A stretch of 64,000 bases of DNA from the IMG/VR virus record IMGVR_UViG_3300027985_000412, positions 1 through 64,000 of that record. The stretch is one strand, 5' to 3'. This DNA comes from a virus. A program made the position numbers and the translations under genes. Below the pieces are notes generated by a model. That model was not told the DNA's origin and searched no databases. It was given only the letters and a program-made list of their open reading frames with translations. Shown here piece by piece: positions 1 to 64,000 of the stretch (position 1 is the stretch's first letter; each line of letters opens with the position of its first letter).

Positions 1-13
1 TTTTAAAGACTTA

Positions 14-376
14 ATGTATAAGTATTTAAAAGAAGAAGTTAAAATTAATTACGATTATCAAGCTTGCGAACGTCAAAGATTAAACTTTATTAGTAAACTT
101 GGATATACTAATAAAGGGATGTATCAGGCAATTAGATACTTCTATGAAGTGAAGAAAGAGAGCTCTGCTAAATCCGGGAATCGTATTGGTATTATTCCAT
201 ATGTTTATGATGAAGCTCAAGCATACTATCAAGTACTTGCGCGCCGTCAAAAAGAAATTGGAAAGGTAATTGAAAAACAGAGTAAGCTTGAACCAAGAAT
301 AGTTCAAGTATTGGTACCTAGACCACGAAAGCAGCTCCAACAGATAAATCTTGATGAAATTGGTGGTGAAAATTAA
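14..376 (+). CDS. hypothetical protein, possibly 5'-truncated
   Basis: A 120-residue basic, mostly helical protein of unknown function. The reading frame stays open to the left edge of the window, so the ATG at 14 may not be the true start. It ends with TAA directly against the TTG start of the helicase gene, which implies co-transcription and a role near DNA replication. No catalytic motif is recognised. Its position just before a DnaB-like helicase would suit a loader or replisome protein, but that is inference from position only. Confidence 0.6.
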   Translation: MYKYLKEEVKINYDYQACERQRLNFISKLGYTNKGMYQAIRYFYEVKKESSAKSGNRIGIIPYVYDEAQAYYQVLARRQKEIGKVIEKQSKLEPRIVQVLVPRPRKQLQQINLDEIGGEN

Positions 377-2077
377 TTGGTAGATAAAGGCTGTATTTTG
401 CAAATTTTTGGCTCATTAATGAAAGAGCCTCAGCTTCTTAGTAATACAGATAAATATAGACTAGTCACTCAAGACTTTTCTACCACGTTTGAACAATACA
501 TCTTTTCAGCGATATATAATCTATATACCAACGGGGCACAGAGAATCTCTGTAGTCGATATAGATAATTATTTAGCTTCTCACCCAGTTGGTAGAGCTAT
601 TTTTGAAAAAGAAAAGGGTATTGAGTATTTACAAGACGCAGAAGACTTAGCTCAAGTTGAAAACTTTCAGTATTACTATAATAAACTAAAGAAATTTAAT
701 TGTTTAAGAGATCTAAAGAAACTTGGAATTGATACAAGAAACCTATATGAAGAAGATTTATTAAATCCTAAAGCTAAAGAGATTAATGAGAGATTTGAAG
801 ATTTAACGGTAAGTGGAATTCTTTCTTTCGTAAAAACTGGTCTATTTAAGCTAGAGTCAGAATACGGCGTTGGAGACGCGTCAAGCGCAGAATTCGTCTA
901 TGATAAAATGGAACATCTTGTTACACAATTGCAAGTTAGCCCTGAGGTCGGGCCGGGCCTTCAAGGAGATATTTTCAATACAGTTGTACGAGGCGCAAGG
1001 AAAGGAAAATTCTATATTCGATCTGCTTCAAGTGGCACTGGTAAAACAAGACATTCTGTTGGAGATGCTTGCTTCCTAGCTTACCCAGTCTTATATAATT
1101 CTAAAAAATGTAAGTGGGAATATCATGGAAGTACAGAAAAGGTCTTATTTATAGCAACAGAACAAGAATGTGAAGAAATTCAAACACTTATTCTTGCATA
1201 TTTAACCGATATTAATGAAGAGAAAATTATCTTTGGACAATATTCAGAAGCTGAAAAGAAAATTATTTCTCAAGCACTATATGTTATGAAGCAATTTCGA
1301 GAAAACTTCATTATGGTTAAAATGCCAAATCCAAATATTGAACAGCTACGAGCCGTAGTTCGACAACAATTTATTCTAAACAACATCCAGAGTGTTTTCT
1401 ATGACTATATCTTTTCTAGTCCATCTCTTTTGAATGAGTTTAGGGATTTGAGAATTAGAGAAGATGTTGTATTAACAATGCTTTCTACAGCTTTAAAAGA
1501 TTTAGCTGTAGAGATGGATATCTTCATCATGTCCTCAACTCAAACTAACTCAACCGAGGAAGAAGCTAAAGGAATCAAAAATCAGAAGGCGATTCGAGGT
1601 TCAAAAGGTATCATTGATAAGTGCGATATTGCAGGTATCTTAAGTACAGTTGGACAGGAAGAATTAGAGCTAATAACAGAGTCAATTGAGAAGAAGGGTG
1701 AAATGCCAAATCAAGTTCTTGATTTATATAAGGCGCGGAGAAGCCGATATAGTAATGTTAGAATTTGGAGTGTGGTAGACTTAGGAACGTGTCGAAAACG
1801 AGATTTATTTATTACAGATGCTAGATATAATGAGGTTGAATATTTCAAGCCCATGAATGTTTCTTTTAATGAAACACATGCAGATGTAATTCATGAACTA
1901 CTTAGCTTTTTAAATGATGGGGTTATAACAAGTGAAAATATTGAGAATTTAGTTTCGGATATAAGAAAAGGTGCAGAAGATATAATAGTACAATCAACTT
2001 CTGATGAACTATTAAAAATGATTGAACCAGCGCCCACAGTAAATAATACGAAAGGTTGTCTCTCAGACTTATTATGA
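377..2077 (+). CDS. DnaB-like replicative DNA helicase
   Basis: A 566-residue protein with DnaB layout. The N-terminal helical domain (about residues 5-110) contains a FGSLMKEPQLL stretch typical of DnaB N-domains. A RecA-type ATPase core follows, with Walker A SGTGKT (K223) and a hydrophobic strand near residue 340 ending in YDYIFSS that fits Walker B. It would unwind the fork ahead of the phage polymerase. The start is the TTG immediately after the upstream TAA, preceded by GGTGGTG; starting at the later ATG (419) would cut into the N-domain. The stop overlaps the primase start as ATGA. The neighbouring primase and DnaE support the call. Confidence 0.82.
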   Translation: MVDKGCILQIFGSLMKEPQLLSNTDKYRLVTQDFSTTFEQYIFSAIYNLYTNGAQRISVVDIDNYLASHPVGRAIFEKEKGIEYLQDAEDLAQVENFQYYYNKLKKFNCLRDLKKLGIDTRNLYEEDLLNPKAKEINERFEDLTVSGILSFVKTGLFKLESEYGVGDASSAEFVYDKMEHLVTQLQVSPEVGPGLQGDIFNTVVRGARKGKFYIRSASSGTGKTRHSVGDACFLAYPVLYNSKKCKWEYHGSTEKVLFIATEQECEEIQTLILAYLTDINEEKIIFGQYSEAEKKIISQALYVMKQFRENFIMVKMPNPNIEQLRAVVRQQFILNNIQSVFYDYIFSSPSLLNEFRDLRIREDVVLTMLSTALKDLAVEMDIFIMSSTQTNSTEEEAKGIKNQKAIRGSKGIIDKCDIAGILSTVGQEELELITESIEKKGEMPNQVLDLYKARRSRYSNVRIWSVVDLGTCRKRDLFITDARYNEVEYFKPMNVSFNETHADVIHELLSFLNDGVITSENIENLVSDIRKGAEDIIVQSTSDELLKMIEPAPTVNNTKGCLSDLL

Positions 2078-3144
2078 AAAAAATAGATTTAGCAGAATTA
2101 AATTCAAAATTAACAAAAGAAGATATTATAGCTATTATGAAAAGACTTGGGGCAGAGAGATATGAAGAGAAAGCTGGTTGCTTAATTTTTCCAACTGTTT
2201 GTCACAATTTACATGCTGATGAAGCTAGTATGAAATTATATTACTATGAAGATAATAAAATATTTCATTGCTATACAGGATGTGGAGATTCTTTTTCAAT
2301 ATTTGATTTATTAGTTCGTTATTACGAACTTCATGAAATAGAATATAACTGGTATGCCGATGTTCTAGACGTCGTCATGGGTTTTAGTGACCGACAGTTA
2401 GACAATTTTGAATTCGTAAAATATGAAAGTAAAAAGGAAAGATATCGTCGGCGCGAACCTAGGGTAGTTTTGCCAGAAATACCCGTAGGTTTATTAGACG
2501 TATTCACAAAAAGATATCCATCGGAATGGCTTTATGATGGTATAAATAAAGAGAGTATGGATAGATTTAATATTTTATTTTCAATAGCAAGAAATAAAAT
2601 TGTTATTCCTCATTATGATGTTGAAGATAGATTAATAGGTATTAGAGGAAGAGCCTTAAATGATTGGGAAGTTGATAGTGGTCACAAATACATGCCAATT
2701 AAAATTGAAGGTAAGATGTATTCTCATCAATTATCCCTAAATCTATATGGATTAAATCTTAATAAAGAAGCTATTAGAAGAAAAAAATATGTATTAATTT
2801 TTGAAAGTGAAAAATCTGTTTTACAATGTAATACATTCTATTCTTCTGATGAAAACGTAGCGGTTGCTTGTTGTGGAAGCAACTTCAATAAAATGCAACT
2901 GAATCTCCTTTTGTGGGAGTGTGCACCAAGAGAAGTAATTTTATGCTTCGATAATGAAGAAGAAGAAGGAGAAGACTACAAATACTTTTATAAATTAAGA
3001 GATATTTGTAAAAAATACAATAACTATTGTGACTTTTCCTTTATCTATGATAAACAAGGATTGACAAAACTAAAAGACTCTCCGTCTGATAGAGGTAGAG
3101 AGATCTTTGAAAAATTATTTCAACAGAGGGTAAGAGTTAAATGA
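2074..3144 (+). CDS. DnaG-like primase
   Basis: A 356-residue protein with an N-terminal zinc-binding site of CHC2 type (C43, H47, C66, C70) and a TOPRIM domain. The TOPRIM glutamate lies in VLIFESEKSV (about residue 245) and the acidic metal-binding stretch in EVILCFDNEEEEG (about residues 287-299). It makes RNA primers for phage replication. It is shorter than cellular DnaG and lacks an obvious C-terminal helicase-interaction domain. The ATG at 2074 overlaps the helicase stop (ATGA); an upstream in-frame ATG at 2056 lies inside the helicase gene and is less likely. Its stop overlaps the next gene in the same ATGA fashion. Confidence 0.82.
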   Translation: MKKIDLAELNSKLTKEDIIAIMKRLGAERYEEKAGCLIFPTVCHNLHADEASMKLYYYEDNKIFHCYTGCGDSFSIFDLLVRYYELHEIEYNWYADVLDVVMGFSDRQLDNFEFVKYESKKERYRRREPRVVLPEIPVGLLDVFTKRYPSEWLYDGINKESMDRFNILFSIARNKIVIPHYDVEDRLIGIRGRALNDWEVDSGHKYMPIKIEGKMYSHQLSLNLYGLNLNKEAIRRKKYVLIFESEKSVLQCNTFYSSDENVAVACCGSNFNKMQLNLLLWECAPREVILCFDNEEEEGEDYKYFYKLRDICKKYNNYCDFSFIYDKQGLTKLKDSPSDRGREIFEKLFQQRVRVK

Positions 3145-4865
3145 AATTTAAACTAATAAACGAAGACATCAAGAGCGACTATGGTCGCACATTACTAAAT
3201 TCTCGTGGAGTTCAAGATATAGATGCGTTTCTTAATCCTACAGAAGAAAATGCACTGTTAGATTTTAAACTACTCGATAATATTAAGGAAGGAGTTAATT
3301 TATTACATCAAACTCTCTTAGATAAGAAGAGAATATTAATAATTGTTGACTGTGATGTTGATGGATATACATCTGCTTCAATTATCTATCTATATATTAA
3401 GAAAATCTTTCCTGATGCAGAAATTGATTACCTTCTTCATGAAGGAAAACAACATGGTTTAGAAGATATGATGGATTCCATTCAAGGTCAATATGGTCTG
3501 GTAATTTGTCCAGATGCTAGTAGTAATGATTATGAATATCATGAAGAGCTAAAGAATATTGGAACGCAAGTATTAGTAATAGACCATCATGAACTGGAAG
3601 GAGAGGATAAAATAAGTGATAATGCAATAATTATCAATAATCAATTGTCCAAACAATATTCTAATAAAGACTTGACCGGCGCGGGCTTAGCCTATCAATT
3701 CTGTCGAGCCTTTGATCACCTCTATAACTATCAACATGCTAAAGATTTTATTGATTTAGCTGCACTTGGAGTTATTGCAGATATGGGCTCAATGCTCTCT
3801 TTAGAAAACAGATATTTCGTCAAAGAAGGATTAAAAGAGATTAATAATTTCTTCTTTCAGATTCTAATAGAGAAGCAAGACTATTCGATGGGTGGAAAAG
3901 TAAATCCAATAACAGTAGCATTTTATATTGTTCCTCTAATAAATGCTATGGTTCGAGTAGGAACAATGGAAGAAAAAGAAAGAATGTTTTCTGCTTTTGT
4001 TAACGGAAGAGTTCAAGTTCCTTCTAATAAACGAGGAGCTAAGGGAACTATGGAATTACTTGCTGTTGAATCAGCGCGAGAGTGTGTGAATGCAAGAAGC
4101 AAACAAAATAGAATCAAAGATAAGGTCGTTGAGCAACTAGAATTTAAAATACAAAAGTTAGGATTATTAGATAATAAGCTGCTTTTTGTTAGACTTGAGG
4201 AAGATGATGAATTTCCCGCAGTTTTAAATGGACTGGTAGCTATGCAACTAGCAGATAGATTTAAGAAACCTACTATCGTAGCTCGATTAAATAATCAAGG
4301 ATATGTTAGAGGAAGCGCAAGAGGTCTCAACGAAAGTGAATTAAAAGACTTAAAAGATTTCCTAAATACTACTTGTCTATTCGAATATACCGCAGGACAT
4401 CCGAATGCTTTTGGTGTCAGTATTAAAAACGACAATCTTTCTAAATTACACAATATCGCTAACGAAGAATTATGCCGTTACAATTTCAATGAGAATTGTT
4501 ACGAAGTAAATTTCGTTAGGACAGCCATTGATAAAGATTTAGAAGCATTAATTTTGGATTTATCTTACTATAGTGAATTATGGGGACAAAAGAATCCTGA
4601 GCCATTAATCGCAATAACAGAGGTTAATCTAAATGCAGAAGATGTTCAAATCATTGGAAAGAATAAAGATACAGTTAAGTTTGAGAAGTTTGGAATAACT
4701 TATATTAAATTTAAAGCAAAAGATTTAATTGAAGATTTATCTGAGTATCCGATAATGAAATTAGAAATAGTTGGTCGTCCTAATCTAAATGAGTGGATGG
4801 GACAAGAAAAGGCGCAAGTTATGATTGAAGCATATCAAATTAAAGATGGGAGCCTAGAATTCTAA
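3141..4865 (+). CDS. RecJ-like single-stranded-DNA exonuclease (DHH family)
   Basis: A 574-residue DHH/DHHA1-type phosphoesterase. Visible motifs are VDCDVDGYTSA (about residues 70-80, DHH motif I) and VIDHHE (about 147-152, the DHH signature). A GxGxAYQFC-type helix and AALGVIADMG (motif IV-like) follow. The C-terminal AGHPNAFGVSI segment resembles the GGH motif of DHHA1, here read AGH. RecJ proteins degrade 5'-ended single strands during recombination and repair. The start overlaps the primase stop and the end overlaps the next gene as TAATG, so it belongs to the replication operon. Confidence 0.82.
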   Translation: MKFKLINEDIKSDYGRTLLNSRGVQDIDAFLNPTEENALLDFKLLDNIKEGVNLLHQTLLDKKRILIIVDCDVDGYTSASIIYLYIKKIFPDAEIDYLLHEGKQHGLEDMMDSIQGQYGLVICPDASSNDYEYHEELKNIGTQVLVIDHHELEGEDKISDNAIIINNQLSKQYSNKDLTGAGLAYQFCRAFDHLYNYQHAKDFIDLAALGVIADMGSMLSLENRYFVKEGLKEINNFFFQILIEKQDYSMGGKVNPITVAFYIVPLINAMVRVGTMEEKERMFSAFVNGRVQVPSNKRGAKGTMELLAVESARECVNARSKQNRIKDKVVEQLEFKIQKLGLLDNKLLFVRLEEDDEFPAVLNGLVAMQLADRFKKPTIVARLNNQGYVRGSARGLNESELKDLKDFLNTTCLFEYTAGHPNAFGVSIKNDNLSKLHNIANEELCRYNFNENCYEVNFVRTAIDKDLEALILDLSYYSELWGQKNPEPLIAITEVNLNAEDVQIIGKNKDTVKFEKFGITYIKFKAKDLIEDLSEYPIMKLEIVGRPNLNEWMGQEKAQVMIEAYQIKDGSLEF

Positions 4866-5167
4866 TGTGTAATCAGCTTAAAATATTGGTAATTACCGAT
4901 GATGTATATTTGTGGATTAAAACTTGTACTGCTGGACTTTCCTCTGCAGCGATCTATCGGAATGAAGATCATGCAATAGTTAGAAACCATTTAGTTGATT
5001 TTCTAATTATTCAAAATCCAACAGATAGTTTTAAAGGTGGGAGAAGACACTTTATCTATATTGATAAAGAAATTGATAAGCAATTATTAAACGAATGTAT
5101 TTTACCTTTAGCTAATTTACGTTCTGTATTATATACAGAGAAAGGAAAAATAAATGAAGAAGATTGA
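4865..5167 (+). CDS. hypothetical protein
   Basis: A 100-residue protein starting in TAATG overlap with the RecJ-like gene and overlapping the next gene by 14 nt. The ILVITDD and DFLIIQNP strands suggest a small alpha/beta fold of receiver-like shape. No phosphorylation site pattern could be confirmed and no family is recognised. Tight translational coupling on both sides makes it a real gene. Confidence 0.6.
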   Translation: MCNQLKILVITDDVYLWIKTCTAGLSSAAIYRNEDHAIVRNHLVDFLIIQNPTDSFKGGRRHFIYIDKEIDKQLLNECILPLANLRSVLYTEKGKINEED

Positions 5168-5798
5168 TAAATTTCAAGGTGAAACAAGATGGTTAAGTAA
5201 TTTCGCTACTGGTCGAGTAAAAGTATTTGGATACGATTTTCGTTGTCGAGAAGGTGCATTTCAGGCGATGAAAGATCCTCGTCCAGAAAAGGTTCAAAAG
5301 TTTCTTGAGGCAAATGGTAGTGAATCAAAGGCATTAGGTAGAATCGCTCGACTACGTCCAGATTGGGAAAGCGTTAAAGATGAAGTTATGTATGAGGTTT
5401 GCAAAGCTTACTATCTTCAGAATCCAGAAAGTAAAGATAAATTATTAGCTACAGATGGAATCTATTTAGAAGAAGGTAATACTTGGGGAGATAGATACTG
5501 GGGAGTTTGTAATGGAACTGGTAAAAACAAACTTGGTCATATTCTAATGAAAGTTAGAAATGAATTACTTGGGCGCCCAGAGGTGGATTGTAATTTTTGT
5601 ATTCATCTGAATATCACAGAAGAAGAACAAAAAGGAGCTCAAACAAATATTCCTCATATTTGTATGTATTATGACATGCAGGTCTATCATCATGCTAATA
5701 CTCAGCCGCATAATGCGTATCTACATCCATGTCGTCACTGTTCAGATATAGCCTATCCAAACTATGAAGTTAATGATAAATTATTTCTTGACAAATGA
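5154..5798 (+). CDS. NADAR-domain N-glycosidase-like protein with C-terminal Cys/His extension
   Basis: A 214-residue protein. Residues 1-140 carry the NADAR (YbiA/DUF1768) signatures: FQGETRWLSNF, EGAFQAMK and a terminal LEEGNTWGDRYWG...GKNKLG..LM.VR block. Known family members cleave N-glycosidic bonds in riboflavin intermediates or remove ADP-ribose from guanine bases. Residues 146-196 add C-x2-C (C146, C149), C170, a His-rich stretch and C-x2-C (C193, C196), which looks like a metal-binding appendage absent from plain YbiA. The ribosome-binding site is AAAGGA. Its stop lies between the -35 and -10 boxes of the polymerase promoter. A role in reversing host DNA or nucleotide ADP-ribosylation is inference. 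Confidence 0.8.
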   Translation: MKKIDKFQGETRWLSNFATGRVKVFGYDFRCREGAFQAMKDPRPEKVQKFLEANGSESKALGRIARLRPDWESVKDEVMYEVCKAYYLQNPESKDKLLATDGIYLEEGNTWGDRYWGVCNGTGKNKLGHILMKVRNELLGRPEVDCNFCIHLNITEEEQKGAQTNIPHICMYYDMQVYHHANTQPHNAYLHPCRHCSDIAYPNYEVNDKLFLDK

Positions 5799-5816
5799 TT
5801 AAATTTTTGATATAAT
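5788..5816 (+). promoter_or_regulatory. promoter of the DNA polymerase gene
   Basis: TTGACA (5788-5793), 17-bp spacer, TATAAT (5811-5816): a perfect housekeeping-sigma consensus. It overlaps the end of the NADAR gene and is followed by AAAGGAG before the ATG at 5847. Confidence 0.85.
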
Positions 5817-5846
5817 ATAAGTAGAAAATAAAAGGAGAATTGTCGT

Positions 5847-8800
5847 ATGGCAGAAAAAGTATTAACCAGATTTGAAACCCATGCACATTCTGAGTACAGT
5901 AACATCAGACTGTTAGACTGCATTAATAAACCAAAAGATATTATTCAAACAGCTTATAACAAAGGACTGTCCGGTATTGCATTGACTGACCATGAATTTG
6001 TAGGAAATGCTATTCAGTGGTTAAATGCTGAAAAGAAACTTAAAAAAGCTGAAAAAATTTCTAAGGATTTTAAATGCGCCCTCGGAAATGAGATTTACCT
6101 TGTTGGTTCTCGCGATCCAGAAAAGATAAGAAGATATTTTCATTTTATCTTAATTGCAAAAAATAATCAAGGACATGAAGCACTTAGGAAACTAAGCTCT
6201 ATTGCATGGTTTCATAGTTATACAAGTAGACGGTTATTGCGCGTTCCTACTCTTTATAATGAACTAAAGGAAGTTATGAATGAGTATAAGAATAGTGTTA
6301 TGGCCACTACAGCCTGTTTAGGAGGAGAGCTTCCTCACTTAGTATTTGAGTTATTAGAATTAGAAATAAAGTCTAAAACTCAAAAAGGCTTAGAAGAACA
6401 AATTCAACAGAAAAAGATCGAAATATCAGAATTTATCAAGTTCTGTAAAGATGTATTTGGAGAAGATTTCTATATTGAGATCGCTCCATCTAAACAAAAT
6501 GATCAAGTCAATTATAATTTGAGAGTGATTCCTATTGCAAAAGCTTTAGGAGTAAAGATAGTTTTTGGCACAGATGCTCACTATCTAACAAAAGAAGATC
6601 GGCCTATTCACAAAGCTTATTTAAATAGTAAAGAAGGAGAGCGCGAAGTAGATGCTTTTTATTCCTCTGCTCATTTAATGGACTATGAAGAATTAAGGGC
6701 TCTTACACCATATCTATCTGATGAACAAATTGCAGAATTCTTCAATAATTCATTAGAAATCATGGATAAGGTTGAAGGTTATCAGCTAGATAATAGTCCT
6801 AATATCCCTACTGAACAGGTTAAATATTATCCTAAATTAAAATATGACTTGGAAGATAAATATCCAAATATTGCTTGGTATCTTCAATCAGAAAGTGACC
6901 AAGATAGATATTGGATAAATACTGTATTGAATAAGGCGGAAGAGGTCGGTTATGATACAATCCAAGGAATGGAGCGTATTGAAAAAGAAGCTGATATTCA
7001 ACGCTTTATCTCTGAAAGATTGGGTCAGTCTATGAGTGCATATCATAATACTATGCAGCATTATATTGATCTATTCTGGGAATGTGGAAGTATTGTTGGC
7101 CCGGGTCGAGGCAGCGCCTGTGGTTGGCTTACAAATATGTTATTGGGTATAACACAAGTTGATCCCTTAAAGTGGGGATTAAATGAATGGCGTTATCTAA
7201 ATAAAGAACGTGTAGAGATTGGAGATATCGATATTGATATCGCGCCAAGTAAAAGACCTTTAATCTTTAAAGAGATTAGAAAACAAAAAGGAGAAACTGG
7301 TCTTTTACAGATTTGCACATTTGGCACAGAAGGAACTCGAAGTGCTATTTTAACTGCTTGTCGTGGATATCGAAGCGAAGAATTTCCAGATGGTATTGAT
7401 GTAGATATTGCTCAGTATATGAGCGGTATGATACCCCAAGAGCGTGGATTCTTATGGCCTCTTTCTGATGTTTTAAACGGAAATGAAGAGAAAGGTCGTA
7501 GTCCTATTCGTAGCTTCATTGATGAAGTGAATAAGTATCCCGGTCTGTTAGATATCATGGTTAAGATTGAAGGTCTTATTAATAAGAGATCACAGCATGC
7601 TTCTGGCGTGATTCTTTACAACCAAGAGTTCTATAAGACAAATGCCCTAATGCGCTCTCCTAGTGGAGATTTAACAACACAATTTTCTCTTCATGATGCA
7701 GAACAAGTAGGCGATACTAAATTCGACTTTCTTGTAACTGAAGTTTCTGATAAGATTATTGAATGTGTTAAACTATTACAAGAAGATAATATCCTTGAAT
7801 CAGAGTTATCTTTACGAGAAATATATAATAAGTATTTACATCCAAATATTATTCCTCTTGACGATGATCGTATTTGGAAAGCATTAGCTGATGGGAGCGC
7901 GCTAGATGTGTTCCAGTTTAACAGTGATGTTGGGCTACAAGCAGCTAAGGCAATCAAACCAACTAATCCATTTGAAATGACAGCAGCTAACGCTCTTATG
8001 AGACTGATGGCAGAAAAAGGACACGAGCGCCCCCTTGATCGTTATGTTAGAATGAAATTCAACACTTCGGCATGGTATGAAGAAATGAATCGGTGGAACC
8101 TTAGTAAAGAACAGCAGGTTATGTTGGAGAAGTACTATAAACAAGATTATGGAACCCCTCCTTATCAAGAGTCTGTTATGTTAATCTTAATGGAGCCAGC
8201 AATCAGCGGATTTACATTAACCGAGGCGAATGACGCTCGTAAGATTATTGGTAAGAAGCAAATGGAACGTATTCCAGAATTACGGAAGAAATTCTTTGAT
8301 AAAACATCAGATAAGAATTTAGCAGCTTACGTTTGGGAAACTGCTATCCTTCCACAGATGGGATATAGCTTTAGTGTTAATCATAGTTTACCATATTCAT
8401 TTGTGGGAATCCAAACTTTAGTATTAGCAGCAACTTTTCCCGATATTTACTGGAACTGTGCATGTTTGATTGTTAATAGTGGAGGAATTGAAGATGTTAT
8501 CGAGGAAGATGACATTGAACAAGATGAGAAGATTACTCCCGAATCTCTATTTATATCAGGAGGAGATTCTTCTGAGGATGATGATGAAGAAGAATATGAC
8601 GAAGAGGAAGAATCTATCGGAAAAAAAGAAAAAAAGAAAAATCGTACCACTAATTATGGTAAGATTGCCACCGCCATTGGTTTTATGGCTAGCGCTGGTA
8701 TTATTGTTGAGCCTCCCGATATTAATCAATCTAAATTAACTTTCTCTCCTGTTTTAGAAACTAATTCAATTCGCTATGGATTAAAAGGTATTAATAAAAT

Positions 8801-9863
8801 TGGAGATGAGTTGGTTAGAATGATTATAGAATGTCGTCCGTATCAATCAATCGACGAGTTCTTAGCTAAAGTTAAAGTGAATAAGCCTCAGATGATAAAT
8901 CTAATTAAGTCTGGTGCGTTTGACAATTTTGGCGATGGGCGCAGACCGGTTATGGAAGAATATATTCGTTCTATAAGCGACCAAAAGAAAAGAATTACAC
9001 TTCAAAATATGAAGATGTTAATTGACTTTCAGCTTTTACCGGAGAGTTTAGCTTTTGAGGTAAAGGTATTTAACTTTAATAAATATCTTAAAAAGTTTAA
9101 GTCTGGTAATTACTATGTTTTGGATGATATTGCGTTCAAGTTCTATGAAGATAATTTTGATATAGATTTAATCTTCTTTTTAGAAGAAGAGCCTGGTCAA
9201 TTAACAAGAAGGATTGAACAGACAAAATGGGATAAAATATACAATAAATACATGGATAATGTACGAGCGTATATTAAACCTAATCAGGAGAAACTTTTAT
9301 CTGAACTAAACGATAAACTTATTCAAGAATTATGGGATAAGTATTGTCTAGGAAGTATTAGTAAATGGGAGATGGATAGTGTAAGCTTCTACTCTCATGA
9401 GCATGAACTAGAATTCATAGACGATGAACGTTATGAATTTACAGATTTTTTCGACCTAGAAGAAGATCCAGTAGTTGAAAATGTTGTTATGATGAAAGGA
9501 AAGAAAGTTCCTTTATTCAAACTCTATCGAATTGCCGGAACCGTTCTAGATAAGAATAAGAACAAAAATGTTGTAACCGTATTAACAAAAAGTGGTGTGG
9601 TTAACGTTAAAGTTTGGCAAAGTCAATTCTCTAAATACGATAAACAAATAAGTGTTAAATTGGCTACTGGTAAGAAAAAAATCATTGAGAAATCTTGGTT
9701 CTCTCGTGGTAATAAAATTGCTATAGTAGGTATCCGGCGCGGAGATATGTTTGTGCCAAAGATTTATCGCTCTAGTATTTGGAGTGAGCCATTTAACTTA
9801 ATTACAAAAATTAATGAAGATGGTTCATTAGTCTTTAAGAGTGAGAGAGAGAGTGGTGATTAA
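5847..9863 (+). CDS. dnaE: DNA polymerase III alpha subunit, DnaE type
   Basis: A 1,338-residue C-family polymerase. The N-terminal PHP domain keeps its metal-ligand motifs (THAHSEYS, ALTDHEFVG, GTDAHYL), so it may still hydrolyse DNA or pyrophosphate. The palm has GPGRGSACGW (about residue 418), GDIDIDIAP (about 458, the two catalytic aspartates) and HASGVIL plus KFDFL (about 583-630, the third aspartate). The fingers contain NHSLPYSFVGIQTL. A tandem HhH region (SIDEFLAKV...LIKSGAFDNFG) and C-terminal OB-like region follow. An unusual acidic-then-basic insertion lies at about residues 882-933. It has its own consensus promoter and overlaps the next gene as TAATG. Confidence 0.92.
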   Translation: MAEKVLTRFETHAHSEYSNIRLLDCINKPKDIIQTAYNKGLSGIALTDHEFVGNAIQWLNAEKKLKKAEKISKDFKCALGNEIYLVGSRDPEKIRRYFHFILIAKNNQGHEALRKLSSIAWFHSYTSRRLLRVPTLYNELKEVMNEYKNSVMATTACLGGELPHLVFELLELEIKSKTQKGLEEQIQQKKIEISEFIKFCKDVFGEDFYIEIAPSKQNDQVNYNLRVIPIAKALGVKIVFGTDAHYLTKEDRPIHKAYLNSKEGEREVDAFYSSAHLMDYEELRALTPYLSDEQIAEFFNNSLEIMDKVEGYQLDNSPNIPTEQVKYYPKLKYDLEDKYPNIAWYLQSESDQDRYWINTVLNKAEEVGYDTIQGMERIEKEADIQRFISERLGQSMSAYHNTMQHYIDLFWECGSIVGPGRGSACGWLTNMLLGITQVDPLKWGLNEWRYLNKERVEIGDIDIDIAPSKRPLIFKEIRKQKGETGLLQICTFGTEGTRSAILTACRGYRSEEFPDGIDVDIAQYMSGMIPQERGFLWPLSDVLNGNEEKGRSPIRSFIDEVNKYPGLLDIMVKIEGLINKRSQHASGVILYNQEFYKTNALMRSPSGDLTTQFSLHDAEQVGDTKFDFLVTEVSDKIIECVKLLQEDNILESELSLREIYNKYLHPNIIPLDDDRIWKALADGSALDVFQFNSDVGLQAAKAIKPTNPFEMTAANALMRLMAEKGHERPLDRYVRMKFNTSAWYEEMNRWNLSKEQQVMLEKYYKQDYGTPPYQESVMLILMEPAISGFTLTEANDARKIIGKKQMERIPELRKKFFDKTSDKNLAAYVWETAILPQMGYSFSVNHSLPYSFVGIQTLVLAATFPDIYWNCACLIVNSGGIEDVIEEDDIEQDEKITPESLFISGGDSSEDDDEEEYDEEEESIGKKEKKKNRTTNYGKIATAIGFMASAGIIVEPPDINQSKLTFSPVLETNSIRYGLKGINKIGDELVRMIIECRPYQSIDEFLAKVKVNKPQMINLIKSGAFDNFGDGRRPVMEEYIRSISDQKKRITLQNMKMLIDFQLLPESLAFEVKVFNFNKYLKKFKSGNYYVLDDIAFKFYEDNFDIDLIFFLEEEPGQLTRRIEQTKWDKIYNKYMDNVRAYIKPNQEKLLSELNDKLIQELWDKYCLGSISKWEMDSVSFYSHEHELEFIDDERYEFTDFFDLEEDPVVENVVMMKGKKVPLFKLYRIAGTVLDKNKNKNVVTVLTKSGVVNVKVWQSQFSKYDKQISVKLATGKKKIIEKSWFSRGNKIAIVGIRRGDMFVPKIYRSSIWSEPFNLITKINEDGSLVFKSERESGD

Positions 9864-11014
9864 TGAGTATAGGCCTACACGATATAGATATAGCTACTTA
9901 TACTCACGTGCCATTTAATTTAGAAATAATGAAAATGGCAACATATTTTAAAAGAAAGAAGGAGATAGTTCACCTATCTTCTTCTCTCAATCCCGATAAG
10001 TATGGTGAGTTCTATATCAGAAAAGATTTTGATGATGGAATTTTTCCAAAACAAATCTATACAGCAAAGAATTTAATATATGGTGGATATGCTTTCTCAG
10101 ATAACTATGTTCCAATGGACTTATCTATTGAGAAACAGAAGGCTGATGTTTCCATATATTTTAAATATAAAGACATCTTTTCAATAAACAAAAAGTATTC
10201 CGAGATATTTAGAGTTTTAACAAATGCTCAACATATAAGATTATCTTTAGACGATAAAACAATTTGGACTGATTTTGAAAAACAATTTAATATCTATCCT
10301 ACGCTATGTAGTCTAATATTTCATGATAAAAATATTCATAAGATAGAGGGCGCGCAGGAGGTTATACAATCTCTAGTTGATAGAATGAATCCTAGAGCTG
10401 GTGGGAAACATATTGGTTTTAAATTCCCTATTATTGTAAATAATGAACAAGAATTATTATCTTGGAGTTATTTTCGACCTCTGCGCGATCTCTTTTTTAT
10501 TGAATATTCTGGAGTTATAGATGATACAGCTTTTGTTGAATTTATTCATCGACAAAAGCATACCTCTATTTGCGCGCAGATGAACTATATCGTAACCCGT
10601 GAATCATCTTCAGAGAATGATTTTGTGATAAATAAATTACCTCAAATTTTTAAGCAAGTTGTTTTTTGTAGAGTAAATGGTGTAAAAATTTCACTTAAAT
10701 ATGAAGATGATTTCTTCGTAGATAAACGATGGGAAAAAGTAATTAAGTTAATTAATTCCTTTGCAAATGTTCCTGCATACTATAAAGGGAAACCTTGTGA
10801 TCAAACTGTTTATCTACTTGTTAAAAGATATTTTACTCGTGACGAAAAAGATGAATATCTTTTTAAACAAACTGGATATTTGTTTAAAGAAGAAGCCCGA
10901 GAGCTATTTCAATTCGTTCGGGAAAATAACTATGAGCTGTTTAAACTGTTCTATGAATGTGAATCAGTATCACTTAAAGGAGGAAAACTTGAAAATGACT
11001 GGCAAAGAAATTAG
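9863..11014 (+). CDS. hypothetical protein with B12-binding-like N-terminus
   Basis: A 383-residue protein. The first 110 residues (IGLHDIDIA..., NLEIMKMATYFKRKK, YGGYAFSD) resemble the Rossmann-like N-domain found in front of some radical-SAM enzymes. However, no CX3CX2C cluster motif is present, so no radical-SAM activity is claimed. The C-terminal half is unrecognised. It starts in TAATG overlap with the polymerase gene and its end overlaps the next small gene. Location suggests a role in replication or nucleotide supply. Confidence 0.6.
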   Translation: MSIGLHDIDIATYTHVPFNLEIMKMATYFKRKKEIVHLSSSLNPDKYGEFYIRKDFDDGIFPKQIYTAKNLIYGGYAFSDNYVPMDLSIEKQKADVSIYFKYKDIFSINKKYSEIFRVLTNAQHIRLSLDDKTIWTDFEKQFNIYPTLCSLIFHDKNIHKIEGAQEVIQSLVDRMNPRAGGKHIGFKFPIIVNNEQELLSWSYFRPLRDLFFIEYSGVIDDTAFVEFIHRQKHTSICAQMNYIVTRESSSENDFVINKLPQIFKQVVFCRVNGVKISLKYEDDFFVDKRWEKVIKLINSFANVPAYYKGKPCDQTVYLLVKRYFTRDEKDEYLFKQTGYLFKEEARELFQFVRENNYELFKLFYECESVSLKGGKLENDWQRN

Positions 11015-11189
11015 AGGTCAGATTGATGCCCTCAACATGCAAATTGAAAAAGCTTTAAAGCCTAATCAATTTATTCTAAACAATCAAGTTGTTGAATACA
11101 GTAAGCAAATTGGCGCATTACAAGATAAATGCGACCATGTTTTTGTTGAAGGTTGCTGTGTTTACTGCGATAAACTAAAGGAGGACTAA
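10995..11189 (+). CDS. small Cys-rich protein
   Basis: A 64-residue protein starting at the ATG at 10995, chosen because a perfect AAAGGAGG lies just upstream. An in-frame ATG at 10761 has no such site. The first 45 residues look helical. The C-terminus reads CDHVFVEGCCVYC, a plausible small zinc knuckle or redox motif. It overlaps the preceding gene and abuts the glutaredoxin gene, so an accessory role for ribonucleotide reduction is possible but unproven. Confidence 0.65.
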   Translation: MTGKEIRGQIDALNMQIEKALKPNQFILNNQVVEYSKQIGALQDKCDHVFVEGCCVYCDKLKED

Positions 11190-11190
11190 T

Positions 11191-11406
11191 ATGCAGATTA
11201 TACTTTACACAACAGGATGTCCTAATTGTTTGATGTTAGAGAAGAAGATGATAGAGAAAGGTATTGAACCAACAACTATCATTCGAGATTTAGAGACTAT
11301 GGATAAATTAGGGTTTAAATCAGTTCCACAATTAGAAGTTGATGGACAAAGAATGACATTTTTTGAAGCCTATAAGTGGGCAGATAAGCAGGAGAAGAGC
11401 GCATGA
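11191..11406 (+). CDS. glutaredoxin / NrdH-like redoxin
   Basis: A 71-residue thioredoxin-fold protein with the redox motif CPNC (C10, C13), the cis-proline segment SVPQLEVDG and a helical C-terminus, matching the length of NrdH/glutaredoxin. Ribosome-binding site AAAGGAGG. It lies immediately before nrdD and overlaps it by 4 nt. Class III reductases normally use formate or a thioredoxin system, so this protein probably supplies electrons or maintains thiols in the reductase module. Confidence 0.85.
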   Translation: MQIILYTTGCPNCLMLEKKMIEKGIEPTTIIRDLETMDKLGFKSVPQLEVDGQRMTFFEAYKWADKQEKSA

Positions 11407-13346
11407 AGATAGACATTAAGCTAGGAAAGAACTTCACAACAACATTCAATAAAATGACAGATAAATATGGCGAAGAATTTGAGTTATTAAATGGATTCCA
11501 TGATAGAAACTTGAATTACACAGACTTTATTGATAATTTTGTTGATAAAGAAACAGTAGCTGATGCAACTATCGATGGTAATGCAAATGCTAATCAAAAG
11601 GATATTTGTTCATTAGAAAATGAGATGCCTAAACCTCATATGAAGTTATTAGCATTTAATAAGATTTTTTATGAACTAAACAAGCAATATGGGATTCAAG
11701 TTGCGCGCGATTGGTTAGAAACTGAATGGAATGGAGGATTCTATTTACACGATGCTCCATCGACTTCATTTAAACCTTATTGTTTTGCATACGATATTGA
11801 AGAACTTGTACAAAAAGGTCTTTATTTCATTAAAAACTTTAATGGCGCGCCACCGCAGCACTTAACTACGTTTACTGATTTCGTAGGAGAATTTGTCAGC
11901 TGGGTTTCTAACAGAACTAGTGGAGCATGTGGACTTCCATCCTTCCTAATTTACTCATATTATTTTTGGAAGAAAGATGTGAGTAGTAATCATTTTATGC
12001 TTAGTCCAGAATATTATAGAGATCAAGAATTCCAACGCATAGTCTATAAACTGAATCAGCCATATTTGAGAGTAAATCAGAGTGCATTTACTAACTTTAC
12101 AATAATGGATAGACCTTATCTTGCCGAGATTTTTGGAGGTAGATTATTCCCCGATGGAACTCCTATAATCGAACACATTGAAGAACTGATTGAATATCAG
12201 AAATCATTCATGAAGATTGTTAGCAAAGTAAGAAAAGAAAATATGATGACTTTTCCTGTTCTATCATATTCTCTACTATTCCAGAATAACAAATTTGTTG
12301 ACGAAGAGTTTGCGCGCTGGTGTTCTGACCATAACTGTAAGTGGATGGATTCCAACTTCTTTATGGATAGCGATGTTACGAGTTTGAGTTCTTGTTGTAG
12401 ATTAGTTAATGACTTTTCAAAGCTAAAAGGATTCTCAAATTCAATTGGCGGAACAGCTTTGAAAATTGGCTCGGTTAAGGTTAATACAATTAATCTTATG
12501 AGAATTGCTTATGAAAGTGAGAAGAGTCAATTACGGTATATGGAAATTCTCTCTCAAAGAGTTCATCTTGCAATTAAAGTTTTAGATGTAATTAGAACTA
12601 TCATTAAAAGAAATATTGAGAAGGGATTACTTCCTAACTATCAAAGCGGTATTATTGACATCGAGAGACAATTTAATACGATCGGTATTAATGCCATGTA
12701 TGAAGCTGTAAATTACTTTGGATATATTAATATGGATAGTCTTGGCAATGCCTCATATAGTGAAGAAGGAATAGCCTTTGCTTCTGCTATTATGGATAAG
12801 ATTAATGCTATTAAAGATAGCTATAATTTTACGTATAGTATTAATGTTGAAGCAGTACCAGCAGAAAGATGTGCAGTTATCTTATGTCAAAAAGACCAAA
12901 TGCTTTTCCCCGATCTAGTTAATCCAGATGATTATATCTACTCTAATCAATGGATTCCTTTAACACAAAGATGCACTATTCAAGAAAAAGTTCGTCTTGG
13001 AAGTATTCTTGATAAGAAGTGTGGAGGAGGACAGATTAGTCATATCAACATTGACGCACCTTTCGAGTCGCCAGGTAGTAAACATGGTCATGATATGGCG
13101 TGGAAATTACTAAACTATATTGCTCAACAAGGAGTTATCTATTTTGCTTTTAACTCCAAGATAAGCGTATGTAAGAATAACCACGGATTCTATGGTGACA
13201 CTTGTGATAAGTGCGGAGAGCCAAAAGCTGATACGTATCAGCGTATTGTAGGTTTCTTAACTCCAAGTAATTCCTATTCAAAAGAGAGAAAGAAAGAATT
13301 TACAAGTCGCACCTATTACGAAATAAACAAATTAAGGGAGTTATAA
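11403..13346 (+). CDS. nrdD: anaerobic ribonucleoside-triphosphate reductase (class III)
   Basis: A 647-residue glycyl-radical enzyme that would convert NTPs to dNTPs without oxygen. Recognisable elements are HDAP near residue 116, the NRTSGACGLP segment and the C-terminal glycyl-radical loop RIVGFL with radical G617. The usual zinc cysteines just before it are altered: one C-KNN-H pair followed by CDKC, instead of two CX2C pairs. No ATP-cone is obvious at the N-terminus, so allosteric overall regulation may be missing. The activase-like gene lies two genes downstream. Presence of this enzyme indicates replication in an anaerobic host. Confidence 0.9.
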   Translation: MKIDIKLGKNFTTTFNKMTDKYGEEFELLNGFHDRNLNYTDFIDNFVDKETVADATIDGNANANQKDICSLENEMPKPHMKLLAFNKIFYELNKQYGIQVARDWLETEWNGGFYLHDAPSTSFKPYCFAYDIEELVQKGLYFIKNFNGAPPQHLTTFTDFVGEFVSWVSNRTSGACGLPSFLIYSYYFWKKDVSSNHFMLSPEYYRDQEFQRIVYKLNQPYLRVNQSAFTNFTIMDRPYLAEIFGGRLFPDGTPIIEHIEELIEYQKSFMKIVSKVRKENMMTFPVLSYSLLFQNNKFVDEEFARWCSDHNCKWMDSNFFMDSDVTSLSSCCRLVNDFSKLKGFSNSIGGTALKIGSVKVNTINLMRIAYESEKSQLRYMEILSQRVHLAIKVLDVIRTIIKRNIEKGLLPNYQSGIIDIERQFNTIGINAMYEAVNYFGYINMDSLGNASYSEEGIAFASAIMDKINAIKDSYNFTYSINVEAVPAERCAVILCQKDQMLFPDLVNPDDYIYSNQWIPLTQRCTIQEKVRLGSILDKKCGGGQISHINIDAPFESPGSKHGHDMAWKLLNYIAQQGVIYFAFNSKISVCKNNHGFYGDTCDKCGEPKADTYQRIVGFLTPSNSYSKERKKEFTSRTYYEINKLREL

Positions 13347-13347
13347 T

Positions 13348-13563
13348 ATGGAATATGTAGAAGCTTATGTTGTATCAAGTTCTAAAATTAAGCAAGCTAT
13401 GGAAATTATTGAGATGAGACAGGGGAAGGGACATCCTATCTCTCTCATGTATATGCTCAAAACCTTCTTTCCAATGGCAGTAAAAAATCTAAATGAAAAT
13501 TTTAGTCAACAATTTACTTTAGGATATATTGAAGGGAGAAAAGATGCCAAACGTGGTTATTAA
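13348..13563 (+). CDS. hypothetical protein
   Basis: A 71-residue protein between nrdD and its activase-like gene, with AAGGGAG ribosome-binding site. It is predicted largely helical with a C-terminal GYIEGRKDAKRGY basic tail. No family is recognised. Its 3' end overlaps the ribosome-binding site and start of the next gene by 20 nt. Confidence 0.65.
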   Translation: MEYVEAYVVSSSKIKQAMEIIEMRQGKGHPISLMYMLKTFFPMAVKNLNENFSQQFTLGYIEGRKDAKRGY

Positions 13564-14026
13564 AGATATCGTCGAAGAAGACTTTATCAACTATAAAAAA
13601 GCATCAATGTTCATAGCCTTTCCAAATTGTAGTTGGAAGTGTGAAAGGGAATGTGGGCGCGCTATTTGTCAAAATAGTGCGCTTGCAAATACTCCTAGCC
13701 GAAATATTGGAGTAAAAACAATTCTAAATAAATATTTGAATAATCCTATTACCGAGGCAATAGTTGTGGGAGGATTAGAACCTTTTGATTCTTTAGAAGA
13801 TTTAGAAATATTAATCACTTATTTTCGGGCAGCAACAAAAGATGATTTTGTTATCTATACTGGATATACGGAAGAAGAAGTGGCTAACATGATTCCAGAA
13901 TATTTATTGAAGATGGAAAATATCATTATTAAATATGGACGATTTATTCCAGATCAAGAATCTCACTATGATGAAACATTAGGAGTAGAGCTATCTAGTC
14001 TAAATCAGTATGCAAAGAGGTACTAA
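13544..14026 (+). CDS. NrdG-like radical-SAM activase, divergent
   Basis: A 160-residue protein in the position and size range of anaerobic reductase activase. The start at 13544 is preferred over the in-frame ATG at 13529 because AAGGGAG precedes it by 7 nt. The N-terminal cysteine cluster is C29-x3-C33-x3-C37-x4-C42 rather than canonical CX3CX2C. The following VVGGLEPFDS segment matches the GGEP motif of radical-SAM activases, here GGLEP. It should install the glycyl radical on NrdD. The odd cysteine spacing lowers certainty about cluster binding. Confidence 0.75.
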   Translation: MPNVVIKDIVEEDFINYKKASMFIAFPNCSWKCERECGRAICQNSALANTPSRNIGVKTILNKYLNNPITEAIVVGGLEPFDSLEDLEILITYFRAATKDDFVIYTGYTEEEVANMIPEYLLKMENIIIKYGRFIPDQESHYDETLGVELSSLNQYAKRY

Positions 14027-14389
14027 ATGATTTATACAAGTTATTTTGCAAAGCTACAAAATATACCAAGTTCAGTAGTTCCTATAAGTATTTGTGGAAA
14101 GGCGCCAGATTGGTACACAGGGTCACAATATAAAAAGCTTGCTCCAAAATATAACTTCTTTATGGAGTGGAAGAGGAATCAAGATAATATATTCTATATC
14201 AGAGAATATTATGCTCAAGTGTTAGCTCCACTAAAACAAGAAGATGTTCTATTTGAGCTATTAAAATTAAGTATGAATAAAGATATTGTACTTTTATGTT
14301 ATGAAAAACCTAATGAATTTTGTCATAGACATTTAGTTGCAGGATGGCTTCAAGAAATTACTCCTGTTTGTGAACTAACTAAAATTTGA
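14027..14389 (+). CDS. DUF488-like protein
   Basis: A 120-residue protein with the hallmarks of DUF488: an early ICGKAPDWY segment and the C-terminal VLLCYEKPNEFCHRHLVAGWL, where Cys-His-Arg-His form the conserved cluster. The biochemical function of the family is not known. It starts immediately after the activase stop with AGAGGT upstream. The promoter for the next unit begins at its stop codon. Confidence 0.78.
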   Translation: MIYTSYFAKLQNIPSSVVPISICGKAPDWYTGSQYKKLAPKYNFFMEWKRNQDNIFYIREYYAQVLAPLKQEDVLFELLKLSMNKDIVLLCYEKPNEFCHRHLVAGWLQEITPVCELTKI

Positions 14390-14414
14390 CTTTCAATGGT
14401 ATTCATGATATAAT
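14386..14414 (+). promoter_or_regulatory. promoter for the dUTPase/RuvC unit
   Basis: TTGACT (14386-14391), 17-bp spacer, TATAAT (14409-14414), overlapping the stop of the DUF488-like gene. It can drive the genes from 14434 to 17740. Confidence 0.82.
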
Positions 14415-14433
14415 AGTACTATAAGGAGATAAA

Positions 14434-14661
14434 ATGAGAAATATAGATAAAGAAAGTGAGCTGGAATCAACACTTAGAAATATTGGCATTAATCTATTCT
14501 ATCCATTTACTCGTAAATGGAAGTCATTGGATAGGATTCTAAGAGAGATATCTAAAAAGTGGAATAAGCTTTCAGAAAAAGACCAAGATGATTTAAGTAT
14601 TTTAATGTGTGGACATAAAGATGCCGCAGAATTTCAAGTTTCGATAGAGGTATTATCATGA
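14434..14661 (+). CDS. small protein resembling a segment of the tape-measure core
   Basis: A 75-residue protein that aligns without gaps to about residues 570-640 of this phage's own tape-measure protein. Shared positions include LR-x2-G-x2-L, LD, the E-x4-W-x2-L-x4-Q pattern, a G and an F, roughly 14 identities over 66 by hand. It is not a fragment of a decayed gene: it has its own promoter and ribosome-binding site (AAGGAG) and a start codon. Its function is unknown. Possibilities are a tail-assembly modulator or an unrelated use of the same helical unit. Its stop overlaps the next gene. Confidence 0.6.
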   Translation: MRNIDKESELESTLRNIGINLFYPFTRKWKSLDRILREISKKWNKLSEKDQDDLSILMCGHKDAAEFQVSIEVLS

Positions 14662-15689
14662 TAAAATTAGATAATATTCAGGTTATGAATTTTGAAGGTG
14701 CTCTCCGAGGAATGAGAAATCCTATGGCTAGTTGGAACAAATCTGACAGTAAAGAAGAGATAACTGGATATAGAGGAGGTTTTGTTTCTGAACATCCAAA
14801 TCTTTGTGTTGCAGAAAAAGAATTTAGAATTGGTCAAGAAGATTTAAAACTTGCTCAAAAGCTAGTTTTATCTGGCTCAGATCATAGTAAATTTATGCGT
14901 CAGATATTTGTAACAATAGATATTACTGCACCACTTTACTGGTGGAAAGAAATGGATACCTATAAAGTAGCCACTGTTGCAAATAGTGAAAGTACAATGC
15001 ATCGCTTAGCGCAAACTCCAATCACAGAAGAGAATTTTAGTTTTGATAATTCTGTTGGAAATACGCATGATTTCTCTATTTTTGTAGAAGATAATAAGGC
15101 TTATAAAACTAAAGTATTAATAAATAATATTATTAATGTTTGTGAATTATTAAGACAAGAATATTTGAAAACAAAAGACCCAGACACATGGAAACTATTA
15201 ATACAGATGCTTCCTGAGAGCTGGAATCAAATGCGAACTTGGACTTGTAGTTATGCAACATTGCGAAATATTTATTTTGCAAGAAGATATCATAAGCTAA
15301 TTGAGTGGCGAATTTTCTGTGCAATGATTGAAAGTCTTCCTTATGCAAAAGAATTAATCTGCTGTGAAAAGCCAAAGAAAGAATTTCCAGTAATAGTTCT
15401 TTGTGGCAGTAGTAAGTTTAAGCAACAATTCTTATACTATGAGAAAGAATTGACACTACAAGGTAATATTGTTCTATCCACTAATGGTGTCTTTGGTCAT
15501 CAAGGAGATGCAATAATCTTCAAAAATGGTACTAAAGAAATGTTGGATAGGATGTATAAGCAAAAAATAGATATGGCTGATGAAGTGTTTGTTATCAACA
15601 AAGATGGTTATATTGGAGAGAGTACTCGAAATGAAATTGAGTACGCTAAAAAACAAGGTAAAATAATTAATTATTGTTACGAGGAGTAA
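14658..15689 (+). CDS. ThyX-like protein fused to deoxyribosyltransferase-like domain
   Basis: A 343-residue two-domain protein. Residues 1-240 resemble phage proteins related to flavin-dependent thymidylate synthase, with RQIFVTIDITAPLYWWKEMDTYKV and SESTMHRL. The canonical ThyX RHR...S motif is not intact, so catalysis is uncertain. From about residue 244, VIVLCGSSKFK, a nucleotide-binding MADEVFVINKDGYIGESTRNEIEYA segment and the short C-terminus match the nucleoside 2-deoxyribosyltransferase-like fold. It probably acts on nucleotides or modified bases. It sits just before the dUTPase gene. Confidence 0.65.
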   Translation: MIKLDNIQVMNFEGALRGMRNPMASWNKSDSKEEITGYRGGFVSEHPNLCVAEKEFRIGQEDLKLAQKLVLSGSDHSKFMRQIFVTIDITAPLYWWKEMDTYKVATVANSESTMHRLAQTPITEENFSFDNSVGNTHDFSIFVEDNKAYKTKVLINNIINVCELLRQEYLKTKDPDTWKLLIQMLPESWNQMRTWTCSYATLRNIYFARRYHKLIEWRIFCAMIESLPYAKELICCEKPKKEFPVIVLCGSSKFKQQFLYYEKELTLQGNIVLSTNGVFGHQGDAIIFKNGTKEMLDRMYKQKIDMADEVFVINKDGYIGESTRNEIEYAKKQGKIINYCYEE

Positions 15690-15696
15690 AAGGAAT

Positions 15697-16596
15697 ATGT
15701 CAGAAGTAAAAACAACAAATCCATTAGAAGATATACTAAATAGTATTGATTCAATCTCTCCAGATTTTGGAGGTATGGAAGGAATTGCCGCAACACTCGC
15801 TCTTCCAGAAAAAGAGTTTAATATGATGAGTGAGTTAATTCTTAGTGAATTAGAAAAGTCTTTGAATAATGCTGATGATAAGATGGCACTAGTAGCCTCA
15901 TTAAATGCAGCTGGAATGAAAGCTGAAGATTTATCAGATGTTTATGACAAATTAGTCGTAGAAATTGATAATCAACTGGCTGGACAAATGTCAGCAAAAA
16001 AGAGAGATTTCTTAAAGAGAATCATAGGCGCCTTAGTCAATGCAGCATCTTCCACCGAAGGTATCGCAAAAAGAATTATGCAAGTTCCTATTGAACTATG
16101 TCGAGAGGGAGCGAAAATTCCAACATATTCTAATCTTGGCGATGCTGGCTTAGATGTATATGCTCCAGAAGATTATGAAATAAAGCCGGGCGAGACTGTT
16201 ATTGTTAAGCTAGGAATTAAAACCGCTTTACCATTAGGCTATGAATTACAAGTGCGTCCAAGGAGTGGTCAATCGGTAAAAACAAAACTTCGTGTTGCCA
16301 ATAGTCCAGGGACAATTGATGCTAACTATCGTGATGAAATTGGTGTAATAATTGAAAATATCGAACCAAAGATTACCGATATTGAGTTCGAAGCAGTATA
16401 TGAAGAAGGAAATCAAATTCCTAGTTATTATATTGTAAAAAGCTTTGAAACTGGTAAATCTTACGTTATTGAAAAAGGACAGCGTTTTGCCCAGTTAGTA
16501 TTAAGCGAAGTTACAAGCGCATCTTTCTATCAAGTAGAAGATGTTAAAGAAATTGGTGGAAATCGTGGTGGCGGATTTGGTCACACGGGACAATAG
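15697..16596 (+). CDS. dut: dUTPase with N-terminal helical extension
   Basis: A 299-residue protein containing all five trimeric dUTPase motifs: DAGLDVYA (149-156), RPRSGQ (187-192), GTIDANYRDEIGVIIEN (205-221), GQRFAQLVL (261-269) and GNRGGGFGHTG (288-298). It hydrolyses dUTP to dUMP and keeps uracil out of phage DNA. Typical enzymes have about 145 residues. Here about 125 mainly helical residues precede the fold, and a 35-residue insertion separates motifs III and IV. The extra parts may mediate binding to another protein. Confidence 0.9.
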   Translation: MSEVKTTNPLEDILNSIDSISPDFGGMEGIAATLALPEKEFNMMSELILSELEKSLNNADDKMALVASLNAAGMKAEDLSDVYDKLVVEIDNQLAGQMSAKKRDFLKRIIGALVNAASSTEGIAKRIMQVPIELCREGAKIPTYSNLGDAGLDVYAPEDYEIKPGETVIVKLGIKTALPLGYELQVRPRSGQSVKTKLRVANSPGTIDANYRDEIGVIIENIEPKITDIEFEAVYEEGNQIPSYYIVKSFETGKSYVIEKGQRFAQLVLSEVTSASFYQVEDVKEIGGNRGGGFGHTGQ

Positions 16597-16605
16597 GAGA
16601 AGAAT

Positions 16606-16989
16606 ATGACAGAACCAGGAACAATTGTAGATATACCAAAAGGTATGCAACTCGCTCAAATGGAATCTTTAGAGATGATTTCTCATCCAATAGAGGCTGG
16701 TTATTGGAGAATAACAAGCATCTGGCGCACTAAAGATAATGAATTACTGAAATTTGTTTTCTTAAAGGCTCAAAGTGCAGATTTTGTATTAGATCATACA
16801 CAAACATCTTTTCATTCTCTGTTCGCTCCAATAATAACAGATACTAACTTACAATTAAACTTTAAATTATATCCTGAACCAACAGAGAAGGGATATTACT
16901 ATCACATCATAGACGTGACCCCTCGCGTAAAAATGACGTTAAAAGAGATTGAAAGAAAGTTAGGGTTAAAAATCGAAATTGTAAAATAA
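16606..16989 (+). CDS. hypothetical protein
   Basis: A 127-residue protein with ribosome-binding site AGGAGA, 9 nt after the dUTPase gene. Alternating strands (YWRITSIWRT, LLKFVFLKA, YYYHIIDVTPR) predict a beta-rich fold with a helical C-terminus. No family is recognised. Confidence 0.6.
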   Translation: MTEPGTIVDIPKGMQLAQMESLEMISHPIEAGYWRITSIWRTKDNELLKFVFLKAQSADFVLDHTQTSFHSLFAPIITDTNLQLNFKLYPEPTEKGYYYHIIDVTPRVKMTLKEIERKLGLKIEIVK

Positions 16990-16990
16990 A

Positions 16991-17740
16991 ATGGCTAAAC
17001 TAAGACTAGAAGATGTAAGAGGGGAGATAGAAGAAAAAGGCTGGAAGATGATATCGGATGCCTATGAAAATCTTGACGCAGAACTTACTTTAGAATGTCC
17101 AGAAGAGCACAGAGTATATATATCTTTAAAGAAATTTAGAAGAAATCCAGAGTGTCCAACTTGTAAAAATAATCCATTCAAAGAAATTGATACTAAAGTC
17201 ATTCCCAAAAATCCCAATATAACACGAGTACTCGCACTTGATCAAGCAACTAAACTTAGTGGTTGGTCAATATATGATGGAACACAATTAATTAAATATG
17301 GTGTCTATCATACAAGTTTAGATGATGAAGCTGCACGTATTCATGCTGTAAATGAATGGCTAATAAGTATGATAAATAATTGGAAACCAGATATCATTGG
17401 AATAGAAGATATTCAATTACAAGACTTTTCAAAAACTCAACAAACAAACGCAGAGAAAATAGGTGTGCAAACTTTTAAAGTTCTTGCGCGCCTTCAAGGA
17501 GCATTATTAAATACGATATTTGCTTCAAAAATCATAGTTCAAGTCGTTCATTCTTCAACTTGGCGAGCACATTGTAAAGTGACCGGTCGTACAAAAGTAG
17601 ATAAGAAGCGCAGTATGCAATTACTTGTCAAAAAATGGTTTGATATAAGTGTAACTGACGACGCTGCCGATGCTATTGGACTTGGTAAATATGTGGCTGA
17701 TACGTCAGTTAGAGGAATGATACTTGAATCTTGGGAATAA
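16991..17740 (+). CDS. RuvC-like Holliday-junction resolvase
   Basis: A 249-residue RNase H-fold nuclease. Catalytic acids are visible: D84 in ALDQATKLSGW, E139/D140 in IGIEDIQL and D223/D224/D227 in TDDAADAIGLG. The first 75 residues add a possible zinc-binding module (C36-x3-H40, C55-x2-C58), unusual for RuvC. It would resolve branched replication intermediates before packaging. The ribosome-binding site is weak, so it may be translated by coupling. It is the last gene before the bidirectional terminator. Confidence 0.82.
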   Translation: MAKLRLEDVRGEIEEKGWKMISDAYENLDAELTLECPEEHRVYISLKKFRRNPECPTCKNNPFKEIDTKVIPKNPNITRVLALDQATKLSGWSIYDGTQLIKYGVYHTSLDDEAARIHAVNEWLISMINNWKPDIIGIEDIQLQDFSKTQQTNAEKIGVQTFKVLARLQGALLNTIFASKIIVQVVHSSTWRAHCKVTGRTKVDKKRSMQLLVKKWFDISVTDDAADAIGLGKYVADTSVRGMILESWE

Positions 17741-17769
17741 AAAAAAGAGCTTATAGCTCTTTTTTTTTA
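17738..17769. terminator. bidirectional intrinsic terminator
   Basis: The stem AAAGAGCT-TAT-AGCTCTTT is flanked by A-runs on the left and eight or more T on the right. It can end both the rightward replication operon and the leftward structural operon, which converge here. Confidence 0.9.
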
Positions 17770-17789
17770 TCTAAATATTCTTTTTATGT

Positions 17790-18176
17790 TTACTCCTTAA
17801 TAAAAGGCATCATTGGTAATAATGAATCTAATGATAATTCAATATTACCAAAGTCTTCAATGTTAAACTCAATAGCAGTTTCTATTTCTACATCAAGATT
17901 CATTAAATCTTGAATTTTTTTCTGTGCTTCCTTATCTTTATCAGGTAGTATTTTAACGGAATTTTTATCTTCTGTTAATACTAAATTACCATCATCGTCC
18001 TTCTGTCCATATTCTTCTATAATTTTCTTAAATTCTTCTTGATAAAATGATGTCTCTTTATCAACAAGATTTGATAATTTACTCAACTTATACGTTGTTT
18101 TAATAGGAAGTTTAAATGTCCGTATTAATTGATAAAATTGTGAGATGTCCAATACCTCAAACATTTTTAATTTCAT
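17790..18176 (-). CDS. hypothetical phage protein (DUF1617-like)
   Basis: A 128-residue protein, last gene of the leftward operon. The pattern of a helical N-terminus, then YQEEFKKIIEEYGQKDDDGNLVLTED, resembles small DUF1617 proteins seen near tail genes of Firmicute phages. Ribosome-binding site AAAGGAGG. It also has a promoter of its own (18204-18232), unlike the genes before it, so it may be expressed separately, earlier or more strongly than the tail genes. Confidence 0.6.
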   Translation of the reverse strand: MKLKMFEVLDISQFYQLIRTFKLPIKTTYKLSKLSNLVDKETSFYQEEFKKIIEEYGQKDDDGNLVLTEDKNSVKILPDKDKEAQKKIQDLMNLDVEIETAIEFNIEDFGNIELSLDSLLPMMPFIKE

Positions 18177-18203
18177 AAATATCCTCCTTTTACTCTTAAT
18201 TAT

Positions 18204-18232
18204 AGTATACTATAAAATTTGAACTTTTTCAA
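18204..18232 (-). promoter_or_regulatory. minus-strand promoter for the last operon gene
   Basis: Reading on the minus strand: TTGAAA (18232-18227), 17-bp spacer, TATACT (18209-18204), then AAAGGAGG and ATG at 18176. TTTGAAAAAGTTCAAA around the -35 is partly palindromic. Confidence 0.65.
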
Positions 18233-18235
18233 ATT

Positions 18236-18613
18236 TCAACAGTCTTGCGCGTCAGCTAATTCTTTTACATTTAATTTAATGTAATTATACATAGCTTCAA
18301 CTTCATTTTGTCCAGTTTGAGTTAGTACTTGTGGGGAGAAATAGTCATCATATACGTGACTATATGTGACTACCTCTTTTTCCGTTCCATCTACATCTAT
18401 ATCTTTAGTTACAATGGGAGAATTATCAAACATATCTATTCTTATTTTTGCGGATTCTAAATAATTACATCCATTACGTCTTGTTTCTTCATTTACATAT
18501 GGAAGTATTTCAAAATGAACTTCTTTAGTTGTGGAATCCATTATCCTTTTACCAATACGCCAATATGATAGCTTGACACCTTGTTTAGACAAAACTTCTT
18601 TATATAACGCCAT
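18236..18613 (-). CDS. hypothetical tail-associated protein
   Basis: A 125-residue protein directly downstream of the fibre gene (15-nt gap, AGGAGG site). An N-terminal strand-rich part (KLSYWRIGKRIMD, VHFEILPYV) is followed by a helical C-terminus. Small proteins at this position often assist fibre folding or form part of the tail tip. That role is inference; no family is recognised. Confidence 0.6.
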   Translation of the reverse strand: MALYKEVLSKQGVKLSYWRIGKRIMDSTTKEVHFEILPYVNEETRRNGCNYLESAKIRIDMFDNSPIVTKDIDVDGTEKEVVTYSHVYDDYFSPQVLTQTGQNEVEAMYNYIKLNVKELADAQDC

Positions 18614-18628
18614 TATTGTATTCCTCCT

Positions 18629-21600
18629 TTAAGACGCAATTCCATACCAGCCGCCCCATGCTCCGGCACGTTTTGATTTCCATTTTATCGTTCCTGTAAC
18701 ACTTAAAGGTACTGCTATTCGTACCTGCCAATCGCTATTATGGTACATAGAAATATAATAGTACCAATCACCAGTCGGCGCATTTGGACAATTTGCTCCC
18801 ATATAAAACCCTGTCCACCAAGTTCCTTGAACATCCTGCCCCGACATATCATAGCATGACGCCGCATTAAAATACGGATAATAAGCATTTGTGGCACTTC
18901 CTGCGCTATTTGCGTAGTTCGCAGTTCCAGTACTGTCAGCGTAGCTTGCGTTTGTTGCATACGCAACGCGCACACCAGCGTGATAAGAATCCTCGTTATA
19001 TCCCTCAAGAATCCAATGTGTTCCATTCCAATAATGTTGTAGATTATAGCCATCTCCTGCGTCTCGTCTGTATAGGCGGTCGGCAACAATTTGATGTGTA
19101 TCTCCGCCCGCATATAATCCACCCGGAAAAACGGTATTGCCATTTCCATCTAATAAAGTTGCCGTTCTTGTTACAGTTGCAAAACTACCAGTGTATTGGC
19201 GAACATAGATAGGTTCATTTCCATCATCAGCCGTTGCTATTTCAAGTGAACCAGCATTATCGCCGCCCGAAGCCGTTATACGGAACAAATCATTGTTGCC
19301 CATGTAGCCCCAAATAGAACGCGCCCCATTTACGGGAGCATCTAACTGCAAATCGCCTGTTAAAGCTCCTCCGCTTAAAGGCAAATAAGAATGAGTATGC
19401 GAGCTTGCAGCTTTATTGTTTAATTGAGTTTGAATTGAAGAAGTTACTCCATCCAAATAACCTATTTCCGTACTAGAAACTCCAGCTACAATTGCTTGTT
19501 TTGCATTAAGTTGGTTTTGAATAGAAGAAGTAACTCCAGATAAGTATCCTAATACAGTAAGAGAAATAGAACTTTCTGCAATACCTGTATCTGCATTTGA
19601 TACTAAGACTCTATCATTATTAGTAAATTCTTGTTGTCCTAATTTGGTTTTCTTATAAATTGAACCATTTCGAATTACCACATAAGCAGTTCCATCAACT
19701 TCAAAACCAAGACTTCCTTGCCAAGTCGTAACACCTTCAACGCTTGAAGTATAAAAGCCTATATAAGACCCTTGTTGAGTATTTAATAAAGATTCATCGG
19801 ATTGAATACCATCAAAATTAGGCATTTGACTATGTATATTACCATCAATTCCAACAATATTTTTATAATATCCAGCAGTTCCATCAACCCTATCTTTGCC
19901 AACAATCATTAAGGCTTCTTCTACAACTTCTAGGTCTGATTTATTAATACCAATTTTATTTTTTCTTAGTGCTAGAGTACCAAAAGCAGGAGATAAATAT
20001 AGAACAGAATTATTCGATGTTAAAGTATAATCTTCATTAATATTATAAGACAAAATATTATTCGTAATACTTGCAATAATTCTACGATATGTAATTGTTG
20101 CTGATAAAATTACTTGATATCCTATTTTACTATCTAAACTTGTAGATGGGAAATTAATTAGTGCATTTTCTGTATTATCCGCTAAATTATATGGGATTTC
20201 TATACCACTATAAATAAAGTCACTTTGAATAGGAGTTTCACTATTAGTTGTACGATTAATTTTTAATGATAGCAAATTATTATAATTATCCCAATTTGAT
20301 TCATTAATAGTTATTGTGTCTAATGAGTGAGAACTTCCATTATCAGACAAACCAAATAATAGAGTAGCTGCACTCGTATCAGAAACATTGCGCTCTACAC
20401 TATTTAAAGTAATAGACGGAATTGTTAATCTTGTACAATAAAAATAATGATTTAATTTAGCATTATTATCATTTACATCTGTCTTGTTATTAATAGCAAC
20501 TGGAACTACTTTAAAATAAATAATTTCATCTTTATCAGGATTAGTTAAGTTAATATGATAAATACCCTGATATTTAACATATCCATTATTATCCACTGCA
20601 GTATAATCTACTCCAGCAATTAACTTTGTGTCTCCCTTATAGACAAATATTCCACCTTGGAGGGTATATCTATATAGACGATACTCTTTAATTGGGTCTA
20701 TTCCAGTAGTATATGCAATCTTATGTCCATTATCTATCGTATAATTACTTTTATTATTTGCATCATATGCAGGTTCCCATTCAAAAACAACAGCATCGCC
20801 TAATTCAGATTCATATCTATTGGTTAAAGTAATACAAGAGTATGGACCTCCAGTCGCTATAATATTTTTAGGAGTTGGATAAGATATACCACTATAAATT
20901 ATAGGAGCAGATTCCATAAGAGGAGTTACTCTAAAATCATATTGTAATTGAAATGTGAATACTCCAGAGGTTCCTTCGCGTTTAAGACTATCAATTGTAG
21001 TGATTTTATATTCTAATTTAATTAATTTATTAATAGTTGATAATAATGGAGTACCATCTAAAATAGTTTGTAGATATGATGCATTAGCTCCAATAATATT
21101 TAAAGTAATATTTTGGTCGTTAGTTGGAGTATTTGGAATAAAAATTCCATTAGTATAAATACCATCTGTCCCAAATAATTTATAAGTATCATTTAATACT
21201 GAAATAAAACTAGACGCAGGATTAGTTGTTATATCTCTACAATATAACTTGTACCCACAATTAACAAAATTAGATGTTGTTTCATCAATCCCTAAAATCT
21301 GCTCAATAGTTACTTGCACACCACTATCTTCATTATAGTTCACTGGAATAATAGTATTAACACTATGACTCACAATGGGTGCAGGAGATACTCTTAGATA
21401 TGGCATTGCATTCCATCTAAAATGTGCAGACGTATTCGTAGCATTTGTTGTTAAATCAATAGATGTAGATGCGATATCATTACCATTGATTCTACTTACA
21501 GCCCATATTTCAAATTGAATAACATCATTATCTGATGCAGCATAAATAGCCGTTCCAGTACCAATTACATAAACAATATCTCCAGAACCAGCAGTACTTT

Positions 21601-23173
21601 CAGTCTCACCCAATACTTGCGTAAAAGGAATTGTACCACTCGAAATTGCAGCTCCAGAAGTCCCAATAGAGCTATAGCGCGTCCATCTTCCGGCAAAGCC
21701 TCGAATATATCCACTTTTTTTCGCTCCAGGGGTTACAGTTAATGTAATTCCATTTTGAAGACGTGCTAAAGAACCTGAAATAGTTAACGTTCCATCTATT
21801 CCATCAAATATTCTCGTACTTGGAGTGCCTATCGTATCTCCATTTTTAATTATAACTTTTTTTAATTTATTTGGAAGTTCTCCGCGTAAGAATCCTGCTG
21901 TACCAGTAGCTCCAGCATTAGTAATTAATGTACTACTATAATATACATAAGGAATAATTCTAAAGTATACTAATGAACCATAAGGAACTTGAGTAGTATT
22001 TGGATTCCATGTATATGAAGTTGCATTGACACCAGTTGCAATATCGTACCAATTTGCATTATTTAAACTATATTGTAATGTATATAATCTATATAATCCA
22101 TAAGTATTAGCACTATTAATAACAGGAGCAGCCCAACTTAGAGTAACAGAATTTATTATTGTAGTAGGAGCAACATTTAAAACAGAAACTGCATTTACAC
22201 TGACTCCATATATAGTTCTTGTTGTAGAACCTATCTGATTAGAATTACGGGTTCCTATAGCACGTACAGTATAATTGGCTACGCCACCAGCGCCAGGTGA
22301 ATTATAATATGCTACACCAACATTTCCAACTCCTGCACCATTAACAGTGTATCCAGTAATTGGATTATTGGCACCATTAGCAGCCCCACCCCAAGTAAGG
22401 GCAAATGAGGCGCCAGCATTCATATATCCATCAGTTCCACCATTTACATATGTTGGACCACTAACTTCAGTATATCCAATGACCGTTCCACCAGCAGAAC
22501 TAGTTGCTAAGTTATAAGTTGCATTTGAACGTACTGTAAAAGTATAGCCATCAGTACCAGGAACATTTACTGCAATGCCTGAGCCACCAACAGTACCAAT
22601 CTCTACACCATTTCTAAATATAGTATAGCTATAAATACCATTTCCAACGCCACTCGATTGCCCACTCCAATATAAAGTTACATTAGCTCCTGCTAATGCA
22701 TAACTTGCATCAACCCATACGGAAGTAGGTGCTGTGGCAGATGTCCAAGAGGAACCAAAATCTACTCCTGTAGTTTTTAAAGTACAATCTGAAGTACTTG
22801 TTGAAGTATGTCCATTCCAAATTAATGTACCACTACTTGGAAGAGAGGAAGGGCTGTCACTAATATAAAATCCAACACTTATTGTACCAGCATCATAATT
22901 TCCAACATCAATAGTTAATGAATAACTAATCCAATTATTATAGGTGGTATATGAACTAATACTTCCACTCCATGCCCCGCAGTTATAATAATTATTACCA
23001 TTAACAACGACTACAACATAACGACTAATACTATTTTTATAAGACCCACCTGAATACATATTAATAGTACCACTAATAGTAACCTGCGTCCCACTATGAG
23101 ACGCAGATATATTAGTACTTTGTATCCAAGCCGATGCACTTGTATATGAATATTGCTTTGCAGTTACTGCCAT
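18629..23173 (-). CDS. tail fibre with Fn3-like and pyocin-knob domains
   Basis: A 1,514-residue Ser/Thr/Gly-rich, beta-sheet protein. The N-terminal third contains fibronectin-type domains (for example WTSATAPTSVWVDASYALAGANVTLYWSG and VLNVAPTTIINSVTLSWAAP regions). Around residues 1205-1260 two copies of GYLxGVTSSIQxQLNxK precede HTHSYLPLSGGALTGDL, a repeat common in phage fibres. The last 80 residues, ending WKSKRAGAWGGWYGI, match the pyocin-knob type receptor-binding tip. It likely recognises the host surface. It follows the tail-tip gene with an AAAGGAGG site. Confidence 0.8.
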   Translation of the reverse strand: MAVTAKQYSYTSASAWIQSTNISASHSGTQVTISGTINMYSGGSYKNSISRYVVVVVNGNNYYNCGAWSGSISSYTTYNNWISYSLTIDVGNYDAGTISVGFYISDSPSSLPSSGTLIWNGHTSTSTSDCTLKTTGVDFGSSWTSATAPTSVWVDASYALAGANVTLYWSGQSSGVGNGIYSYTIFRNGVEIGTVGGSGIAVNVPGTDGYTFTVRSNATYNLATSSAGGTVIGYTEVSGPTYVNGGTDGYMNAGASFALTWGGAANGANNPITGYTVNGAGVGNVGVAYYNSPGAGGVANYTVRAIGTRNSNQIGSTTRTIYGVSVNAVSVLNVAPTTIINSVTLSWAAPVINSANTYGLYRLYTLQYSLNNANWYDIATGVNATSYTWNPNTTQVPYGSLVYFRIIPYVYYSSTLITNAGATGTAGFLRGELPNKLKKVIIKNGDTIGTPSTRIFDGIDGTLTISGSLARLQNGITLTVTPGAKKSGYIRGFAGRWTRYSSIGTSGAAISSGTIPFTQVLGETESTAGSGDIVYVIGTGTAIYAASDNDVIQFEIWAVSRINGNDIASTSIDLTTNATNTSAHFRWNAMPYLRVSPAPIVSHSVNTIIPVNYNEDSGVQVTIEQILGIDETTSNFVNCGYKLYCRDITTNPASSFISVLNDTYKLFGTDGIYTNGIFIPNTPTNDQNITLNIIGANASYLQTILDGTPLLSTINKLIKLEYKITTIDSLKREGTSGVFTFQLQYDFRVTPLMESAPIIYSGISYPTPKNIIATGGPYSCITLTNRYESELGDAVVFEWEPAYDANNKSNYTIDNGHKIAYTTGIDPIKEYRLYRYTLQGGIFVYKGDTKLIAGVDYTAVDNNGYVKYQGIYHINLTNPDKDEIIYFKVVPVAINNKTDVNDNNAKLNHYFYCTRLTIPSITLNSVERNVSDTSAATLLFGLSDNGSSHSLDTITINESNWDNYNNLLSLKINRTTNSETPIQSDFIYSGIEIPYNLADNTENALINFPSTSLDSKIGYQVILSATITYRRIIASITNNILSYNINEDYTLTSNNSVLYLSPAFGTLALRKNKIGINKSDLEVVEEALMIVGKDRVDGTAGYYKNIVGIDGNIHSQMPNFDGIQSDESLLNTQQGSYIGFYTSSVEGVTTWQGSLGFEVDGTAYVVIRNGSIYKKTKLGQQEFTNNDRVLVSNADTGIAESSISLTVLGYLSGVTSSIQNQLNAKQAIVAGVSSTEIGYLDGVTSSIQTQLNNKAASSHTHSYLPLSGGALTGDLQLDAPVNGARSIWGYMGNNDLFRITASGGDNAGSLEIATADDGNEPIYVRQYTGSFATVTRTATLLDGNGNTVFPGGLYAGGDTHQIVADRLYRRDAGDGYNLQHYWNGTHWILEGYNEDSYHAGVRVAYATNASYADSTGTANYANSAGSATNAYYPYFNAASCYDMSGQDVQGTWWTGFYMGANCPNAPTGDWYYYISMYHNSDWQVRIAVPLSVTGTIKWKSKRAGAWGGWYGIAS

Positions 23174-23191
23174 ATTTATTACTTTCCTCCT

Positions 23192-26100
23192 TTAAATCAT
23201 AAAATCTATTCCGTTATGATTTTCTCCTTCAGAGCTTTCATACGGTTTAATAATCGTATGTTCTCCGATACCAATATTATTAGATACTTGCATATTTCCA
23301 ATTATATCTAATAATCCACTTAATCCAAAAATTAAATTTCCACTACTCCCATTGCTAATTGTAAATTTATTAATAGCTTTATCAGAATTAATGGATAAGG
23401 CGCTTTCACTTAAACCAATCTTCCAGATATTTGTAGTTGTATTATATATATTTGATTCTACTGTTAAGAAGTCATTATTTGTTGAAGTCCTCTGAATAAA
23501 AGTAATTTCTCCATTAGAAATCTTCACAGATTTAGATAGCAAACTATTCTCTGAAAGTTCAAAGCGCCCAATATGTAAATTAGAAAGATATAATCTCATA
23601 TTGGCATCATCAATTAATGAAAAATATGGGAAAGGATTTGTTCCTGTTAAACTACCGTTATATCCATAAATAGGATTAATAGTAGGAGTTATAGGAAGTA
23701 TTCCATCACGCCATCCAGATGCATAGTCACTAAATGCACGCAGGCCACCTTCCCAAATATTAAGTCCAGTATGATTAATCTTTAAGATTAAATCTTGAAC
23801 TCTCGGGAAATCTGATTCATTACGGTTATCATATGCTACATAGAAAGAATCGAAATCTTCTCCTTCTTCTCCAATTAAGATACCTGCTGTTTGTAGATAT
23901 CCACTAAACGTACTATCAGTAGCATTTACTGTACCAGAGAATACACCTTTTGAAGCATATACTGAACCATCTTGCGTTACTATAAATGGAGCATTAGCCT
24001 TATCTTCTGGAGATGCACCTGCCCATATTCTAATTGGTTGACCATTCTTTAATACATCGTTACTATCTGTAATACCAGCATTTGGTAGAAATAGTTTACC
24101 GGTTAAATATGCATTTTGGGCATATAATCCATATCCATGCAGCTCATTAAAGAACGAATCAATAACTCCTTCTAATCTACCTAATTGAGTTATAACTGTT
24201 TCACTAGCCGCCAAATCTGTAATTACAATTGCAGGTCCATATGGGTGACTTGCATTTAATGTAATTCCACATTCTCCTAAGCTAGCGATAGATATGCCTG
24301 GTAATAATTCAATTAATACCGTTTCTGGGTCTATAATAGCAAGTAAATCAATATTGAAACTTAAATTAATTTTTAATGTATTATTACCAATTCTAGCAAC
24401 TGTACCATCAATTCCCTCTAAAGTAATTCGTTTTGTTGTTGATTCAGTAACATTTACTGTTAGATTCACTTGAATATGCCCATTAATAGGATTTTCTTCC
24501 GTACTTTCTTCTGGCCAGAAAGATTGCATATAGATATTATCATTAACCGATAATTTCAAGATAAATAGCATATTACCATTTTGAGCATTATAAGTAAAAT
24601 CTACATTTGAATTAGGATGGTAATAGGTTGGAGAGAGTAATAAATCTCCTCCCATAATATTTTTACTTTGGTAGGTAAATGTAGCAGAAGTTAATTCACC
24701 ACGAATATTAACATTATTAAATACTGCATCACCATTTTTAGAAATCTGCCATCCTTGGCTAGTGTTAAAGTTTGAAGTATATATTCCTTTTTCTGAATCA
24801 AGAATAATACTATGAGTATCACTAATCTGTTGCAAAGATAGCTTTCCTGTTAATAAAGCATTATTTGCAATTAACGAACCTGAATCTAAATTAATATATG
24901 AAGCGTAAACCTCTCCATTATAAGTAACTCTAAATGAAGCAGCATTATTAGCATCAATAAGCCCGTTATAATCTATATTTGTTGCTCCGGCCCACATAGC
25001 AAGTTGAGCCTGATTAAATCCTATTTGATAGTAAGAATTGTCAATAGAAGGATTAATAAATAGTCCATCTCTTAAATATAGCTTAGAAGTATATACAGAG
25101 CCAGCTTGAGTTATATAAAACGCTGCGCTTGAAGTATCATCTTCCACTGTAGCATTAATCCATAGTAATACTTCTCCTTGAGATGTTATTCCAGAATGCC
25201 AGTCAGGAATTAATATCTCTTTTAAATTACCCGATTCTACAGAAATATTACCTTGAATGTTAGCATTCTTAGCAAATAATAGTCCATCTTTATCTACTGA
25301 AAAATTATATGAAATATCCTCTCCATCAACTACTTTTCCAGCCCATAAGACAATATCTGCATTCAATGTTCCATCTATACCATTTTTGTCATTCGCACCA
25401 ATAGTCAGTAGTCCATCAAATGAACCTCCGCGCGCATGAATTACTCCTTCAAATAGAGCATTTTGTGCATATAGTGTACCATCTTCTAGTACAAAAAACG
25501 GAGCGGAATATATTTCGCTTGTAGATGTACCACCCCACAATCTGATAGAATGTTCTTGATAGAATTGTTGTAATTGATTTGGATCAGTAGGGAGTTCAGT
25601 TGCAATTCCTAGTTCTTCTAAAATAGGGAGAATAACATTTGTATATTCTGTTGGTGTAACCGTATCTCCAATAAAACCGACTACCTTAGGAGCTTCATCC
25701 TCAATTGCTAAAATATCATCTTTCTGTCCAACATAAAACTTCTTTTGAACCCAAAACTCTCCATTAATATCTGTTGAAAGAGTTACGTATCCTCCTCTAT
25801 CTCTCATTCTTAATCCAAAATGAGGATTTACATCAGAAGCTAAATTATAAAATCTTCCAAGGGAGACTAGCGGAATCCTATCGCCAGCTACATAAGGAGT
25901 TTGTGAAGGGTCTACGGGATTTAAAGCAGATATTGTTTCAGTAGAGAATACATCTGAAACAGAGCCGAAAATCTCTAATCCATCATCTGCGCTTACTGAA
26001 ACTGCACCATCTTGATAAATTAAAGCTAAACCATCCCAAGTTATTGAGAAGTTTGAATATTGTTTAACAGCAGCTACCTTATCATCAAAAGTAGAAGCTG

Positions 26101-29100
26101 CATCAACAGCAGTCTGTAAGTCTGCGCCTTGAGTAGTTCCAAAGAGACCATACTGGTTAAAACGAACATATTTAGTCATGTCATAAGAACCAGCAATTTC
26201 ATCTACATAGAATGCACTAATACCATCAGTATCCCATCTAAAATATGGAGTTGTGCCCTGGACTAAATTGATTTTACTAACATCAATTTGTCCAGCAAGA
26301 AGATATCTTGTGTTAATACCTAACCCTGTGATACCACTTCTCCATGTTTTACCACCGTCGTTAGATAAGAACATACCACCTGCGACCAATCTCATTCTTT
26401 CATTAGAATTTTCATTGTTAATAATCTCAATACCAACTCCACTGTCCCAAATCACATTTTGATTTTGCGAGTTAGAGAGAATAAATGAGTTATTTGCAAA
26501 GCTTTTTTCTAAAGTTGTAATATCAATTTCTCCCGTTGGAGAAACTGCGGCGGCTGCGCGACCATATGCGCCGCTTTCATATTGTAAGGATTGAGTTGTA
26601 GCGGTAATTTTTTGGAATAGTTCTTCAAATTGATTTTTGTAATTTTGAACTGTGATTGATGATTTTGAGGGATCATCAAAATTTCTCGTTCTCTCTGATA
26701 TAACTACAGATTGACGATATGGAGTTTTAATATTTCCCCCAATTCCCACAACATTCTTTAAAATATATCCAAAGAATTCTGGGTCTTCAATATAAGTTCT
26801 TTCACCAATTTTAAACTTATAGGCCTCGTATCCATCAACATTTTCAACATCTAAAACGCTAATAGTATAGGATACTTTAGGAAAAGCCGAAACTGATGCT
26901 ACTTTTGCAGCATCTAGATAGTAAAGATCGTCATCAGTATACGTATCATCTGTCCAAGTTCCTTCTTGTATAAATCTATAATATTTACGATAAAACTTTA
27001 ATTTTAAAGTCTTTTTATTCGCTAAAATCGTATCAATAGATGTTTGAGCAGCATCTCTCTTAGTTTCATATTCTGTTAATTTATTTTGATTTGCTATTAA
27101 AGCAGATGTATAATTTTGCTTCTTAGCTGTTAATAGCGCCGCTGCTGCAGCGGCATCTTTATAGTGTTGATCATTAACATTATATGATGCCATCAGAGAA
27201 CTTAGATATAATAACTCCTCATTCGCAGATGCTATTTGAGTTTCATATAGAGTTATATTAGCCTCGGTTAAGAAAATTTCATTCTCGTAAGCCATTAGTA
27301 AACTAGAAAGTTCACTATATTCATTGTTGTATTTTTTAAGTTTAGTTAAGAACGCTAAATCTGTTGATGTCATTCCATATAAATCAGCTAATACTTGCGA
27401 ATAATCTAGTAATTCTTGATTTATATAGTAGTTAAAATTATACAGTTCGTTTTCTCCACTAGGATTTGCATGAGCGCGGGAAATAGATGCTGTACCATCA
27501 ACAGCATATTCTTGGTTATTATTCTTAACAATAACTTTTGTTGCTACATTATCTGAATCAACTGTGCGCTTAATCGATTGGAGGTTAACTCCATATTTAA
27601 ATCCAGCTTGATTAATGGCGTCACCGTTTGGTGCGAATCGAGAGAAAATAACTTCTTTTTGTGGAAGTCCATCTGTTAATAAAATCTTACCATTTTTACG
27701 ATGATAGGTCTTAAATTTAACCCAAACTTCAAACAATTCTGCAAGGCTTTGAATATTATTAAAATAATTAGATTCTTTGACAGAAATGTTTCTAATACTT
27801 TGAAAGTTGTCTTCATATTGAGGAGTATAATAGATAGTATTTGAAGAAAGATAATCTACTTCTCCGTTCACGATGTGATAAAATTTATCTTTTGTTTTAA
27901 TAGTAGCGTTAGGAATATCTCCCACAAAAACTGGAACTCCATCTGCATCTTCCTTATATTCAAATAATTGAATATCTTCGATGCAGAAATCATACCCTGC
28001 AACTATATTAGAGTTATTAGTTATAAAGAGTTTTAATTCATCTGTTCTTGCTTTTGTAGTAGTGTTAGCTACTAAATAAACATAAATATATTGTTCTGAA
28101 TCACGATAGATACTTGTCGCACCTGCAGAATATGGAGTTCTTGCTCCAGTATCTGCACTAGCATATCCTTTCTTTTCAATGTCTGTCGAAGAATCAATCC
28201 AAGTTGTTGTAATATTTCTTACAGAAGTTAGGTTTGAACTACTTCCATCTTTCCTAATAGATGCGCTCAAAGTTGCTAAATTTGAAGCAGAGATATTTGC
28301 AACTCCAGTGGTTTCATTCTTTTTAATCCAACGAGCCTTCATTCTTAAAACGTAAACATTATCTTTCACTAAAGCCAGATTGATATTATCTGGACCTTCA
28401 TTATAGTATTGCTTATTAGCTTCTGAAAAATCTAGTGATAGATAATTAAATATCTTATCTTCCCATGTATCAGGATTTCCAGTAGGAACAGGAAATAGAC
28501 GAGTATCTGCGCCGACACCGTCCCAAGCGAGAATAGAAGTGAAGTTGTTTGAATTTGTTAAAAGATTAGTTGCAATCTCTGATGTAATATATTCTGTTTC
28601 AGTATAACCAAAAGCTTGTGTTCCTACTGATGCCCCAGAATTACTATTATTTACAACATATTCTTTCACATATTTATCTTGAATTGCCTCATAGCGAGTC
28701 TTTTGGCTTTTTACGATACGATTACCTTTTAACGGTTCTAAACCACTAGTGCCAGTTAAGAGAATTGCAGTACTACTAATCGTTCCTGTGAAAGTGTAAT
28801 TATAATTAAAATCATAATCTATTATAACTCTATCATCATCTGCATCTTCTACAGACAATTCCTTATTCGCCCATAAAAACTGAATTTCACCACTCTTAAA
28901 AATCCAACTAGAACTATTCTCGTCCCACTCTACGCAATTATAGAAAGGATAGATATATTGTCCAGATGCGATAAGAGTTGAATCTCCAGTTAGAACATTT
29001 ATAGCAGTTAAGTTACTAGTTAATTCAACTTTAAATAATGGCTCTTCAATTTTTTCAGTTGGAGAATAGCTCGAAGATGAAATTGACCAATCACTACCTT

Positions 29101-29620
29101 CAAGAATTGATTCCCCTAGTTGTTCAATAGTTCCAAAATTATTCTCTAATTCTGTATCAAGAACAACAGACCATCCATTTTTCCCTAGCTCATTAACAAA
29201 AAGTTCTTTTGCAGTAAATGTTAAACTATAGTTTTGAGAATTCTTTTCAGAGTTCTTAATAACAAAATCTTTCCATTTTTCCTCTACATCTTCTTCCTCT
29301 AATTCAGAAAGAGTTGTAAAAGAGTAAGCTTCTCCGATTCTAAATTTTAGTTTTCTTTCGTTTGAAAGCAAGCCAAAGAAGGGATTATCTTTTAAATCCC
29401 CTGTTTCTTCATCGTAGTATTTATAACTCATATCAAAAGTTAGAGTTAATTCTCCATTTATTCCTTCTTTTAAAGCTACATTATAAGCTCTAGTAGGAAT
29501 ATCCATTTCATGAGAGCCAATTATCGCAATTCTTTTCTCGTCGAAATGTTCTGGTATTTCACCAGATGCAGGAACGATAATATCTTCCCATACGGATAAT
29601 TCATATGGCTCTTTAAACAT
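23192..29620 (-). CDS. tail-tip / tail-associated structural protein
   Basis: A 2,142-residue protein between Dit and the fibre, the position of the Tal/tail-spike protein. The N-terminal region resembles prophage tail proteins (WEDIIVPASG..., FGLLSNERKLKFRIGE). Residues about 767-870 form a long charged coiled coil. From about residue 1,000 onward there are repeated units of the type LYAQNALFEGVIHARGGSF.G, at least five divergent copies, each with a nearby Trp-x-Gly segment. Such repeats build elongated trimeric shafts. No cell-wall hydrolase motif was identified, although Tal proteins sometimes have one. Confidence 0.75.
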   Translation of the reverse strand: MFKEPYELSVWEDIIVPASGEIPEHFDEKRIAIIGSHEMDIPTRAYNVALKEGINGELTLTFDMSYKYYDEETGDLKDNPFFGLLSNERKLKFRIGEAYSFTTLSELEEEDVEEKWKDFVIKNSEKNSQNYSLTFTAKELFVNELGKNGWSVVLDTELENNFGTIEQLGESILEGSDWSISSSSYSPTEKIEEPLFKVELTSNLTAINVLTGDSTLIASGQYIYPFYNCVEWDENSSSWIFKSGEIQFLWANKELSVEDADDDRVIIDYDFNYNYTFTGTISSTAILLTGTSGLEPLKGNRIVKSQKTRYEAIQDKYVKEYVVNNSNSGASVGTQAFGYTETEYITSEIATNLLTNSNNFTSILAWDGVGADTRLFPVPTGNPDTWEDKIFNYLSLDFSEANKQYYNEGPDNINLALVKDNVYVLRMKARWIKKNETTGVANISASNLATLSASIRKDGSSSNLTSVRNITTTWIDSSTDIEKKGYASADTGARTPYSAGATSIYRDSEQYIYVYLVANTTTKARTDELKLFITNNSNIVAGYDFCIEDIQLFEYKEDADGVPVFVGDIPNATIKTKDKFYHIVNGEVDYLSSNTIYYTPQYEDNFQSIRNISVKESNYFNNIQSLAELFEVWVKFKTYHRKNGKILLTDGLPQKEVIFSRFAPNGDAINQAGFKYGVNLQSIKRTVDSDNVATKVIVKNNNQEYAVDGTASISRAHANPSGENELYNFNYYINQELLDYSQVLADLYGMTSTDLAFLTKLKKYNNEYSELSSLLMAYENEIFLTEANITLYETQIASANEELLYLSSLMASYNVNDQHYKDAAAAAALLTAKKQNYTSALIANQNKLTEYETKRDAAQTSIDTILANKKTLKLKFYRKYYRFIQEGTWTDDTYTDDDLYYLDAAKVASVSAFPKVSYTISVLDVENVDGYEAYKFKIGERTYIEDPEFFGYILKNVVGIGGNIKTPYRQSVVISERTRNFDDPSKSSITVQNYKNQFEELFQKITATTQSLQYESGAYGRAAAAVSPTGEIDITTLEKSFANNSFILSNSQNQNVIWDSGVGIEIINNENSNERMRLVAGGMFLSNDGGKTWRSGITGLGINTRYLLAGQIDVSKINLVQGTTPYFRWDTDGISAFYVDEIAGSYDMTKYVRFNQYGLFGTTQGADLQTAVDAASTFDDKVAAVKQYSNFSITWDGLALIYQDGAVSVSADDGLEIFGSVSDVFSTETISALNPVDPSQTPYVAGDRIPLVSLGRFYNLASDVNPHFGLRMRDRGGYVTLSTDINGEFWVQKKFYVGQKDDILAIEDEAPKVVGFIGDTVTPTEYTNVILPILEELGIATELPTDPNQLQQFYQEHSIRLWGGTSTSEIYSAPFFVLEDGTLYAQNALFEGVIHARGGSFDGLLTIGANDKNGIDGTLNADIVLWAGKVVDGEDISYNFSVDKDGLLFAKNANIQGNISVESGNLKEILIPDWHSGITSQGEVLLWINATVEDDTSSAAFYITQAGSVYTSKLYLRDGLFINPSIDNSYYQIGFNQAQLAMWAGATNIDYNGLIDANNAASFRVTYNGEVYASYINLDSGSLIANNALLTGKLSLQQISDTHSIILDSEKGIYTSNFNTSQGWQISKNGDAVFNNVNIRGELTSATFTYQSKNIMGGDLLLSPTYYHPNSNVDFTYNAQNGNMLFILKLSVNDNIYMQSFWPEESTEENPINGHIQVNLTVNVTESTTKRITLEGIDGTVARIGNNTLKINLSFNIDLLAIIDPETVLIELLPGISIASLGECGITLNASHPYGPAIVITDLAASETVITQLGRLEGVIDSFFNELHGYGLYAQNAYLTGKLFLPNAGITDSNDVLKNGQPIRIWAGASPEDKANAPFIVTQDGSVYASKGVFSGTVNATDSTFSGYLQTAGILIGEEGEDFDSFYVAYDNRNESDFPRVQDLILKINHTGLNIWEGGLRAFSDYASGWRDGILPITPTINPIYGYNGSLTGTNPFPYFSLIDDANMRLYLSNLHIGRFELSENSLLSKSVKISNGEITFIQRTSTNNDFLTVESNIYNTTTNIWKIGLSESALSINSDKAINKFTISNGSSGNLIFGLSGLLDIIGNMQVSNNIGIGEHTIIKPYESSEGENHNGIDFMI

Positions 29621-29634
29621 CTCATTTTCCTCCC

Positions 29635-30579
29635 TTACAGATATAAATAATCATATTGAATATTCGTAACATTAATTATACCTGTTGCGCTTAATAACAA
29701 TTGTTGACCGTCTGTTGCTGGCTCAATCTTAAAGAAATCGCCTGCGACAATTGCATCATTGTGGATTACCCCATTAGGAGTAAATACTCCTCCAACATAT
29801 GTGCCACCTTCGATTAATCTCAATTTAGAGTTTAATCTATAATAGCCATCAACGGTTAAGCTACTTGTATCTATTACCATTTTTCCTTTCGTATCTCCAG
29901 ATAACTGATAAGAAATTTGAACAACATCACTAGTAACTACATTAATAACCATTGATAGTGGACTTACTAACTCGCCAGGATTATAAAGAGTAGCAGTATT
30001 ACCACTAAAAATATTATAACCACTGAGGCTTTCTGCTAAACCACTAGCATCAACCCATTCTTCGATACAAACTCCATTAACATCATAGTGTCTTCCTTCA
30101 ACAGTTGAAACTACATATTCAGTCCATGTTTGATAGGGCGCACGAGCAAAAGGATAAAACGCAGTTAATAATACTGAACCTTCTCCTTTATAAATTCGTG
30201 AAGTTCCATCTGCACTATCAAAACAAATATAACTAATTTTAACAGGAGATGCTACTTTTGCACTATATGCTTTATAAGGTTCCTCATCAAAGATTAAGTC
30301 ATGAATTTGTTTATCTGCAAATAATAATCTCATACTTCGAATATCTTCTTCACTAACACTATCAAATGCAAAGTTAATAGAAAATTGATTTTGCTGATAT
30401 TGCGTTGATAGAAAGTAAATTCCATCACTCCCTGGAATCTCTACTGTAGAGTCTTTAATGTTAGGAGATAGGGTTTTTTCACCCCTATCTCCTGTGTTTA
30501 CTCTAACAATCCCTAATTCAGAGGAATGGATGCCATTATAGGTGAATCCTAAGAAGTCACCACGAAAATCTTGACTCAT
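29635..30579 (-). CDS. distal tail protein (Dit-like)
   Basis: A 314-residue protein with the Sipho_tail pattern: FLGFTYNGIHSSELGI near the start, then VEIPGSDGIYFLS, FSINFAFDSVSEEDIRSMRLLFAD and a C-terminal galectin-like half. Dit forms the hexameric hub joining the tail tube to the tip and fibres. It lies directly after the tape-measure gene, as in most siphoviruses, with an AAAGGAGG site. Confidence 0.85.
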   Translation of the reverse strand: MSQDFRGDFLGFTYNGIHSSELGIVRVNTGDRGEKTLSPNIKDSTVEIPGSDGIYFLSTQYQQNQFSINFAFDSVSEEDIRSMRLLFADKQIHDLIFDEEPYKAYSAKVASPVKISYICFDSADGTSRIYKGEGSVLLTAFYPFARAPYQTWTEYVVSTVEGRHYDVNGVCIEEWVDASGLAESLSGYNIFSGNTATLYNPGELVSPLSMVINVVTSDVVQISYQLSGDTKGKMVIDTSSLTVDGYYRLNSKLRLIEGGTYVGGVFTPNGVIHNDAIVAGDFFKIEPATDGQQLLLSATGIINVTNIQYDYLYL

Positions 30580-30591
30580 TGTTTCCTCCTT

Positions 30592-33500
30592 TTAGCGCAA
30601 TAAGTTAATTGCATTAACGTTACGATAACGAGCATCTGCGTTAATGATCTTCTTAACTTTTTCCGCTACTTGTTCTACGTCATAATCATTCGCTAATTCA
30701 TCTACTTCTATGTGAACTTCAAAGTAGTTGTCTCCACCCTTTTCATATGTTCCAGGGCGTCCTTCCATAGCGTCTGAAAGAACATCTTTAAGAACTAAGA
30801 AATTCTTAGTATCTTGTGCATCTAGTACAAGTTCTGGTCTTGAAGGAGTACCATCCATCCAAGCCGGTCCAGTGTAATCAGCCAATCCACCTTTTAGATA
30901 ACCTTTAGTTTGGAATTTTGCACGAGTTTTATTTCCAACTACGCCATCAGCAGATAACCCCATAGCTCTCTGGAATGCTTTAACAGCACTAGTAGTTCCA
31001 CTTCCAAAAACGCCGTCAATAGATTTTGTTCCAGAATTACCATATCCAAGCTTATTTAGAGCATATTGAATTGCTTTGACTTGTTGACCTTTCTGTCCCG
31101 CCTTAATATTGCCGCTTGTTGTAGAAGCTTTACCATATGGATAGTCTTCTACTGGATCTGGAGTAGGTGTTCCACCACCACCACCTCCGCCGGCTTCAGT
31201 TGCGGCTGTTACCGTCTGATAAGTACCATCTGGCATTTGGAAGATACCAGTATACTTCTTTCCACCTACAGTAACTGAACCATCAGATGCTACAGTACCA
31301 GTTACTTGATTACCTTCGGCATCTGTAAAGGTAATTGTTTGACCTGCTTTACTTGACATATCAGTATTTTGAGAATACCATACTAATGCATTTTTAAAAA
31401 CAGTTGTTAGTTCATTCCACCAAGTATCTTTACCAACATTACTTAAACCGTCCCAACCTTCCTGAGTTTGAAGTAATTGAGCTAGTGCAGAGTCTGGATC
31501 TAATGTCCCATCAACACCGAAAGCTGATGATATTAAATCATAGGCCTCTTCCCAATACTCTCCATTCTTTACAGCATAATCAAGTTGATTTTGTAATAAT
31601 TCAATTTGACGCTCTCTTTGTTCTGCCGCCTCATTATTTTGATCTTGTAATTCAGTAATTTTAGTATCGATTAGTGTATCAGTATAATTCTCTTGATCTT
31701 GAGCAATTTCATCTTGAAGCTTCTTAATCTCTAATGCATTTGCGTCAGAGCTATCTCTTTGTAATAGAGCCAGACGACGTTGTTTTTCTTCAATATCTTG
31801 ACGAGCATTTTCTTGCTCTCTTGCGCGTCTTTCTTCATCGATTGCCTTTTGAATTGAATCTAACAGTCTAGTATTAGAATTATTAATAGATTCATTAATA
31901 CTTCCAAGATTATCAATAACTTCTTGCTCTCTAGCAATAATAGCGTCTAAAACCCTACTTTCTAAATCTTGATAATCATCTTTCCCCTGTTCTTTTAATT
32001 CATCTAACTGATCTTGAATATCCATTAAGGAATCTTCAGCGTCATAGATGGAATCCTGAATACCCTCTAGTTTTGAGATATATTCTTCAATTCTATCTCC
32101 CTTATCTGAATCCTTAACTTTATTAATCTCGTCCCAGTTAATTTCTACTAAGCCAGTTTGCTCATTATACTTAGCATATTTTGATAAGTCTTTATATTCA
32201 CTTTCAACTTTATTAGCTTCGTCAAGACGTTTCTTTCTTAAATCTTCATAATATGCTTGTTGTTGTTTTAGAGAAGCTTCTTGAGCCTGATAATTCTTTA
32301 ATAAATCCTTAACAGATTTATTATTATCTTTTAAAGCTCTATTATATTGCCACTCTAGTTTCTCTCTTGTGCGTAACTCTCCATTGATTTGTTGCAATAG
32401 ATTGTAAAGCCAGTCATAAGAGTTTTTCCACTCATCCGCGCTTCCACCCTTACCACCTTTTCCACTATTGCTTCCACCAGTTTGACTTCCTGGATTTTCA
32501 TATCCAGTTGCAAATCTTGGCATATATCCAAGAGGAGTTCCACCTTTTAAGATTTGCTTTGTTTGATCTCCATCATAAACAATATCTTTCCGATCGAGAT
32601 CAACAACCTCAGGGCCATTCAAACCAGCAACAAAAGCTCCATCTTTTGTTTGAATTAATTCTGGAGCTACCTCACCAACTAGAGCAGGACCAGGTAATGC
32701 ACCTTTTTTACCAGTACCTTTGCGGTACATAGAAAGTCTTACAGTTGCACCTGTTGAACTTCCTGTAACAGTAGTTTTTGTTAAGCTCGGAGTAATCTTT
32801 ACTGGTACATCTGGTAGACTTGTTGGCACACCAGCTTTTATAGCATTACTAATACCATCAGTAATGGTAGAATATTTAGCTTCAAATGCTCCTTGTAAGC
32901 TATCTGCTGCACCGGTTGCATCAACAGTACTCAGCGCAGTTGCAACAGCTTCAGCCAATCCATCCCAGTCAGCTTCTTTTTGAGCCATTTCTACGCCAGA
33001 AGATAGTCCCTCGCTTAAATCAACAGCAACTTCTTCACCGTTAACTACAGTAGTTAATTGGATTTGCTCATCAGGATCTAATCCTTCATTATAAGCGCTG
33101 ATTAAATCTTCAGTAATACCATTTAAGGCTTCTTCTGGAATACCAAGATTACGAAGTTCATTTTGTAAATCTTCAAGAGCAATCTTACCACCATCATTAA
33201 CTCTAGTGATAAAGGAATCCATAAATGTTCCACCGTCAAATTCACTAAAAGCTGTATTTAGTTGATTGACGATTTCTTCTGAACTCTTTAACATACCATC
33301 TTCATCAAAGAAGTCGGTAATCTTTATTCCTTTTTCAGCTAAAGCTTGCTCTAATGTTCCAGTGATATTCTCAACATCGATACCTGCTTGTTCGGCAAGT
33401 GCTGTCAGAATTTCGTCTTTTGTCTTACCACTAGTAGCAGCCAATGCTGCGATTTCTTCCTCTGAGATGAACTTTTGATTGCGATAAATTCCAGAACCTT

Positions 33501-36500
33501 GATATTGGTCTTGATCACCAAAATTCTGACCTCGACCTACTAAAGTTCTTGTCTGACCAAGATTATCATATACCTCTTTAATTCCAGCTGTAAAGTCGTT
33601 TGCAGCTAATTCAGCTTGAATATCATAAGAGAAATTTTTGAAATCTGTAAGCATAAATTCAGCATATTCTTTACTTACATTATATGCTTCTGCAATTTTG
33701 CTTACTAATTGGTCAGTAGTCATAGTACCAACATCAACGAAGATACTACCATCTGCCATTTTACTAAAGATATCTGTGGTAGAGTCGTTAGCTAGATCTT
33801 CCCAGGCACCGTATAAATTTCCTTCAATAACTTTTAATCTATCTAGGAATTGCTTTTCAACTGTTTTCAGATTTCCTTCGGCATCTTTTAAAGCTTGATT
33901 CCATTGATCTTCACCGAAAAGAAGTTTTAAATAGTTTTGAAGTTGAGTATTCCCATACTCTCCCCCTTTATACATCTCTTCGGAAGCTTCTGTAATCTCA
34001 TTAACCCATTCGCCAATTTCACCTTCATCGAATCCTGGGTCGAAATCCTCCATAGTTTTAAATGCTCGTTCGACAGTAGCATTTAAACCATCGAATTTAG
34101 AGATTGCTTCTAAAACTCGACTTGTCAGTCCAGCTAAAGTTGCCTCACCTTTATATAAAGATGTAATAGCTTTAGCTAGACCTTCGGCAGATACTCCTGT
34201 ATTCTTTAGTATCTTCGATAGATTTTCACTACTATCGGCTATCTCTTCAATGTTGCTTGCATTTAATTTGCCATTCTCTTCAATAACATCTCCGATGTTT
34301 TCTTGAAGTTCAGAGAACTCGGCAGAGTTTACGAAATATTGGAATTGCGCACCACTAGAATATGCGTCCTGTCCTGCAACAAGTAAACTCGCGGCAAGGC
34401 CTCGGATTTTTTCATCAGCGCTTTGTACTGCAGTTCCTAATGCATCTGCAGCAGTAATTGGATTAGACCAATCAATATTTCCAAAGATTTCAGTAGCTCT
34501 TTGTGCTAATTCTTCATCTCCCTGAGTAAAGATGTCGGTCATTCCTGCCCAAAACTCAGAGAGTCCGCCTGTTCCTAGAGCTGTCTCTACTTGAGGAACA
34601 AGATTTGACATAAAGGTTTTTTGTTCATCACTTAAACCAGCTAAAACTTGAGCCATCTCTTCCGGAGAAGCTTCTTTTTTCATAGTTTTACGAAGTGATT
34701 GGATTAAACCTTTTAATTGCTTTCTTTGAGTTTTTTGAATACCAAGAGCAGAATCTCTTAAATATCCTCTAAACTCTTCTTGGGCGGCAGCAATGCCATC
34801 TTCAGTATTTTCTACTGTCTTCCCTAATAGAGCAGATAGATCTTCTGCCGATAAAGAAGCAAGCATTTGATTAATATCAGAGTCAGCTATATCTAACTTA
34901 CTAATTAAGTCATTAATAGCACCACTTTCGATTGAGGTATCTCCAGTAACTAATTTTGAAAATACATCCTTTGCTCCGTCTAGATTGTCACTTAAACCAT
35001 TATTTAAACGACCAATAATATTAACAAGTTGTTCCCCTTGTTCTTCTAGTTGAGCAGCTGCCTGTTGGGCACCAAGTCCTTTAGAAATGTCACTATCTTT
35101 TAGTTCAACTTCTTGACCAGATTGGTCAATAAATTTATTTCCTTTCGTCCAAGTGTAACCCATTGCATCAGCATATTGTTGACGCTCTTCATCACTAATT
35201 CCTTTCGCTCCAACTTCGTCCGAAAGAGTTTTATAAGCTTGATCAAAATTCTGAGAAGCAATTTGAGCGACCACATTGGCATTTTCACTACCCGCAATAG
35301 CTTCATTTTGACTGAACTTAGCTGCCATTAATGACTGCGCCATTGCTTTAGTCTGAGTGTCCATGTTATTTAAAGCAACACCATTATCTAATAAAGCTTG
35401 ACGATTTTCCCATAAAGCATCAACTAATAAACTAACTTGATATTCATTAGCTTGTTGTTCTGGAGTTAAACTAGATAGTAAAACTGAAGTAACTTCTGAT
35501 GCAAAATTAGCAGGCATTTGTAGTTCGCCCGTTGTCTCATCATAGGTTCCTTGTAATAATTGACTATTTTCTGCGAATAATCTACTTAACTTATCAACAT
35601 TATTCGACAGAATATCCATCTGGAATTCATCACCAGAAACATATCCATCTGCCGATGTATAGGTAGAAGAAACATTGACTAACCCTTCTGCCCACATCGT
35701 ATCAGCTAAATCAGAAGTTCTCTTTTGAGATTCTAATTGTAACTGCTCTCTTTGTGCACCAATTTGTGCTACTTGAGCATTAGCTATAAATTCTCTTTGA
35801 GCTTCAAGAATTGCATCCCAACCTTCACTTTGAATAGTTAGATGCCCATCTTGATTAGCGATATATTCAGCTAATTTTGGATATGAAGATAATAGAGCAA
35901 GAACTTGTTGATTTGCTTCAATTAAAGCTTGTTTCCAAGCGTCAGTCCCAACAGTTAATTGTTCTAAAGCTTCTTGAGTATCTCCATATTCATCTTTTGC
36001 AGCTAGTAGATCATCTAGTGCTTCATTTGCATCGCTAAATGCTGCCTTAGCAGCTTCCGCCGCACTTGCTGCTCTTTCTATTTGAGCTTCGATAGAAGCA
36101 TTTTTAATTGCATTGCTTAATAGAACAATACCGCCAACTACTACTGCTAAGACCGCAGCAATAGCTAATAGAGGCCAATAAGTCGCCCATAGTGCAGCGG
36201 CTTTTGCCCATAATCCAGCGGTTTCTGCAGCATCCGCACCAACTTTAGCTCCAGTTAAAGCAATAGCAAGACCCTTTAGACCATTTTCTTTAATAGCTAA
36301 AGAGATTTCCATTAGTTTAGCAGCGATACCACCTTTTGCGGCAATCTGCTCTCTTAACTTAGCTGTTGTTTCAAGCTGAGTCATCGCGGCAGAATTACCA
36401 CTAGCTAGAGCATCAGCATATTTTGCTGTTTCACTTGCAGTCAATAGAGCTAACTGTGTTGCGGTAACTCCATTATTTGCCATTCGCGCAGATAGGGTTT

Positions 36501-39165
36501 GAATTTCAGCTGCTGTTAAAGTTCTATTACCTAGAGTAACAGCCTCTAATCCTCCAACTTGAGCACTATAACTATCTACAAGACCAAGATTTTCAGTTTT
36601 TAATGTTTGGACTTGTTTTGTTAAATCATTATAAGTGTCTTTTTCTATTTGATTAGCATTTGCTAAATTATTTGTACTTGCTCGTAGAGTATTAATTTGT
36701 CCGTTTAATTTAGCAATTTCACTACTATTTGCAGAATATTGTTTTCTAATATTTGCCAGATTTTTAGCTTGGTCAAGACTCTTTAAGTTGTTAACACTCT
36801 TGCCCATTTTAGAAACTTCTTTTTGGAAATTACTAAAGAAATTCCTAAAGACATTCTTTTTGGCAGAACCTTGAGACACTCCATCTGCAACTGCAGAACC
36901 AATTTCCTGCCCCTTCTTAACTGCCATAGAAGTAGCTAATCCAGATAGAATATTAGTTAATAAAGCTTTACCAAGTTTCATACCTGCAAATACAATTAGA
37001 ACACGACCTATAGCTCCACCAAAATCTCCGAAAGCATCGGTCACATCATTTATTGTATTAATGATACCAGTTAGTAGATCAATAAATCCTTTAATAACCG
37101 CAGAATTCGCCAGTCCCATATAGAACTGTTCCATCGCGTTCTTTAATTGATTTACTTTAGCTTCTAAGCTGTCTAGTGTCTTTTCAAATTGCTGCTGAGA
37201 AGCTCCTGCTGAATTTTGAGCAAATCCTACAAGTTCTACAGTACGCTTGTAGTTGTCCATCATAGCAATAAAACGAGACTGTTGACGAGAACCAGCAGCA
37301 ATAGTAGCAATATAACGCTGAGTGTTCTTATCTAATCCTTCCCATCTTGAGGCTAACTCTAAGAAAACATCATCCAAGTCGCGGAATTGTCCAGTAACTT
37401 CATCTCTTAAAGCTACTCCAACTTGGCGTAATGCTCCTTCAATTTTATTTGCATCAACGATTTCGCCATCAATCTCTCCAATTTCCGAAGGAGCTTTCTT
37501 TAGCTCTTGGAAACGAGCGATGATAGTTTTCATTGCTGTACCTAAGTTTTCAGGTGCTTCACGAGTAGTTTCAATCATCTGTGTTAAGAACGCAGACGTT
37601 GTTTCAAGTTCCATACCAGCAGATTTAGCAATTGAAGCTGTTCTTGTTAGAGCGCTAGCAATTTCTTCTGTATCTGCGGCGGTTTTAGCTGCTAATTGAG
37701 AGAAAACATCGTTTACGCGAGTTGCATCTTCAATTTCGAGCTTAAAACCTTTAATAGCAGCAGTCATATAGTCCGTAGCTTTGGCATAATCCATACCAGC
37801 GATACGAGCCATTTTCATAGTCTCAGTAGAGACTTTCATGACTTCATTTTCTTTTAAACCTTGTTGGTAGTATAATTTAGCAGTATTATATAAACCTACT
37901 GTTGTACCACCCATATCAGAAGCTATGTCAGCATACATATCTCTTTGCTTCCATAGATCTCCAATAGTCTTTGTTGTAACAACAGCAATATCTGTCATTG
38001 CTGAATCTAATTCAGTAACACTCTGATATGCACTCCTAATTGCATTTCTTAATAGATAGAATCCATTTGTTAAACTGAAAACATAAGCAATTCGAGACTT
38101 AACCATATCTAACTCAGAAGCAAAACTCTGAGTGCGCTTAGCTGCTTGTTCAATATTCTGAACCGCAGGTTTAAATCCTTCTAAGCCTTGAACAGCTTCT
38201 TGTGCGCCACCATTAACCTCTTTTAAACTATCAGTTAATCTTTTTGTTGCATCTGTTTTTAAAGATTCAATCTTACCCTTTAAGGCTTCTAACTCTTTTT
38301 GTGCAGTTGGAATACCTAAATCCTCAAATTGTCTTTTTAGCGCACTTAAAATAGACTGAGTTGTACCAATATCAGTCAGCTTTTGTTTTAATGTATCAGT
38401 ATTTAATTGAGCCTTAATTAAAGATGCATTCGCTAGATCAATTTGTTGTTGAATGCCCTGAATATTAACTAATTGCTCCTTCTTTTCTGGCTTAGTAATT
38501 CTCTTATTAGCATCAGCTTCAGCAGAGCTTTTAAAAGTATCAGCGTATTTCTTCTCGGCCGCAGTTTTCTCATTAATTAAAGCTGTTACTTTAGTCTGAG
38601 CTTCACTTTGTTTACGCTCAGCTTCTACGATGGCAGCATTAATCTGAGTACTTGCATCCTGCAAATACTTATTAAAATCTACCCCATTAGAGACCATTTC
38701 AACAAGACCCTTACCACTTAAAGCTCTTGTTCCAATCCTTCCAAATTTATCAATCTCTTGCTTTGCATTACTCATCGACTCAGAGAATTGATGCATTCCA
38801 TCTTCAATTGTCTTAATATTTTGACGGAAAGCTTGGAAGTTAACGTTGCTTGTTAGATCTATCTTTGTATGACCAACTTTAACTATTTCTTTTTGAAGGT
38901 TCGATAATAAACCACCAAGATTGGTGAAGCTTTTATTTAAACTTTGTACATCTGCCATTGACTTGAAACTACTACTAGCTTTAGTTGTAAAGTTAGTTAA
39001 TTCCTTGTCAATTCTAGAAAATAAGTTTGTAAATGAACCTTGCAGTTCTGTTGGCAGACTAAGTCCTTTTAATGCAGCTTGCGCGCGATTAATACCATTA
39101 ATAATCTTACTAACGTCTAAATCAGCAATACCTTGGATATTAAACGTTGTTGTTGCCTTAGCCAT
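30592..39165 (-). CDS. tail tape-measure protein with peptidoglycan-binding domain
   Basis: A 2,857-residue protein. TP901-type tape-measure core lies at about residues 385-640 (SAMTDIAVVTTKTIGDLWKQR, then LASRWEGLDKNTQRYIATIAAGSR). A hydrophobic segment at about 995-1020 is a likely membrane-insertion helix. Long coiled coils cover the N-terminal 350 and about 2,250-2,550. Residues about 2,688-2,740 form a PG_binding_1 domain (QKGQQVKAIQYALNKLGY...IDGVFGSGT). By the usual 0.15 nm per residue rule the tail would be roughly 0.4 micrometres long. A terminator lies upstream, so expression may be lower than the tube genes. Confidence 0.93.
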   Translation of the reverse strand: MAKATTTFNIQGIADLDVSKIINGINRAQAALKGLSLPTELQGSFTNLFSRIDKELTNFTTKASSSFKSMADVQSLNKSFTNLGGLLSNLQKEIVKVGHTKIDLTSNVNFQAFRQNIKTIEDGMHQFSESMSNAKQEIDKFGRIGTRALSGKGLVEMVSNGVDFNKYLQDASTQINAAIVEAERKQSEAQTKVTALINEKTAAEKKYADTFKSSAEADANKRITKPEKKEQLVNIQGIQQQIDLANASLIKAQLNTDTLKQKLTDIGTTQSILSALKRQFEDLGIPTAQKELEALKGKIESLKTDATKRLTDSLKEVNGGAQEAVQGLEGFKPAVQNIEQAAKRTQSFASELDMVKSRIAYVFSLTNGFYLLRNAIRSAYQSVTELDSAMTDIAVVTTKTIGDLWKQRDMYADIASDMGGTTVGLYNTAKLYYQQGLKENEVMKVSTETMKMARIAGMDYAKATDYMTAAIKGFKLEIEDATRVNDVFSQLAAKTAADTEEIASALTRTASIAKSAGMELETTSAFLTQMIETTREAPENLGTAMKTIIARFQELKKAPSEIGEIDGEIVDANKIEGALRQVGVALRDEVTGQFRDLDDVFLELASRWEGLDKNTQRYIATIAAGSRQQSRFIAMMDNYKRTVELVGFAQNSAGASQQQFEKTLDSLEAKVNQLKNAMEQFYMGLANSAVIKGFIDLLTGIINTINDVTDAFGDFGGAIGRVLIVFAGMKLGKALLTNILSGLATSMAVKKGQEIGSAVADGVSQGSAKKNVFRNFFSNFQKEVSKMGKSVNNLKSLDQAKNLANIRKQYSANSSEIAKLNGQINTLRASTNNLANANQIEKDTYNDLTKQVQTLKTENLGLVDSYSAQVGGLEAVTLGNRTLTAAEIQTLSARMANNGVTATQLALLTASETAKYADALASGNSAAMTQLETTAKLREQIAAKGGIAAKLMEISLAIKENGLKGLAIALTGAKVGADAAETAGLWAKAAALWATYWPLLAIAAVLAVVVGGIVLLSNAIKNASIEAQIERAASAAEAAKAAFSDANEALDDLLAAKDEYGDTQEALEQLTVGTDAWKQALIEANQQVLALLSSYPKLAEYIANQDGHLTIQSEGWDAILEAQREFIANAQVAQIGAQREQLQLESQKRTSDLADTMWAEGLVNVSSTYTSADGYVSGDEFQMDILSNNVDKLSRLFAENSQLLQGTYDETTGELQMPANFASEVTSVLLSSLTPEQQANEYQVSLLVDALWENRQALLDNGVALNNMDTQTKAMAQSLMAAKFSQNEAIAGSENANVVAQIASQNFDQAYKTLSDEVGAKGISDEERQQYADAMGYTWTKGNKFIDQSGQEVELKDSDISKGLGAQQAAAQLEEQGEQLVNIIGRLNNGLSDNLDGAKDVFSKLVTGDTSIESGAINDLISKLDIADSDINQMLASLSAEDLSALLGKTVENTEDGIAAAQEEFRGYLRDSALGIQKTQRKQLKGLIQSLRKTMKKEASPEEMAQVLAGLSDEQKTFMSNLVPQVETALGTGGLSEFWAGMTDIFTQGDEELAQRATEIFGNIDWSNPITAADALGTAVQSADEKIRGLAASLLVAGQDAYSSGAQFQYFVNSAEFSELQENIGDVIEENGKLNASNIEEIADSSENLSKILKNTGVSAEGLAKAITSLYKGEATLAGLTSRVLEAISKFDGLNATVERAFKTMEDFDPGFDEGEIGEWVNEITEASEEMYKGGEYGNTQLQNYLKLLFGEDQWNQALKDAEGNLKTVEKQFLDRLKVIEGNLYGAWEDLANDSTTDIFSKMADGSIFVDVGTMTTDQLVSKIAEAYNVSKEYAEFMLTDFKNFSYDIQAELAANDFTAGIKEVYDNLGQTRTLVGRGQNFGDQDQYQGSGIYRNQKFISEEEIAALAATSGKTKDEILTALAEQAGIDVENITGTLEQALAEKGIKITDFFDEDGMLKSSEEIVNQLNTAFSEFDGGTFMDSFITRVNDGGKIALEDLQNELRNLGIPEEALNGITEDLISAYNEGLDPDEQIQLTTVVNGEEVAVDLSEGLSSGVEMAQKEADWDGLAEAVATALSTVDATGAADSLQGAFEAKYSTITDGISNAIKAGVPTSLPDVPVKITPSLTKTTVTGSSTGATVRLSMYRKGTGKKGALPGPALVGEVAPELIQTKDGAFVAGLNGPEVVDLDRKDIVYDGDQTKQILKGGTPLGYMPRFATGYENPGSQTGGSNSGKGGKGGSADEWKNSYDWLYNLLQQINGELRTREKLEWQYNRALKDNNKSVKDLLKNYQAQEASLKQQQAYYEDLRKKRLDEANKVESEYKDLSKYAKYNEQTGLVEINWDEINKVKDSDKGDRIEEYISKLEGIQDSIYDAEDSLMDIQDQLDELKEQGKDDYQDLESRVLDAIIAREQEVIDNLGSINESINNSNTRLLDSIQKAIDEERRAREQENARQDIEEKQRRLALLQRDSSDANALEIKKLQDEIAQDQENYTDTLIDTKITELQDQNNEAAEQRERQIELLQNQLDYAVKNGEYWEEAYDLISSAFGVDGTLDPDSALAQLLQTQEGWDGLSNVGKDTWWNELTTVFKNALVWYSQNTDMSSKAGQTITFTDAEGNQVTGTVASDGSVTVGGKKYTGIFQMPDGTYQTVTAATEAGGGGGGGTPTPDPVEDYPYGKASTTSGNIKAGQKGQQVKAIQYALNKLGYGNSGTKSIDGVFGSGTTSAVKAFQRAMGLSADGVVGNKTRAKFQTKGYLKGGLADYTGPAWMDGTPSRPELVLDAQDTKNFLVLKDVLSDAMEGRPGTYEKGGDNYFEVHIEVDELANDYDVEQVAEKVKKIINADARYRNVNAINLLR

Positions 39166-39181
39166 ATCTTTTCCTCCAAAT

Positions 39182-39216
39182 AAAAAAATCAGTATTAATC
39201 AAAATTAATACTGATT
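39182..39216 (-). terminator. intrinsic terminator before the tape-measure gene
   Basis: A perfect 12-bp stem ATCAGTATTAAT / ATTAATACTGAT with 4-nt loop, followed on the minus strand by seven T. It would partly stop transcription between the second tube-like gene and the tape-measure gene. Confidence 0.8.
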
Positions 39217-39224
39217 CAAAGTGA

Positions 39225-40013
39225 TTATATATCACTATCTATGTCGTCGTTTAATAAAACCATATCCAGAACAGTTTTATTTCCTTTACTCCCAACTGGA
39301 TAACCTACGCCCGTAAAGTTTGCCATTAACGGGTCAGCCTGTAATCCCAGTCGCATAGATAAATCAGACATTAATTTTAACTTTGGAATTGTAATAATTC
39401 CTGTTACAGTATGCCCAGTTGTATCGTCCTTTACTCGCGTTTTTCCTTCGAGACGTAAGAAACCAGCTAATAATTGCTGACCAATCTTAATGACAGTTGC
39501 CCCCTTGTCATACTCGAAGTTGTAATTTATCCTTGTATCTAGAAAAGCATTGTCAATTTGAATTATTTTAGAATCTACAAAAGTATAATCTAATTTAGAA
39601 CCAGTCTCTTTATCTATCACAAAAACTTTTTGTTGATAAGGAGCTTCGCCTAATTCAATATAACCTGCTTCATTGCTCTCTTTCTCTTCTGTTTTAGGAA
39701 CAAGTATTCCTTCTGAAATTGAAATATCTACTAACCTAGAGTTGCTTAATAGGGCTAATTGAATCTTAGAGAATACTCCCTGAGAGAAGTTAAAAATAAC
39801 CTCTTTTGTTTCATCCCAATGAACCAATGCTCTATTATCATATCCGCCTCTTGCGGCGGTATGAGTTTTAACTTCGGAAGTAGTGCTAATTCTAACCTTA
39901 TCGAATAAGGCTATAATTTCGCCTTCTTCAATTTCACGTTCTCCTACTTTCATAGGATAAGTAGCTTTTAACGCCACTTCGTATAATTCTTTCATCCCAA
40001 GTAAATTATCCAT
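39225..40013 (-). CDS. second tail-tube-like protein
   Basis: A 262-residue protein that is a visible paralogue of the preceding gene product: ARGGYDNRALVHWDETKEVIF.F against ARGGKGNPPLIIWDYGKEITVTL, and IPKLKLMSDLSMRL against IPKAKMQAENTITL. The start at 40013 is preferred because AGAGGT lies upstream; the frame is open 48 nt further, but that stretch is the terminator hairpin of the preceding gene. It could form a tube cap, an adaptor or a second tube subunit. It is flanked by terminators on both sides. Confidence 0.72.
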   Translation of the reverse strand: MDNLLGMKELYEVALKATYPMKVGEREIEEGEIIALFDKVRISTTSEVKTHTAARGGYDNRALVHWDETKEVIFNFSQGVFSKIQLALLSNSRLVDISISEGILVPKTEEKESNEAGYIELGEAPYQQKVFVIDKETGSKLDYTFVDSKIIQIDNAFLDTRINYNFEYDKGATVIKIGQQLLAGFLRLEGKTRVKDDTTGHTVTGIITIPKLKLMSDLSMRLGLQADPLMANFTGVGYPVGSKGNKTVLDMVLLNDDIDSDI

Positions 40014-40041
40014 AATGCTCTTACCTCTTTTAAATGAAAAA

Positions 40042-40068
40042 AAGGGTGGATGTCCCACCATCCACCCT
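40042..40068 (-). terminator. intrinsic terminator after the major tail-tube gene
   Basis: The stem GGGTGGATG...CATCCACCC is followed on the minus strand by a run of T. It lies between the two tube-like genes and would give the first one higher expression than the genes downstream. Confidence 0.82.
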
Positions 40069-40082
40069 TAGGCTTTCAGTTC

Positions 40083-40814
40083 TTACGCCTGTGGTACGTC
40101 GTATTTCACAAGCTTCATCATCTTACCATCAGATGGACGTAGAACACGAAGACTCATATTGAATACAGAAGGATCGCCTTCAGCTTCAAGAGTAATCGTA
40201 TTTTCCGCTTGCATCTTAGCTTTCGGAATGATGAACTGGAAGTATTCGTCCCTACCAGTCTTTTCTGCTCTAGCAAACGTATCGCCAGTTACATAATATG
40301 TGCCTGGGAAGCTATTTGCAGAGATTTCAATCGTACCCGGATTCGACGCATCGAATGTGAATGTAGCAAAATACATGCCATCGGCAGTTAACTCTCCTGC
40401 GGTTACAGAAGCACCTGCTTCGTTATAGTATACTGCTCCAGCAATAGCTTGTGTATTGCCATTCGCATCGACCCACTGGGTTGGTACTGTTGTACCAGTA
40501 AATTGGATGGTTTTCTTTATGCTTTGCGAAGCTGTGCTTACGCTACCATTACCGAACATGATTGACAGAGATTTAGCAGAGAATAACGCGTCCTCAAGAG
40601 TAACTGTAATCTCTTTGCCGTAGTCCCAGATGATAAGTGGTGGGTTACCCTTACCGCCACGAGCTTCGGCCTGTTCTGCTGTCTGTTCGATAGTAGAAAC
40701 CTTTAATGTATCCAAGTATAATACTGGCGCGCCTGGTCCACCTGTTGCATCTATTTCGTAAAACGTAACGTCCGCAACTTCCTTAATGCCGTATTTTTCT
40801 AAAATACTTGCCAT
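40083..40814 (-). CDS. major tail-tube protein
   Basis: A 243-residue beta-rich protein at the expected place upstream of the tape-measure gene. Codons are visibly more GC-rich than in its neighbours, as in the capsid gene, which fits a highly expressed virion protein. It is followed at once by a strong terminator. A central segment (about 105-150: NGNTQAIAGAVYYNEAGA) is absent from the downstream paralogue and may be a surface-exposed insertion. Identification rests on position, composition and the paralogy; no signature motif was recognised with certainty. Confidence 0.72.
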   Translation of the reverse strand: MASILEKYGIKEVADVTFYEIDATGGPGAPVLYLDTLKVSTIEQTAEQAEARGGKGNPPLIIWDYGKEITVTLEDALFSAKSLSIMFGNGSVSTASQSIKKTIQFTGTTVPTQWVDANGNTQAIAGAVYYNEAGASVTAGELTADGMYFATFTFDASNPGTIEISANSFPGTYYVTGDTFARAEKTGRDEYFQFIIPKAKMQAENTITLEAEGDPSVFNMSLRVLRPSDGKMMKLVKYDVPQA

Positions 40815-40833
40815 TTCGTAATGACCTCCTACT

Positions 40834-41577
40834 TTAATCGTTTAGATTCCTAATCCAATACTTAGGCTTAACTTTTTTAGAATCCGCGCCAGCCATTAGA
40901 CTAGCAACATCGGTTTCATATTTTTCTTTCGCCTGATACTGCTTAATTAGAACATTAAGCGCACCATAGGCTAACTCTCCAATATTAAGTGGAGTAATTC
41001 CAAGTCCCATACAGCAAAGTGATACCATAGACGTTTTTAAAGAAATTCCTAAGCCTTTTTCAGCCTTAATCCTATCTCTTAAACGCGCTTTCGCTTTAAT
41101 ACGTTTCACTCGTGGGTCTTCATCTGGTCGCGGAGGCTCAATAGCCTTCTCTCCCAAGCATAAGCGTATTTGATTTTGGAAATCGAAATAGTTCTCTTCT
41201 TTAAGTAATCGAACCTTTTCCAAACTCTTGATTTTTGATATTTCTCCAATTAAAATTTCTTTTCGGTCTGTTAGAAGTGTAACATTTTCATGAATGAAGA
41301 ACATAAAAGCATCCTTTACTACTTGAGCGAAATCTTTATTAACTTCACTATTTTTAAATAGATACTCCATTGGAGTAGGTACTTTTATTGAATTACCTTC
41401 TAAATCAGTCTTATCAACAAATTCATCCTCAAGCTCTTCTTGAGAAATAGTTAAGACTTTCCGAATAGCGTTAAACTTTTGTTGGAGAGCTAAAACTTCA
41501 CGGATAGAGGGAGGATAAATGAGAAATTTATTCTGAAAATTAACAGGTTCTCGAATGAAGATATATTCATCAATCAT
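40834..41577 (-). CDS. tail protein, possible assembly chaperone
   Basis: A 247-residue protein upstream of the tube gene. An N-terminal KFLIYPPSIREVLALQ strand is followed by long charged helices, a basic stretch (RVKRIKAKARLRDRIKAEKG) and a C-terminus ending KPKYWIRNLND. Helical proteins that end with a W-x-R motif are typical of tail-assembly chaperones, but those usually lie between tube and tape-measure genes. The displaced location makes the call tentative. It overlaps the preceding gene by 8 nt. Confidence 0.5.
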   Translation of the reverse strand: MIDEYIFIREPVNFQNKFLIYPPSIREVLALQQKFNAIRKVLTISQEELEDEFVDKTDLEGNSIKVPTPMEYLFKNSEVNKDFAQVVKDAFMFFIHENVTLLTDRKEILIGEISKIKSLEKVRLLKEENYFDFQNQIRLCLGEKAIEPPRPDEDPRVKRIKAKARLRDRIKAEKGLGISLKTSMVSLCCMGLGITPLNIGELAYGALNVLIKQYQAKEKYETDVASLMAGADSKKVKPKYWIRNLND

Positions 41578-42055
41578 AACCAGTAATACTGAATCGCATT
41601 AAATAACAAGAAACATCCTCTGTTAAATAATTCAATTCAAAATCTCCGCCATCTAGTTTTCCTATTCCGTGAACGCTTTTACCTTTTAAGGATTTTTGTA
41701 TCTCGCCCATTATTAAAAATGGTCGAAGACTCTCGCTTTTCATTATCCATTGAGTTAAAGGAGTTAATACTTCAATTTCCAATAAGAAATCTCTATATTC
41801 CTCATTATTAGCATTTAAAATACCAGCTCTAACTCGCATACCGATTAAACTTTGGGCATTTTCTTTGGAACCTGCTAATGGAATCATTAGAATCAATTTA
41901 TGTAAAAGTTTAGCTTTTACGTCTTGAATTTCAGGCTGCGCCAGGGGATCTTTATCAGTATAGTATAGTAATTTACACAAGTTTTGATTAGCTAGTAGGC
42001 GCTCAGCTATTAATCTAAGATTGGCGCCCAGTTCACCTAAATTACGCACACTCAT
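41570..42055 (-). CDS. head-tail junction protein, tail-terminator-like
   Basis: A 161-residue protein. The start (ELGANLRLIAERLLANQNLCKLLYYTDKDPL) and later FLLEIEVLTPLTQWIM strands resemble small head-tail joining or tail-terminator proteins of Firmicute siphoviruses. It overlaps genes on both sides by 4-8 nt within the connector block. The precise role is inferred from order. Confidence 0.55.
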   Translation of the reverse strand: MSVRNLGELGANLRLIAERLLANQNLCKLLYYTDKDPLAQPEIQDVKAKLLHKLILMIPLAGSKENAQSLIGMRVRAGILNANNEEYRDFLLEIEVLTPLTQWIMKSESLRPFLIMGEIQKSLKGKSVHGIGKLDGGDFELNYLTEDVSCYLMRFSITGYD

Positions 42056-42783
42056 GATTGATTATCCTCCTTAAACCAATAAAAGTCATTTGGATTATCT
42101 CCAATTTGTTGTTGTGGAGGAGGAGTTAGATCTCTCTCATAAGTTGGATCTATTGAAATATAGGCAACTCCAAGAGTCGACTGAATATCTAATCCAGTAA
42201 CAAGATATCTCTCCGTTAAATCAGTTCCCATTTGAGAATTGATCACATAATCATCTTTATTAATTAGCTTTGTAGTTGGCATAATCATAAAGTGAGATTT
42301 CCTATCTTCTGAATAGAGCATCATTGTTCTTCCAGAAATAAGTTCGTCTCTTAGTGTGACTGCTCCAGGGCCGAATAGATAACATAGTGAACCTTGAGAA
42401 TTCCCATCTTTATCAATCCATGAGACATAATGTGTCATACGAATTAATATATATCTATTATAACCACTAGATTTAATCTTTTCTAGGAAGAAAATCATCC
42501 AAGACTCTTCAATTCCATCTTTATTCGGAATTGAGAGGATGGTTCCTCCTGGGATATTTGTATCAACGCGCACCAATAGATATTGTAATGTGCGAGTTTC
42601 ATCTTGTTTATACCTCTTTAATAAACCTACTGTTTCTTCTTCATTAAAAAGAAATGAAACACGATTAGGGCTCTTCAGAAGTAAATTTTCAAACTCTTTC
42701 TCTCGCTGTCCTTGAATACGCGATTGATAGTCAGTACCAAAACGATTAAGTCTTTTTAGATAAATATCTTCAAAATAACTCAT
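42052..42783 (-). CDS. head-tail connector-region protein
   Basis: A 243-residue, strand-rich protein (YNRYILIRMTHYVSWIDKDG, HFMIMPTTKLINKDDYVI) ending in a proline-rich tail. It lies among four connector-sized genes between capsid and tail-tube genes. Ribosome-binding site GGAGA. No specific family is recognised; neck or tail completion is likely from gene order. Confidence 0.5.
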   Translation of the reverse strand: MSYFEDIYLKRLNRFGTDYQSRIQGQREKEFENLLLKSPNRVSFLFNEEETVGLLKRYKQDETRTLQYLLVRVDTNIPGGTILSIPNKDGIEESWMIFFLEKIKSSGYNRYILIRMTHYVSWIDKDGNSQGSLCYLFGPGAVTLRDELISGRTMMLYSEDRKSHFMIMPTTKLINKDDYVINSQMGTDLTERYLVTGLDIQSTLGVAYISIDPTYERDLTPPPQQQIGDNPNDFYWFKEDNQS

Positions 42784-43042
42784 CGACTTTCTCCACTAAA
42801 TTCATACAATCAAAGATTGTAGAACGAAAATACTCGTATTTTAAGTATCGTAATGTGGATAATTTATGAAATAGAATGTAATAGTTAATGGTTCTTTTAT
42901 CTTCCTCAAAGCCCATTAGTTCAATTAGAATTGAGTCAAGGAATTTCTCCCATTCTCTTTCTTTCTCAAACTCACATAATAAGCCGAAAAGCTTATTCTT
43001 GAGTTTATTATTATAGGCTTCATGAATAGAATCAGACGGCAT
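42770..43042 (-). CDS. small connector-region protein
   Basis: A 90-residue, mostly helical acidic protein overlapping both neighbours (11-14 nt) with a GGAGA site. It lies in the head-to-tail joining block. No family recognised. Confidence 0.55.
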   Translation of the reverse strand: MPSDSIHEAYNNKLKNKLFGLLCEFEKEREWEKFLDSILIELMGFEEDKRTINYYILFHKLSTLRYLKYEYFRSTIFDCMNLVEKVDELF

Positions 43043-43475
43043 TTGGATCTCCAGCTAATTTACTAAAGCTATATGGTTTACCTTTAACTGAACGATAGTA
43101 ATTACGCTCACGAAGGCGCGCATTTTTCTGTTCAGTCTCTAATAGCTTTATAAATTTATCAAGAAGATTCCCTTGAGAGAAATCTCGCTCTGCATAAAGC
43201 GGCTTAATGTTCTCCCAAGTTAGTATAGTTCTATTTAACCATTCACATTTCATAAAACAGGCAATAACCTGTATTTCATCGTTACTTAGTTCATCACTAA
43301 GAAAACCATCATCGTCTCGTTCAAGACTTACGCGAGGAAATTTAAAGTTAGGAATGGCGCCCTCTAAGATAGCTCGGACATCAATATAGACTTCTGTAAT
43401 AGTCCAGTCTTCCCATTCCCCATCGTCAAGTAACTTGGCAAAGAAGGCGTCATATACCTTTTCATATGGTACCAT
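43032..43475 (-). CDS. connector-region protein
   Basis: A 147-residue helical protein starting behind a perfect TAAGGAGG site, second gene after the major capsid gene. Size and place fit a head-completion adaptor (gp6-like), but no motif confirms this. It contains NDEIQVIACFMKCEWLNR, a helix often seen in phage adaptor proteins that pack as rings. Confidence 0.5.
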   Translation of the reverse strand: MVPYEKVYDAFFAKLLDDGEWEDWTITEVYIDVRAILEGAIPNFKFPRVSLERDDDGFLSDELSNDEIQVIACFMKCEWLNRTILTWENIKPLYAERDFSQGNLLDKFIKLLETEQKNARLRERNYYRSVKGKPYSFSKLAGDPNAV

Positions 43476-43477
43476 GA

Positions 43478-43954
43478 TTATTCCTCCTTAGCTTTCTGCT
43501 CCAATACTACGGCCTGTAAGATATCAATTCCACACGCGGCTTTGATAATCTTGGCTCTTTCTATGTCAATCATTTGATTCTGAATTGCATACTGCGCTAA
43601 ATCTATCCGCTGTTCTTTGGATAATTTTTGAACCATTGTTTTAAACTCCTGCAACGGAGCCACTGTTAAATAACGCTTTTTCTGTGCGTCATTAAGAACA
43701 ATGATGTTGACTGGTTCTGTTGCATCTTCCGGTTCGAGCTCAAGGTCTTTCTTTTGCTGTAAATCTTCAACATATAAAATGCCGTGGTCGAACATATATT
43801 TTACGCTTGGGTCATAAAGAGCATTTGTTAAGGTTTCCTTATCAATCGGAACCTTAGCTCCTTTCCCCTTCCATTCTTTTCTTAATTTTAAATCTGCTAC
43901 AGTAATACCTACTTGGGCGTTAACTGTGCTTACTACCATAACTTTTTCATTCAT
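43478..43954 (-). CDS. hypothetical virion-region protein
   Basis: A 158-residue protein directly after the capsid gene and its terminator. An N-terminal strand segment (VMVVSTVNAQVGITVADLKLRKEW) is followed by VNIIVLNDAQKKRYL and a helical C-terminus. It may be a head-associated protein. No family recognised. Confidence 0.55.
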   Translation of the reverse strand: MNEKVMVVSTVNAQVGITVADLKLRKEWKGKGAKVPIDKETLTNALYDPSVKYMFDHGILYVEDLQQKKDLELEPEDATEPVNIIVLNDAQKKRYLTVAPLQEFKTMVQKLSKEQRIDLAQYAIQNQMIDIERAKIIKAACGIDILQAVVLEQKAKEE

Positions 43955-43985
43955 GAGTGAAATCTCCTTTTTCTCTTAAATTAAA

Positions 43986-44015
43986 ATAAGGGAGGAGGTA
44001 AAACTCCTCCCTTAC
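43986..44015 (-). terminator. hairpin after the major capsid gene
   Basis: The stem AAGGGAGGAG / CTCCTCCCTT (10 bp, 6-nt loop) is followed on the minus strand by TTATTTTAA. The strong stem with a modest T-tract suggests partial termination, raising capsid mRNA over connector mRNA. Confidence 0.75.
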
Positions 44016-44018
44016 ATT

Positions 44019-45065
44019 TTATATACCATAGGGCTGGTCGGAAGTATCTGTGATAGCTGTGTTCTGGTAAATACCCCAGTTGTGATGAGCCATAATAGCA
44101 ACACCCATTTTCTTGTAGGTATGGATTTCCAGAGAGTTATCACGGTTTTTGAAGTCGTTAATCTGTGTTTCTCCTTCGATAACCACCTTAACAACTTTCT
44201 CGCCACCTGTTGGCAGCACGTATGCTAACTGCGGATCAATCCAAGTCTTATCGTTGTTTTCATCAATGAATGATTGAGGAATCTGAACGATTGGAGTTCC
44301 GCGGAAGATATTGATGTAACCCGTGTTATGGATAGCATCGATATCCTGTGGATGATACACGCCTTGATAGTTTGCTCCAACAGGAACAATCGCATCAGGA
44401 CCCATAGCACCAACGAATTCCGGTGGAGCAAAGATTATAGCATCTCTACCATAAGCTTTTACCACTCCGCAAAGTTTGAACATCTTATCAGCATCGAAGC
44501 CGTTTTCAATGTAAACGTTTGCTGCTGGTCTAGAAACCGCTGTTAAAGCTGCTTTTAGAGCCTTCTGAACTTCGATGAAGACCGCGTCTGTCATTCCTTC
44601 CAGAATGATCTCCATTAAGTCAGACATTGTTTCCGCGCCATCTAAGAATCTTTCGAAGTCGATAGTCGCTGCTCCACCAACGGCGTTCACAGCCACTTCA
44701 AACGTATCGCTATCTAGACGGAACGTTTCGTACACACCCGACAGACCAACCTGAGTTAAGAACTGTTTAGCGCGCATTTTACCAAGCTTTCTCTTGAAAG
44801 TTGGTTTCACATTCTGAGCAACCACACGCACTTCTGCGAAGATACCCAGAGCGTCAATCACTTTTTTAGGAACAATTTCATCAGCCGTTTCGATGATGAT
44901 CTGATAGATATCATAGCGATTCTGCATGAACTTGTTCACTGAACCAGCAATTCCCTTCATTTGGTCAAGCAATGCCACATTGACGTTTTCCGCAGAGAAG
45001 GTTGCTGGCGCTGTGCCTTTAGCTGCATGTAGAGCAAGCTCTTTCATTTCTTGTAAAGTAGCCAT
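44019..45065 (-). CDS. major capsid protein
   Basis: A 348-residue protein between the scaffold/decoration genes and the connector block. Elements include an N-terminal helix, the FKRKLGKMRAKQFLTQVG region, an RDAIIFAPPEF strand and a late FRGTPIVQIPQSF segment. These fit the HK97-fold capsid family as found in Firmicute siphoviruses. Codons are more GC-rich than in flanking genes. A strong GGAGG site and a downstream hairpin support high expression. It has no large N-terminal delta domain; scaffolding is likely provided by the protease-scaffold gene. Confidence 0.82.
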   Translation of the reverse strand: MATLQEMKELALHAAKGTAPATFSAENVNVALLDQMKGIAGSVNKFMQNRYDIYQIIIETADEIVPKKVIDALGIFAEVRVVAQNVKPTFKRKLGKMRAKQFLTQVGLSGVYETFRLDSDTFEVAVNAVGGAATIDFERFLDGAETMSDLMEIILEGMTDAVFIEVQKALKAALTAVSRPAANVYIENGFDADKMFKLCGVVKAYGRDAIIFAPPEFVGAMGPDAIVPVGANYQGVYHPQDIDAIHNTGYINIFRGTPIVQIPQSFIDENNDKTWIDPQLAYVLPTGGEKVVKVVIEGETQINDFKNRDNSLEIHTYKKMGVAIMAHHNWGIYQNTAITDTSDQPYGI

Positions 45066-45086
45066 TATATAAACCTCCTTCCTTAA

Positions 45087-45641
45087 TTACGCCTTGATAA
45101 CTTGGAATTTAACACCAAGCGTACCATCCGGCATTGTAGTTTTCTTAACTGCCTGTAGGGTTACAGATTCAGTTGTAGGTGCAGTATTAGTTAATTTAAT
45201 AGCACCGTTCGAGCAATAAGTACCATATAACGGAGTCGTTAATGCACCTAATGCTACTAAGAGAGCTGCCTCGTCTGCGAATTCGGTATCATCGTAAGCA
45301 ATGCAGTTTGTAGTAAACTTATCGCCTGTTGCAAGATAACCTAAACGAGGAGGAAACTCCGTTTTCCCTAACTTAAAATTCTTTAAGCCAGGAGTTCTTT
45401 CGTCATAGATGTGCTCTGAGCTGTAGTTTAATGCTACTAACTGAGCGTCAGCATCTGCCGGAAGCTTCACTGTACGAGAAACATTATCCACTAATAGCAA
45501 CATGCCATTCTCGGCAACTGCTGTAGCGAAGTCTGTTCCATCTAGCTTGCACTGAGCTTCGATGCGACCATCTCTACGAAAGGCCACATTATTCAGTTCA
45601 ATCTGGCCGTAGCCACTGATGACTAATCTTTGTAGAGCCAT
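45087..45641 (-). CDS. putative head decoration protein
   Basis: A 184-residue beta-rich protein immediately upstream of the capsid gene, the usual place for a decoration or head-stabilising protein. Its composition is GC-rich like the capsid gene, and it is small and rich in Ala, Thr and Leu. No motif proves the role. Confidence 0.6.
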   Translation of the reverse strand: MALQRLVISGYGQIELNNVAFRRDGRIEAQCKLDGTDFATAVAENGMLLLVDNVSRTVKLPADADAQLVALNYSSEHIYDERTPGLKNFKLGKTEFPPRLGYLATGDKFTTNCIAYDDTEFADEAALLVALGALTTPLYGTYCSNGAIKLTNTAPTTESVTLQAVKKTTMPDGTLGVKFQVIKA

Positions 45642-45659
45642 TTCTTTTTCTCCTCCAAA

Positions 45660-47045
45660 TTATTGTTTGTCACGATATTTTGCTAGAATTCCTTCAATCC
45701 CACTCTTCGGACCATTGTCCTTAGGGACATACTGAGGATTCTGTGTAAACAGGCCTGGATTAGATTGAACTAACTGGAAAGCTAATTCTTTTTCTAACGT
45801 TTCTGCCGTAAACTCAGCTAATCTCTCGTCTGTGTTATATTGAGAAATTACGTCTTTACTTAACTGCTCAGAGTATTTAGTAATTACCGCATCTTTCTCT
45901 TCCTTCTCCTTCTTTAACTTGAAAGAATTTAAGGATTCAACCTCACCCTCTAACTCTGTCACTCTAGCTTGTGCAGTATGGAGAGAGGTTTCCGCGTTTT
46001 GTTTGTCCGTAGTTAAAGTAGCAATTGTTCCCTCATGCTCTGAAACTTTGGTGCTAAACGTCTCAGCTTTTTGTGAAAAATCGTCTCTTTCAGTTTGCAG
46101 AGTCGTATAGTTCGTATCAATAGCTTCATAAGTTCCACCATTGATTGCACGGAGAGCGTTTAAAGCATTTAATTCAGCAGCAGTTACAAACTCTGCGAAT
46201 ACTTCTTTCTTTTCTCCGAATGTCACGGCGCCATCTTCGGCCATCGTGTAAGTGATATTAAAATATTTTTCGTCTTCCCAGCTGTGAACGATGACGTGGT
46301 CATCATATGTTGCAACAGGATACAGAGTGAATTCACGCTGTTCTGGATTTAATGCAACAAACAATTTATCACGCTTCTGTTCATCAGAAAGTTTAAAAAT
46401 CACACTTGGCATTTTCTGATTTTCTCCTCCTTTCTTCTCTTTTTGAGAATTTAGATTAAATTGTTTAATTTCTTCGACCATCTCTTTCAAAGAGCTATAT
46501 AGGGAGAAAAATGCAGAACCTTCGAAACAAGGTTCAACTCCATCTCCGAGAACTTGTAATCCTAAGAAGCTAGCTTCCTTAAATACGAAAACTCTTCTTC
46601 CTTGCATTACTTTCCATTCTCCTAGAATAGAAGGCTCATAAAGCTCCATTGATTGGCTTTTACCGACAATCTCGTTTGCTTCTTCATAAAGGGCAGTCCA
46701 CAGAATGACATCGGCGCAAGCGTATTCACGCTCAACCCCATCTTCATCCAGATGTTTCTCCCAAGCAAAATTAGGATTCGCAGCGACTACACCGTAGGCC
46801 TGACCTTGAGTGCGTTTCTTTCCATGGTCAGTAAAATCTTCTCCTTCTCCATCGTAGATTCCTTTAACAGGAGAATACGGAAGAGATTGAACAAGAGTTT
46901 CTGCGAACTCATCTGTAATATAAGTGCCATTTCTATTTAATCCTTTATAAAAAATTCGGACTCTGGCCTGAGAAATTGTATTATTTATTGGCGTCAAATT
47001 CCCAAAAACCGTCACTGGAAACTCTTTAATTAAATCAAAATTCAT
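45660..47045 (-). CDS. prohead protease fused to scaffold
   Basis: A 461-residue protein. The first 190 residues carry a protease-like part with DHGKK (candidate His) and SQSMELYEP (candidate Ser and Glu) in the spacing of phage prohead serine proteases. From about residue 290 to 420 there is a charged coiled coil (TLQTERDDFSQKAETFSTK...), typical of an internal scaffold. The C-terminus is rich in N, P and G. The fusion lets one polypeptide direct shell assembly and then cleave itself. It lies between portal and capsid genes. Confidence 0.75.
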   Translation of the reverse strand: MNFDLIKEFPVTVFGNLTPINNTISQARVRIFYKGLNRNGTYITDEFAETLVQSLPYSPVKGIYDGEGEDFTDHGKKRTQGQAYGVVAANPNFAWEKHLDEDGVEREYACADVILWTALYEEANEIVGKSQSMELYEPSILGEWKVMQGRRVFVFKEASFLGLQVLGDGVEPCFEGSAFFSLYSSLKEMVEEIKQFNLNSQKEKKGGENQKMPSVIFKLSDEQKRDKLFVALNPEQREFTLYPVATYDDHVIVHSWEDEKYFNITYTMAEDGAVTFGEKKEVFAEFVTAAELNALNALRAINGGTYEAIDTNYTTLQTERDDFSQKAETFSTKVSEHEGTIATLTTDKQNAETSLHTAQARVTELEGEVESLNSFKLKKEKEEKDAVITKYSEQLSKDVISQYNTDERLAEFTAETLEKELAFQLVQSNPGLFTQNPQYVPKDNGPKSGIEGILAKYRDKQ

Positions 47046-47062
47046 TTATTGAGCCTCCTCTT

Positions 47063-48541
47063 TTATGTCTTATCCAACGATTCTTCGTTTTCGATAGTCT
47101 TCGGTGCCTTTGTTTCAGCTGTCTTTGCTGGAGCACCTGCAGTTCCTTTATCTCCTCCGCCTGTAGCAGAAGAAGCTAAAGCAATAAGCTTATCTTGAAG
47201 TTTTAAGACAGTATTCTCCAAGTCTTTAACATTACCCAAGTCTCTTTGAGTCAATCCAGATGCAATAGCTGGAAGTAAGAAACTATAGCCAGTACTTGTT
47301 AGCTTATAGGTATTTGTCACATAGTCTTTTTCGTTGTAATATGAAATAGGAAGTAAAGTGTACTTAAACGAAATATTTGTATTCGCATAAATATCATTCA
47401 CTAAACGGGTGATAAATGTTGAAAATCTATCTCCTAAAATCATTACTAACGCAAGGTCATTATTTAAAGAAGTACCCAGCGCAAGATTACCGGTAGCAGC
47501 AAATAATTGTGAACTTGTTCCAGCCTCATAGAAAATATTGTTCATCATCTTTTCTAAGTTGTTAGATGCAGTATCAGATGCTGTCTTTGAAACAATTGAG
47601 TCCACTTCTGCATATGTTGTCAAGACACTAATATTCTTATTAGCCTTCATCATCCCCACCGTTCCGGCGTGGATTTCCTCCGCTTCTTCTGGCTCGAACA
47701 ATAGCTCTCCAGTGCTTAAGTGAGGAATTTTTTGAACTATAACCTTACGAATTTCTTCTAAGTCGCGCTCGCGCTCTGTGTCTACAGCTTCATCATATTC
47801 AATTGTTGCAGGAATAGTATTTAAGAAGAGTGGACGTCCGTCTGAGAATGTGAAGTAGATTCCTATCTCTGTGGGTATAAAGACCCAACGCTTTTCGTAC
47901 TTACCGTTCTTAAACTGGTTATAAGCCGTCCTTACAATTTTTGGATAAACTGATAAAGCTATATTGCGAGCTTCATCCTCTAAAATGCTATTGAAATACG
48001 TAACATCGAATTCAATCATGTCGTTGCCATAGATGTCCTTAAACCGAGAGCAACAATATTCGGCCGGTAAATCGAGAACAGAAAATGTCTTCTTATCTAC
48101 CTGTTGAATAATTCCATAATAGGCACCATCAATCAGTGAGCGCAACATAAATGTTTTTAGTAGATTAGGTAAATCCATTGTTTCAACGAAATCAACCGCA
48201 CTAAAGTACTTTTTCTGAATGTGTTCTGTGGAGAGTTTTTTGCCGTAGCCTGGATTGGGAATAAGGATTCCGACATATTTCAGAATAGTTGCATAGTACA
48301 GAAGGATGCGTTTATAGAACCCATCTTTGTAGAAGTAGTTGCGCGACAGTCTAATTTGTTCCGTTAAAGAGCCAGATTCGATAATTCTTTCGATTTCTTC
48401 TGGTTCGTAATCCTTTAACGTGGAGCGTCTATATCGACTTTCACTAAAGACGTCGAGATAGCCACTATTAGCTACTATCATGTTTTTGTTTGCTTTCTTG
48501 AAGGAGTCAAGGCTAAAAGTTTTTGGTGCTTGATTTGCCAT
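47063..48541 (-). CDS. portal protein
   Basis: A 492-residue protein between terminase and protease-scaffold genes. It starts with an Arg-rich helical region, followed by YKRILLYYATILKY and a wing/stem region (FSVLDLPAEYCCSRFKD, VYPKIVRTAYN). The C-terminus is disordered and rich in Gly, Ala, Lys and Thr. Size and order match siphovirus portals, which form the dodecameric DNA entry ring. The start abuts the terminase stop. Confidence 0.82.
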   Translation of the reverse strand: MANQAPKTFSLDSFKKANKNMIVANSGYLDVFSESRYRRSTLKDYEPEEIERIIESGSLTEQIRLSRNYFYKDGFYKRILLYYATILKYVGILIPNPGYGKKLSTEHIQKKYFSAVDFVETMDLPNLLKTFMLRSLIDGAYYGIIQQVDKKTFSVLDLPAEYCCSRFKDIYGNDMIEFDVTYFNSILEDEARNIALSVYPKIVRTAYNQFKNGKYEKRWVFIPTEIGIYFTFSDGRPLFLNTIPATIEYDEAVDTERERDLEEIRKVIVQKIPHLSTGELLFEPEEAEEIHAGTVGMMKANKNISVLTTYAEVDSIVSKTASDTASNNLEKMMNNIFYEAGTSSQLFAATGNLALGTSLNNDLALVMILGDRFSTFITRLVNDIYANTNISFKYTLLPISYYNEKDYVTNTYKLTSTGYSFLLPAIASGLTQRDLGNVKDLENTVLKLQDKLIALASSATGGGDKGTAGAPAKTAETKAPKTIENEESLDKT

Positions 48542-50331
48542 TACCGTCCCTCCGAGAAGAATACTAATCTTCGATTAGTAACGCTCCTGCGTCGTGTCTT
48601 CTTAAAATGCTCTTCCTCAAGCTCTTTAATACGCCATAGTCCATATTCAAATGATGAGAATTTGTCCTTTGGATATCTTGAGTTGATTTGTTCAAGCACG
48701 ATATCGAGACCACTGCCAGTTCGCTTCAAACGTAGATTGGCCATTTCTTCAAATAATCGTGTTGTCATTTCATGCGGCATTAAACGTTTGATACGTTGTT
48801 CTACCGTCATTTTTTGACCGGTTTTTGTAGCCATTAGTTTGTTCTTTGCTTCTTGCTCTTTAATCAAGAAACGAACTGACCCGCTAGAAATTCTAGCATA
48901 ACAATTACCGTGAATTTTGCTGTTTAGTGGCCCATTAGCTTTTAAAACATAGATAATCTGTCTAGCATCTTTGGGCTGCACTTTCTTATATTCCGCATCA
49001 TTGAAACTTCCATATGCTGGATAATAAGTTCCATCAAGGTCATAATGAGCATGAATCATCTCGTCGCAGAGACCGATACCAAGACCGTTACCGTCGATTA
49101 CAACTTCTTTCGGATTGAAAGCTGCAATAATCTTCTTTAGGTCTATGGCTTGGCGCTGGAAGGTTTTTGATTCTGAGCTCTTACCTAGCACATAGATATT
49201 TACTAAACTAGCAGTAAATTTATTGTTTGAAACATTTACACGGAATACACAGCAAACGGTTTGGTCAGAAAGTCTACCAACGTCTACTGATAATAAGTAG
49301 AAATGCTTCGAGCCTTTTATAACTTTTTCGTGCGTTTCAGGGTTTAGCAGTTTTCTATATTTTGATAAACTATCATAATTAAACCATGACTCATCTGAGC
49401 CACCAGTCCAAACAGAAAGATACTCTCGCGCAAAAGAATCTTCCTTATAAGTCGGAGACATCTTAAGCTCTTGAATAAATTGTTTATCAATTAGTCCGTG
49501 CATCATTGGAATACGATAATCACAACCCCAAACGAAAGAAGAGTTCGGTTGAATAATACTCATCTCAAAGCACTCAATCAACTTCTCATATGCGAAAGAA
49601 GATTTAACTCCAGCAGAAGTCATGTAGAATTGCGCTTGGTGAGATTCAAATGGATTCACATCTCCCTTTGGAGTACGTCTTGAAACGTTCATCAAAGGAA
49701 GCACAACTTCATTCAAAATATCTCCATCGTGGTCTCGAACCTCGTCGATTAAACCACCTTGACGACGACCACCACGGGTGGTGTCCAAAGCGCCCACAAC
49801 GTCGAATATAGAACCATTTCTGAAGGTAAGTGTAACATAGTCTTTCCCAAAATTACCCTCCCCAATTATCTCCTTCTTCAATAAAGGAAATATATTCCAT
49901 AGCTCAAAGAGTTTTTCTTTTGCGATTTTCGCCGACTGTTCTTTCGCTGGCGCGCAAATAAAGAATTTTGCACGAGGTTGGAACATACATTTTAGATAGA
50001 AACCAAGAATAGCGATGAAGGATTTTGAGAACGCACGAGGAGCGGTACAGTAATGGTATCTGTAACGAAGACACGCGCGCAAGAAGATTCTTTGATAGAA
50101 GAATAGTTTAAAGGATGAATCGGAAGGAGTTACTAGGTCAATAAATAAATCTGGATATGCCGAAAAGAAGTTGCAATATTTCTGGAACAACATCTCGTTC
50201 TTGACGAGTTTATCTTCCGTTAAAACAACTCCCTTTTCTAATTCAGTTCCATCTTTATAGTATTTTTGAACTTTTTCTCCAAATCTATCGACACTAGTTT
50301 TAATTAAAAGCTGAGTATCATTATTGTCCAT
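48541..50331 (-). CDS. terL: terminase large subunit
   Basis: A packaging motor of about 596 residues. The ATPase has a non-classical Walker A, TAPRAFSKS, and Walker B RQGGLIDEV. The RNase H-like nuclease has aspartates in LLSVDVGRLSD, VVIDGNGLG and RYPKDKFSSFEYG. The start MDNNDT at 50331 is preferred over the upstream ATG at 50352 because GGAGATTGAAGAAG precedes it. It overlaps the upstream gene. It cuts concatemers and drives DNA into the prohead through the portal encoded next. Confidence 0.92.
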   Translation of the reverse strand: MDNNDTQLLIKTSVDRFGEKVQKYYKDGTELEKGVVLTEDKLVKNEMLFQKYCNFFSAYPDLFIDLVTPSDSSFKLFFYQRIFLRACLRYRYHYCTAPRAFSKSFIAILGFYLKCMFQPRAKFFICAPAKEQSAKIAKEKLFELWNIFPLLKKEIIGEGNFGKDYVTLTFRNGSIFDVVGALDTTRGGRRQGGLIDEVRDHDGDILNEVVLPLMNVSRRTPKGDVNPFESHQAQFYMTSAGVKSSFAYEKLIECFEMSIIQPNSSFVWGCDYRIPMMHGLIDKQFIQELKMSPTYKEDSFAREYLSVWTGGSDESWFNYDSLSKYRKLLNPETHEKVIKGSKHFYLLSVDVGRLSDQTVCCVFRVNVSNNKFTASLVNIYVLGKSSESKTFQRQAIDLKKIIAAFNPKEVVIDGNGLGIGLCDEMIHAHYDLDGTYYPAYGSFNDAEYKKVQPKDARQIIYVLKANGPLNSKIHGNCYARISSGSVRFLIKEQEAKNKLMATKTGQKMTVEQRIKRLMPHEMTTRLFEEMANLRLKRTGSGLDIVLEQINSRYPKDKFSSFEYGLWRIKELEEEHFKKTRRRSVTNRRLVFFSEGR

Positions 50332-51301
50332 CTTCTTCAATCTCCGCTTCAAATTCCTCTTCTACATCATCCATTGCCCTTCTTTCATATTCATCTAAAT
50401 CGTAATCTTGTTTTAAACTATAAGTATCCTCCATTTCCTGAGCCACCTTTAAGCTCTGAATACGATTCTCAATCTCTTCTCCAATTCCTGCTTCATTTGT
50501 GTATAGGCGCTGATTAAAGGCTTGAATATTCTGCATTGTTTCATCAACAACATCTCGTTTCACATTGTCGAAGAAACGGTTTACCCAACCTCTCTTCTCC
50601 AACCATAGGAAGATTTCTCCTACAGAGTCAAAGTCTTTCGCATTCTTAGCATTCTTAGGAGTAAATTCAGCTACCTTAACTAACTTATCATAAGAAGTCA
50701 ATAGCTTATCAAAATCTTCCCCCATTCTAATACGCGAGTCGAGTTCTAAAGAAATCTTACATAGTTTAACTGCTTGGTCTTCTTGAAGCGCGCCATTAAT
50801 ATTCTGAGTCGCAAATAGACCAGTCTTTAGGTTATCAAGATAAATTAAATCTTCATCTGGATAGTTGTTTCCGAAAGTCTTCCGAAGTTTGCGGAACTTT
50901 TCTTCTCGAAGCTCAGGCAATTCTTCTTCGATTAACCCTGCTTCTTGGAGTTTTTTGAATTCCCTAAAATAGACCCCCCAATCTAAACCCTCATATTCTG
51001 TACTCATGAAGACTGCCGCATAGATCGGAAACACATCATCCCCATTCATTTTGTGAAGTTTTTCGAACTCGTTCGGGATAAATGGGATGTCTGCCCATTG
51101 GCAAATTTTGTCAATTATATGCCAATCAAAATCAGCTTCAACTAGCATTTCACGAATACAGTTGTTACAAATTGGGAGTAGTCCGTCGGGATAGAAAAGG
51201 GATTTTGTTGGGGCGAATTGTTCCGACCCCAACATATCTTTACACTTATTACATGTCTTGATTGTTGCTTTCTTTTTTGGAATATTAGGGGTTAATGCCA
51301 T
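50321..51301 (-). CDS. zinc-binding packaging-region protein
   Basis: A 326-residue protein upstream of the large terminase. Near the N-terminus CNKC and CNNC, 28 residues apart, form a likely four-cysteine zinc finger. The remainder is acidic and helical, ending DDVEEEFEAEIEEDGQ. The start at 51301 is chosen for its AAAGCGGAGG site. A small-terminase or DNA-recognition role is plausible by position and zinc finger but is not proven. Confidence 0.6.
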   Translation of the reverse strand: MALTPNIPKKKATIKTCNKCKDMLGSEQFAPTKSLFYPDGLLPICNNCIREMLVEADFDWHIIDKICQWADIPFIPNEFEKLHKMNGDDVFPIYAAVFMSTEYEGLDWGVYFREFKKLQEAGLIEEELPELREEKFRKLRKTFGNNYPDEDLIYLDNLKTGLFATQNINGALQEDQAVKLCKISLELDSRIRMGEDFDKLLTSYDKLVKVAEFTPKNAKNAKDFDSVGEIFLWLEKRGWVNRFFDNVKRDVVDETMQNIQAFNQRLYTNEAGIGEEIENRIQSLKVAQEMEDTYSLKQDYDLDEYERRAMDDVEEEFEAEIEEDGQ

Positions 51302-51596
51302 TTTTCTTCGCCTCCGCTTTTGCAAGCTTCCTACTTTGCGAAATTGAATCTTGCATTGCTTTTAAGAGTTGGCGAGCAGATTTTCGATTAATTGTGATAA
51401 ATTTATCGAGTAAGTCTGAGAATAGATCCTCAAACTGTTTTGGGTCACCCGTAATTGTAAGGATCGGTACTTGTAAAATGCGGGCAATACCAATAACTTC
51501 AACTGCTTCCAACTTAACCATTAAATTAATGAAGCGCAAGACTGTTTCTTCTTCTTCGAGAGTTAGTTCTCGATTGTCTTTTGGTTCTTGTACCAT
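51285..51596 (-). CDS. hypothetical packaging-region protein
   Basis: A 103-residue helical protein (FINLMVKLEAVEVIGIARILQVP) with a basic C-terminus (KSARQLLKAMQDSISQSRKLAKAEAKK). It starts behind AAAGGAG and overlaps the zinc-finger gene. The combination of helix and basic tail is compatible with a small terminase subunit or other DNA binder. No family is recognised. Confidence 0.55.
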   Translation of the reverse strand: MVQEPKDNRELTLEEEETVLRFINLMVKLEAVEVIGIARILQVPILTITGDPKQFEDLFSDLLDKFITINRKSARQLLKAMQDSISQSRKLAKAEAKKNGINP

Positions 51597-51599
51597 TGG

Positions 51600-52907
51600 T
51601 TAATTCTCCTTTAATTTTTTACTTTGTCTTTCCGCTTTATCACACTTCTTACAACGATTTGAGTACCCATCAGAAGCGCGGGCCTTACGAACGAAATTAT
51701 GGGTGTCGCGCAGTAGAAGTACCCCACATGTGTTGCAATTCTTGAAGTTTTCGGGAAAGGCTAGATTTTCAATTAGGAGAGCGTGATATTGAGCTGCTTC
51801 CGCAACCCTCATACAAATCTTTTGACGGAAGATTGTGGAGATATAGTTTGAGGTATATGTTTTGTTGAACTGTTTGTTGATGGAGTCTGCTATGTCTTGG
51901 TTTTTGACTCTCCTTTTCTTTAAGTTGAGGATTTGGATTTGAACTTCGTCGAGTTCGGCCATTTCCACATAAAAGTTTAGGGTTTTTAGAACGAAAGGGG
52001 TAGTGGTCTCAGGATCATCAAGAGAATCTTCTTCAAGTTCAAAGCAGTAAAGGAATAGATTGTAGATATGCTCTAAGTTGGTGAAGTCGAGAAGAGTCGC
52101 TGCGCCCGTGTGAGATTTTTGCTCATAATAAAACGAAGATATCTGTTTGACGGAATCTTCGTTGAAAGAGTCGTTTGTGACTTTCGAGAAGATACGCTGC
52201 GCCATCGGTGTATCATTAAAGAGACCGAGAGGTAGAACTGGAACTGTATCTTCGAAAGGTATGTGGTCGTTAAGAAAAACCGGAGCACGATACGGTGTTT
52301 TTGGTGTGATCTCGGTTACGTAGGAGTCACGGATTGTATATTGTTCACGACGCAATTCAACTAGAAGGTGGCGCATTTTATAGTAGGAATAGAGTTTTAG
52401 AGAGGCTGCTTTTTGTTTTGCGTTCTCGATTTGCTCGGGAGTAAAACGGTCAAGTAGGTCTTTTCTTGGGTCTTTCTTACGTTTATTGTGCGCGAGGTCA
52501 TAGAAATTTAGGACGAGTTCTAGTGCGTCAATCTGCTTCCATAAGTCGTGAAGTTCCGTAATATGTGAATTTTCTTCGCGAGAAAAAACCACTTTAGGAG
52601 TCCGGTAATGGGGTTGATTAGGGCCTTGGATTTGATTTTCCGAGAAAGTAGGGGACTCTAAGAGACCGTCAAGAGATTCAACAGGTTTCTTAGACCAAGT
52701 AGAGTAGCGAGTTTCGATTTCGATTTCTCCTCTGTCTACTACGTTTTCTCCGTCTATGTCTTTGCCGTAAAGCATATAGTTTGCGATTGTTTCGAGTTCC
52801 TTTTCGGTTAATTTACCTTCGGGAAAGTTTTCTTCCAGATAGTCTTCTACGAAGCGTTTGCGCCCATAGATATCTGGTATTGTAAAATCTAATTTAAGTC
52901 TATTCAT
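51600..52907 (-). CDS. HTH and zinc-ribbon protein, first gene of the structural operon
   Basis: A 435-residue protein read first from the leftward promoter. A helix-turn-helix-like stretch lies at about residues 330-360 (VKNQDIADSINKQFNKTYTSNYIS), and CNTC...CKKC near the C-terminus forms a zinc-binding pair. The rest is helical and acidic. It may recognise the packaging site or regulate late genes. Its place at the head of the packaging block slightly favours small-terminase or late-regulator roles. The ribosome-binding site (AGGTGA) is weak compared with other genes. Confidence 0.6.
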   Translation of the reverse strand: MNRLKLDFTIPDIYGRKRFVEDYLEENFPEGKLTEKELETIANYMLYGKDIDGENVVDRGEIEIETRYSTWSKKPVESLDGLLESPTFSENQIQGPNQPHYRTPKVVFSREENSHITELHDLWKQIDALELVLNFYDLAHNKRKKDPRKDLLDRFTPEQIENAKQKAASLKLYSYYKMRHLLVELRREQYTIRDSYVTEITPKTPYRAPVFLNDHIPFEDTVPVLPLGLFNDTPMAQRIFSKVTNDSFNEDSVKQISSFYYEQKSHTGAATLLDFTNLEHIYNLFLYCFELEEDSLDDPETTTPFVLKTLNFYVEMAELDEVQIQILNLKKRRVKNQDIADSINKQFNKTYTSNYISTIFRQKICMRVAEAAQYHALLIENLAFPENFKNCNTCGVLLLRDTHNFVRKARASDGYSNRCKKCDKAERQSKKLKEN

Positions 52908-52947
52908 TGAGTAGAATCACCTGTTGTTTATTTTAGAATAGAGGCGG

Positions 52948-52974
52948 GAGAGAGGAAACAGTTTTCCTACTCTC
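52948..52974 (-). promoter_or_regulatory. 5'-leader hairpin of the structural operon
   Basis: An 11-bp stem (GAGAG, then AGGAAA paired with TTTCCT and CTCTC, one bulged T) begins at the predicted transcript start. No T-tract follows, so it is not a terminator. A 5'-terminal stem of this kind can protect mRNA from decay. Confidence 0.6.
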
Positions 52975-52981
52975 TAACTAT

Positions 52982-53010
52982 AGTATAATGGAAATTCGGC
53001 CAAAAGTCAA
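52982..53010 (-). promoter_or_regulatory. promoter of the packaging/structural operon
   Basis: On the minus strand: TTGACT (53010-53005), 17-bp spacer, TATACT (52987-52982). It is the only strong promoter seen before the 35-kb leftward block, which begins at 52907. Because it is near-consensus for the housekeeping sigma factor, late timing must depend on repression or on another factor. Confidence 0.8.
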
Positions 53011-53237
53011 ATTTTTTCAATTGCGCGAAGGTAGCTATCGTTTAGGAGATGGCTATTTTGAAAAATCGATTCGTGGGGTATTTGTACGAGGGCCGGAATT
53101 TCCAGCAAATGGAAAATCCAGTTTTTCCCAAAATACACCCCCAGTTATTACCAGTCAATCCTTGCCAGTTAGTTGACGCTAACTTTCCTAGAAATATTAT
53201 CCAGAAAAAAAATAAAAAAAAAAATATAAAAAAGTCT
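53011..53237. other. divergent intergenic region with inverted repeats and A-tracts
   Basis: No gene supported. It contains an imperfect inverted repeat GGAATTTCCA / TGGAAAATCC (about 53096-53120), a second one AGTTAG / CTAACT around 53167-53185, and a stretch of almost pure A (about 53202-53233) directly upstream of the first accessory promoter. The A-tract could act as an UP element or bend DNA. The repeats may bind regulators deciding between leftward and rightward transcription. Confidence 0.55.
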
Positions 53238-53265
53238 TGCAATTCTTAGACGTATCTGTTATACT
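53237..53265 (+). promoter_or_regulatory. first accessory promoter containing one TTAGACGT half-site
   Basis: TTGCAA (53237-53242), 17-bp spacer, TATACT (53260-53265). The spacer contains TTAGACGT (53246-53253), one arm of the palindrome that lies upstream of the 20 following promoters. There is no second arm here. Confidence 0.75.
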
Positions 53266-53309
53266 TTATATAAGGTCAGAAATGACCAAAATACAGGAGG
53301 TAGAAAAAA

Positions 53310-53864
53310 ATGGCAAGAAAACTTCTCAAAGACACTTTGGCGGATTATATGGAATATGCAAAATCTGTCAACGTGCATGTAAAGCCCGTCAAAGGTGTTC
53401 ACAGTGGCGCAAAGGGCAGACCGTATGAAATGGCGGTCAAAGTGGCAATTACTCCCAATTCTAAAGCTGCTGGCGTTGCCAAAGCTGGAAGAATTGACCA
53501 TCGTGCGGGCGGTATCCGCTACGAAATCAAAACAGGATGCGGTGAAATCTGCCGTATCAATCCTGAGACAGGCGAAATGTCAAAGCCTTTTGGCGGTGCG
53601 GATTATGTCATATACTGCCCATTCTTCAACCTGAATGAAGCTGTAGAGACTCAATCCTACGTAGTACCAACAGCCGAAATGGTGGCTCTACTGGAAGAAC
53701 TTGGATTGGTTAGAACAAAAGCCTCAACGAGTAGCTACAGAAATGGCGTGGCGGTCATCGACAGAATAACAATTCAGAGCTTCAGCAACAGCAGGAAAAA
53801 AGAGGAAGCCCTGTATGCGGCACTTGACCAATATCCGAAGCTCGGTGAGTGGTTGGAACAATAA
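53310..53864 (+). CDS. possible PD-(D/E)XK nuclease-like protein
   Basis: A 184-residue protein led by ACAGGAGG. Residues R61-I-D63 then, 8 residues later, YE72-I-K74-T fit the D...ExK active-site arrangement of the PD-(D/E)XK nuclease fold, followed by ADYVIYCPFF, a strand usually found next in that fold. E40 on the preceding helix could be a fourth ligand. Targets are unknown; DNA repair, recombination or attack on host DNA are possibilities. It is the first gene of the accessory region and its promoter carries a half-site of the palindrome. A GAAA-loop hairpin lies just after its stop. Confidence 0.5.
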   Translation: MARKLLKDTLADYMEYAKSVNVHVKPVKGVHSGAKGRPYEMAVKVAITPNSKAAGVAKAGRIDHRAGGIRYEIKTGCGEICRINPETGEMSKPFGGADYVIYCPFFNLNEAVETQSYVVPTAEMVALLEELGLVRTKASTSSYRNGVAVIDRITIQSFSNSRKKEEALYAALDQYPKLGEWLEQ

Positions 53865-53873
53865 GGAAGGAAG

Positions 53874-53895
53874 GGCAGGGGAGAAATCCCCTGCC
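53874..53895 (+). terminator. hairpin after the nuclease-like gene
   Basis: A perfect 9-bp stem GGCAGGGGA / TCCCCTGCC with a GAAA tetraloop. No T-tract follows, so it is more likely a processing or stability element than a full terminator; the next gene has no promoter of its own. Confidence 0.6.
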
Positions 53896-53919
53896 ACCTA
53901 CAAAATAGGAGGAAGAAAA

Positions 53920-54075
53920 ATGGAAACTAAAAAATGGAATGTAACCTACATGAGCACATATGGATTCCACGTTACAATAACAGGAGTTGAAGCGCTGAAC
54001 AGTACGAGCGCAGGAGAGAAAGTCCAAAGAACAGCTAAGGACTGGAAGCGTAGAATTAAAGTGGAACAGGCGTAA
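53920..54075 (+). CDS. small basic protein
   Basis: A 51-residue protein starting behind TAGGAGGAAG. An in-frame ATG at 53815 is inside the upstream gene and is rejected. The sequence is strand-rich then helical and basic (KVQRTAKDWKRRIKVEQA). No family is recognised. Its TAA stop is the loop of a 9-bp hairpin. Confidence 0.6.
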   Translation: METKKWNVTYMSTYGFHVTITGVEALNSTSAGEKVQRTAKDWKRRIKVEQA

Positions 54076-54084
54076 GCCTGTTCC
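54063..54084 (+). terminator. stop-codon hairpin
   Basis: GGAACAGGC-GTAA-GCCTGTTCC: a perfect 9-bp stem whose 4-nt loop contains the TAA stop. No T-tract. Confidence 0.65.
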
Positions 54085-54099
54085 AAGAAAGGATTTACC

Positions 54100-54399
54100 A
54101 TGTTAAACTATTCATCAAAAGAAAACGAGCAGCTACTATTTGAGGGATTGAAAATTTATTTCCAATTCCAGACAGCAATGGCATCCTGTCGTGAGCGTAT
54201 ATTTAACGACGAATGGCCGCATGAGTTAGGCGTTACACCAAACGAGTTAAATATTCAAATGGCGCGTTTACTAGGTAATGAGGACGAAGTCCGCGATTTC
54301 TATTTCTACTGTGACAATACACTTCTAAAGGGAATGTATTATCCATCACAAACGAAGATACGCGAGAAGTTGAAGGAAATTCGTTCCATGGAAATATAA
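54100..54399 (+). CDS. hypothetical protein
   Basis: A 99-residue helical protein with an AAAGGATTT site. It contains LGVTPNELNIQMARLLGN, which could be a helix-turn-helix, but the match is weak. It is the third gene of the first accessory unit. A hairpin (AAGGGAATTTATTCCCTT) follows the stop at once, then the first full palindrome. Confidence 0.6.
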   Translation: MLNYSSKENEQLLFEGLKIYFQFQTAMASCRERIFNDEWPHELGVTPNELNIQMARLLGNEDEVRDFYFYCDNTLLKGMYYPSQTKIREKLKEIRSMEI

Positions 54400-54422
54400 G
54401 GGAATTTATTCCCTTATTAATC

Positions 54423-54480
54423 TTAGACGTGGCACGTCTAAGGTTTTCCCCTTGACTATCTTATCACTATGTGATAAGAT
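54423..54480 (+). promoter_or_regulatory. palindrome 1 with promoter and second operator
   Basis: Palindrome 54423-54441, then TTGACT (54452-54457), 17 bp, TAAGAT (54475-54480). A perfect 13-3-13 palindrome (54455-54483; arms ACTATCTTATCAC / GTGATAAGATAGT) lies over the promoter from the -35 to just past the -10. It is unique in the array and looks like the operator of another repressor. Confidence 0.85.
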
Positions 54481-54510
54481 AGTACTATCAAGAGAGGGAG
54501 GAATACCAAA

Positions 54511-54684
54511 ATGGCAACAGTCAAAACTTCGAACCTTAAGGATTACACGCGTGAGGAAGCGTACGCGATGAGTCAGACCGTCGGCAAGGCGTGGGATGAG
54601 TTCATGGCTCGCGAAGCTGAGAAGGCTGAGGAAGCCTCAGCTGAGCCGGAACCCGACGCCGAAGAGGTGGAAGGGGACGAGTAG
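54511..54684 (+). CDS. small acidic protein of foreign composition
   Basis: A 57-residue protein with GGGAGG site. A helical first half (YTREEAYAMSQTVGKAWDEFM) is followed by an acidic, Glu/Ala/Pro-rich tail. Codons are markedly GC-rich compared with the phage, suggesting recent acquisition. It is expressed from the promoter that carries an additional 29-bp operator. No family is recognised. Confidence 0.65.
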   Translation: MATVKTSNLKDYTREEAYAMSQTVGKAWDEFMAREAEKAEEASAEPEPDAEEVEGDE

Positions 54685-54686
54685 GA

Positions 54687-54770
54687 ATGAAAGAGAAGCT
54701 GAAAGCTATAGTGCTGTTAGAGCTTGCTATACTTCTGCCACTCGCCTTCGTGATACACTTCTTCTTTTAG
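54687..54770 (+). CDS. 27-residue membrane peptide
   Basis: MKEKLKAIVLLELAILLPLA and a hydrophobic end in FFF: positively charged start followed by one transmembrane helix. It starts 2 nt after the preceding stop, so it is translated by coupling; no separate ribosome-binding site apart from GGAA. The stop lies in the stem of a 14-bp hairpin. Such short single-span peptides can act as toxins, channel modulators or lysis helpers, none shown here. Confidence 0.55.
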   Translation: MKEKLKAIVLLELAILLPLAFVIHFFF

Positions 54771-54791
54771 GGGATTTTCCCCTAAAAGAAG
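54761..54791 (+). terminator. 14-bp stop-codon hairpin
   Basis: Perfect stem CTTCTTTTAGGGGA / TCCCCTAAAAGAAG with TTT loop; the TAG stop of the membrane peptide is inside the left arm. It lacks a long T-tract downstream. Confidence 0.75.
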
Positions 54792-54793
54792 TC

Positions 54794-54850
54794 TTAGACG
54801 TAATACGTCTAAGATAATCACTTGTATTTTCTTATCGTTTGGGTTATAAT
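54794..54850 (+). promoter_or_regulatory. palindrome 2 with promoter
   Basis: Palindrome 54794-54812, gap 9, TTGTAT (54822-54827), 17 bp, TATAAT (54845-54850). Confidence 0.88.
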
Positions 54851-54880
54851 AATAATACAGTAAGGAAAGGAGTTGCACAA

Positions 54881-55039
54881 ATGAGAAGTTTAGTTCGTTG
54901 CTTGCGCGCTAAATCAGAGGATGAATTTTCAGAAGGTTTCAAAGTCATAGACAAATTTTTGTCGATAATTGGTTATGGAGCTATCACAGTATTTGTTCTC
55001 TATCTCGGCGTCCACGGTGTTTTTTACCTCCTTAAGTAA
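54881..55039 (+). CDS. small membrane protein
   Basis: A 52-residue protein with AAAGGAG site. A basic, cytosolic N-terminus (MRSLVRCLRAKSEDEF) precedes one transmembrane segment (IIGYGAITVFVLYLGVHGVFYLL) at the C-terminus. No family recognised. Confidence 0.65.
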   Translation: MRSLVRCLRAKSEDEFSEGFKVIDKFLSIIGYGAITVFVLYLGVHGVFYLLK

Positions 55040-55060
55040 AAACCAAACCTTTCTATCTGT

Positions 55061-55098
55061 TACGGACGGACTTGCCACCGTCCGTATTTTTATTTTAT
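55061..55098 (+). terminator. intrinsic terminator
   Basis: Stem ACGGACGG / CCGTCCGT (8 bp, 8-nt loop) followed by ATTTTTATTTT. Confidence 0.8.
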
Positions 55099-55100
55099 TC

Positions 55101-55157
55101 TTAGACGTACAACGTCTAGGAAAAAAGGTTGTTTTTTTTTGTCGAATCGCATATAAT
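55101..55157 (+). promoter_or_regulatory. palindrome 3 (one mismatch) with promoter
   Basis: TTAGACGT-ACA-ACGTCTAG (55101-55119), gap 9, TTGTTT (55129-55134), 17 bp, TATAAT (55152-55157). This is the only copy with an altered arm base and it drives a segment without an evident gene. Confidence 0.8.
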
Positions 55158-55163
55158 ACATAT

Positions 55164-55392
55164 ATAAGGTAACAAACATACATAAATAATATCCAATACA
55201 GTAGACAAAAACCAAAAGTAACGAATGTAACCAATGTAACAAGAATGTAAAAATGGAAAAGTATTCTGTCACATTATTTCCCATATTCTGACATCAGTGA
55301 AAGAGGGAGATTTGTCAGTGCAATAGAGAAAGGATACTTTGATTCTACCGATAGAAGTCAAAATGAGCTACGTTTTAAGAAATGAGCTACGA
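55164..55392 (+). ncRNA. transcribed segment with no evident gene, short direct repeats
   Basis: No reading frame with a ribosome-binding site is visible; the only ATG frames encode 12-13 residues. The segment contains three AATGTAA units (from 55224, 55233 and 55244), an inverted pair CTGACA / TGTCAG (55288 and 55313) and two exact copies of AAATGAGCTACG (55361-55372 and 55380-55391). It may be a regulatory RNA, a protein-binding site or a decayed gene. It lies behind an intact promoter. Confidence 0.4.
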
Positions 55393-55449
55393 TTAGACGT
55401 GTAACGTCTAAAAAAATTTCTTGACTTTTATTAATGTCAATGATATAAT
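55393..55449 (+). promoter_or_regulatory. palindrome 4 with promoter
   Basis: Palindrome 55393-55411, gap 9, TTGACT (55421-55426), 17 bp, TATAAT (55444-55449), then ATCAA and AAGGAAGGGG. Confidence 0.9.
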
Positions 55450-55479
55450 TATAACATCAAAAGGAAGGGGAATAAAACA

Positions 55480-55722
55480 ATGGCAAGAAGAGGATTAAAA
55501 ATTGATTTTATGCATAAAAGTATCGAAGTATCTCATGCATACTCATTGAGGGCATCCAAATTTAATAGTTTAGAATATATTGAATTAGGATGTATAAAAT
55601 TAGACTTTCCAGATTTTGAAGTTTATGTTCTTCCTAAACAAAAAAAGAAAAAGAAAAAGAAGAAACCTTCTGTAGATGAGGTTATCGCAAAGATTTTGGC
55701 AGAAAAGGAGAATACAATATAA
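55480..55722 (+). CDS. hypothetical protein with poly-lysine tract
   Basis: An 80-residue protein. An N-terminal strand-rich part is followed by nine residues of almost continuous lysine (QKKKKKKKKPS, about residues 53-62) and a short acidic helix. The lysine tract could bind nucleic acid or membrane. It overlaps the next gene as TAATG. Confidence 0.62.
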   Translation: MARRGLKIDFMHKSIEVSHAYSLRASKFNSLEYIELGCIKLDFPDFEVYVLPKQKKKKKKKKPSVDEVIAKILAEKENTI

Positions 55723-55925
55723 TGAAAGAATGGCAAGTTGTACTTTTGGGATCTTTAATTGCTTTAGGAACAGTTGCAGGATTATTCGGTCTTTGCTTCT
55801 TAATTCCCGAAGGAGTTGGGCGCGACTCAATGATGCGTTTAGTCTCTGGATTTAGTTTCCCAATCGGTCTTGGCGCATATGCATTGACAAAATGGATACA
55901 GTATAGAAAATCTTGTGACGATTAG
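55722..55925 (+). CDS. two-span membrane protein
   Basis: A 67-residue protein with two hydrophobic segments (VVLLGSLIALGTVAGLFGLCFLI and LVSGFSFPIGLGAYALTKW) and a short charged tail. It is translationally coupled to the preceding lysine-rich protein, suggesting they work together. The TAG stop lies in the loop of a 9-bp hairpin. Confidence 0.65.
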   Translation: MKEWQVVLLGSLIALGTVAGLFGLCFLIPEGVGRDSMMRLVSGFSFPIGLGAYALTKWIQYRKSCDD

Positions 55926-55933
55926 TCACAAGA
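55911..55933 (+). terminator. stop-codon hairpin
   Basis: TCTTGTGAC-GATTA-GTCACAAGA, perfect 9-bp stem; the TAG stop spans the end of the loop. No T-tract. Confidence 0.65.
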
Positions 55934-55939
55934 ATAGTG

Positions 55940-55995
55940 TTAGACGTATCACGTCTAAGAAAACTTCTTGACTTTTTTGTATTATATGGTATAAT
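55940..55995 (+). promoter_or_regulatory. palindrome 5 with promoter of the SpoVT gene
   Basis: Palindrome 55940-55958, gap 9, TTGACT (55968-55973), 16 bp, TATAAT (55990-55995), leader TATCAAGTGAAAGG. Confidence 0.9.
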
Positions 55996-56026
55996 AGTAT
56001 TATCAAGTGAAAGGAAATAAAAAGAA

Positions 56027-56572
56027 ATGAAAGCAACAGGAATAGTAAGAAGAATTGATGAACTCGGGCGCGTGGTCATTCCGAAGGAGATTCGCAGAAC
56101 ACTTCGGATAAGAGAAGGAGATCCTTTGGAAATCTATACCGACAGAGAAGGAGGAGTCATCTTCCGGAAGTATTCTCCAGTCGGTGAGTTGAACAATCTT
56201 GCTAAAGACATGGCAAGCACTCTTGCGTCAACCACAGATTTGATGATACTCGTCACCGATATGGATTCGATTCTCGCAACGTCAGGACGTGCGCGGCGTC
56301 TTGATGGGATGCCCCTCTCGCCCATCATGATCGAGATGATTCAAAAGAGATATCCGACATGTGCGGGCCGCGAAGGTTTTGAACAGATATTTAACGTTGA
56401 TACGTTAAGTGGTTTCCTCTCTCAATTCTACGTTCAACCCATCTTGGTTGATGGTCAGCCGGTTGGTGGATTATGGTTTCTCTCCACCAAAGAAGAAGGA
56501 GTGATTCCGGCAGAGGTCAAAGAAATTGCAAAATTCGCCGTTGCGTTTCTTGAGAAACAGTTGAACAATTAA
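56027..56572 (+). CDS. spoVT: SpoVT-like sporulation transcription factor
   Basis: A 181-residue protein, essentially the length of cellular SpoVT. The N-terminal AbrB-type DNA-binding domain (residues 1-50: MKATGIVRRIDELGRVVIPK, then a RREGDPLEI-like swapped-hairpin segment) is nearly the same as in Bacillus SpoVT as I remember it. The remainder (55-178) is a GAF-like domain, diverged (MILVTDMDSILATSG, VQPILVDGQPVGGLWFLS). In the host, SpoVT modulates forespore genes late in sporulation and germination. Codons are more GC-rich than in the neighbours, fitting acquisition from a host. It is controlled by the array promoter, so the phage makes it under its own regulation. Confidence 0.92.
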   Translation: MKATGIVRRIDELGRVVIPKEIRRTLRIREGDPLEIYTDREGGVIFRKYSPVGELNNLAKDMASTLASTTDLMILVTDMDSILATSGRARRLDGMPLSPIMIEMIQKRYPTCAGREGFEQIFNVDTLSGFLSQFYVQPILVDGQPVGGLWFLSTKEEGVIPAEVKEIAKFAVAFLEKQLNN

Positions 56573-56589
56573 GGGGATTAATTCCCCTT
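56571..56589 (+). terminator. hairpin after the SpoVT gene
   Basis: AAGGGGA-TTAAT-TCCCCTT, 7-bp stem starting within the TAA stop; no strong T-tract. Confidence 0.6.
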
Positions 56590-56595
56590 AGTAAG

Positions 56596-56652
56596 TTAGA
56601 CGTGTTACGTCTAATATTTTCTCTTGATATTTTTCTCGCAATCGGTTATAAT
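56596..56652 (+). promoter_or_regulatory. palindrome 6 with promoter
   Basis: Palindrome 56596-56614, gap 9, TTGATA (56624-56629), 17 bp, TATAAT (56647-56652), leader ACTATCAAGTAGAAAAGGAG. Confidence 0.9.
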
Positions 56653-56683
56653 AATACTATCAAGTAGAAAAGGAGTTAAAACA

Positions 56684-57178
56684 ATGTCAGTCATGCACTC
56701 GATTAGCAATTGCAAGAAGATGTTAAATCATGGAATTGACCGCGCGGTGTATTACTCTCCAAAGTATGATATGATTATCAAGAAGGAAAAGCCCGGCGGT
56801 GGAGAAAGTGGAAAAGGTTGTGAAGCTCAATTCATGTATGAAAAGTCTTTTTATGAACAGCTTAGACCTGCGGAACGTATTTTCTTTCCAGTTATTGACT
56901 TTTGCGCCTACAAAGGGAGAACCGTTTGTCTTATGCATCGTTGCACCTGCTTAACTGACTTACCACAATATCAAGAGCTTAACAGCGCATTATCATTCGG
57001 CGGTTGGCGTTATTGGACAGTATCAGAATTAAGACTTATCTTTCTTACTTTGGGATTGAATACTCGTTTTGTTAAATACTTCCATAATGTCATCACTCGC
57101 TTTGGACTTCATGACTTACATCTTGGAAATCTTGGAGTTTATAATAACCATTTGGTAATTCTTGACGCGGGATTTTAA
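56684..57178 (+). CDS. miniature protein-kinase-like protein, copy 1
   Basis: A 164-residue protein with kinase landmarks in order: a short Gly-containing strand, IIK with K33 (beta-3 lysine), a possible alpha-C glutamate (E53 or E58), a catalytic-loop-like H143-D-L-H-L-G-N149 and VILD161-A-G. The final motif takes the place of DFG, and the protein ends at once, so the whole C-lobe after it is missing. It is about 60 percent of the size of a kinase domain and related to the next gene. Start 56684 follows AAAAGGAG. It might phosphorylate host proteins, bind nucleotides or be a pseudokinase. Confidence 0.6.
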   Translation: MSVMHSISNCKKMLNHGIDRAVYYSPKYDMIIKKEKPGGGESGKGCEAQFMYEKSFYEQLRPAERIFFPVIDFCAYKGRTVCLMHRCTCLTDLPQYQELNSALSFGGWRYWTVSELRLIFLTLGLNTRFVKYFHNVITRFGLHDLHLGNLGVYNNHLVILDAGF

Positions 57179-57184
57179 TCCCGC
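57167..57184 (+). terminator. stop-codon hairpin
   Basis: GCGGGATT-TT-AATCCCGC, 8-bp palindromic stem with the TAA stop inside it. No T-tract. Confidence 0.6.
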
Positions 57185-57194
57185 AGTCATAGAG

Positions 57195-57251
57195 TTAGAC
57201 GTATAACGTCTAAAAAAAAATATTGACTTTTACCAATTAATTGGATATAAT
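57195..57251 (+). promoter_or_regulatory. palindrome 7 with promoter
   Basis: Palindrome 57195-57213, gap 9, TTGACT (57223-57228), 17 bp, TATAAT (57246-57251), leader ACTATCAAGTGAAAGGGGAG. Confidence 0.9.
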
Positions 57252-57279
57252 AATACTATCAAGTGAAAGGGGAGAGATA

Positions 57280-57762
57280 ATGTCATTAATCCAATCAATT
57301 CCAAAGTTTAGAAAGAAACTTGGATACGGAATCTCAAGAGAAGCGTTTTACTCTAGAAAATATCAATGTGTAATTAAACGCTCTAGGCCGGATGGTTGTG
57401 GACATCGTCCAATTCGTTCCCAGATGTTAGCAGAGATTAACCTCTTTGAACGTATGGAAGAATCTGAAAGAGAATTCTTTCCAGTTATTGAAGTTCTTGA
57501 ATACAAAGAGGAAAAATTGATTGCTATGCATCTAATTAAACCAATCTCTTCTAATAAAGATTGGGAACAACTTTTCAATTCTTTGTGGAGATTGCAAACA
57601 GAAGAAAAGTATAACACTTTGTGCGCTCAAATTGGTCTTGACTGTTCATATAATAAGGCTTTTTGGACATTTGTTCGTAAATATCATATTGATGATTTAC
57701 ACACTGCAAATGTTGGCGTTTATAATAATCATCTTGCGATTATCGATGCCGGATTAAATTAA
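57280..57762 (+). CDS. miniature protein-kinase-like protein, copy 2
   Basis: A 160-residue paralogue of the preceding gene. Shared features: MS-x-x-x-SI start, G-I-x-R-x-x-(F/Y)-YS, VIK with K33, FFPVI, a catalytic-loop-like D138-D-L-H-T-A-N144 and IID156-A-G. E52 in AEINLFERM is a good alpha-C glutamate. As in copy 1 the sequence ends just after the DFG-like motif. The two copies have separate palindrome-promoters, so they arose by duplication of the whole cassette and have diverged greatly since. Confidence 0.6.
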   Translation: MSLIQSIPKFRKKLGYGISREAFYSRKYQCVIKRSRPDGCGHRPIRSQMLAEINLFERMEESEREFFPVIEVLEYKEEKLIAMHLIKPISSNKDWEQLFNSLWRLQTEEKYNTLCAQIGLDCSYNKAFWTFVRKYHIDDLHTANVGVYNNHLAIIDAGLN

Positions 57763-57775
57763 TCCGGTCTTTTTT
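57749..57775 (+). terminator. intrinsic terminator containing the stop codon
   Basis: CCGGATTAA-A-TTAATCCGG followed by TCTTTTTT; the TAA stop is in the hairpin. Confidence 0.82.
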
Positions 57776-57777
57776 AA

Positions 57778-57834
57778 TTAGACGTTGAACGTCTAAGATT
57801 GTCTATTGCATTTTCTATTCTCATATAGTATAAT
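57778..57834 (+). promoter_or_regulatory. palindrome 8 with promoter
   Basis: Palindrome 57778-57796, gap 9, TTGCAT (57806-57811), 17 bp, TATAAT (57829-57834), leader GTATCAAAAGGAGG. Confidence 0.9.
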
Positions 57835-57860
57835 AAGAGTATCAAAAGGAGGGTAAAAAG

Positions 57861-58148
57861 ATGATTTGGTTTAATGGAGAAATTACACCATTGGCACCGA
57901 CGTTAGTTATTGGAAAGATTCATTCTGTATCTGGTCAAAAAGAAGTTGTCTGTCGTTGGAATGGCTCAGATTTTGTGCGCGCTGGTCAAGAACTATTTGT
58001 GATTGAATGGCGTCCGTTCTCAATGGACAATGATAGTCTGTTTGCCTTCTGCTTACAGCTCATAGCAGAAAAGCACTCGCCCAATCTTTCAACAGAAAAA
58101 AGAATGGACGCGGCGTATAAATTAATGGAGGACTTGGTAATCGAATGA
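57861..58148 (+). CDS. hypothetical protein
   Basis: A 95-residue protein with AAAGGAGG site. The first half is beta-strand rich (TLVIGKIHSVSGQKEVVCRW, QELFVIEWRPF) and the second helical. The small-barrel-then-helix plan is compatible with a nucleic-acid or protein binder; no family recognised. Its TGA stop is inside a 9-bp hairpin. Confidence 0.65.
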   Translation: MIWFNGEITPLAPTLVIGKIHSVSGQKEVVCRWNGSDFVRAGQELFVIEWRPFSMDNDSLFAFCLQLIAEKHSPNLSTEKRMDAAYKLMEDLVIE

Positions 58149-58155
58149 TTACCAA
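58134..58155 (+). terminator. stop-codon hairpin
   Basis: TTGGTAATC-GAAT-GATTACCAA, perfect 9-bp stem containing the TGA stop. No T-tract. Confidence 0.65.
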
Positions 58156-58161
58156 ACCATA

Positions 58162-58217
58162 TTAGACGTTATACGTCTAATTATAACTATTGACTTTCAT
58201 TATAGATGTGTTATAAT
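58162..58217 (+). promoter_or_regulatory. palindrome 9 with promoter
   Basis: Palindrome 58162-58180, gap 9, TTGACT (58190-58195), 16 bp, TATAAT (58212-58217), leader ATATCAAATGAAGGGAG. Confidence 0.9.
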
Positions 58218-58246
58218 AAGAATATCAAATGAAGGGAGTACAGAAA

Positions 58247-58519
58247 ATGTACGTTAAAGTTGAAACAGATTGTGCCTTTGCAGGATGCAATGAAAAACAT
58301 TTGGTCGAAGTACCGGATGACATGAGCGAAGAGGAACTCAATGCAATGGTGAATGAGTATGTGCAAGCTGACATTACTCCGGAAGGTAGCTATGAGATTC
58401 TTACCGAAGAAGAAGCAGAAGAGCTTGCAGAAGATGGTTATGAATGTGAATCTTATGGTTTCGAAGTCGAACCGGATTCTGACCCGAATGAAGTTCCAGG
58501 CACAGGGGATGAGGATTAA
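58247..58519 (+). CDS. very acidic small protein
   Basis: A 90-residue protein in which about one third of residues are Asp or Glu. The pattern VKVETDCAFAGCNEKHLVEVPDDMSEEEL resembles a small phage family with a CxxxGC-type start, but I cannot name it firmly. The tail (YGFEVEPDSDPNEVPGTGDED) is disordered and acidic. The ATG at 58247 is chosen because AAGGGAG precedes it; the in-frame ATG at 58229 overlaps that site. DNA mimicry is one hypothesis. Confidence 0.65.
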   Translation: MYVKVETDCAFAGCNEKHLVEVPDDMSEEELNAMVNEYVQADITPEGSYEILTEEEAEELAEDGYECESYGFEVEPDSDPNEVPGTGDED

Positions 58520-58530
58520 TCATCCCCTTT
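58504..58530 (+). terminator. stop-codon hairpin
   Basis: GGGGATGA-GGATTAA-TCATCCCC then TTT; the TAA stop lies at the end of the loop. Confidence 0.7.
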
Positions 58531-58535
58531 CCTAA

Positions 58536-58592
58536 TTAGACGTAATACGTCTAAGATATTCACTTGCATTTTATATCTATCTATAGTATAAT
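58536..58592 (+). promoter_or_regulatory. palindrome 10 with promoter
   Basis: Palindrome 58536-58554, gap 9, TTGCAT (58564-58569), 17 bp, TATAAT (58587-58592), leader TTATCAAGGAAGGGAG. Confidence 0.9.
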
Positions 58593-58619
58593 ACTATTAT
58601 CAAGGAAGGGAGAAAAACA

Positions 58620-59018
58620 ATGAAAAAGATTTGTGATACTTATATTGACTTGGAGGCAGGAGTCTTTAACAAGAATGGTAGATTACTCTATGTTATTAAA
58701 GCGCATGTGAGTGAGAAGCTAAAGTATTGTGACGAAAGAGATGTTGACCTGATGAATGACTTCAAAGCACTTGACAAAGCTATCCAAAAATGTTACAATG
58801 GTTTCTCTGTATTCTCTGATAGCGTCTTTTCGGCGGATGGATGTGGATTCAGCTCTTATTCTGGAGTAAGTAAACGTCATTCAGTTAAGATTATTGGTTT
58901 GCGCTCTATTGCAAAACAAAACACAACTTTCTCAATGCAAGATATAATGCAAAGAATGTGTTATCTTGATATAACAGAATACGCCAAAGATAATGCGATA
59001 GCATTATTTAACAAATAG
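58620..59018 (+). CDS. hypothetical protein
   Basis: A 132-residue protein with AGGGAG site, first of two genes in this cassette. It is mixed alpha/beta with a serine-rich middle (FSVFSDSVFSADGCGFSSYSG). No family is recognised. Confidence 0.62.
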   Translation: MKKICDTYIDLEAGVFNKNGRLLYVIKAHVSEKLKYCDERDVDLMNDFKALDKAIQKCYNGFSVFSDSVFSADGCGFSSYSGVSKRHSVKIIGLRSIAKQNTTFSMQDIMQRMCYLDITEYAKDNAIALFNK

Positions 59019-59026
59019 GAGGGAAT

Positions 59027-59263
59027 ATGAAACTCTATATTGTTTGGGAAGATAATCATGGTGACGTTTCGTGGTGGACAGAAAAACATCTTGCTATCCG
59101 AGAAATGAGACGCATTATAAAATATGGATGGTGCAAGAGAGAACGCGCGCAGATTATCAAAGAGTATCGCGAAGAAAATCCAAAAAAGAGATTCCGTTGG
59201 TGGGAAGCGTTTAGCGATTGCGTTGGTTATCGCGAAGTGGAACTAAATAAAAGTTGGAATTAA
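59027..59263 (+). CDS. small basic Trp-rich protein
   Basis: A 78-residue protein with AGGAGGG site, 8 nt after the previous gene. It starts with MKLYIVWEDNHGDVSWW and is basic in the middle (RIIKYGWCKRERAQIIKEYR), with six Trp in total. No family recognised. The TAA stop is in the loop of a 9-bp hairpin. Confidence 0.62.
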   Translation: MKLYIVWEDNHGDVSWWTEKHLAIREMRRIIKYGWCKRERAQIIKEYREENPKKRFRWWEAFSDCVGYREVELNKSWN

Positions 59264-59272
59264 TCCAACTTT
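59250..59272 (+). terminator. stop-codon hairpin
   Basis: AAAGTTGGA-ATTAA-TCCAACTTT, perfect 9-bp stem with the TAA stop in the loop; followed by C. Confidence 0.68.
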
Positions 59273-59277
59273 CATAC

Positions 59278-59334
59278 TTAGACGTTTGACGTCTAACAAT
59301 CAAAATTGACTTTTTAATTAATTTGTGTTATAGT
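59278..59334 (+). promoter_or_regulatory. palindrome 11 with promoter
   Basis: Palindrome 59278-59296, gap 9, TTGACT (59306-59311), 17 bp, TATAGT (59329-59334). Confidence 0.88.
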
Positions 59335-59362
59335 AATAATAGAAAATGAAAGGGGAAAGAAA

Positions 59363-59542
59363 ATGGTTAATTTAACAAAGAGAAAGAAAACTCCGGTTGA
59401 GCAGATTAGAAATGAGGTTGCCAAACTGGGCGGTTCAAGCGTCCTTTCGGACACTTCCTTGCTAACAATAGTTGGGGGACTTGAGAAAACTTATCCTGTG
59501 GTGATTGAGTTTGGCTCGAAATATGCCCTCGAAGAGGTGTGA
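59363..59542 (+). CDS. small hypothetical protein
   Basis: A 59-residue protein with AAAGGGGAAAG site. It begins MVNLTKRKKTPVEQIRNEVA (basic helix), followed by a Gly-rich turn and strands (LLTIVGGLEK, PVVIEFGSKYALEEV). No family recognised. Its TGA stop is exactly the first triplet of the loop of a 9-bp hairpin. Its cassette structure is complete. Confidence 0.65.
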   Translation: MVNLTKRKKTPVEQIRNEVAKLGGSSVLSDTSLLTIVGGLEKTYPVVIEFGSKYALEEV

Positions 59543-59553
59543 GCCACCTCTTC
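59531..59553 (+). terminator. stop-codon hairpin
   Basis: GAAGAGGTG-TGAGC-CACCTCTTC: perfect 9-bp stem with the TGA stop in the loop. No T-tract. Confidence 0.7.
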
Positions 59554-59558
59554 CCTAG

Positions 59559-59615
59559 TTAGACGTTCAACGTCTAAGTTTTCTCCTTGACTTTTATTAT
59601 TAATTATAGTATACT
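59559..59615 (+). promoter_or_regulatory. palindrome 12 with promoter
   Basis: Palindrome 59559-59577, gap 9, TTGACT (59587-59592), 17 bp, TATACT (59610-59615). Confidence 0.9.
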
Positions 59616-59642
59616 AATAATAATGAAAGGGAGGGTTATAAA

Positions 59643-59849
59643 ATGAAAAAGTTTATTGCAAGAAATTTTCCCTGTGTGATTGCAGGACTTCTCACCTTAG
59701 TTCTAACTGCCGCATTTATGGCGATAGCATCCTTAATCACAGCCTGCTCTGATGGAGCTATTGGTATCATCTGCTTTAGTGCTGCGTTCGCTTGTACAAT
59801 TCCCGCGTATACATGGATGGAAAGAATCTCCAAGAAATATTACTCTTAA
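59643..59849 (+). CDS. two-span membrane protein
   Basis: A 68-residue protein with AAAGGGAGGG site. A basic start (MKKFIARNF) is followed by two transmembrane segments (VIAGLLTLVLTAAFMAIASLI and IGIICFSAAFACTIPAY) and a basic tail (MERISKKYYS), implying both ends are cytosolic. No family recognised. Confidence 0.66.
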   Translation: MKKFIARNFPCVIAGLLTLVLTAAFMAIASLITACSDGAIGIICFSAAFACTIPAYTWMERISKKYYS

Positions 59850-59866
59850 CGTACCATAGGTACGTT
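59848..59866 (+). terminator. hairpin overlapping the stop codon
   Basis: AACGTACC-ATA-GGTACGTT, 8-bp stem beginning inside the TAA stop; no T-tract. Confidence 0.62.
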
Positions 59867-59870
59867 ATAG

Positions 59871-59927
59871 TTAGACGTATTACGTCTAAGAAAATCTCTT
59901 GACGTTCTTTTTCTTGTATGATATACT
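59871..59927 (+). promoter_or_regulatory. palindrome 13 with promoter
   Basis: Palindrome 59871-59889, gap 9, TTGACG (59899-59904), 17 bp, TATACT (59922-59927). Confidence 0.9.
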
Positions 59928-59956
59928 AAGTACATAAAGTGAAGGGAGTACAAAAC

Positions 59957-60421
59957 ATGAACACAAAAACAATCTACTTTGATATGGACGGAACAATCGC
60001 AAATTTGTATGGTGTAAGAAATTGGTTGCCGCGTTTGCGGTCAGAGGATGCTACACCATATCTGGAAGCTGAACCCATGTGCGATATGGTAAGAGTTATT
60101 GAATTGCTTGAAGCTCTCTGCGCTCAAGGGTATCGAATCGGGATTATAAGCTGGCTATCTATGGGAGCTTCAAAAGCCTATAAGAAAGAAGTCACGCGCA
60201 ACAAAAAGCGATGGCTCAACCAAGAAATGCCAATCGAATTTGACGAGATGCATTTCATACAATATGGTACACCCAAACACCGCGTTGCGCGGGATAAATT
60301 CGGAATCATCATTGATGACAGCTCCGAAGTGAGGGCTGGATGGGAAAAGCGTAATAACCGCATAGCGGTTGACCCGGCAGAAATGCCAATAGAAAATTTC
60401 CTCCTTTCCCTTCTATCTTGA
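59957..60421 (+). CDS. HAD-family phosphatase, nucleotidase-like
   Basis: A 154-residue HAD hydrolase. Motif I is FDMDGTIANL (nucleophile D9, acid D11). Motif II serine is in IISWLS, the motif III lysine is probably one of KKEVTRNKK, and motif IV is GIIIDDSSEV. Small phage HAD enzymes of this size are often 5'-deoxynucleotidases or polynucleotide phosphatases. The start at 59957 follows AAGGGAG; the in-frame ATG at 59939 overlaps that site. Likely cytosolic nucleotide or RNA/DNA-end metabolism. Confidence 0.78.
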   Translation: MNTKTIYFDMDGTIANLYGVRNWLPRLRSEDATPYLEAEPMCDMVRVIELLEALCAQGYRIGIISWLSMGASKAYKKEVTRNKKRWLNQEMPIEFDEMHFIQYGTPKHRVARDKFGIIIDDSSEVRAGWEKRNNRIAVDPAEMPIENFLLSLLS

Positions 60422-60428
60422 TAGAGGT

Positions 60429-60451
60429 CGAGTGGCAATAATTGTCACTCG
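60429..60451 (+). terminator. hairpin after the HAD gene
   Basis: CGAGTGGCAA-TAA-TTGTCACTCG, 10-bp stem with one G:U pair, 7 nt after the stop. Confidence 0.62.
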
Positions 60452-60461
60452 GCTTCTAGGA

Positions 60462-60518
60462 TTAGACGTCATACGTCTAACTATTTCTGTTGACACTATT
60501 AATAGGGTATGATATAAT
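60462..60518 (+). promoter_or_regulatory. palindrome 14 with promoter
   Basis: Palindrome 60462-60480, gap 9, TTGACA (60490-60495), 17 bp, TATAAT (60513-60518): the best promoter of the array. Confidence 0.92.
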
Positions 60519-60546
60519 AAAGACAATAAAAGAAAGGAAAACTAAA

Positions 60547-60819
60547 ATGAAAGCGAGGAATATTATGGGTAGTTATCGAGTAAAGAGAGGATACAGTAAC
60601 GCGGCAGTTGGTCTTGGATGTTTGGGAATCATTATGTTGGTTCTTCTGATGTGCGCTGTATCTGCTTTCTTGGGCGGACTGATCGTCTATCTTCTGTGGA
60701 ACGCACTTGTTCCGGTTCTGTTTGGCGGTGTCGTCATAACATACTGGACTGCGGTTCTTATCGGTCTTGCTCTTGGATTCATCGGCAGTATTTTCACGGT
60801 TCGAGTAAAGGGGAGTTGA
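60547..60819 (+). CDS. membrane protein
   Basis: A 90-residue protein with AAAGGAAAA site; an in-frame ATG at 60490 lies in the promoter and is rejected. A basic N-terminus (MKARNIMGSYRVKRGY) is followed by two or three transmembrane segments separated by short Gly-rich turns. No family recognised. Confidence 0.65.
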   Translation: MKARNIMGSYRVKRGYSNAAVGLGCLGIIMLVLLMCAVSAFLGGLIVYLLWNALVPVLFGGVVITYWTAVLIGLALGFIGSIFTVRVKGS

Positions 60820-60830
60820 TTCCCCTTTCT
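60807..60830 (+). terminator. stop-codon hairpin
   Basis: AAAGGGGA-GTTGAT-TCCCCTTT, 8-bp stem with the TGA stop in the loop, followed by CTTAG. Confidence 0.7.
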
Positions 60831-60833
60831 TAG

Positions 60834-60889
60834 TTAGACGTAGCACGTCTAATCTTTCTTCTTGACTTTTATTATTATTGTGATATAAT
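60834..60889 (+). promoter_or_regulatory. palindrome 15 with promoter
   Basis: Palindrome 60834-60852, gap 9, TTGACT (60862-60867), 16 bp, TATAAT (60884-60889). Confidence 0.9.
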
Positions 60890-60918
60890 AAAGATAATAA
60901 AAGAAAGGGGAAAACAAA

Positions 60919-61329
60919 ATGTTCACAGGTATTTTAGTAGGTATCGGTATCTCTCAGTTAATCTGTTTCTTGGTTTTCGTGCTTACTCATGAGGATGAGA
61001 TGAAGGCAATGCTTGCAGGCGGAGGAATCTTTCTGTTGCCTGTTAAATGGCTCTTTATGCTAATGAGAGCTATTTGGAAAGCATATGTTAATCACACATA
61101 TACTGTCTATAAGGTCTGCGGCGTCAACGAAAACTTTTGGAATCAGTATGTCAGATTGAAAAAGAAATGGTTTGACAATTACTACCACGAAGGAGAAAAT
61201 GATTACTATATCGAGGAGTATTTGGAACCGAAAAACAAACCACATAATTATGACCCTTTACGGAAACTTCCCGGCAATGGATGGTGGAATCAGGAATGGG
61301 TTAATAAGAATCTATTAAAAGAGTCGTGA
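60919..61329 (+). CDS. membrane-anchored protein
   Basis: A 136-residue protein with AAAGGGGAAA site. Two hydrophobic segments at residues about 3-23 and 33-50 are followed by an 85-residue soluble, Trp/Tyr/Asn-rich domain (NENFWNQYVRLKKKWFDNYY, GNGWWNQEWVNKN). No family recognised. Confidence 0.65.
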   Translation: MFTGILVGIGISQLICFLVFVLTHEDEMKAMLAGGGIFLLPVKWLFMLMRAIWKAYVNHTYTVYKVCGVNENFWNQYVRLKKKWFDNYYHEGENDYYIEEYLEPKNKPHNYDPLRKLPGNGWWNQEWVNKNLLKES

Positions 61330-61340
61330 GACTCTTTTTT
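61317..61340 (+). terminator. intrinsic terminator containing the stop codon
   Basis: AAAAGAGTC-GTGA-GACTCTTTT plus TT; the TGA stop lies in the loop. Confidence 0.85.
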
Positions 61341-61342
61341 AG

Positions 61343-61398
61343 TTAGACGTAATACGTCTAAGAAAAAGTCTTGACTTCTATGCTCAATATGTTATAAT
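61343..61398 (+). promoter_or_regulatory. palindrome 16 with promoter
   Basis: Palindrome 61343-61361, gap 9, TTGACT (61371-61376), 16 bp, TATAAT (61393-61398). Confidence 0.9.
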
Positions 61399-61405
61399 GA
61401 TATTG

Positions 61406-61425
61406 TGGTTGAGGGAAATCAACCA
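61406..61425 (+). promoter_or_regulatory. 5'-leader hairpin
   Basis: TGGTTGA-GGGAAA-TCAACCA at the predicted transcript start of the winged-helix-like gene, separated by 15 nt from its AGGAGG site. This is the only accessory cassette in which a leader hairpin was noticed. Confidence 0.6.
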
Positions 61426-61451
61426 ACAAAAAAAAATTAGGAGGCCTTACG

Positions 61452-61820
61452 ATGGCAGACAAGAAAATGACACAGAGGGAATTTTTTACAGCGGTGAAGG
61501 AAGCAAATCTTTCCAAGGAAATGACAGATTTTGCCGAAGCGGCAATTGCGGCTCTCGATAAGAGGAACGCGGCAAGACAGGCACAGCCGAGCAAAAAGGA
61601 AGTCGAGAACGAACCGATCAAAGCGGCTCTCGCGGCAATCGTCACGGGCGCAGGAAAAGCCATGATTGCAAAGGATATCACAGCGGCATACAACGCGGCG
61701 AACGCGGATGCCCAGATTACCACGCAGAAAGTTTCTGCTCTCCTGCATCAGCTTGTGGACGCTGGCACGCTCAAGAAGGGCGAACCTGTCAAAAAGACGC
61801 TGACCTATATCGGCGCATAG
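61452..61820 (+). CDS. winged-helix-like protein
   Basis: A 122-residue, Ala/Lys-rich protein with a clear AGGAGG site. The N-terminal half is a helical region with a charged linker (RQAQPSKKEVENEP). The C-terminal half (TAAYNAANADAQITTQKVSALL, then LVDAGTLKKGEPVKKTLTYIG) has the helix-helix-recognition-helix plus beta-wing arrangement of small DNA-binding proteins. GC-rich codons set it apart from its neighbours. It is the best visible in-array candidate for a DNA-binding regulator, but nothing links it directly to the palindrome. Confidence 0.65.
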   Translation: MADKKMTQREFFTAVKEANLSKEMTDFAEAAIAALDKRNAARQAQPSKKEVENEPIKAALAAIVTGAGKAMIAKDITAAYNAANADAQITTQKVSALLHQLVDAGTLKKGEPVKKTLTYIGA

Positions 61821-61822
61821 TG

Positions 61823-61848
61823 AAAGGGGATTTATCCCCTTTTTTTAG
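61823..61848 (+). terminator. intrinsic terminator
   Basis: AAAGGGGA-TTTA-TCCCCTTTTTTT, 2 nt after the stop. Confidence 0.88.
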
Positions 61849-61905
61849 TTAGACGTTATACGTCTAATAATTAGTATTGACTTCTCTTATCTAATATGTT
61901 ATAGT
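61849..61905 (+). promoter_or_regulatory. palindrome 17 with promoter of the structured RNA
   Basis: Palindrome 61849-61867, gap 9, TTGACT (61877-61882), 17 bp, TATAGT (61900-61905). Confidence 0.9.
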
Positions 61906-61911
61906 TATATT

Positions 61912-62212
61912 GTCGAGAGGGAAAAGAGTACGGTGCGCAACGTATCCACATTGGCCGTGTGGCCTTCCGAATAGGTTATCCCCATGTGCCGAATAAGACT
62001 GAGGGCGGTTCGATACCGTTACTGGCTAACGGATGGTGAGTTCAACCGATGAAACCTATGGGCCGAAGAGTTATGCGCCCCGCAGAATGCAAGGCTCCGC
62101 GTTAGACGCTAAGTGACTTAGCCTTGGAATACGAAAAGGCAACCTCCGAGAGGGAGCCAGGAGGAATAGGCTCCAGCTATATAAGGTATCTCCATTTGAG
62201 ATACCTTATTTA
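61912..62212 (+). ncRNA. structured non-coding RNA of unknown family, about 300 nt
   Basis: A promoter at 61877-61905 and a terminator hairpin at 62183-62207 delimit a segment with no credible gene. Visible helices: GGTGCG (61932) with TGCGCC (62074); CCACA/TGTGG (61946/61958); ATAGGTT (61971) with AACCTAT (62053), a 7-bp long-range helix; CGGTT/AACCG (62006/62044) enclosing CCGTTA/TAACGG (62016/62027); GCCTT/AAGGC (62121/62136); GGAGCC/GGCTCC (62153/62169). CGG-TTCGATA-CCG at 62006-62018 has a tRNA T-loop-like sequence that competes with one helix. GC content is clearly higher than in neighbours. I cannot assign a known class. It is not tmRNA, RNase P or 6S by motif. A raiA-like or other large Firmicute RNA should be tested. 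Confidence 0.8.
62183..62212 (+). terminator. terminator of the structured RNA
   Basis: AAGGTATCTC-CATTT-GAGATACCTT, perfect 10-bp stem, followed by ATTTACTT. Confidence 0.8.
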
Positions 62213-62213
62213 C

Positions 62214-62270
62214 TTAGACGTGATACGTCTAAGATTCTCTCTTTACAATCTCTTAACATTATGTTATACT
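62214..62270 (+). promoter_or_regulatory. palindrome 18 with promoter
   Basis: Palindrome 62214-62232, gap 9, TTTACA (62242-62247), 17 bp, TATACT (62265-62270). Confidence 0.88.
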
Positions 62271-62299
62271 ATCTATAATGAAAGAAGGAGGAAAAGGGA

Positions 62300-62773
62300 A
62301 TGGAAAATATTTGGATTTTTATAGTCGCTCAATTAATCAATGTTGTGTTAGGAACAATGCGATCGGTACTGACAATTCGTTCCAGTCAAAATGTGGCAGC
62401 TATCATTAATGCTGTGAGCTTCACCTTTTATGCAGGTGTTGTTAAGATGATAACTGGTCAAGAAATGTGGCTCGTTTTAGTAGTAACATTTATTACCAAT
62501 ATCATCGGCGTTTATGTTGCTATGTGGATTGTGAAGAAATTTAGTAAAGACAAGATATGGAAAATCACAATTACGACAGAGTTTGAAGATGTTAAAGATT
62601 GGATTTGTGAAGGATTGGAAAAATATAATCTTGGTTATTCTTCAATCGAAATTGAATCGGGTTATGTGATTGATGCATATTCATACACGCAAAACGAAAG
62701 TTTATTGATTAAGGAAGTAATTTCCAAACATAAAGTAAAATACTTCGTTACTGAAATGAATAAGACTTTATAA
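62300..62773 (+). CDS. UPF0316/DUF5698-like membrane protein
   Basis: A 157-residue protein. Three hydrophobic segments fill the first 80 residues (IFIVAQLINVVLGTMRSVLTI, IINAVSFTFYAGVVKMI, MWLVLVVTFITNIIGVYVAMWI). A cytosolic alpha/beta domain follows, with helix-strand units typical of DUF2179-like tails. The arrangement and the early LGTMRSVLTIRSSQ motif match the UPF0316 family (YebE type) of Firmicutes, whose function is unknown. Ribosome-binding site AAGGAGG. The TAA stop lies in a hairpin. Confidence 0.68.
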   Translation: MENIWIFIVAQLINVVLGTMRSVLTIRSSQNVAAIINAVSFTFYAGVVKMITGQEMWLVLVVTFITNIIGVYVAMWIVKKFSKDKIWKITITTEFEDVKDWICEGLEKYNLGYSSIEIESGYVIDAYSYTQNESLLIKEVISKHKVKYFVTEMNKTL

Positions 62774-62779
62774 GTCTTA
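62761..62779 (+). terminator. stop-codon hairpin
   Basis: TAAGACTT-TAT-AAGTCTTA, 8-bp stem; the TAA stop spans loop and right arm; no strong T-tract. Confidence 0.62.
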
Positions 62780-62793
62780 TTCAATTTCAATTA

Positions 62794-62850
62794 TTAGACG
62801 TAGTACGTCTAAGAAAATAATTTGACTTTTTAAAATTTTTCTGATATAAT
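62794..62850 (+). promoter_or_regulatory. palindrome 19 with promoter
   Basis: Palindrome 62794-62812, gap 9, TTGACT (62822-62827), 17 bp, TATAAT (62845-62850). Confidence 0.92.
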
Positions 62851-62880
62851 AAATTTAGAAAGTGAAGAAAGGAGAAAAAA

Positions 62881-63249
62881 ATGGCAGTTTCCAAAAAGTC
62901 CCTCAACGAAAAATTCAAAATGAAGGTGTTGGAAATGGTTTCCAATTTCCTCAAGGATGAAGGTGAGGATATTGTCCGCACAAAAAGCGGTGAAATTGCT
63001 TTTCCTTTTGTGAATGAAGCAGGGGATGATGAATGGATGAAAATTACATTTAGTGTACCTGCTGGCTCGCGTGATGGTGAACCGTTCGACGGTTACGGCG
63101 AAGCTGAAAGCTATGCAATGAGTATAGCAAGCAAAAAGGAAAAAGCGGCCACAGCGGCGGCGGCTAAGGAAAAGAAAATCCTTAAAGACACACAACAAAG
63201 AGCCAAGAAAGCGGAGAATCTGCGGAAGGCTCAAGAGGGTGGGGAGTAA
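62881..63249 (+). CDS. conserved-looking phage protein of unknown function
   Basis: A 122-residue protein with AAAGGAG site. Residues 1-80 are compact (EDIVRTKSGEIAFPFVNEAGDD, ITFSVPAGSRDGEPFDGYGEA). Residues 85-122 form a highly charged Ala/Lys/Glu helix. I have the impression that similar proteins occur in phages of gut Clostridia, but cannot name a family. The TAA stop lies in the loop of a GC-rich terminator hairpin. Confidence 0.65.
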   Translation: MAVSKKSLNEKFKMKVLEMVSNFLKDEGEDIVRTKSGEIAFPFVNEAGDDEWMKITFSVPAGSRDGEPFDGYGEAESYAMSIASKKEKAATAAAAKEKKILKDTQQRAKKAENLRKAQEGGE

Positions 63250-63267
63250 TCCCCATCCTTTTTTTTA
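63238..63267 (+). terminator. intrinsic terminator containing the stop codon
   Basis: GGTGGGGA-GTAA-TCCCCATCC (one bulge) followed by eight or more T; the TAA stop is the loop. Confidence 0.85.
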
Positions 63268-63324
63268 TTAGACGTGATACGTCTAAGAAAAAGCGTTGAC
63301 TTCCTTTATATTGTATGTTATACT
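63268..63324 (+). promoter_or_regulatory. palindrome 20 with promoter
   Basis: Palindrome 63268-63286, gap 9, TTGACT (63296-63301), 17 bp, TATACT (63319-63324), leader CTATCAAATGAAGGG. Confidence 0.92.
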
Positions 63325-63353
63325 TAGTCTATCAAATGAAGGGAACATGAAAA

Positions 63354-64000
63354 ATGGATAAACGAAAAAACTATTATTTGGTACTTGATACCGAAACGGC
63401 GAACGGTCTGGATGACCCATTGGTTTATGATTGCGGTTTTGCAGTCGTGGATAAAAAAGGCAATGTGTATGAGACACATAGCTATATTATCTATGAGATT
63501 TACCGCGGAGAGCGTGAGCTGATGCAATCGGCGTACTATGCGGCAAAAATTCCCATGTATGAGGAACAAATCGCGGCAGGGCTGAGAAAAATTGTCAAAT
63601 ATATTACGCTTCGTAAAATCATTCGTGAAGTATGCGAACGCTGGAATATTAAGGCAATCATCGCCCACAATATGAGCTTTGACTATCGAGCTACCAGTAA
63701 AACCCAGCGATTTCTCACGAGTTCAAAGTACAGGTATTTCTTTCCATATGGTATTCCTGTGTGGTGTACTAAGTGTATGGCACAAGATACCATAGCTAAG
63801 CAAAAGTCATATATTGCCTATTGCGAAGAAAGAGGATATATGTATAATGGACGCCCGCGAGTGACAGCAGAAATCCTCTTCCGATATTTGTCAGGACAGC
63901 ATGATTTTGAGGAAGAGCATACAGGGCTTGCCGATGTGCTGATTGAAAAGGTAATTTTTACCCAGTGTATGAGACAGCACAAACCTATGAGGAAATCTCC
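63354..64000 (+). CDS. DEDDh 3'-5' exonuclease (DnaQ-like), cut by the window end
   Basis: An open frame of 215 codons without stop before the edge. DEDDh landmarks are visible: LD12TE14T near the N-terminus, IIAHNMSFD110 and HTGLAD (H189, D194). The last matches H-x4-D, so all four acidic ligands and the His appear present. Such enzymes proofread or trim 3' ends; this one may support the phage DnaE polymerase, which has only a PHP domain. It starts behind AAGGGAA and belongs to cassette 20. The C-terminus is missing from the window. Confidence 0.85.
   Translation, partial: MDKRKNYYLVLDTETANGLDDPLVYDCGFAVVDKKGNVYETHSYIIYEIYRGERELMQSAYYAAKIPMYEEQIAAGLRKIVKYITLRKIIREVCERWNIKAIIAHNMSFDYRATSKTQRFLTSSKYRYFFPYGIPVWCTKCMAQDTIAKQKSYIAYCEERGYMYNGRPRVTAEILFRYLSGQHDFEEEHTGLADVLIEKVIFTQCMRQHKPMRKS

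What the first reader, a model, noticed from the sequence alone, without database searches (positions are those of the whole stretch)
56027..56572. Phage-encoded full-length SpoVT
The AbrB domain is nearly identical to cellular SpoVT while the GAF-like sensor domain has diverged. SpoVT acts in forespore gene control and germination. Under phage control it could delay sporulation, alter spore traits or allow the phage to ride in spores. A kept DNA-binding domain with a changed sensor suggests the same targets but uncoupling from the host signal.
Basis: partly seen in the sequence, partly recalled or inferred. Interest (0 to 1): 0.78.

Follow-up and report, generated by a model that had tools for sequence, protein, structure and literature searches.

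The report
Phage SpoVT-like regulator in promoter array
A phage carries a complete but strongly altered copy of the bacterial spore regulator SpoVT, switched on from a phage promoter with a DNA tag that stands before nearly every small accessory gene in that region, so it looks like one of many early infection tools rather than a copied sporulation switch.

Summary
56027-56572 encodes a 181-aa protein with an AbrB DNA-binding head (six mostly conservative differences from the cellular consensus in the first 55 residues) and a GAF-type SpoVT_C domain. In a sample of 131 cellular SpoVTs, none has a sensor domain this divergent. It is a clear SpoVT-family protein but falls below the NCBIfam 'spore_V_T' equivalog cut-off, and no cellular relative found exceeds about 51% identity. 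Phage-borne spoVT homologues were already catalogued (Schwartz 2023), so the kind is known.

The forespore reading is not supported. The gene has a strong sigma-A-type promoter with no strict sigma-G-like site, inside an array of small genes. Almost every gene there has its own promoter 9 nt downstream of the same palindrome, TTAGACGT-NNN-ACGTCTAA (25 copies in the record; hundreds in about 36 related phage contigs). Promoter distances cluster at 7-10, 18-20, 28-30 and 39-41 nt, one helical turn apart, which suggests a phage activator. Only two of these phages carry a full SpoVT; several carry AbrB heads with other tails. Best reading: an early, operator-controlled AbrB/GAF regulator aimed at host promoters and probably uncoupled from the host signal. 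A sporulation effect is possible but untested. The shared operator regulon is the more novel finding.

The parts
55940..55958 (+). Palindromic operator TTAGACGT-ATC-ACGTCTAA in front of the spoVT-like gene
   Evidence: 19 exact copies plus one with a single mismatch in the window, 0 expected by chance; 25 in the record
55968..55995 (+). Sigma-A-type promoter, TTGACT-16-TATAAT with TG before the -10, starting 9 nt after the operator
   Evidence: 11 of 12 matches; fixed spacing across the array
56027..56572 (+). SpoVT-like regulator, 181 aa: AbrB head (1-51) and SpoVT_C/GAF sensor (54-179)
54423..63286 (+). Array of 20 operator-promoter units inside the window (25 up to 65875 of the 67,309-base record), mostly one gene per unit
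56684..57178 (+). Neighbouring array gene, 164 aa from ATG 56684; kinase-like HDLHLGN...ILDAG motif (own reading); phrog_4301
57280..57762 (+). Tandem paralogue of the previous gene, 160 aa from ATG 57280
   Evidence: (family D7)
61452..61820 (+). Winged-helix-like 122-aa protein; candidate (unproven) factor for the operator
   Evidence: A homologue lies in 29 of 33 contigs with at least 5 operators; predicted winged helix, weak PDB matches to winged-helix regulators; but only 10 of 44 loci of the variant-operator class

Best explanation
The gene encodes a SpoVT-family transcription factor that the phage uses as one of about 25 or more small, individually promoted early or accessory genes. Shown: its domain architecture, the intact AbrB head, the extreme sensor divergence, and its place in an array where nearly every gene has the same 19-bp palindrome upstream of a sigma-A-type promoter. 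Inferred: a phage-borne activator bound at the palindrome contacts RNA polymerase and switches on the cassette early in infection; the protein then forms an AbrB-type multimer, binds AbrB/SpoVT-like sites on the host chromosome and shifts transition-state or developmental gene expression, with a sensor that no longer answers the host ligand. Sporulation would be affected only if the host is a spore former.
For: Full-length SpoVT architecture and fold. Head nearly identical to the cellular consensus and all positions invariant in 26 aligned proteins kept. Sensor outside the range of 131 cellular copies. Own operator and strong promoter. Promoter distances in the lineage cluster at 7-10, 18-20, 28-30 and 39-41 nt, with 291 strong promoters against 23 in shuffles, as expected of a factor touching polymerase from one face of the helix. 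Operator absent from 391 Clostridia genomes and from six other phage records, so it is lineage-specific. A second phage of the lineage carries a full SpoVT-like gene and a 65-aa AbrB-head gene; at least three more, and phages with a variant operator, carry AbrB heads with unrelated tails. The head is what is kept; the tail is exchanged.
Against: No DNA-binding, expression or infection data. The host is unknown. AbrB-type heads bind with low sequence preference (general knowledge) and no SpoVT consensus is known (PMC5061766), so host targets cannot be predicted. A role on phage promoters is not excluded. The activator reading of the operator rests on spacing alone.
Confidence: 0.45

Rival explanations
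1. Sporulation hijack, the first reader's view: the protein replaces or competes with host SpoVT in sporulating cells to delay sporulation, change spores or let the phage enter them.
For: Full SpoVT architecture. Phage-carried spoVT homologues are enriched in phages of spore formers (PMC10294663), and that paper cites phage sigF/sigG homologues cutting B. subtilis spore yield by up to 99%.
Against: Promoter is sigma-A-like with no strict sigma-G-like site; the gene lies in an early-type array; it is below the SpoVT equivalog cut-off; no prophage of the lineage found; host not known to sporulate.
Confidence: 0.25
2. Phage-internal regulator: it binds phage promoters or the shared palindrome and tunes the phage's own genes.
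For: It lies inside the array and has the operator upstream; the only other lineage member found with a full SpoVT_C domain also has a 25-operator array.
Against: SpoVT_C is over cut-off in only 2 of 39 lineage or terminase-related records, and PF04014 is absent from five operator-bearing records of 122-139 kb, so it cannot be the general operator factor. The other full-length carriers L003 and L012 have no such operator.
Confidence: 0.17
3. Dominant-negative partner: the phage head joins host SpoVT or AbrB into mixed multimers and blocks them, the sensor being largely irrelevant.
For: The head is kept while the tail varies or is lost, including a 65-aa AbrB-head gene in the related phage.
Against: The sensor is still a complete predicted GAF fold, which a pure poison subunit would not need.
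Confidence: 0.08
4. Cellular contamination or a freshly captured host gene with no phage role.
For: Homologues are very common in Clostridia (263 of 391 genomes).
Against: It sits inside the phage array with a lineage-specific operator, no cellular relative exceeds about 51% identity, and a second phage has the same arrangement.
Confidence: 0.02

Closest known systems
B. subtilis SpoVT (PDB 2w1t; NCBIfam TIGR02851)
   Same: AbrB head plus GAF-type C-terminal domain over the full length, same predicted fold, head 86% identical
   Different: Sensor 21.5% identical to B. subtilis; below the equivalog cut-off (164.7 against 235.9 bits); phage sigma-A-type promoter instead of the sigma-G control reported for B. 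subtilis (PMC5061766)
Phage-carried spoVT homologues (K04769) in gut and other viromes (Schwartz 2023, PMC10294663)
   Same: A SpoVT homologue on a phage genome
   Different: That catalogue names the KO only; here the full domain structure, sensor divergence, promoter and operator context are described, and most relatives found in IMG/VR are AbrB heads without SpoVT_C
SPbeta repeated element SPBRE and its repressor MrpR (PMC10516654)
   Same: One repeated operator in many promoter regions of a large phage with a related terminase (Sundance annotation YonF)
   Different: Operator sequences were not compared; here the spacing suggests an activator; no MrpR-like protein was looked for, and the binding protein is unknown
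ESAS elements of mycobacteriophage cluster K (PMC11373665)
   Same: Repeated inverted repeat joined to a SigA-like promoter before single genes
   Different: ESAS repeats are imperfect, 7 copies in Adephagia; here the palindrome is near-perfect, 25 copies, with helix-phased distances across a lineage

Membership tests
SpoVT family (AbrB + SpoVT_C) | N-terminal AbrB/MazE-type DNA-binding domain | tested here: met
   PF04014 43.9 bits, cut-off 24.7
SpoVT family (AbrB + SpoVT_C) | C-terminal SpoVT_C/GAF domain | tested here: met
   PF15714 60.8 bits, cut-off 27.5; fold match to 2w1t and 2w1r
SpoVT orthologue (TIGR02851 equivalog) | Score above the curated cut-off | tested here: not met
   164.7 bits against 235.9, although residues 2-179 align to model 1-179
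SpoVT orthologue (TIGR02851 equivalog) | Forespore (sigma-G) expression | tested here: inconclusive
   No strict sigma-G-like site upstream and a strong sigma-A-type promoter; only 11 of 79 cellular spoVT genes score with the same pattern
SpoVT orthologue (TIGR02851 equivalog) | Required for normal sporulation or germination | not testable with these tools
   Needs expression and complementation
SPbeta SPBRE/MrpR-type regulon | Repeated operator bound by a tyrosine-recombinase-fold repressor | not tested
   Repeated operator present; the binding protein was not identified
MazE-type antitoxin of a toxin-antitoxin pair | Adjacent toxin gene | tested here: inconclusive
   No toxin family hit for the neighbours scanned (55480-55722, 56624-57178, 57241-57762); 55722-55925 was not scanned; each neighbouring cassette has its own promoter

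The most novel reading that the evidence does not exclude
This SpoVT-like gene is one of a set of AbrB-head cassettes with exchangeable tails carried in a phage regulon not found in the papers searched: a near-perfect 19-bp palindrome at helix-phased distances upstream of sigma-A promoters, mostly one gene per unit, shared by tens of large phages and present elsewhere as a symmetric variant (TTAGATGT-NNN-ACATCTAA), served by a still unidentified phage activator.
Probability: 0.5. Interest if true: 0.68.

Novelty: new variant of a known kind. Interest (0 to 1): 0.5.

Why it matters
Phage-carried sporulation regulators are known mostly as catalogue entries, apart from phage sigma factors tested in B. 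subtilis. A full SpoVT with an intact head and an extremely changed sensor makes it directly testable whether phages keep host DNA targeting while dropping host signals. Its promoter context argues against assuming a forespore role from the gene name. The shared operator offers a simple handle to define the accessory regulon of a widespread group of uncultured phages and to find the factor that reads it.

Tried and rejected
Palindrome as transcription terminator: rejected as the main role, because strong downstream promoters sit at fixed, helix-phased distances. Palindrome as a host operator: absent from 391 Clostridia genomes. SpoVT as the general factor for the palindrome: rejected, too rare in the lineage. 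Single viral SpoVT clade: not rejected but not shown; long branches, p-AU 0.20. GenBank 'Bacteriophage sp.' MT83xxxx records with full SpoVT: several look like cellular contigs (larger genes on both strands) and were not counted as phage evidence. Viral scans with the neighbour kinase-like protein and the DNA polymerase found nothing, and the sensor-only alignment was too diverse to scan. Host by prophage search: none at E 1e-60. Rfam: no hit. Literature search for the operator sequence: only unrelated papers among those listed. GC3 of the gene is high for the record but ordinary within the array (z 0.73), so it gives no evidence of recent transfer. The winged-helix protein as operator factor: possible, but weak in the variant class (10 of 44).

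Full report
What is there. The ORF 56027-56572 (+) is real and exactly where stated. It encodes 181 residues with an AbrB/MazE-type head (7-51) and a SpoVT_C domain (54-179), both above Pfam cut-offs. The closest solved protein is B. subtilis SpoVT over residues 1-179. A predicted structure (pLDDT 84.3, pTM 0.78) has SpoVT 2w1t as its best match in the PDB. It covers the NCBIfam SpoVT model end to end but scores 164.7 against a cut-off of 235.9 bits, so it is a SpoVT-family protein and not, by that test, a SpoVT equivalog. It lies in a 67,309-base IMG/VR virus record with helicase, primase, DNA polymerase, anaerobic ribonucleotide reductase, terminase, portal and tail genes.

Head and sensor. 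Six of the first 55 residues differ from the cellular consensus, mostly conservatively, and every position that is invariant in a 26-protein alignment is kept. The sensor has a median identity of 25.6% to 131 cellular SpoVTs; the most divergent cellular copy has 33.5% against the same set. The first set of cells was query-biased, so 20 lower-ranked copies were added. The literature gives 20-30% identity for the C-terminal domain across homologues, with no known ligand and no consensus binding site (PMC5061766), so the direction is typical of the family and the degree is extreme in my sample. No cellular relative found exceeds about 51% identity. Trees place the gene on a long branch with no reliable partner: it paired with the very long branch of L017 (95/92), and with that row left out it had none; one viral clade is neither shown nor rejected (p-AU 0.20).

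Promoter context. The gene has a strong sigma-A-type promoter (TTGACT-16-TATAAT, 55968-55995) and, ending 9 nt before it, the palindrome TTAGACGT-ATC-ACGTCTAA. The same palindrome occurs 20 times in the window (19 exact, one with a single mismatch), all between 54423 and 63286, with none expected, and 25 times in the record. Most units hold one gene, a few two, and for a few no gene was called. No strict sigma-G-like site was found, though that test is weak.

The array in other phages. An exact scan of IMG/VR gave 60 stretches in about 36 contigs. Those checked share terminase, portal, polymerase and other genes with this phage. Among 439 unique sites, strong promoters lie at 7-10, 18-20, 28-30 and 39-41 nt from the palindrome (291 against 23 in shuffles), about one helical turn apart. 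This spacing is what a protein contacting polymerase from one face of the DNA would give, and argues against a terminator. The palindrome is absent from 391 Clostridia genomes, from five phages with related terminases and from Moorella phage MTATph1. A symmetric variant, TTAGATGT-NNN-ACATCTAA, occurs in 103 further stretches, again mostly 9 nt from the promoter.

AbrB genes in the arrays. In the TTAGACGT lineage a full SpoVT_C domain over cut-off was found only here and in contig IMGVR_UViG_3300038673_000438 (2 of 39 records). That contig also has a 65-aa AbrB-head gene ending soon after the linker, and three others carry AbrB heads with a different tail. For the full-length gene of that contig and for the three others the upstream sequence printed shows the operator-promoter unit. 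For the 65-aa gene the 149 bases printed upstream show no palindrome and no clear promoter unit; the nearest operator in that listing lies downstream of its start, so its control is unclear. In the variant class, L081 has an AbrB gene directly behind a variant operator, and other heads with varied tails occur; their promoters were not examined. PF04014 is absent from five operator-bearing records of 122-139 kb, so AbrB proteins are not the general operator factor. A winged-helix-like protein (61452-61820) has a homologue in 29 of 33 contigs with at least 5 operators, but in only 10 of 44 variant loci, so it is a candidate only.

Interpretation. I take the protein to be an operator-controlled, probably early, AbrB/GAF regulator aimed at host promoters, with a sensor likely uncoupled from the host signal. 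Early timing and host targets are inferences. Sporulation hijack stays open: phage-carried spoVT homologues are catalogued as enriched in phages of spore formers (PMC10294663). Against it stand the promoter type, the array context, the missing prophage evidence and the unknown host.

Limits. Virus records are often fragments; scans used exact patterns; the operator factor, the host and the infection timing are unknown; nothing here measures binding or expression.

Noticed in passing
window 54423-63286 (record to 65875): 20 copies (25 in the record) of TTAGACGT-NNN-ACGTCTAA, each upstream of a sigma-A-type promoter, mostly one gene per unit; shared by about 36 related IMG/VR contigs with helix-phased promoter distances.
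   Followed up: yes
L081 and L343-L422: Symmetric variant operator TTAGATGT-NNN-ACATCTAA in 103 IMG/VR stretches with the same 9-nt promoter spacing.
   Followed up: partly
window 56684-57178 and 57280-57762: Tandem paralogues with a kinase-like HDLHxxN...ID/LDAG motif (own reading), distant phrog_4301 members; true starts are probably ATG 56684 and 57280, not the listed TTG starts.
   Followed up: partly
window 61452-61820: Predicted winged-helix protein found in 29 of 33 operator-rich contigs, often in several copies; possible operator factor or nucleoid protein.
   Followed up: partly
window 63354-64000, continuing to 64142 in L287: 262-aa protein conserved in 28 of 35 lineage contigs, with a DEDD-exonuclease-like start (LVLDTETA, own reading).
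   Followed up: no
window 51600-52907 (-): 435-aa protein at the head of the late genes, phrog_5767 'sigma factor' match plus a C-terminal cysteine cluster; in 24 of 35 lineage contigs.
   Followed up: no
L286 (G001 contig, about 17000-17194, minus strand): 65-aa AbrB-head gene that looks like a SpoVT cut off after the SPVGDL linker, in a phage that also has a full copy; the 149 bases printed upstream show no operator or clear promoter unit, unlike the full copy.
   Followed up: partly
L162-L169, L171 (GenBank MT83xxxx): 'Bacteriophage sp.' faecal scaffolds with full-length SpoVT; several have gene layouts that look cellular, so database counts of phage SpoVT may be inflated.
   Followed up: partly
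L017-L019: AbrB head fused to a shortened C-terminal domain of about 105 residues with no SpoVT_C match, in three IMG/VR contigs.
   Followed up: no

What the first reader, a model, noticed from the sequence alone, without database searches (positions are those of the whole stretch)
61912..62212. Large structured RNA within the regulon
A cassette carries an RNA instead of a gene: same palindrome and promoter, about 300 nt, at least seven compatible helices including a 7-bp long-range helix (61971-61977 with 62053-62059), T-loop-like CGG-TTCGATA-CCG, own terminator. GC content is well above its surroundings. Large structured phage RNAs are rare and usually of unknown function. Given SpoVT nearby, comparison with the sporulation-linked raiA-motif RNA of Clostridia is worthwhile; I cannot confirm a match by eye.
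Basis: partly seen in the sequence, partly recalled or inferred. Interest (0 to 1): 0.8.

Follow-up and report, generated by a model that had tools for sequence, protein, structure and literature searches.

The report
Phage early-region noncoding RNA, conserved hairpin
A bacterial virus, probably of gut Clostridia, carries an RNA-only cassette among its co-regulated early genes; the RNA matches no known family, but related viruses make other RNAs with the same hairpin (fixed 8-base loop, swapped stem pairs), so it is very likely a real RNA gene of unknown function.

Summary
The cassette is real. A palindrome (61849-61867), a good sigma-70-type promoter and a predicted start at G61912 lead into about 270 nt with no usable ORF, closed by a hairpin and the next palindrome. 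Rfam, phages, plasmids, 391 Clostridia genomes and about 185 phage records held no homologue of the whole RNA. raiA, ROOL, GOLLD and OLE are not supported. One element is strongly supported. Hairpin 61928-61945 (stem UACG/CGUA, loop GUGCGCAA) recurs in seven other phage loci with re-paired stems: all five pairs change on both sides. In the 37 regulon contigs all four GUGCGCAA copies inside ORF-less transcripts form the hairpin, against 0 of 28 elsewhere (P = 3e-5). The window RNA belongs to a wider, undescribed set: 25 of 212 short cassettes in sister phages have no ORF of 30 codons, and one sister cassette carries a mini-tmRNA-like RNA. Best reading: an early, trans-acting, fast-changing phage RNA whose constant hairpin is its recognition site (host-factor binding/decoy or loop-loop dimer). 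Being a real RNA gene: about 0.9. Decoy mechanism: about 0.35.

The parts
61849..61867 (.). palindromic operator-like site TTAGACGT-TAT-ACGTCTAA of the RNA cassette
   Evidence: 20 copies in the window, 0 expected; ends 9 nt before the -35; gaps of 9/19/29/39 nt across 414 promoters
61877..61905 (+). promoter TTGACT - 17 nt - TATAGT (TG before the -10)
61912..62180 (+). noncoding RNA body (predicted start G61912; no usable ORF)
   Evidence: no Rfam match
61913..61920 (+). 5' strand of candidate closing helix P1 (UCG-A-GAGG)
   Evidence: pairs with 62143-62149, P 0.8-0.99 in the thermodynamic model, but not below shuffles (z +0.8); architecture resembles the sister RNAs; unproven for this RNA
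61928..61945 (+). conserved hairpin: stem 61928-61932/61941-61945, invariant loop GUGCGCAA 61933-61940 containing the palindrome UGCGCA
   Evidence: shared by eight RNAs with covarying stems
61971..61977 (+).
   Evidence: present in the MFE, P 0.44; no rarer than chance; unproven
62008..62020 (+). T-loop-like CGG-UUCGAUA-CCG
   Evidence: sequence only; no comparative support
62143..62149 (+). 3' strand of candidate closing helix P1
62153..62174 (+). hairpin GGAGCC...GGCUCC
   Evidence: P 0.99 in the model; no comparative support
62181..62209 (+). terminal 12-bp hairpin, probable (weak) terminator
   Evidence: U tract weak, not listed
62214..62232 (.). palindrome of the next cassette (end of the RNA cassette)

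Best explanation
The cassette is a stand-alone RNA gene of a virulent-looking siphophage, probably of gut Clostridia. It is switched on with about 24 neighbouring small-gene cassettes by one palindrome-binding regulator, presumably early in infection. The product is a noncoding RNA of about 270-300 nt that acts in trans. Near its 5' end it displays a hairpin whose 8-nt loop, GUGCGCAA, is fixed while the stem is free to change, so the loop is the part that is recognised. The most likely job is to engage a host factor (a protein or ribonucleoprotein) and titrate or misdirect it, as the protein cassettes around it are presumed to do; the rest of the RNA is a fast-evolving scaffold. Shown: cassette anatomy, absence of an ORF, shared covarying hairpin, the same kind of RNA cassette in sister phages. 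Inferred: transcription, timing, trans action. Conjecture: host-factor binding or decoy.
For: Anatomy and lack of ORF. Sister phages with the same operator: 25 of 212 palindrome-flanked cassettes of 80-420 nt have no ORF of 30 codons or more, in 17 contigs, and most are unlike each other, as expected for accessory, conflict-type loci. The hairpin is shared by eight otherwise dissimilar RNAs; seven of them place it within about 75 nt of a promoter start, while the eighth (L411, with a near-identical allele L479) lies after an F1-type gene. Covariation: 97.5% of cells paired, 15 double changes against 4.4 in shuffles. Unbiased test: 4 of 4 copies in ORF-less transcripts form the hairpin, against 0 of 28 elsewhere, P = 2.8e-5. 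No loop was shared by 3 RNAs in 100 shuffled sets (loops of 7 nt or more). One sister cassette holds a mini-tmRNA-like RNA (acceptor, T arm, CCA; Rfam tmRNA 36.2 bits, E 5.6e-13, below the 47-bit cut-off), consistent with host-RNA mimicry in this regulon.
Against: No transcript data. No homologue of the whole RNA, so nothing outside the hairpin has comparative support; body energy is not below shuffles. The alignment was assembled from hits with at least 4 pairs, so its pairing percentage is inflated by selection (the contingency test is not). No binding partner is known. Several sister RNAs lie directly before the next promoter or gene (L186, L295), which would also fit a cis-acting leader. 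A loop with a 6-nt palindrome is equally suited to RNA-RNA kissing.
Confidence: 0.38

Rival explanations
1. Loop-loop dimer or oligomer: the loop G-UGCGCA-A carries a 6-nt self-complementary core that kisses another copy, so the RNA works as a homodimer or RNA-only assembly, as the phage RNAs ROOL and GOLLD do.
For: The invariant loop contains the palindrome UGCGCA in all eight RNAs. The only TGCGCA of the phage record flanked by 5 pairs with one base on either side is in this RNA. Phage RNAs GOLLD and ROOL, and OLE, form homo-oligomers stabilised among other contacts by kissing loops (PMC12286853).
Against: A random 8-nt loop contains a 6-nt palindrome about 5% of the time. True self-kissing loops should tolerate other palindromes, but only UGCGCA was seen with this loop. 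Size and fold differ from ROOL and GOLLD, and there is no Rfam match.
Confidence: 0.25
2. Cis-acting leader RNA: it modifies RNA polymerase (antitermination, as HK022 put RNA) or protects or processes the transcript so that downstream cassettes are read.
For: The hairpin lies right after the promoter in seven of eight cases. Several sister RNAs run straight into the next promoter or gene, and their 5' ends pair with the CCCTTGAC of the next -35 (L295). RNA-only antitermination is known in phage HK022 (PMC9378689, abstract only).
Against: The window RNA is followed by its own hairpin and by a complete palindrome and promoter for the next gene, so read-through is not needed. One copy (L411) lies after a gene, not after a promoter. 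put sequences were not compared here.
Confidence: 0.2
3. Antisense or base-pairing RNA: the loop pairs with a fixed UUGCGCAC target in a host or phage RNA.
For: A fixed loop sequence on a variable stem is also what a base-pairing seed looks like.
Against: E. coli 16S, 23S and 5S rRNA, tRNA-Ile and tRNA-Ala contain neither the loop sequence nor its complement. The true host and its targets are unknown.
Confidence: 0.1
4. Not a functional RNA: a decayed cassette or spacer of chance composition.
For: Body not more stable than shuffles; the proposed 7-bp helix is no rarer than chance; no homologue of the whole sequence.
Against: Conserved covarying hairpin, intact promoter and operator, GC well above the neighbourhood.
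Confidence: 0.07

Closest known systems
ROOL and GOLLD (phage-borne ornate RNAs)
   Same: Noncoding, encoded by phages, unknown function; self-complementary loops matter there and may matter here
   Different: About 270-300 nt instead of roughly 580 to over 800; no covariance-model match; not in a tRNA island; one of many small co-regulated cassettes
raiA motif RNA (RF03072)
   Same: A few hundred nt or less, GC-rich for its surroundings, probable host in Clostridia
   Different: No match at any score; not next to raiA
HK022 put RNA
   Same: Phage early RNA at the very start of transcripts
   Different: put is a short cis element ahead of genes; this is a separate cassette with its own end hairpin; sequences not compared
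tmRNA/tRNA mimics carried by viruses
   Same: One sister RNA cassette (L012) is a mini-tmRNA-like molecule
   Different: The window RNA has no acceptor stem or CCA end; only an isolated T-loop-like sequence

Membership tests
raiA motif RNA | score above the Rfam RF03072 gathering cut-off | tested here: not met
   no hit
ROOL / GOLLD / OLE | Rfam covariance-model match | tested here: not met
   all 4227 families
ROOL / GOLLD / OLE | homo-oligomer through conserved intermolecular contacts | not testable with these tools
   a palindromic loop is only suggestive
tRNA / tmRNA | acceptor stem, T arm and CCA called by ARAGORN or Rfam | tested here: not met
GUGCGCAA-hairpin RNA set (proposed here) | 8-nt loop GUGCGCAA on a stem of at least 4 pairs within 75 nt of a promoter start in an ORF-less transcript | tested here: met
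   loop begins 21 nt after the predicted start, 5 pairs; 4 of 4 against 0 of 28
GUGCGCAA-hairpin RNA set (proposed here) | 5' end pairs with 3' end to close the RNA | tested here: inconclusive
   P1 is predicted but no better than shuffles for the window RNA; clear in some sisters

The most novel reading that the evidence does not exclude
Gut phages of Clostridia keep, under one palindrome-coupled early promoter type, a fast-changing arsenal of RNA effectors alongside small protein genes: many unrelated structured RNAs, some mimicking host RNAs (mini-tmRNA, odd tRNA), and a set that shares a palindromic-loop hairpin used for dimerisation or for binding one conserved host target. That would be an RNA counterpart of anti-defence gene islands.
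Probability: 0.22. Interest if true: 0.87.

Novelty: new variant of a known kind. Interest (0 to 1): 0.62.

Why it matters
Few phage noncoding RNAs have a testable handle. Here is an undescribed set in many phages, with a defined conserved element, a defined promoter and operator, and natural re-paired variants, so binding partners and function can be tested directly. If the RNAs counter host defence or host RNA machinery, they would add RNA to the list of phage effectors, which so far is almost entirely proteins.

Tried and rejected
Whole-RNA homologues: blastn of phages and plasmids, exact 19-mer in viral contigs, local blastn and nhmmer on sister loci, search of about 185 phage records and 391 Clostridia genomes: only chance-length matches, apart from the hairpin itself. 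Thermodynamic support for the full fold: rejected. A general excess of palindromic loops is discarded, because long inverted repeats and terminators create it. L185/L189 (SD plus GTG start) and L409 (terminator of a gene) carry GUGCGCAA between paired bases but were not counted. A match of CCGAAG-GTTATGCG to L043/G006 was judged chance. L414 matches a tRNA-rich stretch and is unrelated. A complement of the loop inside the same RNA (pseudoknot) occurs in 2 of 8 RNAs only.

Full report
WHAT IS THERE. The window lies in a 67.3-kb virus record of a phage whose terminase is closest to those of large siphophages such as Geobacillus E3, an Alicyclobacillus phage and Enterococcus phages (below 60% identity). 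From 54423 to 65893 the record carries 25 copies of TTAGACGTNNNACGTCTAA, nearly all upstream of a sigma-70-type promoter. The cassette at 61849 has the palindrome, TTGACT-17-TATAGT and a predicted start at G61912. What follows has no ORF of 30 codons or more on either strand and no start with a good ribosome-binding site. It ends in a 12-bp hairpin (62181-62209) with a weak U tract, then the next palindrome. The RNA has 54% GC where the regulon averages 39%.

THE PROPOSED FOLD. Energy alone does not support it: the body (61912-62184) folds at -79.2 kcal/mol against -82.0 +/- 4.9 for dinucleotide shuffles, and perfect 7-bp helices number 2 against 1.6 expected. So the fold is a hypothesis, except for one element.

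SISTER PHAGES. The palindrome brought in 60 stretches of IMG/VR; 36 contigs were read largely whole, giving about 410 cassettes. Most encode small proteins, with four recurrent families: an exonuclease-like F0, a winged-helix-like F1 (both judged from sequence only), a HAD-like F2, and F3 (weak HAD matches). Among 212 palindrome-flanked cassettes of 80-420 nt, 25 have no ORF of 30 codons, in 17 contigs; a few of these are probably genes whose start was misplaced. Most are unlike one another. Among the regulon loci tested, Rfam finds only a tRNA. Related operators and starts occur in other phage contigs. In the genome collection the contigs that carry several copies of the operator are mostly Clostridia and gut MAG contigs from ruminants, which is the basis for the probable host.

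THE CONSERVED HAIRPIN. The window RNA has UACG-GUGCGCAA-CGUA at 61929-61944, extended by G61928-U61945. The same 8-nt loop on a different stem stands in G017, G021 and G035, L186 and L375, L478 and L411/L479. In the 37 regulon contigs all 32 distinct occurrences of the 8-mer were examined without selection: the 4 in ORF-less regulon transcripts all have at least 4 flanking pairs, none of the 28 others does (Fisher P = 2.8e-5; background 2.1%). In shuffled RNA sets no loop of 7 nt or more was shared by three RNAs in 100 trials. In the 8-sequence alignment all five pairs change on both sides, with 15 double changes against 4.4 in shuffles, and slid registers pair at 22-40% against 97.5%. This last figure is inflated, because sequences were chosen for having a stem. 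In seven of the eight the hairpin lies within about 75 nt of the transcription start; L411 lies after an F1-type gene, as the window RNA also follows an F1 gene.

ARCHITECTURE OF THE SET. Several sister RNAs start GUCAAGGG/GUUCCAAGGG and close on themselves by pairing of the 5' end with a 3' segment, which in some (L295, G026, G039) is also the -35 of the next promoter. 29% of ORF-less or long-leader transcripts show unusual 5' pairing, against 11% of coding ones. For the window RNA the corresponding helix (61913-61920/62143-62149) is predicted but not significant.

MECHANISM. A fixed loop on a free stem near the 5' end, in RNAs that otherwise turn over quickly among accessory early cassettes, points to a recognition element. 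Three readings fit: a protein or RNP ligand or decoy (favoured, because sister cassettes are accessory-type and one carries a mini-tmRNA-like RNA), a kissing dimer (UGCGCA is self-complementary; ROOL and GOLLD give the precedent, PMC12286853), or a cis leader such as HK022 put (PMC9378689, abstract). The separate end hairpin and downstream promoter argue for trans action here. None of these steps has been shown.

AGAINST KNOWN FAMILIES. No Rfam family matches at gathering or meaningfully at E<=10 (the two hits listed are chance). raiA was tested directly and is absent. tRNA and tmRNA are absent. No annotated phage or plasmid, nor any of 391 Clostridia genomes, holds a homologue. A literature search found no paper describing such a set, within the open-access library only; the loop sequence gave no relevant paper among the ten listed of 15 that contain it.

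VERDICT. A real, undescribed phage RNA gene with one well-supported hairpin and an otherwise unproven structure. The wider set of RNA cassettes is the more interesting observation.

Noticed in passing
37 regulon contigs, 414 promoters; window 54423-63286: The gap from palindrome to -35 clusters at 9, 18-19, 28-29 and 39-40 nt, i.e. steps of one helical turn: the bound regulator seems to face RNA polymerase, as an activator would.
   Followed up: partly
L012:6026-6121 (minus strand): A mini-tmRNA-like RNA (acceptor stem, T arm GUGGGUUCGACUCCCAC, CCA end, no mRNA-like part) in a palindrome-driven cassette; Rfam tmRNA 36.2 bits, below the cut-off.
   Followed up: partly
L052 about 9500-9600 (G026): tRNA-Tyr-like RNA with an odd T loop (GUCGGCA) and CCA, not called by ARAGORN nor by Rfam as tRNA, inside another RNA cassette.
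   Followed up: partly
L295:2500-2800: Two tandem RNAs, each starting GUCRAGAGGG and closing on CCUCUUGAC, which is also the -35 of the next promoter.
   Followed up: no
L422-L485 and others: A second operator type, TTAGATGTNNNACATCTAA, drives the same style of cassettes in further phages.
   Followed up: no
leaders of F1-family genes, e.g. G010_10609, G019_3312, G032_2780: A conserved GC-rich leader GGGUGGCGACC...CGCC...GCACUAAGGUGC-AGAAAGGA of about 80 nt before F1 genes: a likely regulatory leader.
   Followed up: no
G007_5420, G011_9530, G019_4762, G021_19359 and others (about ten contigs): A second recurrent ORF-less RNA family of about 200 nt with GA-rich conserved blocks (GUACCGAAAGGGAAAUAAGAA), 68-99% identical between phages: good material for covariation.
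   Followed up: no
window 55101-55393: Another cassette without an ORF, AT-rich and not structured (z 0.12), with a repeated AAATGAGCTACG near its end.
   Followed up: no
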